This document shows positions 1 through 33,268 of a stretch of 33,268 nt of DNA, piece by piece (position 1 is the stretch's first letter; the number at the start of each line of letters is the position of its first letter). The translations under genes and the position numbers were made by a program. Source of the stretch: a virus; the IMG/VR virus record IMGVR_UViG_3300033149_005438, positions 1 through 33,268 of that record. One strand, 5' to 3'. The notes below the pieces were generated by a model. The model was not told the origin of the DNA, ran no database searches, and worked only from the letters and a program-made list of their open reading frames with translations.

Positions 1-23
1 AGAAATTCCGTAAGTTACACCAC

Positions 24-491
24 CTATTCGGTGCCTTCCAATGAGGATAAAGGGATAACCACTTCCTGTCCTGTGAAGGTTTTCAAATCGTACACTTTTG
101 CCTCAAGGAAACTTTCAAGCCAATCCTCTATTGGACCTATAGCTGCCTGGAGGATTTTCAAACTGTGTTTTGAAATGTGACTCATAAAATACTCTTTTGC
201 TATCTTCATCGCCTGTTTTGCTTCCTCTTTAGTCAGTTTTCCATCCTCTGACTTTTCCTTTATCTCGTTTACAAAAACCTGCTGAGTTGCCTTCACCGCC
301 TCAATTCCTACGGTTTGGGCTTCTGTGAGCGCATCACCTATTGCCTTTTTCAGGGTGTCGTTCTCTAGTTTGCTTATTTGCCTCCTCAAGTACATAACTC
401 CATAATTCAAAGCGGCAATAACCAGAGCAATAACGATAGGTAACAACGTCTCCACTATTTTTAGTCCTACCATTCCCCAATCAATCTCCAT
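24..491 (-). CDS. LLH-type phage holin
   Basis: This 155-residue protein has one strong N-terminal membrane segment (LKIVETLLPIVIALVIAAL) followed by a long charged helical region. That matches the LL-H/phi-LC3-like holin family (Pfam Phage_holin_6_1 type), which forms inner-membrane lesions that let the endolysin reach the cell wall. The start is the ATG at 491, because GAGAGGAGGTG lies just upstream. A longer frame to 536 has no better site and would run into the muramidase gene. It lies directly downstream of the GH108 muramidase, with its ribosome-binding site close to that gene's stop codon, the usual lysis-cassette layout. The holin call rests on topology, composition and context; family membership is likely but was not searched. 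Confidence 0.82.
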   Translation of the reverse strand: MEIDWGMVGLKIVETLLPIVIALVIAALNYGVMYLRRQISKLENDTLKKAIGDALTEAQTVGIEAVKATQQVFVNEIKEKSEDGKLTKEEAKQAMKIAKEYFMSHISKHSLKILQAAIGPIEDWLESFLEAKVYDLKTFTGQEVVIPLSSLEGTE

Positions 492-511
492 TTTGTGCAC
501 CTCCTCTCGAA

Positions 512-1024
512 TTAGGAATAAGCTCTCCTCATCCAACCTTTTTCAAACTTTGTCAGCGTCTGGTTGGACCGGACTAACTGCCTGTAATAGCATGCTGCCT
601 CAGCTCTGAGTGCTGCTATGAGGGCTTCTGGGTTAGCACGATTGGCGGCGCCTAACGTCTGAGGTCCTATAACTCCGTCAATGATAACGTGCTGGTATCC
701 AACTGCATGAAGCGCGCGTTGTAAAACTGCTATTCCATTTCGTGCGCCGACGTTAACGCATAGGTCCAGAACCTTCGCTGCGATCTGGTCGTCTTTAAGC
801 TGATAGATTCTGTACCTGCGCCACCAATCGCGGTAATAAATATCTTTTGCTCGTTCAAGCGTCAGATTGCGGATGTCTAAGTGAGGGTAAGCACGTTTTG
901 AAATTCCGTACTTAGTTTCACCACCCGGATCGGATGGGTCGCAAACATACCCACCTTCATGAATTAACACAATACCTATTAACTGCTCAAATCTGGCCCT
1001 GTCAGAACTCACCTCAGCGCACAC
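512..1024 (-). CDS. Endolysin, GH108-family N-acetylmuramidase
   Basis: This peptidoglycan hydrolase carries the GH108 signature EGGYVCDPSDPGGETKYGIS near its N-terminus. The Glu of EGGY (residue 23 from the chosen start) is the family's expected catalytic acid. The C-terminal half, including VIIDGVIGPQTL, matches the predicted peptidoglycan-binding domain that follows GH108 domains. About 170 residues is normal for the family. I chose the GTG at 1024 because GGGGGTGA lies seven bases upstream. Upstream in-frame ATGs at 1054 and 1045 have no visible ribosome-binding site. There is no signal peptide, so export through the adjacent holin is expected. It would cleave the N-acetylmuramic acid to N-acetylglucosamine bond of the host wall at lysis. 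Confidence 0.92.
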   Translation of the reverse strand: MCAEVSSDRARFEQLIGIVLIHEGGYVCDPSDPGGETKYGISKRAYPHLDIRNLTLERAKDIYYRDWWRRYRIYQLKDDQIAAKVLDLCVNVGARNGIAVLQRALHAVGYQHVIIDGVIGPQTLGAANRANPEALIAALRAEAACYYRQLVRSNQTLTKFEKGWMRRAYS

Positions 1025-1082
1025 ATTTTCACCCCCAAACGCCATGATAATCATTGAAGCATTAATAAGCGTATAAATTATA

Positions 1083-1289
1083 TCACCCCCGGACCAATAA
1101 ATTTATTAAGGCTGTGACTGTGCTACCGATGATTATTCCTGCACCTCCTCCTGTAAGAAGTATCCGAAACTGCATGACTTCGAGTTTCCGAATCCGCTCC
1201 TCTAGTCTGTCAAAACGACCGTTCATCTCAGCCTTAAAGCTGTCAAGGTCCTCCTTGAGCCATTCGATGCGTCCATTTACCTCGGTCAT
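1083..1289 (-). CDS. XhlA-like lysis-associated membrane protein
   Basis: This 68-residue protein has an amphipathic heptad-like region (RIEWLKEDLDSFKAEMNGRF, then RLEERIRKLE). A C-terminal membrane segment follows (LLTGGGAGIIIGSTVTALIN). That is the arrangement of the haemolysin XhlA family, which sits next to holins in Bacillus phages and helps lysis. The ATG at 1289 is preferred because AGGAG lies eight bases upstream. Earlier in-frame GTG (1298) and ATG (1295) codons are too close to that site. It lies immediately upstream of the muramidase gene and nearly abuts the stop of the preceding gene. The assignment is by architecture, since sequence conservation in this family is low. Confidence 0.72.
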   Translation of the reverse strand: MTEVNGRIEWLKEDLDSFKAEMNGRFDRLEERIRKLEVMQFRILLTGGGAGIIIGSTVTALINLLVRG

Positions 1290-1294
1290 AAGCA

Positions 1295-1540
1295 TCACTC
1301 CTGTCCGTTCAGAAATTCCTCAAACTGCTTCTTTCGCCACATGCGGAAGTACTCAAGTTCTGATTCAAGAACGCCAATAACTTGAAATTCGTTCATTCCA
1401 TAAAAACGAGGGTTCCCATCTGCGTAAAGAACGATGAAAGGCACTCCACGATCTTCAATTTCAATAGTCTTTTTTGATTTTTCTTCATTCTGTACCGTAG
1501 GTTGTTTTTCCATCCTGTTTTTACGTCTATTAAATAACAT
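1295..1540 (-). CDS. Hypothetical protein between tail fibre and lysis genes
   Basis: I do not recognise this 81-residue protein. It has a basic, hydrophilic N-terminus and then a compact region with alternating hydrophobic residues (VPFIVLYADGNPRFYGMNEF) that looks like a small alpha/beta fold. The start is the ATG at 1540, preceded by GAGGAGGTGTAAAAGG. Part of that ribosome-binding site is made of the last codons of the previous gene, so translation is probably coupled. Its place after the tail fibre gene suggests a tail-fibre assembly, XkdX-like or lysis-regulating role, but nothing in the sequence decides between these. Confidence 0.6.
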   Translation of the reverse strand: MLFNRRKNRMEKQPTVQNEEKSKKTIEIEDRGVPFIVLYADGNPRFYGMNEFQVIGVLESELEYFRMWRKKQFEEFLNGQE

Positions 1541-1544
1541 CCTT

Positions 1545-1781
1545 TTACACCTCCTCAACTGATGTATTATTAAGTTCTGTCAAAAGCTGTTCATATTTTC
1601 TGGCCTTTTCAAGTTCTGCATCCGCTAAACTTTGGTAATGCTGTGCATTTCTTTTGTGCGCTTCCATTCTGTTTTTAAGCGTTGTCTCATCAAACATGAC
1701 TTCCTGCCTCCGCTCCACTGTCTCAACAATTTCCATCTTTTCTCCTTTACGGTTTACATCAAAAGTTTTAAGCCGTTCCAT
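1545..1781 (-). CDS. Small coiled-coil protein of unknown function
   Basis: This 78-residue protein is almost entirely charged and helical, with heptad spacing through NRMEAHKRNAQHYQSLADAE and onward, so a coiled coil is likely. The ATG at 1781 has AAAGGAGG six bases upstream, which makes it a convincing gene despite its size. That ribosome-binding site overlaps the 3-prime end of the large tail hub/fibre gene, implying translational coupling. Genes here in Gram-positive phages often encode fibre chaperones or minor tail-tip parts. The coiled coil would fit, but the function is not shown. Confidence 0.6.
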   Translation of the reverse strand: MERLKTFDVNRKGEKMEIVETVERRQEVMFDETTLKNRMEAHKRNAQHYQSLADAELEKARKYEQLLTELNNTSVEEV

Positions 1782-1794
1782 TACAATCCTCCTT

Positions 1795-4476
1795 TTAAGC
1801 AGTAAGGTCTACTTTCACGATTAGCTGATAGTAAATTCTTCCCAACCTTGTAGTGTTGTCAAACTTAATGCGTTTCCAGCCTGTACCAGAGAACTTACTT
1901 GTAATATCCAACTCTTCACACAGGACATACGGTGTTGTACTGTCTGGCGCTGTGGCTAGTGCCTGCCCTGCATCATAACCTGCCCCATCATCACAATACA
2001 GTTTCACTCCATCTGGCGTAGTACCCAAAATAATTGACTGTGTCATGCTGTGTGAATGTGGAGGTATATCATGTGTATGGCTTATATTTATCACGTGCCC
2101 ATGCCCAATATTTACGATGTGTCGATGATCTTGCTGTATCGCGGTGTAAGGTATTGTATGTTTGTGACCTTGCCCGTCGTTTGGTTCAGTTAATTCATGT
2201 GCGTCTACGGTTATTCCTGTGGTATTAATATCAGCGCTCCCTGTTACTGTGTGGGAATGATAGCCGTCCCAGCTCGTATTCAAGGATACCTGACTAGTTG
2301 CACCTATAGTAGTTGTTATCGAGTGTTTATGCGGGTCAGTAGGCGATGCATCCTCTGTTGTACTGGGGGGCACATAATAATTATGTGAGTGTTCACTAAT
2401 TGAATGCCGGTGCGAACCCGTTCCTGAGGCAGTTGCATTCACAGAATGCGAGTGTCCTTCATCATTCACCGTATGTTCTAACGTTAAAGGTAATCCTGTT
2501 GTTGCATAGTCTGTTTCCTGGTCCGTATTGGGCCAATCATATGCATCGCGTTCAGATTCAATGAGGAATGGGTCTTCCGAGGCACCCCACACTTCAAAAG
2601 TTATTGCGTCATCAAGCGATGATTCGGAGGTAGTACCGCCACCACCTATACTGGTGGTTGCGTAACTACGGAAAGGTAGAGCTTTTGCTGTTAGTAATAC
2701 CTTCTCAATCCGAATTGTTTCACTGGGTATATAAAAATCCACTTCGATTGGATAGCCCGCGCCGATATAATCCGTGTCATTGTAAGGTAAAACATTTCTA
2801 ATTTCCGCGTATTTATCCGCAGTAATTGTGGCAGCTGCTATTTTGCCAGCTGTAACCGAGTCCGCGGCAAGATTTTCGGCTGTGATAGTTTTGCTTGCTA
2901 TCTTCACACCAGTAACAGCCCCAGCCTGCAATTTCGGTGTGGAGATTGCATCGTCGCTAATCTGTGTTTCCGTTATCTCCCCATCTAAATCCGCCGTTGG
3001 TACTTCTGCTGTCCAGGCAGTCCCCGTAGAACGGTACAGCTTATTTTCGCTTGTGAGGAATACAACGGCACCTTGCGGATAATCTGAATTGGGCAGGGAC
3101 GGCAGTGAATCTACAATTTGTACAGGTCTTAGCCTATCAGAAAACTTTCCCAGTTCAATCGCCTGTTCCTGTATTCGATCAGCATCAATAGCATCGTGCG
3201 ATATTTCACCCGTTTCGACAGGTTTCTTTGCGCCCGGCCGAGTTTCCTTCTTTAGCCACAGTTTGTGGGCACCTATCACACGGCCGGCACCAACGGCATA
3301 GGTACGCGCCTTGTTCTTGCTGATTACATGCTCAACGCTAACAATCCCATACAGTTGTGGGTCAGTAGATATATTCGGATTAATGATTTGCACTGTGTTG
3401 AAAATGTCTAGACCTGGCAGTAATGGCATATCAAGCCGGACTGTTCCAGGTAAGTCCTTCAAGTCCTGCAAAGCTGTATATCCAAAGTCAAGAGCTTCCT
3501 GCTGTGTATCTATCAGGGAGGTGTCAGCCTCTTCAAATTGGCAGTCCCTTCGCCCGTAACTATCAATCGACGTTTGGTCTAGCAAGTATGTGGGATAGTC
3601 GTCCGGCTTAAGTGTAACGCGTTCCCCTGTGGCTGCGTCTCTATACGTGACAGTTATTGCGTTCCGGACGTCCCGGTCAGTTATGTCCAGCTCCTCAGCA
3701 TAAATGTCATCAGTATTTGCCAGGTCGTAGTCTGCCGTGGCTTTTTCTCTGTCAGGCTCAATTAATGTAAGTCTGAACTGTTCAGTACCGGAGTCCCAAA
3801 GGTAACCTAGATACCACCCTATCTGCATAGCCACCTTTTGAACGGCATCCCAGGCCGATACATATTCAACATCGTACGAGGTAATGTTGAACCCAGGACT
3901 TACAGGGCAGTATAGCGGTATCGTACCGGCACCGAAATTGTCATCCAATATCTGTTGTATGACAGTCTCTGCCGGCACACCCTCAGCAGAGCCGTAGCTT
4001 GCAGGAGTAATAATATATTTGTCCATTAATTTTTTGGCCAGGTCCCGACAACTACACACAACCCTAGACTGCCCTTTATTTCGGACAGGTCGAATTACAT
4101 CGCCCAGGTAACCGTGAAATAACGTTACCCAGTCACCGCTAGTAGGTGATGCCCCCGGACTTGTAACAGCTACCTGAAAGCGCACTTCACGATTCGGCCA
4201 GAGTAGCGGAGAATACTGGCCACCAAACTGATTCCACGTGCTGTCCTGTACCTGGGGAGAAAACGACGCCGCTGTTTCGTTCAGTAGTGCAAACTCCATT
4301 CTCCGTACACGTGAATCGACACCGGATGATCCGGTGCCGACCTGCCTAACGTTTCCTGTGCTTACTCTTACGCCTCCGACAAGCCATTTTGTTACGTCTA
4401 CCCAAGTAGTGTTATCGGGACGCAAAATCTCGAGTTTGCTATGTATCTGTCTATTACGAGGAATGAGCACACTCAC
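1795..4476 (-). CDS. Tail hub/tail-tip protein fused to a histidine-rich fibre
   Basis: This 893-residue protein appears to be a fusion. Residues 1 to about 410 look like a phage tail hub (Tal or gp27-like): strand-rich, with a WVTLFHGYLGDV segment and a C-terminal part ending in VEHVISKNKARTYAVGAG. Residues about 425-560 are a low-complexity trimeric-fibre region with repeated ITAENLAADSVTAGKI-type motifs. Residues 672-812 carry ten HxH motifs, and a small C-terminal domain follows. The start is a GTG at 4476 with GGGGTGA upstream, four bases after the stop of the LamG gene. In siphoviruses the hub sits at the tail tip and often carries receptor-binding or wall-degrading modules. No catalytic hydrolase motif was seen. 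The hub call comes from order and length; the fibre call is clear from the sequence. Confidence 0.75.
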   Translation of the reverse strand: MSVLIPRNRQIHSKLEILRPDNTTWVDVTKWLVGGVRVSTGNVRQVGTGSSGVDSRVRRMEFALLNETAASFSPQVQDSTWNQFGGQYSPLLWPNREVRFQVAVTSPGASPTSGDWVTLFHGYLGDVIRPVRNKGQSRVVCSCRDLAKKLMDKYIITPASYGSAEGVPAETVIQQILDDNFGAGTIPLYCPVSPGFNITSYDVEYVSAWDAVQKVAMQIGWYLGYLWDSGTEQFRLTLIEPDREKATADYDLANTDDIYAEELDITDRDVRNAITVTYRDAATGERVTLKPDDYPTYLLDQTSIDSYGRRDCQFEEADTSLIDTQQEALDFGYTALQDLKDLPGTVRLDMPLLPGLDIFNTVQIINPNISTDPQLYGIVSVEHVISKNKARTYAVGAGRVIGAHKLWLKKETRPGAKKPVETGEISHDAIDADRIQEQAIELGKFSDRLRPVQIVDSLPSLPNSDYPQGAVVFLTSENKLYRSTGTAWTAEVPTADLDGEITETQISDDAISTPKLQAGAVTGVKIASKTITAENLAADSVTAGKIAAATITADKYAEIRNVLPYNDTDYIGAGYPIEVDFYIPSETIRIEKVLLTAKALPFRSYATTSIGGGGTTSESSLDDAITFEVWGASEDPFLIESERDAYDWPNTDQETDYATTGLPLTLEHTVNDEGHSHSVNATASGTGSHRHSISEHSHNYYVPPSTTEDASPTDPHKHSITTTIGATSQVSLNTSWDGYHSHTVTGSADINTTGITVDAHELTEPNDGQGHKHTIPYTAIQQDHRHIVNIGHGHVINISHTHDIPPHSHSMTQSIILGTTPDGVKLYCDDGAGYDAGQALATAPDSTTPYVLCEELDITSKFSGTGWKRIKFDNTTRLGRIYYQLIVKVDLTA
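2050..2454 (-). repeat. Ten HxH metal-binding motifs in the tail fibre
   Basis: Within the hub/fibre gene, HxH tripeptides start at residues 675, 689, 696, 716, 740, 771, 784, 792, 800 and 807. They are separated by short strand-like stretches rich in Thr, Ser and Ile. In known trimeric phage fibres and spikes (T4 gp37 tip, P2-type spike), HxH histidines from three chains coordinate iron on the fibre axis. Ten in one segment would give a metal ladder. Metal binding here is inferred from the motif. Confidence 0.8.
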
Positions 4477-4480
4477 TCAA

Positions 4481-7400
4481 TCACCCCATTTCTTGCTCCT
4501 TCACAACCAGTCGCAGGGTTTGTCCTTTGTTCTCCCAGCCTGCTTTTGCACCAAACTGTACCCTTGTTGCGCTTGGCGGGTCGATATAAGCCTTAACCGT
4601 GTTAGATTCATCGCCAAATTCATCGAGCCAAAAATCTTCGGCGGCATACAGAATACTTTTAAGATAGTCCTGTATTGCCTGCGCCTCTTTCTGCGTGAGA
4701 TAGCGCAGTTCCAGTTCCCAGCGTCTCAGCATCGCTGTGACATCTCGTCTCCGGACGCCACCATCTGTTACATCCTCATCAGCATAAAGTTCTGGCGTCA
4801 GTTCTTCTGCATGATGCACTGGGAGTTCCATAATCCCGAATTTAGCTATGTAACTGCGTGTATAGTGCAAATTGATCTCTTCATCAGACGGCTGATGATC
4901 CCACGTTTCAAGATAATCAAAGCGGGCGTTAGCCCATTCTCTATCCTCCAGTCTGTGAACACCTACATGAATTGTACTCGGTAACGTCCATGTTCCGCTT
5001 ACTGCTGTGTCAACAACAGAAGTTCCATCGCGATAAATTCTGAATAGCCCTGTGTTAAGATTCCATGTAATAGCAATGTAATACCATGTTTTGGGTATCC
5101 ATTCAAGAATACTGCTGTTCCCTGAATAATCTACTCCGTTTATAGAAAAAGTCCAAGAAATTCTGCCCCCCATAATTTTAACATAGAGCACATCGTTATA
5201 ATCCCTAAATGCCTCAATAATGCACCTATCATCAGCCAAGTTTTCATCCTCCAGATACATCCAAAGCCCTATACCCCCAGCTTCAGCTTTGAGTATATTT
5301 GCCGTAGGTATCTCCAGTGCATCCCCATAACTCACCTGCAACGCCTGATCCCATTTGCCGTCAACGTAGCTGTTAGCCTCCGTTGCAGGGGTAGCGGTTG
5401 CATCTATGGAGGAGAGGGGGATAACGGAAATATCATCAACATAAAATTCGGCATTGCTATCACCACGAATATAAAGATCGCCTAAATATGCATAGTTTGT
5501 CACTAAGGCGTATGTATTCCATGTTCCTCCATTTTCCGCTGCAGTAATCACTCTTGAATATTCTGTACTATTGCCCTCACGTATAGTTACAGTTCCTGAA
5601 ATTATTTTTAGTTTAGCAATCACAAGATTATATCCAGCGGGTAGCGGGTTATCTTGTATAATTCCTCCGGCGTTACATTGCACATATTGACTTGATGAAC
5701 CACTATAAGCATCCGTAGATTTAGTAACCGCGGAAACCGCCCCAGCAGTTTTCCACCCATTCGCACACCCAGCCAGCTGCTGTATCTCGCTGGCGCTCAG
5801 GGCGCGTTTGATAATGTGGATTTCGTCAATCTTGCCTGCGAAGCAATCATCCCCATCTAATACACCTATTTTGAAATCTGCAGATACACTTAAAGACCCA
5901 GTAATGTAGGAAATATCATGTGGAGACCCAAAAGCTTGCCCATTAATATAAAATTGCAAGGTGTTGTTACTACGATCTAATACAACTCCCAAGTGAGAAT
6001 ATTCACCATCTGTTACATATCCATTAAGAGAGGGACTCTCATAAAACGTATTATGACCGTTATCATCACCAAGAGTCATACGCAATTTATTAGTATTACT
6101 AATATAGAATATATATCCTCGGCCACCAAGCCTTTTACTCACCAACCTTCTAGTGCTATCACTAATCCAGTTATCCGCCGCAACCCTAGCAGTAATAGTA
6201 AAACTATCCGTCCCCATATCCAGTCCAACCTGCGCTGCATCGCTAATGTATGCATATTGATCCACGCCGTTAAGCTGGAGGGCTGTGTTAAACGGCTCAT
6301 TGTACCCTGTCGTGTATGTAGGACTACCTGCTAGGGTTAGGGTATTGCCGTTACCCGATTCGTCTGTAGTATCTTCGTTAAACCGCCAGTGCCCCACAGT
6401 CTCTGGAAAGTTAGGCTCGTTGAAGTACTCGAAGCCGCCGTTTGAGACCTTGTTGGGAACAAGAGACACTCGGTCGAAGTAGGCTATATCTCCAGCATAT
6501 CTAGAAATTAACCGTATGGCAATCTCAGTACACCCTTTAGGGACTACGAATGACGTACTGTATTTCTCCCACTCTATGTTACTCTGGTAGCCGTTTGAAC
6601 GAATATATTGGCCATGAGTAACATCTTGAATTCTAATCCCTGTTTCTACTCCAACTTCCCCACTTTTATACCAAACAGTTAACGTATAGCTTTCACCTTC
6701 AGATACAGCAAAACCCTTTGTAGCATATCCGTTTCCTGTTGTGGCTTCTACAGCAAGGCACTGTGTGTCAAATAATTGATTGCTAGTATCTTTGCTCAAA
6801 TTAGCGCCAACACCAGTCCAATAGCCAACTCCTGCATCTTCCATGTGACCATCCTGTATTAGGTTATCTGTACTCCACACACTACTAGCACTACTGCCGA
6901 GACCGCTGTTGAGACCATCTACCAGTTTACCACTACCGTCAAGTTTGAAGTAGGCTTTGAGATTCTCGGTTGCTACCACGTCCGCTGTATTGCCTACTCC
7001 TGCGTTGTAAATTTTGGCTACGTCTTCGTCGGAGAGGACTTCGTCCCAGATGCAGAAGTCGTCTATTAAAGAATTTATCGAATAACGTCTAATTTGGTCT
7101 GTTCCAAGATAAATAGTAGTGCTAGGTTCAAACGCTAACCAATTATCAACACCACTTTCGACGTTATTGTAGCTGATATTTGCATTAGTACCATCCACCA
7201 TCATGTCCAACAGTTTAGTGCCTGTAACTGGTGCGTGGTTATTATAACGCACAAGTATATGATGCCAAGTATTAGCGTTCCAACTTGATATGTTAACATA
7301 TACAAATCTGCTCACACCACCAACTCTAAATGTAGCATACAGGATACTATTTTCAGCCTTATAAATTGAAAACCATTCATCTCCGCCACTTTTTGCGTTA

Positions 7401-8179
7401 TACAGTAACCTATAATAATTTCCATCATCCCCATCCCAGAACGGCTTAATCCAGAAGCTAATCGTCCCCTGCGCCGTGTTGAAATGCTCATAGTTGCACG
7501 TCCAGCTTGTACCGCCTAAGTGCCAGGGGGTGAGAGGGCCTTGTTCGATTTGTAAACCGTCAATGTAAAAAGTGACTGCCTGAGGATTGTTTTCCGCTGT
7601 TCTTATTATAAGCTCTGTATACGCTGTACCTGAGGGAGCTACACCCGTAACATCTATACGTTGCCAGTCGCTTGTTACAGTAATAGGCTTTACAGCCTGA
7701 CTTATATAAGCGCCTAATAAATCATAGAATTGCAACAAGACAAGAAGTTCACCAGCACCTTTTATATACACACTCCCTGTATAAGTTTCCCCTTCAGATG
7801 CGACAACATAAGGGTCTATAGATACACCTTCTCTATGAACTTCCCCCGGTGTTTCAACCTGTAAACTAGCATTCCCAAATTTCGCTTCAGAAGTAGTTCT
7901 CGTCAATGTCGCTCCAAGAAGACTTTTAAATCCGCTCGTATCTGTTTCTATACTACTCTGATTCTCAGTAAGCAGATTCAGCCTACCACCAATAGGATTA
8001 CCCCTGTCAAAGGTAAACGTATCCCCTACTGTGCTGCCACCCTTGCCTATGATAGGCAGGGCTTCGTTGAGTTTGCCTGCTGTGTATGCCATGCCGGGAG
8101 TAAAGGTGGGACTTACAGTAGCCCCACCGGGTCTTTTGCCTGTTAAACTTCCGTCGAATTTGAACTCAGCAGTTTCCAC
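4481..8179 (-). CDS. Giant LamG/carbohydrate-binding tail protein
   Basis: This 1232-residue protein alternates two kinds of beta-sandwich module. CBM4/9-like jelly rolls lie at about residues 67-215, 438-575 and 806-922. LamG/concanavalin-like domains lie at about 230-395, 595-800 and 930-1107. The LamG modules carry typical markers such as TISFWIKPF and KIDEIHIIKRALSASEI. The last 120 residues (WELELRYLTQKEAQAIQDYL and onward) are different and resemble the C-terminal part of phage distal-tail proteins. It sits between tape measure and hub, where Dit normally lies, so it may be an evolved Dit that displays glycan-binding modules. The start is a GTG at 8179, 12 bases after the previous stop, with a weak GGTGAT upstream. 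Host-wall polysaccharide binding is inferred from the folds. Confidence 0.78.
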   Translation of the reverse strand: METAEFKFDGSLTGKRPGGATVSPTFTPGMAYTAGKLNEALPIIGKGGSTVGDTFTFDRGNPIGGRLNLLTENQSSIETDTSGFKSLLGATLTRTTSEAKFGNASLQVETPGEVHREGVSIDPYVVASEGETYTGSVYIKGAGELLVLLQFYDLLGAYISQAVKPITVTSDWQRIDVTGVAPSGTAYTELIIRTAENNPQAVTFYIDGLQIEQGPLTPWHLGGTSWTCNYEHFNTAQGTISFWIKPFWDGDDGNYYRLLYNAKSGGDEWFSIYKAENSILYATFRVGGVSRFVYVNISSWNANTWHHILVRYNNHAPVTGTKLLDMMVDGTNANISYNNVESGVDNWLAFEPSTTIYLGTDQIRRYSINSLIDDFCIWDEVLSDEDVAKIYNAGVGNTADVVATENLKAYFKLDGSGKLVDGLNSGLGSSASSVWSTDNLIQDGHMEDAGVGYWTGVGANLSKDTSNQLFDTQCLAVEATTGNGYATKGFAVSEGESYTLTVWYKSGEVGVETGIRIQDVTHGQYIRSNGYQSNIEWEKYSTSFVVPKGCTEIAIRLISRYAGDIAYFDRVSLVPNKVSNGGFEYFNEPNFPETVGHWRFNEDTTDESGNGNTLTLAGSPTYTTGYNEPFNTALQLNGVDQYAYISDAAQVGLDMGTDSFTITARVAADNWISDSTRRLVSKRLGGRGYIFYISNTNKLRMTLGDDNGHNTFYESPSLNGYVTDGEYSHLGVVLDRSNNTLQFYINGQAFGSPHDISYITGSLSVSADFKIGVLDGDDCFAGKIDEIHIIKRALSASEIQQLAGCANGWKTAGAVSAVTKSTDAYSGSSSQYVQCNAGGIIQDNPLPAGYNLVIAKLKIISGTVTIREGNSTEYSRVITAAENGGTWNTYALVTNYAYLGDLYIRGDSNAEFYVDDISVIPLSSIDATATPATEANSYVDGKWDQALQVSYGDALEIPTANILKAEAGGIGLWMYLEDENLADDRCIIEAFRDYNDVLYVKIMGGRISWTFSINGVDYSGNSSILEWIPKTWYYIAITWNLNTGLFRIYRDGTSVVDTAVSGTWTLPSTIHVGVHRLEDREWANARFDYLETWDHQPSDEEINLHYTRSYIAKFGIMELPVHHAEELTPELYADEDVTDGGVRRRDVTAMLRRWELELRYLTQKEAQAIQDYLKSILYAAEDFWLDEFGDESNTVKAYIDPPSATRVQFGAKAGWENKGQTLRLVVKEQEMG

Positions 8180-8193
8180 CTACTATCACCGTC

Positions 8194-8391
8194 CTAAGCT
8201 GTAGCCGTATCCTCTACCACAACTTCCAGGCTCTTTAGCCCGTCAACTCTTGCCTGAAGCTCTGCCTTCTTGTCTTCCAGTGCCTGAATAGCATACATGT
8301 TTGTCGTGTCAATCGAACTAATTGCAGCGTTAACCTCACTGATTCTCTTCTCCAGCATTTGAATCTCACTCAAGACTTCTCTGACTAACAT
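8194..8391 (-). CDS. Small coiled-coil protein after tape measure
   Basis: This 65-residue protein has clear heptad character (REVLSEIQMLEKRISEVNAA, then ALEDKKAELQARVDGLKSLE) with a short break in the middle, suggesting a helical hairpin. TAGGAGG lies seven bases before the ATG at 8391. It lies between the tape measure and the putative distal-tail gene, ten bases after the tape-measure stop. A minor tail or assembly role is possible, but I do not recognise the family. Confidence 0.6.
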   Translation of the reverse strand: MLVREVLSEIQMLEKRISEVNAAISSIDTTNMYAIQALEDKKAELQARVDGLKSLEVVVEDTATA

Positions 8392-8402
8392 ATTATCGCC
8401 TC

Positions 8403-11400
8403 CTAAGCAGTAGTAAGACCGTACTCGGTTAAGCCTACGTTTTGCTTTATCTTGTCTACAGCCTCTTCGATCTTACCTTCGAAGTCATCCGTGCCATAAA
8501 CGTCCCCGTTAAAGTTAATTATTACCGTTGTCTCTTTTGCTCCCGAAGTCATTACATCGGTTTGATCTACAAATAATTCTGCGCTGTATCTAGGCTGTGC
8601 TACCTGAAAGCGCCGAAGTGCTACCTTGAAACCTGAAGGAATATTGCGTAAAGCCCCGGAAACTTTATCCATCCCATCAGCCGCGTCCTCCGAAGCAAAA
8701 GTCAGACTCTTCAGTGCCTCATAGAAAGGTTTCGCTGTCTCAACTATCTGCTCAAAGGCACTCTCAATACCTGCTTGTTCTTCAGCCGTTATCTTAAAAT
8801 CCTCTACAGCAAAGGTGATAATATCAGACAGGTTTTCGAGTAACGGCCTGACCGTCTCTGAGGCCATAAAGGCTGTTATTAAAGCTCTCTGAGTTTGCTC
8901 CCTTAACGTTCTCGCAAAACCACTGACAAAATCGTCGTAGGTTTCAGCTGAGAATGCGGACGCCAAGCTCCGCGCTATATCACTTATCGTTGTTCCGAGA
9001 ACCTCTTTAATCTTCTGTAATGTATCCCCAAGTTTTTTCTTCAGCTCTTCAATCTGAGGACCCAGGTTAGCCTGAGCCACAGCTCTACCACCGAACGCTC
9101 CGAGACCGGCTCCTAGGAGCGCACCAATTGGACCACCTAAGAAGAATCCAAGCAGTCCTCCTGCTAATCCACCACCCACAGTGGCTACATCAATAGCTTT
9201 CTGTTTTCTGATTAAACTATCTAGGTTCTTGTCCCACTCTCTAAAGTTTTTGAACATTTCGCCGAGCTTAGGGAACATCTCCACTCCACGAGCCGTCATA
9301 CCACGAAATTCGGCGGCATAATCACCGCTCAGTAGCCTACCTACCGATGTAGCAATGGCATTCACGACAGCCCCGATGGCGGATTGTAGGTCCTCAAATG
9401 CAAGCATTACGAACGATATTATATCTCCAAAGCCGCGCGCTATTGCGTTTGAGGACTGCCTTAGCGTATCAGCTAAAGTGTAGACAAAACTCTTTGCATG
9501 TTTAGCCCAATCTTCAAATTTCATCGCTTTGATTTGATCATTTAGCTCCTTGAACCTACCAGGTAACCCTCTTATACTTTCCGTCAACTGTTTGAAAAAG
9601 CCTGTTGCTTCTTCAACCGCCTCTGTGTTATCTTCTTGCTTTTGAGTGCCGGTTTCTGCAGCTTGCCCCATACTATCAAAAGCCTCCAAAATACCGGTGA
9701 ACCTTGCCTTCATGTCCTCCCAGAATGCACGTATGTTGTCTGCCAGTCCTGCCTGAGTTTTAAGGTAATATTTGCCTCCTTCTTTCTTCAGCAAATCCCC
9801 AGCCGCTTCCCCGAGTGTGAGATATAGATACCTATATTCCTCTGCGCTTATTTCTCTCCACTTCGCTGGGAACAGTCTATCCACCAACCCAAGCAGTAGA
9901 TCACCCAACATCGTGAAAAAGCCAACTATTGCGTCTTTGATTCCGGCGAACATTGTGTTCATCGTCCGGCTAATATCCTGAATCCAGGTTGAAGCAGTCC
10001 TAAGTTGTGAGTCAATCTCAGGATTACCGGTAGTAACTGTCGGCACCATACCTGCCTGGAAGCCCGGTACTCCTTGCTCCCTAAACCACGCCAGAACACC
10101 GGGCCATCCCTTCTGTACTGCCTTTGCCGGCACAACAGCCTCACCAGGAGCTAAGAGAGCAAGAAATTGATCCGGTCCTGAAGTACCAGGAAGAATTGCG
10201 CCCTCATGGTGCTTCTCTGCACCGGTTAGCCAATTAACAAATTTCTGAAATGCGCCCTGTACCCCACCAACGGCATCTTTTATCCAGTCCGGGATGATGT
10301 CAAGTATGAACGTGCTGAGATTTTCCCAGTTGAAAATTTCCTGTATGCCTTCCATGATGCTGTTGGCTATTGTATTGCCTAGCTCTATGAATTTGCGCGT
10401 TATTCCAGCTACCGTCTCAACCCCTATGTCGCCAAGAAGAGCCGTAAAATCCCATGCAAGCAGGAAGCCTTCCTTTATAATCGATGCGATATTTACACCT
10501 ACTTCCACCAGACCGGGAATTTTACCCCTTCCTTCTGCTTCGGTAAGAACACCGAACGCTTCCCAAATCCCAATCCCTTCCTGCTTCGCCATTTCACGAA
10601 TTTCCTGTCTACGCTCTTGTATCCATTCACGCAAACCTCTCAGTCTTCCAACTACCCCGGGGGTTACCTCTTCGACCGTTTCAACTACTATTCGCCAGGT
10701 TGTTTCAGCAGTTTTGTCAAGCCATGGAATAACGTTTTCTTTTACCCAATTAAGCGCCTCGTCTTTCCTATCCACTATCCATCTCCATACTGTTTCGAAG
10801 CCTTCTTTTAACTTTTCGAAAGAGGGGTCCTTGACAAAATCGAGCGCCGGGCCTGTCAACCATTCCCAGGCATTTCCTGCCTGTTTGGCAACCCATTGCC
10901 ATACAGTCCTGGCACTTTCCTGTAATTTCGGCCATGCAGTATCCCGAATCCAAGTCCAAGCTGGTCCTGACAACCAGTCCCATGCGTTACCTGCTTGTTT
11001 AGCTACCCAGTTCCATACAGTCTTGGCACTTTCTTGCAGTTTGGGCCATGCTGTATCCTTAACCCACGTCCATGCCGGACCTGATAACCATGCCCAGGCA
11101 TTTCCGGCTTGCTTTGCAGTCCATTGCCATGCCGCACTAAAGCTCTCTTTTATCTTTGGCCACGCAACATCCTTTATCCAGTCCCAAGCGGGTCCGGATA
11201 GCCAACTCCACGCATTACCCGCTTGCTTTGCCACCCATCGCCAAGCTGCTGAAAAACTTTCTTTGAGTACAGGCCAAGCTGTATCTTTTATCCAGGACCA
11301 GGCTGGACCACTTAACCAATCCCATGCGTTACCGAGTTGCTTAGCAGTCCACTTCCAAACAACCTTGATGTCCTCTGTTACCGTGTCCCAGATAGGCTCT

Positions 11401-12458
11401 ATCGTCCGCCAGACAGCAAGCGTTTTCTCCTGTATGCCACCCCAATTTTCAGTCCAGGCTGTATAAAGCAACGTCGCTCCTGCGGCAATAGCTCCTATAC
11501 CCAGTACGATTGGACTAGTTATTATCCCAAACACACCGCCCAGCAGGACAATTCCCTTTACCACGGCGCTTGCCGCCGTGACAAGCAAACCAAATGCCAC
11601 TACGGCACCCAAGACTGCCGATGTTATTGCACCTATGCGGACAATATTGTCCTTTGTCTTGTCGTCAAGGTCTCCGAACCACCTGACTAGGTCCCTCACA
11701 TTTTTGAGCACTTCCTCTGCCGCGGGAAGCAGACGTACGCCGTAATCCTCCGCTATATTCCTGATGTCGCCACTAAGACCTTTCAACAGGTTTTGGAAGC
11801 TGTTAGCTGTATCACGTGCATCGCCGTGCAAATCAGCCGTCCTGTCCAGGATATAGTTATACCGAAGTGTCACCTTCTCAGCTTCAGTCATCTCTCTTAC
11901 ACTCTTGCCAATACCTTCAGCTAAAGCATAAGCCTGGAGCTGAGCCTCAGTTAACACGATGCCAAACCGTCTGAGTGGTTCGGTTTCGCCTACAAGTCCA
12001 GCTCTCAATGCGGCGAATGCCTCTTCATCCGCTACGTTGAAGAAGCTGCCCATATCCACAGCTAACTGGGCTATAGTTTTTGACATTTCGGCTGCTTGCT
12101 TGGTGCTACCTACCATAGGTTTGAGCATTGCACCGGCTGTACCTGCGAATTGTCGTAGCTGGTACCTTGACCGCCCGACCTGTTTACTCAGCGTGTTCGC
12201 CCAGCTGTCTATATCATCTGCCATGCTACCAAAGGTTTTGTTGATAACGTTACTGAGTTCTTGGGCATCAGAGGCAACCTTGATCATGTATATCCCAGCA
12301 CCCGATATACCCGCCAGAGCAATGGCAGCTTTTTTGGAAACTTCTCTTGCCTTTTTGGCAAAATTATCCAGCTGCTTTGAAGCCTTTTGCAACTCGCGAT
12401 TGAAACCTACGGAATTAGCTGACAGTAACACATTCAATTTTGCCACTGTGAAAGCCAT
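8403..12458 (-). CDS. Tail tape measure protein
   Basis: At 1351 residues this is the longest gene here. Residues 10-250 match the conserved N-terminal tape-measure region (PhageMin_Tail type), including MVGSTKQAAEMSKTIAQLAVD and GLVGETEPLRRFGIVL. Hydrophobic helices follow at about 272-335. Next comes a Trp-rich tandem repeat (about 367-560), a long helical region, and a small Gly-rich hydrophobic segment (GGGLAGGLLGFFLGGPIGAL) in the C-terminal third. Tape-measure proteins set tail length and help DNA cross the membrane. By the usual rule of about 0.15 nm per residue this predicts a tail near 200 nm. The ATG at 12458 has AAGGAGG eight bases upstream and starts just after the frameshifted chaperone frame ends. 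The upstream in-frame TTG at 12461 is less likely. Confidence 0.95.
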   Translation of the reverse strand: MAFTVAKLNVLLSANSVGFNRELQKASKQLDNFAKKAREVSKKAAIALAGISGAGIYMIKVASDAQELSNVINKTFGSMADDIDSWANTLSKQVGRSRYQLRQFAGTAGAMLKPMVGSTKQAAEMSKTIAQLAVDMGSFFNVADEEAFAALRAGLVGETEPLRRFGIVLTEAQLQAYALAEGIGKSVREMTEAEKVTLRYNYILDRTADLHGDARDTANSFQNLLKGLSGDIRNIAEDYGVRLLPAAEEVLKNVRDLVRWFGDLDDKTKDNIVRIGAITSAVLGAVVAFGLLVTAASAVVKGIVLLGGVFGIITSPIVLGIGAIAAGATLLYTAWTENWGGIQEKTLAVWRTIEPIWDTVTEDIKVVWKWTAKQLGNAWDWLSGPAWSWIKDTAWPVLKESFSAAWRWVAKQAGNAWSWLSGPAWDWIKDVAWPKIKESFSAAWQWTAKQAGNAWAWLSGPAWTWVKDTAWPKLQESAKTVWNWVAKQAGNAWDWLSGPAWTWIRDTAWPKLQESARTVWQWVAKQAGNAWEWLTGPALDFVKDPSFEKLKEGFETVWRWIVDRKDEALNWVKENVIPWLDKTAETTWRIVVETVEEVTPGVVGRLRGLREWIQERRQEIREMAKQEGIGIWEAFGVLTEAEGRGKIPGLVEVGVNIASIIKEGFLLAWDFTALLGDIGVETVAGITRKFIELGNTIANSIMEGIQEIFNWENLSTFILDIIPDWIKDAVGGVQGAFQKFVNWLTGAEKHHEGAILPGTSGPDQFLALLAPGEAVVPAKAVQKGWPGVLAWFREQGVPGFQAGMVPTVTTGNPEIDSQLRTASTWIQDISRTMNTMFAGIKDAIVGFFTMLGDLLLGLVDRLFPAKWREISAEEYRYLYLTLGEAAGDLLKKEGGKYYLKTQAGLADNIRAFWEDMKARFTGILEAFDSMGQAAETGTQKQEDNTEAVEEATGFFKQLTESIRGLPGRFKELNDQIKAMKFEDWAKHAKSFVYTLADTLRQSSNAIARGFGDIISFVMLAFEDLQSAIGAVVNAIATSVGRLLSGDYAAEFRGMTARGVEMFPKLGEMFKNFREWDKNLDSLIRKQKAIDVATVGGGLAGGLLGFFLGGPIGALLGAGLGAFGGRAVAQANLGPQIEELKKKLGDTLQKIKEVLGTTISDIARSLASAFSAETYDDFVSGFARTLREQTQRALITAFMASETVRPLLENLSDIITFAVEDFKITAEEQAGIESAFEQIVETAKPFYEALKSLTFASEDAADGMDKVSGALRNIPSGFKVALRRFQVAQPRYSAELFVDQTDVMTSGAKETTVIINFNGDVYGTDDFEGKIEEAVDKIKQNVGLTEYGLTTA
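10784..11362 (-). repeat. Tandem 38-residue Trp-rich repeats in tape measure
   Basis: Five copies of a 114-base unit encode variants of AKQAGNAWDWLSGPAWTWIK followed by DxAWPKLQES and a linker, with a decayed sixth copy. The WLSGP-encoding segments recur at about 10855, 10969, 11083, 11197 and 11311, exactly 114 bases apart. Trp pairs spaced W-x-W recur three times per unit. Third-codon positions vary more than the protein, so the repeat is maintained at the protein level. Confidence 0.93.
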
Positions 12459-12463
12459 CAAGA

Positions 12464-13020
12464 TTACCTCCTTCGCCCTCTATTCTTCGCCTGTTGAGCC
12501 GCCTTCTTCTCAGCCTCATATTCAAGTTTGAAATACTCTGCCCATTCGAAAAATTCTGACACTGGCATCTCTTCCTCTACTTCCCACGCAAACTTGCCTA
12601 GCTCCTTGGCAATCCTGAATATTAACTGTCGCTCTTTGTCTCTGCGAAGTTTTTTGCCGCCACCTCAGGCTGAACGTTTAGGTACTTAAACGCTATCTGT
12701 GCAAAATCGTCGACAAACGTTCCTGAAGGCATCTCCATTAGAGCCTCTAGATCCCCTTCCTCAAATACCCGTTCGTTCGTCCCAGGTATATAGGTGCAGT
12801 ATATGACAGCAAGTGTCTGAAACTTTGCGAGATCAATATCGTTGGGATCCAAAGACTGAGCCCCTGAGGCTTGAAGAATTTTGGCACGCTGACGTACCGA
12901 CGGCTCGCGAATCTCGAACTTTTCACCGTTCCATTCAATTATCTCGGACTTGAACTGCTTCTTCGCACCGACCGTTTTGGCGCGAAGTATGTCACGCATG
13001 CTCTTTTTTCTCTCAGCCAT
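12464..13020 (-). CDS. Tail assembly chaperone, long form by -1 frameshift
   Basis: If a ribosome slips back one base at A-AAA-AAC (12655-12649), translation leaves the short chaperone frame. It then continues through 61 further codons to a TAA at 12466-12464, giving about 185 residues. The added part is fully open and includes FFEWAEYFKLEYEAEKKAA, which is typical of the second half of siphoviral gpGT-like chaperones. A Shine-Dalgarno-like GAGGTGG sits just upstream of the slip site, as in other bacterial -1 sites. The extension ends six bases before the tape-measure ATG. The chaperone pair (short and long) wraps the tape measure during tail assembly and is absent from the virion. The slip heptamer and open frame are directly visible; the slip frequency is unknown. 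Confidence 0.88.
12622..13020 (-). CDS. Tail assembly chaperone, short form
   Basis: This 132-residue protein is the unshifted product of the chaperone frame. It has a basic N-terminus, a small beta region (IIEWNGEKFEIREPSVRQRA) and a helical C-terminal half. This resembles XkdN/gpG-type chaperones that precede tape-measure genes. The ATG at 13020 lies 13 bases after the previous gene's stop, with AAGGAGGTAG upstream. Its position between the tail tube genes and the tape measure, plus the frameshift site near its end, makes the role secure even though primary similarity in this family is low. Confidence 0.88.
   Translation of the reverse strand: MAERKKSMRDILRAKTVGAKKQFKSEIIEWNGEKFEIREPSVRQRAKILQASGAQSLDPNDIDLAKFQTLAVIYCTYIPGTNERVFEEGDLEALMEMPSGTFVDDFAQIAFKYLNVQPEVAAKNFAETKSDS
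12649..12655 (-). other. Slippery heptamer A-AAA-AAC for -1 frameshift
   Basis: On the minus strand codons 122-124 of the short chaperone read GCA AAA AAC. This places the canonical X-XXY-YYZ heptamer A-AAA-AAC exactly in register. GAGGTGG at 12666-12660 could act as an upstream stimulator. No strong downstream hairpin is obvious by eye. Confidence 0.9.
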
Positions 13021-13033
13021 TCACACTACCTCC

Positions 13034-13684
13034 TTAAGTTCCCCAACTAAATGCGACATATGCCGCATCGCTTGTCTTGTCCGCGTCAAGCTGGAAGGAC
13101 AGTTCCTCTGTTTCAAGCGCGTCTATATCGCCGCTGGCATTTACAGACTCAGGGACAAACCAGCCCCTAAAGTAGTCACCGGACCCGCCAGGACGAATTT
13201 CAATTAGCACAGGAGTGCGGTTTGCCAACAGGTCTGCAAACGTCTTTGTCAAATCGTTAAAACGCCGGATTGTAACGTTAACATCATGCATCCCGAGTTG
13301 CCTGCTTCTGAAACCACCGTTCGCCTGTGCTGTCTCGTAATCAGTATCATCAAGAACCGTGCTACTTTGGTTAAGATCGTATCCGTTTGCCTGCGCTACA
13401 ACCTCAGTTGGCAGGTAATTGCCGTCAATGGTAACCGGACCTGTTACGGTATAGCTGTCTGCAAAGATAACCTTACCGAACAGGTAGTCAATGGTGTCTA
13501 TATCAGCCGAGTCAACCTGTACTCCATCATCATAGACTGTTACTGCCACGGTCCTGTCCCAAATTCGCTTCGTGATGTCGTCAATTTGATAAGTTTTTCC
13601 AGATACGAGGGAGGCAGGCTCATCTGTAAATGCAGTAGAGGTCCCACCTCGCCTTACAGTAGTCAAGTACCCTGCTCTAGCCAT
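13034..13684 (-). CDS. Second tail tube-like protein, with inserted domain
   Basis: This 216-residue protein is a paralogue of the next gene upstream. Both begin similarly (MARAGY versus MAQAAY), share GFRSRQLGMHD versus GFRSRILGLHD, and end with SGDIDALETEELSFQLDAD versus SGDVGGLETVEISLQADG. It also carries an extra segment of roughly 75 residues near the N-terminus (about 28-105, KTYQIDDITKRIWDRTVAVT and onward). The family looks like TP901-1-type major tail proteins (Phage_tail_2-like), which stack as hexameric rings to form the tube. The ATG at 13684 follows AAGAGGTGAGATGAG. It may be a second tube subunit, a decorated tube protein or a tube terminator ring; I favour a tail tube role. Confidence 0.78.
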   Translation of the reverse strand: MARAGYLTTVRRGGTSTAFTDEPASLVSGKTYQIDDITKRIWDRTVAVTVYDDGVQVDSADIDTIDYLFGKVIFADSYTVTGPVTIDGNYLPTEVVAQANGYDLNQSSTVLDDTDYETAQANGGFRSRQLGMHDVNVTIRRFNDLTKTFADLLANRTPVLIEIRPGGSGDYFRGWFVPESVNASGDIDALETEELSFQLDADKTSDAAYVAFSWGT

Positions 13685-13697
13685 CTCATCTCACCTC

Positions 13698-14105
13698 TTA
13701 GCTGGCCGCGCTCAACGCGCCATCGGCCTGGAGGCTAATCTCGACAGTCTCTAGTCCGCCAACATCACCTGACAGGTTGAAATTCTCAACAACTACTTTG
13801 CCTTGGAAGCCGTTGGCTACCTCGCCATCAGGCAGATACTGTACATATAGGTCTGTCCTGTTCAACCATGCATCCCTAATCGTTTGCAATGCGGCATCAC
13901 TGCCATCCCAGTTTGCTGTTATGGATACAGACCAATCATGTAGGCCCAGGATCCTGCTGCGAAAACCAGCGTTGGTAGCTAGGTCGGTGTCGTCCAATAT
14001 GTCACCGCCCTGATTCAGCGTTGCTGTTGTTGCAGGTACATCATCCCAGGTACCACTACCAGAAGTTCCCACCTTAACCTTTTTTGCATATGCCGCTTGT
14101 GCCAT
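13698..14105 (-). CDS. Major tail (tube) protein
   Basis: This compact, strand-rich protein of 135 residues is the shorter of two adjacent paralogues and the most likely main tail tube subunit. The GFRSRILGLHD block followed by a strand, then a helix (DAALQTIRDAWLNR), fits the conserved tail tube fold shared by TP901-1-type and lambda gpV-type proteins. Strong expression is expected: AAGGAGGTAGATTCAA precedes the ATG at 14105. It lies between the tail terminator/completion genes and the chaperone, the standard siphovirus order. No sheath gene lies nearby, which argues for a non-contractile tail. Confidence 0.85.
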   Translation of the reverse strand: MAQAAYAKKVKVGTSGSGTWDDVPATTATLNQGGDILDDTDLATNAGFRSRILGLHDWSVSITANWDGSDAALQTIRDAWLNRTDLYVQYLPDGEVANGFQGKVVVENFNLSGDVGGLETVEISLQADGALSAAS

Positions 14106-14119
14106 TTGAATCTACCTCC

Positions 14120-14506
14120 TTAAATCGAATGTCGTTCCTTTATTACATCAAAGTTTACAACCCATTCAAAACGTCCATTATCGTCCTGACCTAAACTCTC
14201 AGGACTTTGTTCGGCTCTGATCAACAAATACCTGACTCCCGAGGGAGCAGTATATTCACATACTCCATGCAACGTCTGAACAACTTCCTCAATCTTGGTC
14301 CGTCCTGCTGAGTAACTTGTATTCCGTACCCTGACCTGAAGTCCAGGCCGTTCCCCGTTCCAAACCAAGTACCTGGGGTAACCTGCATATTCATACAGCA
14401 CAATACAGTTATTAGGCTGGGAGGGCATTGTGCCAGCAAAGATGTCTGTCCCACACGTTCCAACTCCTTGGGTCTCTAGATACAGCGCAATGTCATCAAG
14501 TAACAC
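14120..14506 (-). CDS. Tail terminator/minor capsid-type protein
   Basis: This 128-residue protein resembles the phage minor capsid/tail terminator group (Minor_capsid_3 or gpU-like). A helix (DDIALYLETQGVG) is followed by alternating strands, including PGLQVRVRNTSY and the late RFEWVVNFDVI. That pattern is typical of tail terminators just upstream of the major tail gene. The start is a GTG at 14506, one base after the TAA of the HK97 gp10-like gene, so translation is probably coupled. In siphoviruses this protein caps the growing tail tube and contacts the head-completion ring. The role is inferred from fold pattern and gene order. Confidence 0.72.
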   Translation of the reverse strand: MLLDDIALYLETQGVGTCGTDIFAGTMPSQPNNCIVLYEYAGYPRYLVWNGERPGLQVRVRNTSYSAGRTKIEEVVQTLHGVCEYTAPSGVRYLLIRAEQSPESLGQDDNGRFEWVVNFDVIKERHSI

Positions 14507-14507
14507 C

Positions 14508-14924
14508 TTATCTCATCACCTCTCGTAATCGTGCCGCTATCCTACGAGGCATTTCTGGAGCGGCTGCTTTGGCCGGGTCCTCAAGGTATTTCCACTTCCC
14601 AACCTTTGCCCACGTTTTGTAACGTTTGCCACTTGGGCTCTTTCCTCCAGTTTTACCTGCTCGAGGATTTTCGTGTACGTACACGGCGTAAGGTGCCGCA
14701 GGTCCACCGTAGCCAATTTCCACAATAATACTTTTGGCAGTGTACTTGGGTTGCTCAATGTATGCTGTGCCTCTTAGAGTACCCGTATCCACAGGGCACT
14801 GTCGCATACTATCGGTCCTGATTAGCTGGCCTTCGGTATATAGAGCTTTGCCGAGCTCGGCCCGAGCTTTGCCGCCTAACTGCTTAAGCAGCCTTTTTAA
14901 TTCCTCTGTCCCTTTGATTTTCAT
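14508..14924 (-). CDS. HK97 gp10-like tail completion protein
   Basis: The protein contains the family hallmark RQCPVDTGTLRGTAYIE and the closing YAVYVHENPRAGKTGG region of HK97 gp10-like proteins (Pfam HK97-gp10_like), a head-tail joining component. At 138 residues it has the usual length. Two in-frame ATGs are possible. The one at 14924 has GGAG six bases upstream and is preferred; the one at 14936 would add four residues. Immediately upstream lies a 57-base gap holding a short duplicate of the end of the head-closure gene. This suggests the gene once followed that gene directly. It overlaps almost directly with the tail terminator gene downstream. Confidence 0.88.
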   Translation of the reverse strand: MKIKGTEELKRLLKQLGGKARAELGKALYTEGQLIRTDSMRQCPVDTGTLRGTAYIEQPKYTAKSIIVEIGYGGPAAPYAVYVHENPRAGKTGGKSPSGKRYKTWAKVGKWKYLEDPAKAAAPEMPRRIAARLREVMR

Positions 14925-14944
14925 TGATATCTCCATACACTAGA

Positions 14945-14958
14945 TGTTCACCACCTTG
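14945..14958 (-). repeat. Direct repeat flanking the 14994-15527 gene (left copy)
   Basis: The 14-base sequence TGTTCACCACCTTG occurs here and again at 15529-15542, 584 bases apart, with partial similarity continuing for several more bases. Read on the minus strand this copy would encode LHRKVVNI and a stop. The right copy is the true end (HHKVVNT, stop) of the head-closure gene. This copy looks like a leftover gene end. Confidence 0.85.
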
Positions 14959-14993
14959 CGGTGTAACAACCTGTTAAGCCAACGAAACTATCC

Positions 14994-15527
14994 CTAACCC
15001 TCAACTACAGAAAACCTTATCAGTATTGTGCTACTCGCAGAGCCGTCATTCGTAATTGATATGACGTAATCGGTACTTGGTTTGAGACGGGTCGGCTTCT
15101 GAACTCCAAGCACATCACCACCCACTATTTTTTGCCCTACAGTTCCGCCTACATAAAATTCGTCAATCTGGGTGCCGCCGGAAACCCCTGACGGATTAGA
15201 ATATGCATTCACAGACGACGTGTTCGAGCTGGTGCGATTACAATTGATTAGCGGGACAGCCACTGACCCATCCGTCACTGTAGGGTCCTCATACATCTTT
15301 AACGTCATCTTATCCCCGTCGGTCACAATCGATTCAAACATAAAGCAAACCGCCGCAGCCCCCGTTTTTATTTGTAGATGTGCAATCGCCTCGGCATCAA
15401 TCGTATATTTCACATATCCATGATATACATTACCGTCGAAACAGCGTTTAGTTAACAAATCCAACAAAACGAAGGCATTTTGTGTCCCGTCATAACCGTT
15501 CGCAGTCTTTATAGTGGCAGTACTCAT
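14994..15527 (-). CDS. Putative virion surface/decoration protein
   Basis: This 177-residue protein is strand-rich, with an N-terminal hydrophobic half and a conserved-looking end (RLKPSTDYVISITNDGSAS, then a final strand). The Asn/Ser-rich middle (NRTSSNTSSVNAYSNPSG) is typical of phage capsid-associated beta-sandwich proteins found among head genes. Its ATG at 15527 overlaps the previous stop as ATGA. It is flanked by a 14-base direct repeat, which suggests it was added between the head-closure and gp10-like genes. A decoration or head-associated role is inferred only from composition and context. Confidence 0.55.
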   Translation of the reverse strand: MSTATIKTANGYDGTQNAFVLLDLLTKRCFDGNVYHGYVKYTIDAEAIAHLQIKTGAAAVCFMFESIVTDGDKMTLKMYEDPTVTDGSVAVPLINCNRTSSNTSSVNAYSNPSGVSGGTQIDEFYVGGTVGQKIVGGDVLGVQKPTRLKPSTDYVISITNDGSASSTILIRFSVVEG

Positions 15528-15844
15528 GTGTTCACCACCTTGTGATGTATATTCCCAGTTTCATCCGGGTACTTTTCGATCGAAATTATCACAGGCGAGG
15601 TTCCATCCGGTAACGTGATCCGATCCCTAACATCGATACCAACATCGCCGTTCAGGTAAACCTGTGCTGAACTAACAACCTCTCGCCCTTCTCTGTCCAG
15701 GACCTTCCTGGTACGGTACCGAATTAAGGCAGGGTATTCAACCGCGTCGCCATAATCCGGTTCGCCGTATAGGTTCTGCCCTGTGTAGGGTTCTATCGTG
15801 ACTGTACTACTAAACCACTCCAAAAAATCCTGTTCCAAGGGCAT
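15524..15844 (-). CDS. Head closure (head-tail joining) protein
   Basis: This 106-residue protein is a small beta-barrel type. It has the features of SPP1 gp16/minor-capsid-like head closure proteins: an N-terminal helix, VTIEPYTGQNLYGEPDYGDA, then GDVGIDVRDRITLPDGTSPV and a last strand before a short tail. These proteins bind below the connector ring and plug the head after packaging. The ATG at 15844 overlaps the connector gene's stop as TAATG, and its own end overlaps the next start as ATGA. The assignment rests on gene order plus the strand pattern. Confidence 0.75.
   Translation of the reverse strand: MPLEQDFLEWFSSTVTIEPYTGQNLYGEPDYGDAVEYPALIRYRTRKVLDREGREVVSSAQVYLNGDVGIDVRDRITLPDGTSPVIISIEKYPDETGNIHHKVVNT
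15529..15542 (-). repeat. Direct repeat flanking the 14994-15527 gene (right copy)
   Basis: This is the functional copy of the 14-base repeat. It forms the 3-prime end of the head-closure gene and supplies the AAGGTGGTGA ribosome-binding site for the next gene, which starts at 15527. The left copy at 14945-14958 similarly sits ahead of the gp10-like gene. Confidence 0.85.
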
Positions 15845-16230
15845 TAGTCATCATCCTCACCTGTAAGTGTGGAATCGTTCTCCATCATCCCAACCTCAAA
15901 CCTAGCATCCTCTTCAGGCTCTTCCCAGCTCGGGTAAACAGAGGTTGTCATGGCTAGCCTCTCCAAGTCATTCGCCAAGGACATATACATTTGAGCTTTT
16001 TGGCTTAGAGATATTCGCAAATCGCCTACAGATTTGTCTGCCTGACGGGAGAACTTGGCGGCGATAACCTTTGCGGCCCGAGCCGCTGCCAGGTATACCG
16101 TACCCCATTCGTCGAGTAGGTATGTGATCTCTTCATCTGATAGCAATTGGTCTGTTTGGTCAGTATCACCTATAAGCAACCTAACCTTATCCCTGTCGTT
16201 CGCCGACGGATCGTCGTACGTCCAGGTCAT
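15844..16230 (-). CDS. Head-tail connector/adaptor protein
   Basis: About 128 residues, starting MTWTYDDPSANDRDKVRLLI, then GDTDQTDQLLSDEEITYLLD and a long helix. This is the recognisable pattern of gp6/gp15-type head-tail adaptors, which form a ring below the portal. The ATG at 16230 is preferred. An upstream in-frame ATG at 16239 directly abuts the AAAGGAGG ribosome-binding site, whereas the one at 16230 is nine bases away. The gene overlaps the end of the small coiled-coil gene upstream by 44 bases. The C-terminus is very acidic (TGEDDD). Confidence 0.85.
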   Translation of the reverse strand: MTWTYDDPSANDRDKVRLLIGDTDQTDQLLSDEEITYLLDEWGTVYLAAARAAKVIAAKFSRQADKSVGDLRISLSQKAQMYMSLANDLERLAMTTSVYPSWEEPEEDARFEVGMMENDSTLTGEDDD

Positions 16231-16372
16231 CACCGCCATCCTCCTTTAACAAAGATAACCAATACTCACAATCCTGTATTGCTCCGTTATAGGCATTGAG
16301 GTTAGCAACCAGCTGGTCGCGTTCTGCCTTGAGCTGGGCTAACCTCTGCTCCACCATTTCACGGGTAATCAA
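16187..16372 (-). CDS. Small coiled-coil head-region protein
   Basis: This 61-residue protein begins MITREMVEQRLAQLKAERDQ and continues with NAYNGAIQDCEYWLSLLK. Small phage proteins of this two-helix type are common near head genes and their function is unknown. The start is a TTG at 16372 with AAGGAAGTGA upstream; the next ATG (16357) is less well placed. Its last third overlaps the connector gene in another frame, so the final 15 residues (DVRRSVGERQG and before) are probably under weak selection. Confidence 0.6.
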   Translation of the reverse strand: MITREMVEQRLAQLKAERDQLVANLNAYNGAIQDCEYWLSLLKEDGGDDLDVRRSVGERQG

Positions 16373-16386
16373 CTTCAGTCACTTCC

Positions 16387-16767
16387 TTATGAGGAGGTAA
16401 TCGTCTCCCACGCAGAACCGGTGTAAACTTTCAGCTTATGCTCTGTGTCGTCATAATAGATGTCACCCTCTGATGGAGTACCAGGAGCTGAACCTGGTGT
16501 TAGATTGATGAATGTTCCAATCCCTATGCTTGCCGAGAAAGTTGCAGCCCCTGTCACAGACAACGTTCCTGCTATGGAGGTATTCCCGGAAGCCGCCGCA
16601 ACAGTAAGTTTGTCAGTGGCTACCGAGAAATCCCCGGTACAATTTAGCTTGCCAGTTATGTTGATTTTCCCGTCGGTGTCGTTGTCAATCGTCTCGCCGT
16701 TGTCCATAGTGATCTTTCCAGTTGTTATTGCACCGACAAGTGCCCTCCCTTTAGTCACTCTGTTCAT
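16387..16767 (-). CDS. Fibre-like head appendage protein
   Basis: This 126-residue protein is built of short repeating beta segments, such as GKINITGKLNCTGDFSVATD and GTLSVTGAATFSASIGIG. It ends in a tail-fibre-like closing module (GDIYYDDTEHKLKVYTGSAW). Such sequences form trimeric beta-helical fibres. AGAGGTGAACTAG precedes the ATG at 16767. Because it sits among head genes, between the capsid and connector genes and not with tail genes, I read it as a head fibre or whisker. A stray tail-fibre fragment is the alternative. Confidence 0.65.
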   Translation of the reverse strand: MNRVTKGRALVGAITTGKITMDNGETIDNDTDGKINITGKLNCTGDFSVATDKLTVAAASGNTSIAGTLSVTGAATFSASIGIGTFINLTPGSAPGTPSEGDIYYDDTEHKLKVYTGSAWETITSS

Positions 16768-16785
16768 CTAGTTCACCTCTCAAAC

Positions 16786-17097
16786 TTAGGTTTTTCCTAT
16801 CCCTACCTGCTCATTCAGTTTGTCCTCCCGTTCGAGGTTTTTAAGTTCTTCCTCAGGAGTCAAGTCCTTGTGCTTAGTGTTCCCGTGGTGGGTGCGCTCT
16901 GCGAGACCAATAAATTCAGCCCCGCAAATAGCGCACTTGTAAGTTTCCGCATTCTTTGGCACCTCACCAAAGAAATTCAACCGAACCAGTTTTTCATCAT
17001 TCCTGGCTCCCACTAGTTCAGTTATTTGGCCTCTATCCAACCTCACACCGCCATACGTGAAAGGAATCTTAGCGAAGTACCTTTTCTTCCTGGTCAT
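16786..17097 (-). CDS. Small C2H2 zinc-finger-like head-region protein
   Basis: This 103-residue protein has an N-terminal strand-rich half (KRYFAKIPFTYGGVRLDRGQ) and a C-terminal metal-site pattern, C55-x2-C58-x12-H71-x4-H76. That matches classical C2H2 finger spacing, and a charged tail follows. It starts at the ATG at 17097, four bases after the capsid gene's stop, with only a weak GGCGGTGG as a binding site, so coupling to capsid translation is likely. Zinc binding is inferred from spacing. It may be a structural clip or head-assembly protein; I do not recognise the family with certainty. Confidence 0.62.
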   Translation of the reverse strand: MTRKKRYFAKIPFTYGGVRLDRGQITELVGARNDEKLVRLNFFGEVPKNAETYKCAICGAEFIGLAERTHHGNTKHKDLTPEEELKNLEREDKLNEQVGIGKT

Positions 17098-17100
17098 TCG

Positions 17101-18057
17101 TTATGCCACCGCCCCTGACATGAATAAGCCCGCATTTGAGCCTGTGATTTTCTGATCAAAGTAGGTGTTACCCTCGATGATGTCAACCTCCCGCTCTTCA
17201 TCACGCATGCGCTTGATGTACTGAAGGGCGTTCGGAACCACTTGCCACACAAAGGTATACCCAGCGGCAGGGGTAAGCAACGACGGTCTATCCGGGACAT
17301 AAATCATCAAGGCATTCTTGCCCCAAATCCGGCTATAGGTTACTGAAGCCTCAGCAGTACCTTCCGCAGATGTGGTGTAAATCGACCGACCGATCAAGAC
17401 TTTATCAAACTCAGTTAACGTCCTAAACAGATCGATGGTCACTTGGCCTACCTGGGTATACTTAATAAGGTCTACCAGATCCGGGTGCCATTTAAGCTGA
17501 AGCCATACTTCCTTGCCCATTACCAATACATTCGGTTCACGACCGATCAGCCCTTCAACCGTGTCCTTGTAACTATCGATGTCAGTTAGCGGGCTGGAGT
17601 TAGCGTAATCACTCCACTGGGTGAAGTCAACACCACCAACTTTATCTGTGCCCCAAATGTTGGTTGTGAAGAAGTCTGTTGCAAATGCAACTTCCCGGCG
17701 CATCTGCAACTTGTCAGCCACCCACTCGGTGGCATCTCGATCGAGGTTGAACGGGGCATCCGCATTCTTGCGAAGCTCGTCAGAAATTTCCTTCCGAATC
17801 GAGTACCGATCGCAGAAGTACTTCGCGGATGTAGTTACCTTCCAACCTCCTCCAGCAGACTTTGTTCCAGGAGCACGAAGTTTGGCTTCATCTCTAAACC
17901 AGTGTGATTGATCATATTGCGGAATTATGTCCGACTGCTTCTGAACCGGAACAATCGGAAATATCTGGTCCGCAATATATTCAGGATTTTTGTAGGCGAT
18001 AGATATATTTGTTAGCAACTGATCAACGTGCAAAGTGCTAGGTAAAGGATTTGGCAT
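17101..18057 (-). CDS. Major capsid protein, HK97 fold
   Basis: This 318-residue protein matches a known family of phage major capsid proteins. An N-terminal ADQIFPIVPVQKQSDIIPQY block is followed by WFRDEAKLRAPGTKSAGGGW, a long spine-helix region with IRKEISDELRKNADAPFNLD, and a late domain with GKNALMIYVPDRP. It forms the icosahedral head shell together with the scaffold and decoration proteins upstream. I start it at the ATG at 18057, nine bases after AAGGAGG. The ATG at 18063 sits too close to that site. It lies directly downstream of the decoration gene, in standard capsid-cassette order. Confidence 0.93.
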   Translation of the reverse strand: MPNPLPSTLHVDQLLTNISIAYKNPEYIADQIFPIVPVQKQSDIIPQYDQSHWFRDEAKLRAPGTKSAGGGWKVTTSAKYFCDRYSIRKEISDELRKNADAPFNLDRDATEWVADKLQMRREVAFATDFFTTNIWGTDKVGGVDFTQWSDYANSSPLTDIDSYKDTVEGLIGREPNVLVMGKEVWLQLKWHPDLVDLIKYTQVGQVTIDLFRTLTEFDKVLIGRSIYTTSAEGTAEASVTYSRIWGKNALMIYVPDRPSLLTPAAGYTFVWQVVPNALQYIKRMRDEEREVDIIEGNTYFDQKITGSNAGLFMSGAVA

Positions 18058-18082
18058 ACTCATCTACCTCCTTAAAATTTTG

Positions 18083-18469
18083 TTACACACTCAACGTGAA
18101 CGGTCCGGTCAGTAATACTCGAATAACCGTGCCGTCTGCTGATGACGCGTCAAGTGCAATTCCAACAACGTGATCCGTATCTGTCGCCTTTTTGACGGCC
18201 TTGCCGTTACCGTCGGTTCCTACATAATCACCGACTGCAATATTTGTACTTGAGCCGTCAGAAACCACCTTGCTAATTCCCAACACCCTAACCTGCGCGG
18301 CAGCCCCTGCAGTAGGCTTATTCTGCAAGACGCCTACGGGTTTATCTCCGGCATTGTCACAGACATCAACCTGATCTGTGCCACTAAGCTCAACAAGGTA
18401 GTACTGTTTTGAGCTTAGGTCATTCTCCGCCTTAAACGACATATCGAATACGCACTGTTCTACAGCCAT
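18083..18469 (-). CDS. Capsid decoration protein, DUF2190-like
   Basis: This 128-residue beta-barrel-type protein shows the DUF2190 pattern. It includes a strand followed by YYLVELSGTDQVDVCDNAGD, then PVGVLQNKPTAGAAAQVRVL and AVGDYVGTDGNGKAVKKATD. This family includes capsid decoration (stabilising) proteins, and its place just before the major capsid gene fits. AAGGAGGTAGATATAT precedes the ATG at 18469. It should trimerise on the mature shell. The family call is good; the specific stabilising role is inferred. Confidence 0.88.
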   Translation of the reverse strand: MAVEQCVFDMSFKAENDLSSKQYYLVELSGTDQVDVCDNAGDKPVGVLQNKPTAGAAAQVRVLGISKVVSDGSSTNIAVGDYVGTDGNGKAVKKATDTDHVVGIALDASSADGTVIRVLLTGPFTLSV

Positions 18470-18484
18470 ATATATCTACCTCCT

Positions 18485-19093
18485 TCAAACTTTTACCGCA
18501 GTTTCCTTGCGATACTCTTCATACAACTGAGGATTACTGGCAAGAACTCTAGCCAACGCCTCAGTTCTGCTCATGTTTGCATCCTTCTGAATCAACCCTT
18601 CCACCATCGCCTCGATCTGCCCCACAAAGGAATCCTCAGTTAAAGCCACGTTGCTCCCAACCTCGTCATACAGTTTGCTCTGTGCAATAGCCTCGTTTGC
18701 TGCCTTGAGTACAGCCTCAAGTTTCTCATATTCCTCAGGTGCTTTTTCAGCCAGCCCTTTAAGAACCAACCCGAACTCCTCAGGCTTAACAGGCAGTTTA
18801 TCAAACTCGGTAGCTGCCTTTTCGATATACTCTTTGCGGGCTTGTTTCTCACGTTCAGCTTTGACAATCCTTTCCGCTTCCTCAGCTCTTCGCTGTGCCT
18901 CTTCAACCATCTTCCGAACTGGTTCGGGGAGGCTTTTCATGATGTCCTCTTCCTTGTCCTCAGGCTCCTTACTGGCCTCTAGTCTTTTCTCAAGCTCGGT
19001 CACCTTTGACTCTAACTCCTCAATTGTCGACTTAATTACCTGGGCTTCCTGTTCCTCAAGCCCTTCGAGAATTTCGTCCACTGACTTCTCCAT
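18485..19093 (-). CDS. Nested in-frame scaffold protein (internal start)
   Basis: Within the head morphogenesis gene, AAGGAGGTTGATAAA directly precedes an in-frame ATG at 19093. Translation from there gives a 202-residue, almost purely coiled-coil protein beginning MEKSVDEILEGL. This resembles the lambda arrangement in which the scaffold Nu3 is the internally started C-terminal part of gene C. The site is as good as those of independent genes in this window, so a free scaffold made in excess over the long form is likely. Expression from it is inferred. Confidence 0.65.
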   Translation of the reverse strand: MEKSVDEILEGLEEQEAQVIKSTIEELESKVTELEKRLEASKEPEDKEEDIMKSLPEPVRKMVEEAQRRAEEAERIVKAEREKQARKEYIEKAATEFDKLPVKPEEFGLVLKGLAEKAPEEYEKLEAVLKAANEAIAQSKLYDEVGSNVALTEDSFVGQIEAMVEGLIQKDANMSRTEALARVLASNPQLYEEYRKETAVKV

Positions 19094-19663
19094 TTTATCA
19101 ACCTCCTTATTAATCGCACCTTCAATAACTTCTTGCAACGCCTTGAGCGCTTGCTCTAGGCGTTTCATGTTAGCCGCAGAAATCACCCTTCCAGCTTTTC
19201 CAACGACGTTTTCCGCGGTGTGTTCTAAGATGTTCACCAGCTGGGCAACGTCGTCCTCCGTGCCTTTCTCAGACTTCAAAACGTCCGGCATATCCTCCGG
19301 ATCCGCGTCTGGGTGAACCTTCTTCCAGGCGGCTCGGACTTTCGCCTTCACTTTCGGAAGATCGCTGGCTGGAATTTCTACCTTGTTACCACGAAATCCT
19401 GGGCCCAAAGCAGCGAGAGCCATGCCCACCTGTCTAGCAGTCTCTTTCTTCTCCGGAGTCTCCCACAGACGAAGTTTCCAGGTGCTAGGTTTTTCAGGAT
19501 CGGGTACGTATGCATAAGCCTCTGCTGGGAACTTTACACCGTCCTCAGTCCTCATTGGCTTTTCACCGTCCCTCTTGAAAAACAGCACCTTTGCCAAGGG
19601 GTTTGCTGGGTTGTCTACCAGGTCAATTTTTCGCAAGCGCGGCTTCTTGAGCTTCCAGGGCAC
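18485..19663 (-). CDS. Head morphogenesis protein with scaffold C-terminal half
   Basis: This 392-residue protein has two halves. Residues 1 to about 130 open with RKIDLVDNPANPLAKVLFFK and a module marked by YAYVPDPEKPSTWKLRLWET and GPGFRGNKVEIPASDLPKVK, a combination seen in phage head-maturation proteins. Residues about 190-392 are a highly charged coiled coil, typical of a capsid scaffold that is removed on maturation. The GTG at 19663 has GAGGAGGTGGATTAAA upstream. It directly follows the XkdF-like protease gene, which probably processes it, and precedes the decoration and capsid genes. A strong internal start at 19093 would give the scaffold half alone. Confidence 0.8.
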   Translation of the reverse strand: MPWKLKKPRLRKIDLVDNPANPLAKVLFFKRDGEKPMRTEDGVKFPAEAYAYVPDPEKPSTWKLRLWETPEKKETARQVGMALAALGPGFRGNKVEIPASDLPKVKAKVRAAWKKVHPDADPEDMPDVLKSEKGTEDDVAQLVNILEHTAENVVGKAGRVISAANMKRLEQALKALQEVIEGAINKEVDKMEKSVDEILEGLEEQEAQVIKSTIEELESKVTELEKRLEASKEPEDKEEDIMKSLPEPVRKMVEEAQRRAEEAERIVKAEREKQARKEYIEKAATEFDKLPVKPEEFGLVLKGLAEKAPEEYEKLEAVLKAANEAIAQSKLYDEVGSNVALTEDSFVGQIEAMVEGLIQKDANMSRTEALARVLASNPQLYEEYRKETAVKV

Positions 19664-19664
19664 T

Positions 19665-20264
19665 TTAATCCACCTCCTCTCGGTTAGCTACGCCTTCAAT
19701 TGAAAAGGCTGAATACTCACCGGACTTAACTTTTTTCCATACCTCATCATCTTCAATACGAAATCCCACCCAATGCCCGATGGGTACGACTCCTTCTGGA
19801 ATACCCAGTGCTCTCTGTTTCTCTTTTGTAAATACCATGCTTTCTACTAGTTTTGCTACGCCTCCACGAACGTGCATTTCACCCCCTTCACGTGAATAAA
19901 GGACGAAATCGTAGGCCATATCCTCCAAGTCCTCTTCGTCCATCATATCGCCTTGCTTGTCAACAATCTGTTCCCCGTTCGCGTCGTATGCAATATAACT
20001 CCATCCAAACACCAACCTACGTTCGTCATCCTTCTTTTCAATATTGAACGACCTAGAAAAGTCCTTTTCAACCTTCACCCACTTATCACCCCGCTTTTCC
20101 CAGCCTGCGTTTTTCAAACCCGCCCAAGCAACTGCGAAGGCTTTGGACTCATCTTTATACTGCTCCAGCGCGGCGTTGAAAATCCGCCGAAAAATGGTTT
20201 GAGCCTCTGTAGGAAGGGCATCCCTTATAGACTTGGGAAGGTCGCTGTTTCTCGCATACGGCAT
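19665..20264 (-). CDS. XkdF-like prohead protease with N-terminal ChaB domain
   Basis: Residues 1-65 match the ChaB domain (DLPKSIRDALPTEAQTIFRR, then AFAVAWAGLKNAGWEKRGDK). Residues about 70-199 match the XkdF-type putative serine protease domain (Peptidase_S78_2). Candidate catalytic residues are H131 in GEMHVRGG and S188 in AFSIEGV, the two positions usual for S78-like prohead proteases. The enzyme should cleave the scaffold and trim head proteins inside the procapsid. Its ATG at 20264 follows GGGTGATGTGCG, four bases after the MuF toxin stop. The joining of ChaB to an XkdF protease is known in other Gram-positive phages. Confidence 0.85.
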   Translation of the reverse strand: MPYARNSDLPKSIRDALPTEAQTIFRRIFNAALEQYKDESKAFAVAWAGLKNAGWEKRGDKWVKVEKDFSRSFNIEKKDDERRLVFGWSYIAYDANGEQIVDKQGDMMDEEDLEDMAYDFVLYSREGGEMHVRGGVAKLVESMVFTKEKQRALGIPEGVVPIGHWVGFRIEDDEVWKKVKSGEYSAFSIEGVANREEVD

Positions 20265-20270
20265 CGCACA

Positions 20271-22040
20271 TCACCCACTTTTATCCCATTCTTTATTGGG
20301 GTTAATTACGGCTCTATTTATCTCAAAAGTTCCATCCATTTCCCAACGAGTAATCAAAGGGACAGTAGGGGGAACCTTCACGCTTATCTTTTTTTTCCTT
20401 TTCCCAATCTCCTCTCTTTTTAGATGACCTTTCAGCATCCACGGACGCGTTGATGGCCCTAATGTGGGAAGCTCTTTTATATCAACAATATATCGGGTAA
20501 ACATTTTCTCCCCTTCTGTAACAATCTTTTTCTCAATATTAACTATCTCAAACCTTGCCCGACTGTGAACAAGAACCTCAAATTCAGCAAAATGATGACT
20601 AAGATGAGCTACACTTGCTCCATAATTGGTCTCTGGAAGCCGATATAAAACTTGATACGGACCTTCATTTGCCTTCATAAAGGATTCAGCTATAACCTGA
20701 CTACTGCTAAAAGAACTCGTTCCTCCCATGCTTATACGGGCCCCTTTTTGTAGGTTCTTCTCAAAAACATCGACAAATTCCTCACCAAAACCTACACCTC
20801 TAAAAAGAGGTCCATCGTATTTGGGAGAAACTTCTATAAAACGATCCACAGACACGGCCTTCTTCCTAATCTCTTTCAAAATATGAGACGGCACTGCTTC
20901 CCCCCGTTGGAAGGCACGAATTTCTTTATATTTTCCATCGGTAAAATCCACCACTGCACCAACAACTTCTTTTACCTCAGTTAAGGATAGCTCTTCCCCT
21001 GTTTCCTCCTTAATCCTTTGCCTTATAACCTCTAAATCAGTTTCCTTAAATATTCCAGGACTCATCTCCCTACCAAAATATTCCTCTTTTGTTCGATGTC
21101 CTACTTTAGGGATCTCTTCTGGAGCTCTCCTCGTGGAAGAATCTACCTCAACTAATCCCTCAGCACATCTACAATTAGGATGAAGAGGTGGCCCAGAAAT
21201 GCTAGAATCATACATCCCATAAATTGGAGCCTTTTTCCCATTCATCGACATGCAAAGACTACATAACCTATCGTCAGGAGTAGTAATCCACCTCCTCATC
21301 ATATTTTCACTATCTAAATATCCTTTATCCGCAGCTTGAATCCAGGCTTCACGTTGTCCTGCGTTACACGCCCTAAGGGTTTCTGTCCTGGCAATAGTTT
21401 CAGCTCTGCGTCTAAGCATTCTCTGAGAATATTGCTCAACCCTGGCTAAAATCTGATCCACATCCATTGTTATCTTTCCTGTGGCAGACAAAAGCAATAA
21501 GTTCGACCGGTAATTATCAACCGCCATGCTTTGCCGATCAGTCAGCCCTATATGAGACACTATTCTTCTTGCTGAATCAAAAGGATGACCGCCTTCCTTA
21601 ATTGCTCTCCTAATTACACCTCGAACAGCTTCCCTACCTCTATCTGAAATTTCCCTAATCATTTCAGTTGCAAACAAATCCACAAACTCAACTGCCCTAG
21701 GATTGAGTAAGTCAAACCGTAATCCTAACTCCATATCCTTCTTTATTTCACGTTTTCCTACCCCACGAGTAAGAACTCCTCTTACCGTAACTTCACCAGC
21801 AAGCTGGAAAATCTCCCTGACTATTTCCCTGGAGGACTCCAAAAAACTTTCCTCAAATTTTCTCCAATTTATTGCATTCTCAGCTCTGCCCAGGTTCCCT
21901 TGCTCTAATGCCTCCGCCAATTCGTCCAAATCGAGACTGTTACGTACCGCATAAACTGCTTGGAGGAATATCCTCTTCATATCGTTGACTCTATCGTCCG
22001 CTATCCTCTGTATTGCTTTCCAATTAGGCTCGATAGGCAT
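20271..22040 (-). CDS. MuF minor head protein fused to ADP-ribosyltransferase toxin
   Basis: Residues 1-300 are a MuF/SPP1 gp7-type minor head domain, ending in the usual metal-like cluster C260-x2-C263 and HPNCRC (287-292). Residues about 335-530 look like an ADP-ribosyltransferase exoenzyme domain. They have R414 in PLFRGV, the TSSFS motif at 441-445, and the biglutamate E486-x-E488 in FAEFEV, in the R-S-E order of arginine-specific toxins. The last 60 residues are basic. MuF-linked toxins are a known phage-encoded polymorphic toxin class, and T4 Alt shows that such enzymes can ride in the head. The ATG at 22040 has AGTAGGAA nearby. Its DNA looks AT-richer than its neighbours in several places. 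No neighbouring immunity gene is recognised. NAD-dependent activity is inferred. Confidence 0.85.
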   Translation of the reverse strand: MPIEPNWKAIQRIADDRVNDMKRIFLQAVYAVRNSLDLDELAEALEQGNLGRAENAINWRKFEESFLESSREIVREIFQLAGEVTVRGVLTRGVGKREIKKDMELGLRFDLLNPRAVEFVDLFATEMIREISDRGREAVRGVIRRAIKEGGHPFDSARRIVSHIGLTDRQSMAVDNYRSNLLLLSATGKITMDVDQILARVEQYSQRMLRRRAETIARTETLRACNAGQREAWIQAADKGYLDSENMMRRWITTPDDRLCSLCMSMNGKKAPIYGMYDSSISGPPLHPNCRCAEGLVEVDSSTRRAPEEIPKVGHRTKEEYFGREMSPGIFKETDLEVIRQRIKEETGEELSLTEVKEVVGAVVDFTDGKYKEIRAFQRGEAVPSHILKEIRKKAVSVDRFIEVSPKYDGPLFRGVGFGEEFVDVFEKNLQKGARISMGGTSSFSSSQVIAESFMKANEGPYQVLYRLPETNYGASVAHLSHHFAEFEVLVHSRARFEIVNIEKKIVTEGEKMFTRYIVDIKELPTLGPSTRPWMLKGHLKREEIGKRKKKISVKVPPTVPLITRWEMDGTFEINRAVINPNKEWDKSG

Positions 22041-22047
22041 TTCCTAC

Positions 22048-23349
22048 TCATCCCTCTTCATATACGTTGCTCGGCAGGTTCGCCACTTGAAGCAGATACC
22101 GCTCGAGCTCCTCGTTGGGGAACAGCGGCATCCCTGCGCCGGCCAGTTTGCTAATGAAGTTGCCCAGCTCCTCAAGGTCAACGTCCTCAATATCCCCGTG
22201 CTTAATCTGCGGGTAGTTTTCCACTCTGAAACCGTTCAACTTGAACAATCTAGGTACTGCATGCGTGTTGAATATGCTCTCAATTTCGTCCAAAAATGCT
22301 CCAATGGCCACTGCAAACAAACTCGTTTTTGAGCTTGCAAGGGCATAACTTCCTACCTTCTGAGTACCTAGCATTATGAAATCCGCCAAAACTGTTTGGG
22401 CTATACGAACATCGTACCTTTGAATAATTGCAGAAGTGTCAAACTGCCTTTTTCCGCTTGCGGACAACAGGGTAATGTCGTATAGTTTGTTCCCTTTCTC
22501 ATCGTATGCCAGAGGCATTACAATCCCTTCCTGTTGGTCTCGGCGGATCTTGGTCACCAAGTCCTTGAATTTCTGAAGCGCCGTTACTTCTCCATCTGTC
22601 GAAGGACTTGCAATGTTAGGTGGTACCCACACAACCGGAAGACCTGCCAGATCGCGCTCAATTCCTATCCCTTCAATCGTTTCGATATTTTTCTTGAAAA
22701 ACCAGGGTCGGTAGGCGTTTCTCAGAATTGAGCGACCTTCAGGGTTTCCCTTCGATGTTTCCGTGCGGAACAACAACGCTTTTTCAATCGGAATTTCCTT
22801 CGTCGAGTACTCGTGGGGATCCATCTGCTTCATAGCTTGTATTCCGCCGTCGTCATCGAAAACCCAACCTGCTAGTGTCTCCTGTGCACGAATAGGTAAC
22901 TTCCTCCAACCTATTTTCCCGTCGTTGTATTTGCTCCGCTTCGAAGGATCGCGCTGGTCTCCCAGGCGTTTCTTGTACACTATTTCATGGTAAGACCAAC
23001 CAAACACGAGCATTGACAAAATTTCGCTAATGGTATCATTCCATGATATGCTCATGTCATTCATACAACTTTCCAAAAACCGGGCAGCCTCCAGATCCTC
23101 ATTATCGTCTCCTGCCGGGTCAACTCTCCAGGAGGCTTGACGACACAGCATTTTGATGGCAAAAAGAATCGCGCCTATAACCGGATCATTGTCTCGCATT
23201 TCCTTGTAAACACGGATGGCTTTTTTACCTTGAAGTTGGGACAGCCATTCCTCATGAACTTTACCGCCCCATCTGCTTAGGCCGGTAGACCCAAGTTCCA
23301 AAAATGAATCTCTTTCAGCTTTAGATATAGTTGTTCGTCGCCTCTTCAT
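22048..23349 (-). CDS. Portal protein, Mu gp29-like (DUF935)
   Basis: This 433-residue protein fits the DUF935/Mu gp29-like portal family. It has an N-terminal VYKEMRDNDPVIGAILFAIK block, a SEILSMLVFGWSYHEIVYKK segment, then EIPIEKALLFRTETSKGNPE with EGRSILRNAYRPWFFKK. Late parts include ITLLSASGKRQFDTSAIIQR and SLFAVAIGAFLDEIESIFNT. The portal is the dodecameric ring at one vertex through which DNA enters and leaves, and it seats the MuF protein encoded next door. The ATG at 23349 is preferred because TGGAGGCGATAAC precedes it and the terminase stop lies just before. An earlier in-frame start at 23379 would overlap the terminase gene. Confidence 0.92.
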   Translation of the reverse strand: MKRRRTTISKAERDSFLELGSTGLSRWGGKVHEEWLSQLQGKKAIRVYKEMRDNDPVIGAILFAIKMLCRQASWRVDPAGDDNEDLEAARFLESCMNDMSISWNDTISEILSMLVFGWSYHEIVYKKRLGDQRDPSKRSKYNDGKIGWRKLPIRAQETLAGWVFDDDGGIQAMKQMDPHEYSTKEIPIEKALLFRTETSKGNPEGRSILRNAYRPWFFKKNIETIEGIGIERDLAGLPVVWVPPNIASPSTDGEVTALQKFKDLVTKIRRDQQEGIVMPLAYDEKGNKLYDITLLSASGKRQFDTSAIIQRYDVRIAQTVLADFIMLGTQKVGSYALASSKTSLFAVAIGAFLDEIESIFNTHAVPRLFKLNGFRVENYPQIKHGDIEDVDLEELGNFISKLAGAGMPLFPNEELERYLLQVANLPSNVYEEG

Positions 23350-23350
23350 G

Positions 23351-24811
23351 TTATCGCCTCCACAGGCTAGCCCGCTCAATTCCTACAGGACCCAAAATGG
23401 GAACTTCCAGTCTCCTTATAGGTTTAGCGAATGCCAACACTACCCCATCTGCCCGGTCAGGGCTGGACAGGCCTCGTTTTTTCATGTCTTCCTTGCGCTC
23501 CAGCTTGATTTTGCCTTTGCTGGTGATGGTATACTTCCGGGTGGAGAGTTGACCAATCAAGTCCTCATCATTAATTAGCTCCACGTCCTCATTTTTGAGC
23601 AAGTCTCGCAAATATGCCCATGCTTCAGTGCCCCAATCGTCGTAATGCTCATCATCTTCCGGACGTCCACCATTGTGACAATCAATAATCTCAATAGGCA
23701 ATCCTTCCTCATTCACAACTTCCCGGGTCCGATCAGTCACCGCTCCACCCACACCATCATCGTCCACTTTAACAACGCATTTCGTTTTCTGAAATTCCTT
23801 CATCAATTCCTTCGCCATGCTGATTACTCGTCCGGAGGTGACCATCGTATCTTGACCATGATATGGTACTAACCTCACTAATTTCAATCCTACGCGTGCG
23901 GCAATTACAGTCTCATCATCACCAAACCGAGCTACATCAACACCAATTTCCAGTGTTCCATCCGGTTCTACCTCTCGCATTACAGCTGCCTCTACAATGT
24001 CAAGCGGAATGAAGGTATCGGGTTCAGCCTTCGGAAATTCCCCATCAGCCCGAACCCTAACAACGTCGCTATCCTCACCGTATTTCATCACCAGGCGTTC
24101 TCTGTACTCCGGTGATACCCTTGGGCTGTCTGAGCAAGCCACCTTCTTTACCCAGTACAGCTTCCTATTTTTGTGAAAGGCATTGTAAAATTCTCCGCTG
24201 TTCCGCGTAGGGTTCCCACAAATCAACAGCTTTGAATCCGATGTGGTAAGTGTGCCTTCAATCGTCTCGTATATCTCGTCTGGTACCCCTGAAGCCTCAT
24301 CAATGATGAACAACAGATGGTCCTCGTGAAACCCTGAAAGGTTTTCCGGTTTATTCGAAGTACGTGCAACTGCAAACCATCGCTCAGAATGCTGTTTCTG
24401 GACAATTCTCGTTCGTTGCCATTCAAAATAGGGTTCCAAAACCGGAGCCCGTTCCATCCACTTCGCAGCCTCTGCCCAAAGGATGTCATACAACTGCCTT
24501 TGGGTCGGTGCAGTACAAGGAACCTTCGGAAAAGGCCGTGTAAACAAAAACCAAAGCATTGCCCATGCCTCTAAAGCTGTCTTTCCTACACCGTGCCCGG
24601 AACGGATCGCTACCCGGGGGTGCTGTGCCAGTGCTCTGAGTGCTTCAGCCTGCCAACTATCGGGTTCCGCGTCAAGGATATTCCTCACAAAAAGGACCGG
24701 GTCGTTGATATATTTTATCATCCCTTCGACAAAGATGTCCTGCCCAGTATGGACTCCACTGCTAGGTTTAGTTCTCCGCTTTCGTTTCTTTCGTGTTCTC
24801 CTTCTTTGCAT
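23351..24811 (-). CDS. Terminase large subunit
   Basis: This 486-residue packaging motor protein has an N-terminal ATPase domain with Walker A SGHGVGKT (71-78) and Walker B LLFIIDEAS (166-174). A coupling motif (LLICGNPTRNSG) follows near 195-206. The C-terminal RNase H-like nuclease has acidic residues at GVDVARFGDDE (D292) and VDDDGVGG (350 onward). It cuts concatemeric DNA and pumps it into the procapsid. The basic N-terminus (RRRTRKKRKRRTK) may bind DNA or the small subunit. The ATG at 24811 overlaps the small subunit gene by 44 bases, with a modest GGCGTGGGAA before it. The position of the ATPase motifs near the N-terminus is normal. Confidence 0.96.
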   Translation of the reverse strand: MQRRRTRKKRKRRTKPSSGVHTGQDIFVEGMIKYINDPVLFVRNILDAEPDSWQAEALRALAQHPRVAIRSGHGVGKTALEAWAMLWFLFTRPFPKVPCTAPTQRQLYDILWAEAAKWMERAPVLEPYFEWQRTRIVQKQHSERWFAVARTSNKPENLSGFHEDHLLFIIDEASGVPDEIYETIEGTLTTSDSKLLICGNPTRNSGEFYNAFHKNRKLYWVKKVACSDSPRVSPEYRERLVMKYGEDSDVVRVRADGEFPKAEPDTFIPLDIVEAAVMREVEPDGTLEIGVDVARFGDDETVIAARVGLKLVRLVPYHGQDTMVTSGRVISMAKELMKEFQKTKCVVKVDDDGVGGAVTDRTREVVNEEGLPIEIIDCHNGGRPEDDEHYDDWGTEAWAYLRDLLKNEDVELINDEDLIGQLSTRKYTITSKGKIKLERKEDMKKRGLSSPDRADGVVLAFAKPIRRLEVPILGPVGIERASLWRR

Positions 24812-25304
24812 GTTCCCACGCCTTTTTTAGGACCTCTGTAAGGTCAACGTTCATATCGACCTTGACCCGGTCGTCCAGCATTCCTAAGTGCTTCCCAAGC
24901 AGTTCCAACGCACGTAACTTGTCATAGAGTTTGACTTCGCGTTCGATAATTTTCCCATTCTCCGTTGGAATAGTCTTGACCTTTATCCCGGCGATTACTG
25001 CTGAATCCTCTCTGTCTATATCCTTTTTTACGTTACCCGTTTCTAGGTCCACGACATCAGCCGCATTGAAAAATGCCACTTTAGCTAACTCCCGTAGGAC
25101 TCGGTCCTGAGTGATGCCGGTACGGCGAGAACGTTCAGCCATCGCTCTTGCCACTTCATACCTAACCTTAGGATTTTTTAGGAGCTCACATGCGGTAACT
25201 TCAGCACCATTTGGACTATACCCCGCCCGGATCGCGGCTTGTGTTCCATTCAAGTCAATCAAATATTCCTCTATGAAGCGTTTCTGCCTGTTGGTTAGAC
25301 TCAT
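24768..25304 (-). CDS. Terminase small subunit (Terminase_2 type)
   Basis: This 178-residue protein starts LTNRQKRFIEEYLIDLNGTQ and continues AAIRAGYSPNGAEVTACELL, the clear helix-turn-helix signature of the Terminase_2 small subunit. A coiled and charged C-terminus follows (ELLGKHLGMLDDRVKVDMN onward). It recognises the packaging start site and regulates the large subunit. The ATG at 25304 has GAGGGTGG upstream; an in-frame GTG at 25316 lacks a good site. It is the first gene of the late module after the non-coding leader, and its packaging site (cos or pac) may lie in or near it. Confidence 0.94.
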   Translation of the reverse strand: MSLTNRQKRFIEEYLIDLNGTQAAIRAGYSPNGAEVTACELLKNPKVRYEVARAMAERSRRTGITQDRVLRELAKVAFFNAADVVDLETGNVKKDIDREDSAVIAGIKVKTIPTENGKIIEREVKLYDKLRALELLGKHLGMLDDRVKVDMNVDLTEVLKKAWEHAKKENTKETKAEN

Positions 25305-25335
25305 TCCTATAACCACCCTCGCGTACGTCTATAGG

Positions 25336-25368
25336 TATAAAAAGAGAAGGCCTCGTTTGAAGCCTTCT
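25336..25368 (-). terminator. Rho-independent terminator upstream of terminase genes
   Basis: On the minus strand a perfect seven-base stem (AGAAGGC pairing with GCCTTCT, at 25368-25362 and 25351-25345) can extend by three pairs to close on an AAAC loop. CTTTTTATA follows directly. There is no T-run on the plus strand, so it acts on leftward transcription entering the terminase genes. Confidence 0.82.
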
Positions 25369-25409
25369 GATACAAAAAAGGTTCTAAAGGGGGACATTGT
25401 GCTATTGTT

Positions 25410-25446
25410 GTAGTGAAGCAACTAAAGCCCATCCGTTGCTATCTAC
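25410..25446 (-). other. Leader stem-loop between promoter and terminator
   Basis: AGCAAC (25440-25435 on the minus strand) pairs with GTTGCT (25422-25417), and an outer GTAG pairs with CTAC (25446-25443 with 25413-25410). The hairpin would form at the very 5-prime end of a transcript from the candidate promoter. Its role is unknown. Confidence 0.45.
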
Positions 25447-25481
25447 ATTGTAACATACTTTTTAGGTTTTTTAATTGACAA
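25447..25481 (-). promoter_or_regulatory. Candidate sigma-70-type promoter for the late leader
   Basis: On the minus strand TTGTCA (25481-25476) lies 18 bases from TATGTT (25457-25452), which overlaps TACAAT (25452-25447), a good -10 box. The surrounding A/T tracts resemble an upstream element. It would start transcription near 25440, reading through the stem-loop and terminator to the terminase genes. The prediction is by eye. Confidence 0.5.
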
Positions 25482-25530
25482 AAAAATTATTTTTTCAAAT
25501 TTTTAGGAATAACCTCTTTCAAGTCCTCTT

Positions 25531-25782
25531 TCAAATCCTAAAGTATTCATCCCAAACCTTTGTCCAAAACTTCTCTGAAAACTCTATACCTTCTTCCTTT
25601 GCTCGGCGTTTTATCATGAGGTAGCAAAACACTTCACCGAATATTTTTAACTCCGATACCAGCCAATACTTCAACGCTTTATCCAACAGGAAACCTAAAA
25701 GTGCCAAAACCCCTACAAGACCGCTCACACAAACAAACAAACGTGTTATTTGCAAGGTTACCGAATTGATAACTTCAAGCAT
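25531..25782 (-). CDS. Small membrane protein
   Basis: This 83-residue protein has one or two membrane segments (TRLFVCVSGLVGVLALLGFL) and a charged C-terminal tail (RRAKEEGIEFSEKFWTKVWD). The start is the ATG at 25782, preceded by AAAGGAGGACGTAAA. A longer frame to 25881 overlaps the previous gene with no better site. It is the last gene of the accessory cluster before the leader. The family is not recognised. A superinfection-exclusion or host-membrane role is common for such proteins but not supported further here. Confidence 0.6.
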   Translation of the reverse strand: MLEVINSVTLQITRLFVCVSGLVGVLALLGFLLDKALKYWLVSELKIFGEVFCYLMIKRRAKEEGIEFSEKFWTKVWDEYFRI

Positions 25783-26255
25783 TTTACGTCCTCCTTTTGT
25801 TCCTTCATATGCTCTACTAACCTTCTGTAAAAGGCAAATTCCATCGCCAAACGTTCTAAGTGCTGTAGGTACAACTCCCAATCCTTTTTCCGACGCCTCA
25901 TTTTCAAACCTCCACGCAACTCGCCGTAATCTTTTTGCTGCCTACACATTTCCACAAGCGTCTGGGCATATTCGACAATTTTCACCAAATCTGCCCAAAC
26001 TGGAACCACATAAACCGACGTTGAAACCCGGATCGTCTCACTGTCCAACTGCTCTGCTTTGGAAACATACCTCACGAAACACGAAGCCCCCGACTCCAAC
26101 AACTCAGACAGGCGCAAAAACACCCTCTCCCTATTCCTATCTATCACAATTTTTAGCAAACTCCCTACAATTTCCAAACCGGCTTTTTTACAGAAAAACT
26201 CCGACGTTACCTTTGTAATCCCATGACTGTGCTCTTCGTAAAGGTTTGGTCCCAC
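25758..26255 (-). CDS. Hypothetical accessory protein
   Basis: I do not recognise this 165-residue protein. It is mostly helical, with a basic C-terminus (MRRRKKDWELYLQHLERLAM). The GTG at 26255 is chosen because GGGGAGGTGAATAAA precedes it. A longer frame to 26357 would overlap the previous gene by almost 100 bases with no site. A second GGAGG-preceded in-frame ATG at 25901 could yield a separate 47-residue C-terminal peptide. Its end overlaps the next gene by 25 bases. Confidence 0.55.
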   Translation of the reverse strand: MGPNLYEEHSHGITKVTSEFFCKKAGLEIVGSLLKIVIDRNRERVFLRLSELLESGASCFVRYVSKAEQLDSETIRVSTSVYVVPVWADLVKIVEYAQTLVEMCRQQKDYGELRGGLKMRRRKKDWELYLQHLERLAMEFAFYRRLVEHMKEQKEDVKCLKLSIR

Positions 26256-26260
26256 TTTAT

Positions 26261-26713
26261 TCACCTCCCCACTACATTTGCCAACAATCCCCACAGCCAA
26301 ACAATGAAGGCAAGCCCAAGAACCGTTCCAGCGAACACCTGTATTATATTTGCCCAATGTGCCTTTGAAGAAGGTTCTTTTTCTTTTCCATCGTCTGGTT
26401 CTTCCTGTTCCTCAAGGATTCGTTTCACTTCCCAATACCACTGCGTAACTCTCCTTGACCATCTCAACCCAAAAAGCGCAGTCATTACTTCTGACACCAA
26501 AAGATTCGGAGGTAGCCCGGGAATAATAGTGCACACAATTGTCTTAAACTCACCTCTTCTTGGCCTTCTTCGTACAAAAATGAAGTCTCCTTTTACCTCG
26601 TATTCTCCCCCATGTCCCTTGATAGCTTTTAGTAAGTCAGCAACATCACCCTTACTCACCTTCGAAACCAGCTCAGCTATGCACTCTGCCTGCGGAGAAA
26701 TGCTTTTTTTCAT
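26261..26713 (-). CDS. Hypothetical C-terminally anchored membrane protein
   Basis: This 150-residue protein has a soluble N-terminal part (ADLLKAIKGHGGEYEVKGDF, a possible small alpha/beta domain). A long acidic linker (ILEEQEEPDDGKEKEPSSKA) leads to one C-terminal membrane segment (IIQVFAGTVLGLAFIVWLWG). GGGGTGAACATTTC precedes the ATG at 26713. Tail-anchored small proteins of this kind appear in phage accessory clusters. Nothing more specific can be said, and no family is recognised. Confidence 0.6.
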   Translation of the reverse strand: MKKSISPQAECIAELVSKVSKGDVADLLKAIKGHGGEYEVKGDFIFVRRRPRRGEFKTIVCTIIPGLPPNLLVSEVMTALFGLRWSRRVTQWYWEVKRILEEQEEPDDGKEKEPSSKAHWANIIQVFAGTVLGLAFIVWLWGLLANVVGR

Positions 26714-26720
26714 GAAATGT

Positions 26721-27044
26721 TCACCCCATTCCTCCTATCCAAATCATTTTCATGTTTTTCCAAATGAATCGAACAACTTTTCCAATTCTCTCTACAAACC
26801 TCAAAGGGCACTCGTCGAAATAAATCTTAATCTTGTACGTTGTAGCAGGTTCATCTATTTCCTCTTTTCTTTCCACTATGTAGGCGAGTTCATACCTCTT
26901 GTTTGGTTCCAAGTGGTGTGCCAACTGGGCGAACGTTTCCCATTTCATTTTTTCTACGTTGTAACGCACCCTCCTTTTAAGCTCATCAAGGGGAAGCTGT
27001 TCAAACCCAATATCTGGAATCTTCATCGAATTTTCTAATTTCAT
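26721..27044 (-). CDS. Hypothetical protein
   Basis: This 107-residue protein is not recognised. It mixes charged helices with strand-like segments (KRYELAYIVERKEE, then TTYKIKIYFDECPLRF) and has a hydrophobic, Trp-containing end (IGKVVRFIWKNMKMIWIGGM) that may lie on or cross a membrane. GGAGGCGAAAA precedes the ATG at 27044, which overlaps the stop of the YopX-like gene. It belongs to the same tightly packed minus-strand group as its neighbours. Confidence 0.58.
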   Translation of the reverse strand: MKLENSMKIPDIGFEQLPLDELKRRVRYNVEKMKWETFAQLAHHLEPNKRYELAYIVERKEEIDEPATTYKIKIYFDECPLRFVERIGKVVRFIWKNMKMIWIGGMG

Positions 27045-27436
27045 TTTTCGCCTCCCCCTTCCAACAATTCTGGGGTTTCAAAAATATTCCCAATAACCTT
27101 GCACTCATCCCACCTACCGCTGGTAAAATTACCTTTTCTGTCCGCCACAACAAAACGAGCAGTTCTTGGGCAATATACAACCCTCCCAATCAACCCAAAA
27201 AAGCCTGTATCCAGGATATCACCTTCGTAAATTTCGACACCGTTCGCGTCTGTCCGCCCAATGCTTTGCATTATAACCATTCTACCGCGTCGTATTTCCT
27301 GGTAAGTGCGGGAATTCCAAGGCACAACTACAACATCACCATTTGCCCAAAAAGCAAACTCCGCTGTAGGTTTGCCGTCCAGCCAAAGCATTTCTTTTTT
27401 CTCTTTGTCCCAGGCACGAAACTTTATCTCCCGCAT
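27041..27436 (-). CDS. YopX-family protein
   Basis: This 131-residue protein opens MREIKFRAWDKEKKEMLWLD and contains QSIGRTDANGVEIYEGDILD and VIGNIFETPELL, the standard signature of the YopX family (Pfam YopX). The family is widespread in Gram-positive phages and prophages. The fold is known from structures but the role is not settled. Start and site are clear, with GGAGGTCAGAGG before the ATG at 27436. Length is normal. It supports a Firmicutes-type phage. Confidence 0.93.
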   Translation of the reverse strand: MREIKFRAWDKEKKEMLWLDGKPTAEFAFWANGDVVVVPWNSRTYQEIRRGRMVIMQSIGRTDANGVEIYEGDILDTGFFGLIGRVVYCPRTARFVVADRKGNFTSGRWDECKVIGNIFETPELLEGGGEK

Positions 27437-27451
27437 TCCTCTGACCTCCTC

Positions 27452-28021
27452 TCATATTTCAGGATTCATGAGCACTTTGTCATCATAAGCCAACAGAATC
27501 TCATGGCCGTAATAGCTGTTGTGAAGGTTGTAAACGACCAGCTGAAACTCCCCGACATGGGTTACAAAGTTAACAAACACCGTTTGTTCCACCTCAGGAA
27601 CACATCCAGAATAGTCAATATGGTCCTCTCGTGCCTTGTCCAGGTGTTCAAGCACTCTCTTATTGAAAGCAATATCTGTAACCTCTACATCCAAAAGTCT
27701 TTTGCCCACATAATAGCCAATATCATCCTCGTCCTCGCTGGTTATACAGCCCCACTCTTCACAACATTTCTTGTAGCTTGAAATCAGTACCCAAAAAATA
27801 TGTTCCGTAGTGGTGATCACGTAGCCATCATATGAGCCGTATACTTCAGGGAATATGGTACCAGCAGGGAAATCATGTACTTTTATAACGCGTTTGATTA
27901 TGCCGTACGGCCCTGCTAAACCCTTGCTTTCTTCGCCTTTGCTCTTTTTCAACTTTTTAACGCGTTCCAACTCTCTAGCAAACACTTCCCAATTCCTTTC
28001 CATTTGTTCAACCCTTTGCAT
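27452..28021 (-). CDS. Phage protein with YYGHE-type motif (DUF7448-like)
   Basis: This 189-residue protein has an N-terminal helix rich in Lys and Glu. A compact domain follows, containing GSYDGYVITTTEHIFWVLIS, a CC pair in SYKKCCEEWGCITS, and VVYNLHNSYYGHEILLAYDD near the end. The order of a CCE motif, a strand pair and an HN-x-YYGHE end is shared by small uncharacterised phage proteins of the DUF7448 kind. This is my recollection and not a search result. GGGAGGGTGTGTTCAA precedes the ATG at 28021, which lies inside the end of the preceding 35-codon gene. Confidence 0.6.
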   Translation of the reverse strand: MQRVEQMERNWEVFARELERVKKLKKSKGEESKGLAGPYGIIKRVIKVHDFPAGTIFPEVYGSYDGYVITTTEHIFWVLISSYKKCCEEWGCITSEDEDDIGYYVGKRLLDVEVTDIAFNKRVLEHLDKAREDHIDYSGCVPEVEQTVFVNFVTHVGEFQLVVYNLHNSYYGHEILLAYDDKVLMNPEI

Positions 28022-28115
28022 TTGAACACACCCTCCCTTCCTCTCCTATAATATATAGCCTTTCAATCTTGTCAAACATTTCAGGCCCCATAACGTTCTC
28101 AGGAGCAAACTCCAT
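28008..28115 (-). CDS. Short 35-residue gene with strong ribosome-binding site
   Basis: A 35-codon frame begins at the ATG at 28115, with AGGAGGAATAGGG directly before it, and ends with TGA at 28010-28008. Its start lies two bases after the upstream gene's stop, and its end overlaps the next gene's start by 14 bases, so it fills a 96-base gap exactly. The peptide (MEFAPENVMGPEMFDKIERL and onward) has no membrane segment. It looks like a real gene, or at least a coupled leader peptide for the next gene. Confidence 0.6.
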   Translation of the reverse strand: MEFAPENVMGPEMFDKIERLYIIGEEGRVCSNAKG

Positions 28116-28117
28116 CC

Positions 28118-28552
28118 CTATTCCTCCTCATACCTGCCTCTTTCAGCATTCCTCTGCATAACCTTTTCCCTAATGACCCCTACATCCACTCCCTCTTTCC
28201 GAAGCATTCTAAGAAGCGTTTCCGTGGCCTGTATCACGTCCCACGCTTCGTAGGCCACATCTATCAAACCCTTATTAAACCCTGCTAAAAAAACCTCGTT
28301 TAACTCCTCTGCAATCTTGTCCACCTGCGCCTTCACGTCGTTTTTTGTTTTTACTTTAGGAAAGTGCCACTTAACCCCGCACCCAAGCGTAGGGTTTTCC
28401 GCCTCAGAAACCTGCGTTATTTCTAAGTCCACATCCTGACCATCCATCCAAACACGAAACCTATCAATACGTCCAACAAACTCCTTATCTGTGCCTAAGG
28501 GGAAAGAAATGCCCTCATCAGGACCATTAATTACCTTGAAAAATATCAGCAC
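28118..28552 (-). CDS. Hypothetical protein, possible all-alpha NTPase-like C-terminus
   Basis: This 144-residue protein has a strand-rich N-terminal half and a helical C-terminal half (AYEAWDVIQATETLLRMLRK, then EKVMQRNAERGRYEEE). The E-x2-D-V-I-Q-A pattern occurs in small all-alpha phage proteins related to MazG-type nucleotide hydrolases. The metal-binding residues are not clear enough to claim the activity. The start is a GTG at 28552, eight bases after AGGAG, with the HTH gene stop just upstream. The longer frame from 28606 has no site. Confidence 0.55.
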   Translation of the reverse strand: MLIFFKVINGPDEGISFPLGTDKEFVGRIDRFRVWMDGQDVDLEITQVSEAENPTLGCGVKWHFPKVKTKNDVKAQVDKIAEELNEVFLAGFNKGLIDVAYEAWDVIQATETLLRMLRKEGVDVGVIREKVMQRNAERGRYEEE

Positions 28553-28553
28553 T

Positions 28554-28844
28554 TTACATTCTCCTCCCTTCAAGTACCTCGTAAAGAACGAATTGCCAAA
28601 ATGCATTCCTTAAATGGTTGGGAAGTTTTCGCTTCCGACGTTCCTTTCGAACCGCTTTACGAATTTCCGGAAGTTCTTCTTTTCTCCTCCTTTTTCTCAT
28701 TTTACGCATTCTTTCAACTTCTTCCGCGGATATTTCCCACCTTCTTTCTGGTGTTTTGATACCTTTCATTTTTCCATTTTGAAGCCAGTTTCTAACTGTT
28801 ACCTCTCTAACCTTCAGTTTGCTGGCAACCTCTCTAACGTCCAT
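28554..28844 (-). CDS. Excisionase/MerR-type HTH DNA-binding protein
   Basis: This 96-residue protein starts MDVREVASKLKVREVTVRNW, then LQNGKMKGIKTPERRWEISA, the compact winged helix of HTH_17/excisionase-like proteins (helix-turn-helix plus a wing before the ISAEEV helix). The C-terminal half is very basic (RKMRKRRRKEELPEIRKAVR). It probably binds DNA as a regulator or recombination directionality factor. GGGGGAGGTAAA precedes the ATG at 28844. No integrase is visible in the window, so the excisionase role stays open. Confidence 0.78.
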   Translation of the reverse strand: MDVREVASKLKVREVTVRNWLQNGKMKGIKTPERRWEISAEEVERMRKMRKRRRKEELPEIRKAVRKERRKRKLPNHLRNAFWQFVLYEVLEGRRM

Positions 28845-28855
28845 TTTACCTCCCC

Positions 28856-29050
28856 CTATAGGCGCTTCCAGTTAAGTACCACGACCTTGTGTAGATTGAG
28901 TTTTTCTCTAATACCCGCCTCGATACCTTCAATATCCTCTACACTTTGCACCTGATGGTCCATTGTAACCAGGGTCCTTCCAAATCCTGCATTACCATTT
29001 TTGCTGGCCCAAAAACAAAAAGCAACAAAGTAATGATATTCATTTGACAT
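28856..29050 (-). CDS. Small conserved-type phage protein
   Basis: This 64-residue protein opens HYFVAFCFWASKNGNAGFGR and has HQVQSVEDIEGIEAGIREKL and VVVLNWKRL. The pattern of a strand, an SIEDI helix and a final strand is seen in short uncharacterised phage proteins of about 60 residues. GGGGGTCACCAGC precedes the ATG at 29050. It lies 11 bases before the HTH gene. The function is unknown. Confidence 0.6.
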   Translation of the reverse strand: MSNEYHYFVAFCFWASKNGNAGFGRTLVTMDHQVQSVEDIEGIEAGIREKLNLHKVVVLNWKRL

Positions 29051-29086
29051 GCTGGTGACCCCCTCTGCTGCCTATTCTTTCCACTC

Positions 29087-29176
29087 CTATTTATCGGACA
29101 GTATAAAATACCCTACTATAAGTCCGATAACATAGGCGACAAGCATCAACATCATCACCACATATTCTTTCTCCAT
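29087..29176 (-). CDS. 29-residue single-span membrane peptide
   Basis: A short frame starts at the ATG at 29176, directly after the stop of the previous gene. GGGGAGAAATAAGA is in the binding-site position. It encodes a 29-residue peptide (VVMMLMLVAYVIGLIVGYF) that is almost wholly one membrane helix with a charged start and end (MEKEY, SDK). Stop is TAG at 29089-29087. It is well supported by its coupled start and its composition. It may be a regulator of a membrane process or a small toxin; neither is shown. Confidence 0.55.
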   Translation of the reverse strand: MEKEYVVMMLMLVAYVIGLIVGYFILSDK

Positions 29177-29178
29177 TC

Positions 29179-29526
29179 TTATTTCTCCCCTAACAATGCG
29201 AGGACAAGTGCCATTGTAGAAAGTACCTTCACGGTATAATTGTCCATTCGACTCTTGTTCAGAAGTTTATAAGCGGCTTTCGCCGCATCCACAATTTCAT
29301 CCAGCACGTCTGGGTAAGGATGAACTAGGATCTCTGATGTGAGCACGTCGTTTCCTTCGGCATTCTTAGTTTTCCCCTCAAGGTACTGAATTATATACCG
29401 TTCTCCATTCCTAACTTGTTCTGAGAATCTGTCAAAAACTTCCTTTCGATTAGAAACAATTGTGGCTCCGATCGCAACTTTATCGGTGTTTGAAGGAATA
29501 ACTGAATCCTTGATTATCCTTTGCAT
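29179..29526 (-). CDS. Hypothetical protein
   Basis: This 115-residue protein is not recognised. It has an N-terminal strand region (VAIGATIVSNRKEVFDRFSE), a middle strand-rich part and a helical end (VKVLSTMALVLALLGEK). GGAGTGATGAAGA precedes the ATG at 29526, and it overlaps the end of the next gene upstream by 13 bases. It is the second gene transcribed from the divergent minus-strand promoter region. Confidence 0.58.
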   Translation of the reverse strand: MQRIIKDSVIPSNTDKVAIGATIVSNRKEVFDRFSEQVRNGERYIIQYLEGKTKNAEGNDVLTSEILVHPYPDVLDEIVDAAKAAYKLLNKSRMDNYTVKVLSTMALVLALLGEK

Positions 29527-30083
29527 TCTTCATCACTCCTTCTGTCCTCTGTTTTTAACAGCCCACGTTTAGCCGCCTCTCTCGCGGCAAAGTCAACAAT
29601 CCTCCCCCACCACTTTGAAAAGGTAGAGGGGGAGGATACCCACACCTCCTCAATAGGTTTTTCTTCTTTTTTTGCTATCGTTTCACAATATTTTTGTTGT
29701 ACATAAGGGATCCAAGAAGGTCTCCCGCGCTCACGTTGGTGAGAAGAATTTTTGTAAACTTCACGTCTGAGGTGAAGGATGAGTCTTAGTTTGTATGGGA
29801 GGATAGCCTCTACCTCCTCCACGAGTTTTAACCACCGATAAAAATTGTCAAGTTTCTTAATAAGGAGTGCCGCCTGCTGAAACGTCGGATCACTAAACTG
29901 GGTTTTCTTCTTCGGAGGCGGCACTCTATCGAAAGAGGAGGAGGAAGAGGAGGGAAAAAGTGACAAAAGCTCGTTCCTTTTCTGTTCGTACTCAGACTTA
30001 CGCTCAGGGTATTCCAATAACCACTTTTCAACCAATGAATTTTCCTTCTTCCTTAAGGTTGAAACGATAGAATATTTAACCAC
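29514..30083 (-). CDS. Putative phage transcription regulator (ArpU/RinA-like)
   Basis: This protein is helical and charged, with a hydrophilic SSSSSSFDRVPPPKKK linker. A region from FQQAALLIKKLDNFYRWLKL to LRLILHLRREVYKNSS has the helix-rich look of small late-gene regulators found at this point of Gram-positive phage genomes. No full sigma or HTH signature is visible, so the role is tentative. The start is uncertain. The GTG at 30083 lies nine bases after AGGAGG and leaves room for a leader after the TATAAT at 30111-30106. The ATG at 30101 would fall at or before the expected transcript start. It is the first gene of the minus-strand operon. Confidence 0.5.
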   Translation of the reverse strand: MVKYSIVSTLRKKENSLVEKWLLEYPERKSEYEQKRNELLSLFPSSSSSSFDRVPPPKKKTQFSDPTFQQAALLIKKLDNFYRWLKLVEEVEAILPYKLRLILHLRREVYKNSSHQRERGRPSWIPYVQQKYCETIAKKEEKPIEEVWVSSPSTFSKWWGRIVDFAAREAAKRGLLKTEDRRSDEECKG

Positions 30084-30105
30084 GTCATTTTCCCTCCTCA
30101 TTCTT

Positions 30106-30111
30106 ATTATA
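30106..30111 (-). promoter_or_regulatory. -10 box for the minus-strand accessory operon
   Basis: A perfect TATAAT lies on the minus strand 22 bases before the GTG at 30083. Long A and T runs lie upstream. The -35 region is weak, with CAAACT at 17 bases or TTCAAA at 19. The promoter may need an activator. Confidence 0.55.
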
Positions 30112-30176
30112 CAGGATAGGAGGAATTTAGTTTGAATTTTTCCGAGGAAAAATTAATTTTTTTTTTCAAAAAAGGG

Positions 30177-30205
30177 TTGACAGGTAAATCCCTACCTATT
30201 ATAAT
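30177..30205 (+). promoter_or_regulatory. Consensus sigma-70 early promoter
   Basis: TTGACA (30177-30182) and TATAAT (30200-30205) are separated by exactly 17 bases, a full consensus match to the vegetative sigma-70/sigma-A promoter. It starts the plus-strand helicase operon about 30 bases before the ATG. Such a strong site is expected to be under repressor control in a temperate phage. Confidence 0.9.
30182..30197 (+). promoter_or_regulatory. Candidate operator inside the early promoter spacer
   Basis: AGGTA and TACCT form an inverted repeat with a six-base gap, lying between the -35 and -10 boxes. A repressor bound here would block the promoter. No matching repressor gene is in the window, so the function is inferred from position. 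Confidence 0.45.
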
Positions 30206-30235
30206 AATAATAAAGACAAGATAAAGGGGGACGAC

Positions 30236-32131
30236 ATGATGACAACGATAGAAAAACTCCAGGAGGCTGTAAAACACCTGGCTAGGAAGTGTGACTACGC
30301 AGAGACGAAGGATGGTGAAGGTTTCAGCAGATATGACGCAGAGTTTGGGCATAGCCTCGCCTCTCAAAAATATTGGACTAAGAGGCAGGCTGAAGCTGCC
30401 CAGAAAATGTTAAAGAAGTATCACAACCAGCTAAAGGCCGCCGGGTTTGATGTGGAAGAACTTTTTGGGGAAATTCAAGTTATTAATAGACCAACCAAAA
30501 CCAAAACAAAGATCGCAAAATTAGTCAATCCCAACACCATTCAGATAAGGTTCACCTTCGACTGGAATACTCTTCAAGTGGTGAAGAGTATCCCAGGCCG
30601 ACGTTTCCACAATGATGGTAAATACTGGACTTGCCCTGTGACTCCAGAAGCCTTGAGAATACTAGAACAAAACGGGTTCGAGATTGATGAACAAATTAAG
30701 AGAATCGTCCACCGGAAAACCGTTACCATTGACGACATCTCACTTACGCTCCCTCCGCTCAAACTCAAAAGGACTCTTTTCCCGTTTCAGGAAAAAGGTG
30801 TAGCTTTCATGGAGGTAAAAAAAGGACGCGCCATCCTGGGAGACGAGATGGGCTTGGGGAAAACAATTCAGTCAATTGCCTGGTTTGCTCTTCACCCAGA
30901 GAAGCGGCCAGTAATCATAGTTTGTCCCGCTCACATGAAGCTGAAGTGGGCTAGGGAAATCCAAGAAACTATTCCGGGAGAACAAAAGATTGAAGTGCTA
31001 TTCGGAACTACTCCGCACAGCTTCCCTGCCAAAACCGACTTTATCGTCATTAACTATGACATCCTCACTTACTGGGTTGACACTCTCCTGGAAACCAACC
31101 CGCAAGGACTCATAGTTGATGAAGCTCACTACTGCAAAAACACGAAGGCGAAGCGTTCCAAAGCCACAAGGCGCCTGGCTCAAAAAATTCCTCATGTACT
31201 AGCTCTAACAGGAACCCCGATTGTAAACCGTCCCGTCGAAGGGTACAACATCATACAGATGGTAGACCCTCAGTTGTTCCCCAACTGGTGGGAATACGTT
31301 CATAAATACTGCGACGCAAAGCAGACTCCTTTCGGGTTGGATGTGTCGGGGGCGTCCAATCAGGAAGAACTCCACCAAAAATTGAAGTCGGTCATGATTC
31401 GGAGGAAAAAGAAGGAAGTACTTTTAGACCTTCCGGAGAAGATGTATTCCTATATCCCTCTCGAGATAAACAACAAAAACGAATACACCTTAGCTGAAAA
31501 CGACTTTATTGCCTATTTGCTTAATAAGGAGGCAAATATCGAAAAAATCGAAAAAACTAGAAAAGCAGAACACCTGGTCAAGGTGGAAGCCTTAAAGCAA
31601 TTGGCTGTAAAAGGGAAAATCGACCAAGCTATTGATTGGATCAAAAACTTTCTGAACACCAACGGACAAAAGCTGGTAGTATTCGCTGTTCACAAGGAGG
31701 TGGTAAATCGATTAATGAAGGAGTTTGAAGGTGTAGCGGTAAAGATAGATGGTTCTGTGACGGCAGAAAAACGAGAGGAGGCAGTAAAGGCATTTCAAAA
31801 CAACCCAAATACGAAACTTTTCGTTGGGAATATTCAAGCGGCAGGTACAGGAATTGACCTTACAGCCGCGTCAAGTGTAGCATTTTTAGAGCTACCCTGG
31901 ACGCCTGGAGAGCTTCAACAGGCTGAGGACCGCTGTCACAGAATCGGGCAGAAGGATTCGGTCAACGTTTACTACTTGTTAGCCGAAGGTACGATTGAGG
32001 AAAAAATCGCTCGCCTGCTAGACTCTAAGCGGCGGGTGCTGGACAAGGTCCTGGACGGAGAGGAAACAAACGAGGACTCTTTAATAAGCCAATTAATAGA
32101 GTCCTACAAAAACAAGGAGGAGGAAAAGTAA
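30236..32131 (+). CDS. SNF2-family DNA helicase/translocase
   Basis: This 631-residue superfamily 2 protein has motif I GDEMGLGKT (202-210), motif II DEAH (295-298), motif III ALTGTP (323-328) and the late motif block QAAGTGIDLTAAS with QAEDRCHRIGQ. These are diagnostic of SNF2/SMARCAL1-type translocases. An N-terminal part (SRYDAEFGHSLASQKYW, then FTFDWNTLQVVKSIPGRRFH) resembles the HARP-like region next to such helicases. It probably acts in phage DNA replication or recombination. AAAGGGGG lies five bases before the ATG at 30236; a second ATG at 30239 is equally possible. It is the first gene of the early operon. Confidence 0.93.
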   Translation: MMTTIEKLQEAVKHLARKCDYAETKDGEGFSRYDAEFGHSLASQKYWTKRQAEAAQKMLKKYHNQLKAAGFDVEELFGEIQVINRPTKTKTKIAKLVNPNTIQIRFTFDWNTLQVVKSIPGRRFHNDGKYWTCPVTPEALRILEQNGFEIDEQIKRIVHRKTVTIDDISLTLPPLKLKRTLFPFQEKGVAFMEVKKGRAILGDEMGLGKTIQSIAWFALHPEKRPVIIVCPAHMKLKWAREIQETIPGEQKIEVLFGTTPHSFPAKTDFIVINYDILTYWVDTLLETNPQGLIVDEAHYCKNTKAKRSKATRRLAQKIPHVLALTGTPIVNRPVEGYNIIQMVDPQLFPNWWEYVHKYCDAKQTPFGLDVSGASNQEELHQKLKSVMIRRKKKEVLLDLPEKMYSYIPLEINNKNEYTLAENDFIAYLLNKEANIEKIEKTRKAEHLVKVEALKQLAVKGKIDQAIDWIKNFLNTNGQKLVVFAVHKEVVNRLMKEFEGVAVKIDGSVTAEKREEAVKAFQNNPNTKLFVGNIQAAGTGIDLTAASSVAFLELPWTPGELQQAEDRCHRIGQKDSVNVYYLLAEGTIEEKIARLLDSKRRVLDKVLDGEETNEDSLISQLIESYKNKEEEK

Positions 32132-32628
32132 TGATAACGGACGATCTAAACCTAATCCGAAAAATCGCCTGGAGTTACACCAGGTCAACAGGGATGGAGT
32201 TTGAGGAATTACTTAGTGAGGCCTGCCTCGCATATCTGGAGGCAGAGCCTAAATATAATCCTCAAAGAGGGCAAAAAAGCACGTTTATGTACCACACAAT
32301 TACCAACAGATTAAACAATATAACACAAAAGGAGCAACGCAGAAACAGCAAAGAAAGCAGTACAGACGACTGGGAAAACTTCAATTTGCAAATGCTTAGT
32401 CCTGAGGACAAGTTAACAGCTAAAGAAAGGTGGAGAGAAATCCTAGGCAAACTATCTCCCGAGGCAAAACTAATATGTGAGCTGGTAAAGGAACTGAACC
32501 TTCCCACGGAGAAACCTAAACACTGTAAAACTGTCATCAAAACCGCTCTGAAAAAAGCAGGGTGGTCAGGATACAAAATTCAAAAGACGTTTCATGAACT
32601 AAAAGAGGTGTTTTCCTATGGGAATTGA
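32131..32628 (+). CDS. Sigma-70 region 2-like protein
   Basis: This 165-residue protein has a region 2-like N-terminal half (LIRKIAWSYTRSTGMEFEEL, then LSEACLAYLEAEPKYNPQRG and STFMYHTITNRLNNI). The C-terminal half (PKHCKTVIKTALKKAGWSGY and onward) does not show a standard region 4. It may redirect RNA polymerase or act as a replication-linked regulator. Its start overlaps the helicase stop as TAATG, and its end overlaps the primase start by 11 bases. It therefore belongs to the same operon. The region 2 likeness is good; promoter recognition is not shown. Confidence 0.75.
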   Translation: MITDDLNLIRKIAWSYTRSTGMEFEELLSEACLAYLEAEPKYNPQRGQKSTFMYHTITNRLNNITQKEQRRNSKESSTDDWENFNLQMLSPEDKLTAKERWREILGKLSPEAKLICELVKELNLPTEKPKHCKTVIKTALKKAGWSGYKIQKTFHELKEVFSYGN

Positions 32629-33268
32629 ACGTCTCCTTCAAGATTATGGTGTCCCTCATGTAACTGAGGGGCACCAGCACTCCACAAAAGGCTGGATAAA
32701 CGTAAACTGCCCGTTTTGCGGTTCAAGAAAATTCCATTTAGGAATATCGGAGGATGGGCGATCGGCACATTGTTGGCGTTGTGGAACCCACTCGGCGGTA
32801 GATGCTTTAAGCAAATTATTGAACATCCCAGGCTACCGGGTGGTAGAACTACTGAAAAAGTACAGACTACGAAAAACGCCCAGGAGGACAACAACAAATC
32901 GCAAAGTGGCAATTCACCCGTTCAGTTTTCCTAAACCACACGGACCTTTAACTGAACGAGGGCGAAAATACCTGGAAAGGCGAGGGTTTGACCCTGAAAA
33001 AATGGAGAAAGAATGGGGGTTGATGGAAACTGGGCCTGTGAGCTTCCTGGACGGCATTTCATATAACCTTCGCATACTCATCCCGATTGTGTGGAATGGG
33101 AAGGTAGTGAGTTTTCAATCCCGTGACTACACCGGGAAAAGTGAACTCAAATATTTATCGTGCCCAACAAAAAGAGAGGTGATACATTACAAGCATATAC
33201 TGTATGGTAAGCAGGAGGAATGGGCAAAAGCCAAAAGAATAATCGTGGTAGAAGGTCCAGCGGATGTC
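32618..33268 (+). CDS. DnaG-type DNA primase, N-terminal part (runs off window)
   Basis: The frame opens at the ATG at 32618 with GAGGTGTTTTCCT upstream and stays open to the last base, giving 217 codons so far. The N-terminus has a zinc ribbon (CPFCGS, then HCWRCGT) like the DnaG primase zinc-binding domain. The last visible part (RIIVVEGPADV) is the start of a Toprim domain, whose acidic catalytic residues would follow. It makes RNA primers for phage replication and sits in the operon with the helicase. The gene is incomplete here, so a fused helicase part cannot be excluded. The start overlaps the sigma-like gene's end. Confidence 0.9.
   Translation, partial: MGIERLLQDYGVPHVTEGHQHSTKGWINVNCPFCGSRKFHLGISEDGRSAHCWRCGTHSAVDALSKLLNIPGYRVVELLKKYRLRKTPRRTTTNRKVAIHPFSFPKPHGPLTERGRKYLERRGFDPEKMEKEWGLMETGPVSFLDGISYNLRILIPIVWNGKVVSFQSRDYTGKSELKYLSCPTKREVIHYKHILYGKQEEWAKAKRIIVVEGPADV

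Follow-up and report, generated by a model that had tools for sequence, protein, structure and literature searches.

HxH iron sites have been described in the needles of a few Gram-negative phages and of pyocins. The function of this metal is unsettled: it may set the folding register, provide stiffness or serve iron piracy.

In gp37 of phage T4 seven irons are coordinated along the needle (PMC6957217). Its chain runs out and back, and the residues of the needle separate two parts of the collar domain: D10 is formed by residues 811-881 and 1010-1026, and D11 by residues 882-1009 (PMC6957217). Replacement of either H929 or H931 by Ala abolishes plaques (PMC6957217). In pyocin fibres and in several phage spikes the HxH sites hold octahedral Fe through six His (PMC6116203).

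We have analysed a stretch of 33,268 nucleotides, positions 1 to 33,268 of the IMG/VR virus record IMGVR_UViG_3300033149_005438, which we will call the window. It has siphophage genes on its minus strand; terminase, portal and capsid are also present. One of its genes codes for a protein with ten HxH motifs. We consider it likely that this is the central tail-tip protein of the siphophage: a trimeric hub with a C-terminal, metal-centred HxH needle similar to that of T4 gp37. The noteworthy result is a mirror between the two arms of the needle which appears at the level of the family, and which would show how these needles fold and grow; the number of HxH motifs is unexceptional.

The gene and its hub

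The features of the gene and its neighbours are given in Table 1. The order in the window is tape measure, LamG-rich protein and hub. The protein found in between has at least three LamG/ConA-like domains (PF13385, E 4e-41). It also matches PF07953; this match is again to the lectin-like fold and is no indication of a toxin.

Table 1. Position of the hub-fibre gene, its parts and its neighbours in the window
Feature	Residues	Nucleotides	Strand	Remarks
Hub-fibre fusion gene	893 aa	1795..4476	-	GTG start, stop included, single open frame
Tail-hub region	1-420	3217..4476	-	Common to L042 (53% identity), L077, L079, L080, L183
Linker with 'AIS/TITA' tail-fibre repeats	421-557	2806..3216	-	phrog_892 tail fiber match, aa 491-557
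Collar beta sandwich, first half	558-608	2653..2805	-	FYIPSETIRIEKVLL...FRSY
Outgoing arm ahead of first HxH	609-674	2455..2652	-	One GGGG turn, no other repeat units
Outgoing stretch	675-742	2251..2454	-	HxH 675, 689, 696, 716, 740
Probable tip/head loop between HxH 740 and 771	743-770	2167..2250	-	Predicted from alignment with the 26-residue head gap of relatives
Returning HxH arm	771-809	2050..2166	-	HxH 771, 784, 792, 800, 807; gaps 13, 8, 8, 7
Collar beta sandwich, second half	810-893	1798..2049	-	Homologue alignment and AF2 model
LamG/ConA-like-rich protein, Dit position (tape measure/hub interval)	1232 aa	4481..8179	-
Tail tape measure protein		8403..12461	-	phrog_1535, E 2e-38
Endolysin		512-1054	-
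Holin		24-536	-

The assignment of the first 420 residues to the tail hub is based on gene order, on modularity and on matches, below the threshold, of relatives to YQBQ and to the phrog_1887 tail protein. A Pfam search of the window protein gave no family match to the hub, neither Prophage_tail (PF06605) nor YQBQ-like (PF24032). The hub of the related locus L053 matches PF06605 with E 9e-40, and those of L042, L079 and L183 score 23-25 bits with PF24032, below the cut-off of 27. A profile search of the PDB with the hub gave nothing significant. Searches of viral contigs found no relatives, either with the whole window protein or with its 1232-aa neighbour, and a class-wide genome search gave two weak matches only. 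The relatives were reached by way of the capsid protein and of alignments of the module.

The L042 phage, which shares this hub, has a capsid protein 87% identical to that of the window, and its hub protein ends in an FN3 and a beta domain, without an HxH fibre. In L077, L079 and L080 the same type of hub carries yet other tips, while in L183 it is fused, as in the window, to an HxH module, there with 4 motifs. L043 belongs to a phage which also has an 87% identical capsid protein; its HxH module is mounted on a different hub, of the Prophage_tail type. It follows from these combinations that hubs and tips are swapped as modules, and that the fusion is real. The first-pass annotation had proposed that a hub-like N-terminal domain is joined directly to the HxH fibre, and this is borne out by the recurrence of the hub in L042, L077, L079, L080 and L183 and by the gene order. 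The tip found on the window-type hub in L079 and L080 (3992-7000) resembles a right-handed beta-helix tailspike.

HxH motifs and the split collar

An exact recount agrees with the first-pass annotation in the presence of ten HxH motifs at residues 675-809, with an irregular spacing of 7-31 residues. When the whole protein was shuffled 20,000 times, at most 6 HxH appeared (mean 0.79). Shuffling the His-rich segment 671-815 (145 residues, 21 His) gave ten HxH in 2 of 20,000 cases (mean 2.9), so that the pairing is non-random even at the local content of His. The number had been considered larger than expected for a typical tip. This is true in comparison with the 7 motifs of T4 gp37, but not within the family: in 108 distinct complete related modules from other phages there are 2-20 HxH (median 7), 23 of these modules reach ten or more and 18 exceed ten. 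Ten HxH are thus a high but ordinary number for the family and no record.

The HxH stretch is an insertion which splits a single collar domain. Both of its flanks are conserved in the sequence alignment with L043 and L002. In an AF2 monomer model of residues 550-893, with 26 homologues in the alignment, the strands in residues 559-608 and 811-891 pack as one beta sandwich (pLDDT about 80-90), while all residues between the collar halves have pLDDT below 50. Since the two halves flank the insertion and form one sandwich, the chain has to come back to the collar after leaving it: the topology is out-and-back. Foldseek searches with both AF2 models, of the window module and of L053, gave no match at E <= 0.001. 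VIA-align 2 found many jelly-roll domains for the collar with a middling Z (10.7 to BcsB), which we take only as a beta sandwich. The fold searches of the collar gave generic jelly-roll matches only, with no match to gp37 or gp12.

Residues 10-70 of the module match phrog_4311 (E 3.8e-8), and the signature of the first collar half, FYIPxETxRIxKVLL...FRxY, is present. This family is labelled 'minor head protein, head and packaging' in PHROGs, and L053 matches it with E 4e-214. The label is probably wrong, since its members are a Prophage_tail hub with an HxH fibre.

Mirror arms in the relatives

Most of the relatives have an outgoing arm formed by Ser/Thr/Gly units with either a P turn (GPSS, GASS) or a G turn (AAGGG and similar); on their returning arm the HxH motifs follow one another at distances of 6, 7 or 9 residues. 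When both arms are read outward from the collar, a gap of 6 lies opposite each P turn, and a gap of 7, 9 or 11 opposite each G turn. This rule was derived on a first set of 28 loci, where it holds at 97 of 97 positions, a score which none of 10,000 permuted pairings reached. It was then frozen and tried on a second set of 47 new loci, some loci being related across the two sets: all 205 positions match, with a permuted maximum of 0.956. For the 16 distinct architectures with P units the antiparallel reading matches at 76/76 positions and the parallel one at 46/76; the permuted maximum is 0.923 in 20,000. A clear case is L053, in which P-G-P-G-G-P stands opposite 6-9-6-9-9-6. L067 differs from L059 by one extra P-G pair in the outgoing arm and one extra 6-7 pair in the returning arm. 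It is natural to infer that the mirror reflects two strands which lie side by side. The AF2 models of the window module and of L053 give no usable structure for the HxH stretch, so the pairing of the arms is derived from covariation.

A by-product of shared ancestry was considered as an origin of the mirror and rejected: permutations among distinct mixed architectures, one for each combination of token string and ladder, never match the observed score. The repeat code is seen across L045-L157, for example in L053 (3406-4404) and L067 (3486-4490). Two related tail-tip proteins, L068 (1177-3791, with 20-21 HxH) and L002 (1824-4085, with 13 HxH), fall outside the rule: they have long HxH ladders on the outgoing side, with a spacing of 6-8 residues, and no matching return ladder.

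The protein of the window is a real but divergent member of this broad family of hub-mounted HxH needles. Its outgoing arm has no Ser/Thr/Gly repeat array which mirrors the HxH spacing, just a single GGGG turn, and for this reason the mirror cannot be demonstrated in it. The returning gaps, counted from the collar, are 7, 8, 8 and 13, off the common code. The outgoing arm has about 135 aa, against about 38 aa in the returning one. With such a difference, about 100 aa, there must be additional loops or a side hairpin. In its nearer relatives (L165, L167, L170, L178 and L183) there are few units and long loops between nodes; the repeat array is also short or missing in L165, L170, L178 and L183. 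A description as rigid nodes between flexible loops may suit this subfamily.

A general scheme would be that this family of siphophage hubs bears metal needles, and that a two-letter code in the outgoing repeats (GPSS-type or GGG-type) determines their length and the spacing of their ions by setting the returning HxH spacing (6 or 7/9) in mirror order. The needles would become longer through insertions in pairs, to a maximum of about 20 HxH, and the window phage would have a divergent version with ten HxH and at most ten ions on a single axis. Taken as a whole, we propose it tentatively and rate it as somewhat doubtful.

Proposed needle and its comparison with known fibres

The chain would leave the collar along the outgoing arm, turn at the head loop and come back through the HxH arm to the second half of the collar; the irregular arm of the window protein may follow the same plan. 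In a trimer each HxH level would put six histidines round the axis, holding one metal ion, probably iron. The metal, either Fe or Zn, would stiffen the needle and help the three chains to fold in register. The head loop might contact the surface of the host or a receptor. On this plan ten ions in one straight shaft would be an upper bound for the window protein.

The first-pass annotation had suggested that a single shaft could hold up to ten ions and asked for the conservation of the histidines. In alignment A3, with 26 homologues, the motifs 800 and 807, nearest to the second collar half, are aligned in all 26 and are thus invariant; 771 is aligned in 25, 740 in 24, 716 in 20, 792 in 19 and 784 in about half of them. 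The motifs 675, 689 and 696 are aligned in 0, 0 and 1 homologues: they are either private or unalignable. Conservation is therefore found for part of the ladder only. A single straight shaft with ten ions is not upheld, since regular spacing is confined to 771-807, the other five motifs are irregular, the arms are unequal and the three motifs just mentioned are almost never aligned. There is nearly an even chance that the ladder is partial: the five HxH of the returning arm and a few others would be metal nodes, and the rest would lie in loops or side hairpins, with about five to seven ions in total. However, the outgoing stretch aligns poorly and with many gaps, and closer relatives such as L167 have their HxH spread over the same stretch as in the window. 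T4 gp37 also has HxH in its outgoing arm, and all seven of its sites are bound to iron (PMC6957217).

It is improbable that the stretch is no metal needle at all, but a flexible His-rich segment for surface binding or pH sensing. The low pLDDT throughout the stretch would agree with it, and metal binding is here a prediction. Such a segment does not account for the fixed H-x-H pairing and register, the invariant motifs beside the collar or the mirror rule of the relatives, and solved HxH fibres bind Fe (PMC6116203). An artefact of assembly or frame which joined two genes is hardly credible, even if the window comes from a metagenome-derived virus record and close relatives bear other tips on the same hub. 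The gene is a single open frame of 893 aa and in the relatives hub and tip are always one ORF; the same fusion in an independent phage, L183, largely refutes it.

We thus retain the hub with a metal-centred needle as the preferred reading. The resemblance to iron-binding trimeric fibres, suggested in the first-pass annotation, is found again in the family, which has a gp37-like needle architecture in its profile, its mirror arms and a paired indel; metal and trimer are predicted. With its dozens of needles from nature, which differ stepwise in length and whose pairing code can be read, the family allows the strand register, the number of metal ions and the length of the needle to be changed and tested. 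If the reading is true, iron-loaded tail tips would be a common feature of siphophages from other bacteria, with Clostridia among them; the locus L076 sits in an Oscillospiraceae genome.

The module family appears to work like the gp37 needle, while its homology to the gp37 family is unproven. The module profile matches 8kec in the PDB with E 9e-4, and 2xgf with E 0.014, the latter a weak, His-driven match to the His/Ser/Thr-rich segment only. A tblastn search of phages with the C-terminal part gave mostly weak His-driven matches to T4-like and lambda-like fibres. Both the family and T4 gp37 (2XGF) have multiple HxH and a chain which goes out from the collar, round the head and back. The spacing in gp37 (HxH-14-HxH outgoing, 14-9-9 returning) resembles that of the window (675-14-689 and 771-13-784-8-792-8-800-7-807). 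Indels in pairs, of 10 and 9 aa, also occur among the relatives of gp37: compared with 2xgf, the gp37 of T4-like Mosigviruses has an extra outgoing unit of 10 residues (DYGSKTTSSF) and a third returning 9-residue HxH spacing, where T4 has two. However, in T4, a myophage, gp37 forms a long-fibre subunit of its own, whereas the window needle is fused to a siphophage hub. It has seven HxH instead of ten, the outgoing stretch of the window is much longer and irregular, and the collar sequences are unrelated by the tests run.

The long tail fibre of cyanophage A-1(L) (8KEC) also has an HxH ladder with 9-residue spacing, but it has 5 HxH, other flanking domains and no hub fusion. The tail fibre of Alteromonas phage R22Y is a trimeric fibre with six HxH and proposed iron binding; it differs in belonging to a podophage, in the spacing and in the absence of a hub fusion, and its metal binding is predicted only (PMC11705849). 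The Prophage_tail (PF06605)/Tal tail-tip proteins (phrog_4311) have Ser/Thr/Gly repeat arms of their own, which the window protein lacks; its hub has no Pfam match and is one of the L042/L077/L079/L183 group, whose similarity to YQBQ is weak. They share with it the C-terminal collar and HxH module which end the hub.

Follow-up and report, generated by a model that had tools for sequence, protein, structure and literature searches.

The gene and its modules

The window, i.e., the whole 33,268-nucleotide stretch of viral DNA analysed here, encodes on its minus strand, in this order, a tape measure protein (TMP; 8403..12461), a long gene at 4481..8179 and a hub/Tal-like protein (1795..4476). The TMP is recognised by phrog_1535 (E 2e-38) and shows 78% identity over 1032 aa with the TMP of a sister phage (L082), whose hub protein is 49% identical to that of the window and matches the phrog_1887 tail protein (E 2e-20). 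The intervening gene is an intact ORF of 1232 aa with a GTG start codon, separated by 14 bases from the stop of an upstream 65-aa ORF. It combines an array of modules with a C-terminal core and stands in the position of a distal-tail protein (Dit).

When the whole protein was searched, Pfam returned three Laminin_G_3 stretches (E 4e-41) and no CBM_4_9 match reaching E 1. Searches with single fragments placed Laminin_G_3 (PF13385, cut-off 27.6 bits) at residues 222-405 (E 2e-13, 51.4 bits), 575-808 (E 4e-20, 72.9 bits) and 925-1112 (E 7e-10, 39.7 bits). Starting from the N-terminus, a predicted first piece of LamG1 (residues 1-62; 7994..8179) precedes CBM1 (residues 65-222; 7514..7987), a probable insertion. 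CBM1 scores 20.6 bits with CBM_4_9 (PF02018; E 6e-4), below the cut-off of 25.9, and 53.3 bits with the NCBIfam model GTA_spike_fiber (cut-off 36); its AF2 model is a jelly roll with a pLDDT of about 90 that reaches Z of about 15-16 against CBM families in VIA. There follow the LamG1 body (residues 223-404; 6968..7513), a putative orphan first LamG strand which we assign to LamG3 (residues 405-434; 6878..6967), and CBM2 (residues 436-578; 6446..6874), which at 27.8 bits lies above the CBM_4_9 cut-off. A short segment with an NGGFE motif (residues 579-590; 6410..6445), which a join test suggests to be the N-terminal piece of CBM3, leads into the contiguous and canonical LamG2 (residues 591-803; 5771..6409), spanning positions 2-192 of the 192 in the cellular LamG profile. 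The probable main part of CBM3 (residues 804-926; 5402..5770) is matched weakly and below the cut-off by CBM_4_9 when taken alone (13.3 bits, E 0.11), and the LamG3 body (residues 927-1109; 4853..5401) closes the array. The alternating order of main bodies described in the first-pass annotation is reproduced by these fragment matches; as to its count of three modules of each kind, the three LamG domains are certain and two of the CBMs sure or nearly so, while the third, given the weak score of CBM3, is probable.

A match to the Clostridium neurotoxin receptor-binding N domain (PF07953; 28.7 bits on the whole protein) was rejected: the LamG2 fragment scores 23.5 bits, below the cut-off of 23.8, where Laminin_G_3 scores 72.9. 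We attribute the match to a jelly-roll fold common to both, the gene being one of a phage tail.

The C-terminal core and its counterparts in related phages

The last 123 residues of the protein (1110-1232; 4481..4852) are 38% identical (E 1e-12) to a bare 116-aa protein that occupies the same slot in the sister phage, so that gene slot and bare homologue together support the interval between tape measure and hub as the Dit position originally proposed. Among 14 viral contigs with related hubs, the slot protein is bare in 11 (111-128 aa) and carries a loop insertion in 3 (274-503 aa). A profile built from two sequences, one of them L091, recognised ten of the 11 bare proteins, L091 included (E 4e-7 or better), and phrog_1194 the remaining one (L102; E 2e-5). 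The larger proteins (L101, 503 aa; L103 and L104, 274 aa each) resemble the window protein in their gene slot and Dit N-terminus, the Dit profile recognising them by their N-terminal part (L101, E 1.6e-10; L104, E 4e-8; L103 weakly, E 0.0045); L101 also carries one LamG and one CBM module. However, in these three the cargo interrupts the Dit itself, following the FDxxLYSxxGL loop, whereas the array of the window protein is N-terminal, and these ~1,110 residues have no counterpart among the 14 hub-related contigs. The small tail proteins of phrog_1194 / DUF6711 share the size of the core and, in L084, the slot between TMP and hub, but are bare; they match the window core weakly (E 0.029 and 0.043; 14.6 bits, cut-off 27) and its relatives at E 8e-5, 2e-5, 3e-4, 0.0017 and 0.0054.

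An AF2 model of the core, computed from the last 123 residues aligned with 11 relatives, has a pLDDT of 77 and a pTM of 0.68. In VIA its matches include the Milano baseplate (Z 10.8), the lambda tail-tip chain 8iyk_E (Z 10.2, 102/109 residues), which we take to be gpM, 80alpha (Z 9.9), TP901-1 (Z 8.2) and a T5-like structure (Z 7.7), along with the SPP1 Dit (Z 8.3) and p2 (Z 7.3), the last two close to the tool background of 7-8; we treat the model as one of medium confidence. The lambda tip, 80alpha and SPP1 Dit matches extend over 102-112 residues, consistent with a belt/tail-tube fold, and in a viral structure library the model matches mostly unnamed small tail proteins. The tail-type C-terminal domain of the first-pass annotation is thus confirmed by the sister-phage homologue, the profile of relatives, the model and its fold matches. 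Of the two flanks in which it had sought a ring-forming core, the C-terminus models as a Dit and the N-terminus adds nothing, beginning directly in LamG1.

As the fold list also contains many tube, terminator and Hcp proteins, the fold alone is not proof of a Dit, and gene position carries the remainder of the identification. Since the tail-tube fold is common to major tail, terminator and baseplate proteins, with many such chains in the list, the protein might instead be a peripheral accessory, such as a second ring or a side-fibre anchor. We consider this improbable, for the TMP-endolysin interval of the window holds no other Dit-sized candidate, and the homologue stands bare in the post-TMP slot of the sister phage and of 11 of the 14 relatives. 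We have good confidence that the gene product is a Dit with a minimal one-domain core and an N-terminal array, the latter probably grown by nested insertion. From fold and gene position, the last ~120 residues would constitute a minimal single-domain Dit of the lambda gpM kind which, judging by its homologues, should form the ring joining tail tube to hub.

No close relative of the whole protein was found in a pattern scan of viral contigs or in 50 of 80 records chosen by terminase similarity. A tblastn search of 50,697 phage records matched CBM1 alone, in 2 records that both belong to Arthrobacter phage Molivia, and relaxed searches (E up to 1) yielded weak partial matches only. The Dit profile (A5) had no match in 400 Chloroflexota genomes in a search run without a positive control. 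Among genome contigs, a relative of the hub occurs on just one, a 4.6-kb fragment from a Chloroflexota MAG; the gene preceding the hub there was rejected as a Dit, being presumably recombinase-like.

Nested or tandem growth of the array

The first-pass annotation had proposed that the array arose by threefold repetition of a CBM-LamG pair. Module-to-module comparison speaks against this: it pairs only CBM1 with CBM2 (Z 9.9) and LamG1 with LamG3 (Z 8.9), and LamG2 and CBM3 match no other module (Z 1.5 or less). At the DNA level the gene contains just 7 two-copy repeat families of 12-28 nt, indicating that recent duplication is absent. Three duplicated pairs are therefore probably not what the array represents, and nested insertions offer a better reading of its regular order. 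With moderate support from the sequence, the array most likely grew by insertion of modules into modules: LamG1 would enclose CBM1, and LamG3 would enclose CBM2 plus CBM3, the latter split in turn by LamG2. We give this complete scheme about an even chance of being right.

In the alternative arrangement, beads on a string, the protein would still be a Dit fusion, with CBM-LamG recurring three times in simple tandem, first strands lost and nothing nested. The regular alternation of the main bodies fits such an arrangement, as does the fact that many database LamG domains match without their first strand. It is nonetheless countered by several observations, although the tests of nesting reach a p of about 0.01 at best. 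With a strand-A profile, the orphan LamG first-strand motif at residues 403-426, standing 500 residues before LamG3, is the second-best position in the entire protein (7/500 shuffles), and joining residues 405-434 to the LamG3 body adds 7.2 bits, a gain equalled by 1 of 150 other segments and 1 of 100 shuffles. Residues 1-62, ahead of CBM1, resemble residues 925-960, ahead of the LamG3 body, with a score reached by 2 of 1000 shuffles. The LamG1 join is weaker: residues 1-50 add 3.5 bits to the LamG1 body (equalled by 2/150 segments and 8/100 shuffles), and the gain with residues 1-62 is reached by 20/150 segments and 19/100 shuffles. Joining residues 576-590 to 804-930 across LamG2 restores the N-terminal part of the CBM_4_9 match (profile positions 2-42) and raises it to 19.7 bits, still below the cut-off of 25.9; in the controls the body alone gives 13.7 bits, a shuffled piece none and one unrelated segment 16.0, and the joined sequence found no match with a phage-CBM profile. 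Furthermore, the similar pairs CBM1/CBM2 and LamG1/LamG3 skip LamG2 and CBM3. Nesting is not settled by AF2 owing to the low pLDDT in its model of residues 1-409 (below 50 for residues 1-67, near 50 for the LamG1 body), and the want of a confident strand in residues 1-67 suits the tandem arrangement. On balance we would put the latter somewhat short of an even chance.

A decorated one-domain Dit and its predicted role in adhesion

Evolved Dits are known in siphophages of lactobacilli, lactococci, streptococci and the Bacillus cereus group, and like them the window protein is a distal-tail ring protein bearing carbohydrate-binding modules, predicted in its case. In the available part of the literature, known evolved Dits carry one to two CBMs in galectin-domain loops (PMC7291167), and the OE33PA Dit carries them between belt and galectin domains (PMC8540738). 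By contrast, the window protein has an N-terminal array in which two folds are represented by five or six modules, and ends with the 123-residue core. Because a galectin domain is absent and the array is N-terminal, we class it as a decorated one-domain Dit rather than an evolved Dit in the sense of PMC7291167. Thus, the evolved Dit of the first-pass annotation stands as a Dit with an unusually long adhesive-type array (~1,110 residues), but not as the galectin-loop architecture; by analogy, it would work like an evolved Dit built differently. A closer architectural parallel is offered by lambda gpM and gp24 of Alishewanella phage LSH1, which are likewise one-domain Dits of tail-tube fold. LSH1 gp24 has a distinct N-terminal decoration of one domain with a galactoside-binding-like fold (PMC13243795), as against the ~1,110 residues of LamG and CBM in the window protein. 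The combination of LamG, tail, phage and Dit was not found in the literature searched.

Fused ahead of the core, the modules, three of them LamG-like and two or three CBM4/9-like, would splay out from the periphery of the ring, where many weak, reversible glycan contacts would keep the phage particle attached to the cell as the hub seeks its receptor. If the ring is hexameric, as we infer, the virion may bear 36 modules. Given that LamG and CBM folds serve protein binding and architecture too, the modules could instead be spacers or protein-binding collars, which we judge unlikely: the structures that the CBM1 model resembles include CBM families that bind sugars and CBM-like tailspike modules, and CBMs on Dits are known adhesins, those of evolved Dits tested in other phages binding host cells (PMC7291167, PMC9863714). 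Glycan binding by the array modules is accordingly the function we would predict.

With bare versions of the ring protein present in related phages, the window protein is a clear example of how a structural ring became an adhesive one. The related tails form a natural before-and-after series, in which the ring protein is bare, loop-inserted or equipped with a long N-terminal array. On this series one can ask directly how arrays of this kind grow and how adsorption is affected when the Dit ring is decorated. If the array is nested, its alternation would be the outer trace of a three-level nesting, a mode of phage-adhesin growth distinct from tandem duplication, and a mere count of alternating domain matches in a phage tail protein may take nested modules for tandem ones.

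A distal-tail protein in its gene slot

The record is an entire virus sequence of 33,268 bases, whose minus-strand genes are arranged much as in siphophages: terminase, portal, head genes, tape measure (8403-12461), a 65-aa ORF (8194-8391), a 1232-aa module-array protein (4481-8179), a hub-like protein (1795-4476) and a GH108 endolysin (512-1054). When the C-terminal core of the 1232-aa protein (residues 1110-1232) was modelled with 11 relatives (pLDDT 77, pTM 0.68), its fold matches were tail-tube-like, namely the lambda tail-tip chain 8iyk_E (Z 10.2, 102/109 residues), followed by 80alpha (9.9), the SPP1 Dit (8.3), TP901-1 (8.2), a T5-like protein (7.7) and p2 (7.3); where an entry title gives no phage, the name is the one we take it to be.

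A tape-measure scan recovered a sister phage, L082, with 78% tape-measure identity over 1032 aa; the gene after its tape measure encodes a stand-alone 116-aa protein, 38% identical to residues 1117-1228 of the 1232-aa protein (E 1e-12). The hub-pair scan yielded 14 viral contigs, that of L082 included, and one genome contig. In 10 of the 14 viral contigs, a two-sequence profile (to which one of the 10 itself contributes) detects a bare homologue, about 113-128 aa long, behind the tape measure at E 4e-7 or better, and in contig L102 the slot holds a bare 111-aa protein matching phrog_1194. Larger slot proteins occur in contigs L101 (503 aa), L103 and L104 (274 aa each); the Dit profile A5 matches the N-terminal part of those in L101 (E 1.6e-10), L104 (4e-8) and, weakly, L103 (0.0045), so that their additional sequence sits within the Dit. 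A Dit homologue before the hub was not found in the genome contig. By its predicted fold and gene slot together, the 1232-aa protein is a Dit, as the first-pass annotation had proposed. Close relatives of the full-length protein were found neither by a pattern scan of the viral contigs, nor in 50 of 80 terminase-similar records, nor by tblastn in 50,697 phage records, where only CBM1 had matches (2 records, both Arthrobacter phage Molivia).

The 65-aa ORF separating tape measure from Dit is coiled-coil-like and is absent in L082, where the Dit follows directly. Within the tape measure gene, a 114-nt repeat (10846-11130, 2.5 copies) codes for Trp-rich 38-aa repeats of the WxWLSGPAWTWIKDTAWPKL type, and L082 has similar ones. 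HxH-type histidine motifs abound in the C-terminal half of the hub, whereas the L082 hub finishes with beta-helix-like repeats that match the tail spike family phrog_2234 (E 8.5e-5); thus, the hub tip has been exchanged between these phages. Past its tail and lysis genes, L082 carries (14896-17428) what we take to be ParA-like, replication-like and XRE-type repressor-like genes, suggesting a plasmid-like prophage.

The modules and the assembly of the array

Profile matches and predicted models show lectin and CBM families or folds in the array. Three Laminin_G_3 (Pfam) stretches are each significant as separate fragments (51.4, 72.9 and 39.7 bits; cut-off 27.6). With CBM_4_9, the fragment of CBM2 (modules are numbered from the N-terminus) is clear at 27.8 bits, CBM1 sub-threshold at 20.6 and CBM3 weak at 13.3. 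CBM1 also matches GTA_spike_fiber (NCBIfam; 53.3 bits in the whole protein, cut-off 36; best stretch 81-216), and AF2 models it with confidence (pLDDT about 90 across most of residues 81-210), giving a structure that resembles CBM22, CBM4, CBM16, CBM29 and CBM-like phage tailspike modules (Z 13-16). A PDB sequence search gave weak matches alone, to LamG2 and CBM2. Toxin_R_bind_N (Pfam, 28.7 bits in the whole protein) falls just below its own cut-off on the LamG2 fragment, and far below Laminin_G_3; we read it as the lectin fold in common, within a phage tail gene.

The first-pass annotation suggested growth of the array by duplication of one CBM-LamG pair, but the module similarities are too uneven for what this would predict. 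CBM1-CBM2 (Z 9.9) and LamG1-LamG3 (8.9) are similar; LamG1-LamG2 (-0.3), LamG2-LamG3 (1.5), CBM1-CBM3 (0.6) and CBM2-CBM3 (-0.7) are not. A CBM of another phage, L105, is much more similar to CBM1 (Z 26) than CBM2 is, and a cellular LamG in L118 is more similar to LamG2 (Z 17) than are its adjoining modules. The other reading is that modules were inserted within modules: CBM1 within LamG1, CBM2 and CBM3 within LamG3, and LamG2 within CBM3. The cellular LamG profile spans LamG2 fully (2-192 of 192), and LamG1 and LamG3 only from positions 46 and 35. Over the whole protein, a first-LamG-strand profile ranks LamG2's own strand (590) first and residues 403-426 second, 500 residues before LamG3, with a score reached by 7/500 shuffled proteins. 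With 403-434 attached, the LamG3 body scores 7.2 bits higher (reached by 1/150 other segments and 1/100 shuffles), the LamG2 positive control gaining 28.6 (0/150, 0/100). The LamG1 body gains 3.5 bits with residues 1-50 (2/150, 8/100) and 1.3 with residues 1-62 (20/150, 19/100); the latter stretch resembles 925-960 (2/1000 shuffles) and, less so, 403-434 (45/1000). CBM3 joined across LamG2 reaches 19.7 bits with CBM_4_9 (profile 2-42), against 13.7 for its body alone, none with a shuffled piece and 16.0 with one other segment. Taken together, these results point towards the nested arrangement. Since an AF2 run on residues 1-409 gave no model for the N-terminal residues that would decide the matter, we give it roughly an even chance.

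Adhesive modules in other phages

In L093, a relative, a LamG (E 1.1e-19), preceded by CBM-like similarity, lies at the hub C-terminus (9992-13621), and the Dit is bare (113 aa); adhesive modules seem to shift between Dit and hub. In L105 (4941-7376) and four further contigs (L106, L107, L108, L109), open frames of 812-867 aa encode phage tail proteins that start with a CBM closely similar to CBM1 and continue into recurring WNG-type repeats that look propeller-like (propeller being our guess). Open frames of 287-288 aa around 4506-5393 in L110, L112 and L113 look like Dits with a loop-inserted CBM; for L113, the Dit profile gives E 0.14, which is no confirmation.

Comparison with known Dits and proposed working

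Dits whose galectin loops carry one to two CBMs are described (PMC7291167). One account gives a minimum Dit size of 120-140 residues and, for OE33PA, a 659-residue Dit whose belt and galectin domains flank a CBM (PMC8540738); others describe a lambda Dit without a galectin domain (PMC9437275) and the gpM-like LSH1 gp24 with a single N-terminal decoration (PMC13243795). Unlike evolved Dits, the 1232-aa protein lacks a galectin domain; hence, it is a decorated one-domain Dit, which would be like an evolved Dit in its working and is not in its architecture. Six copies would form a ring with the arrays on its exterior; the 36 modules per virion suggested earlier require that this ring be one single hexamer and that none of the six modules be spurious. 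Weak multivalent contacts of the arrays with surface glycans may then hold or orient the virion ahead of hub commitment, a role proposed for CBM-bearing Dits, some of which are described as tested on cells (PMC7291167, PMC9863714).
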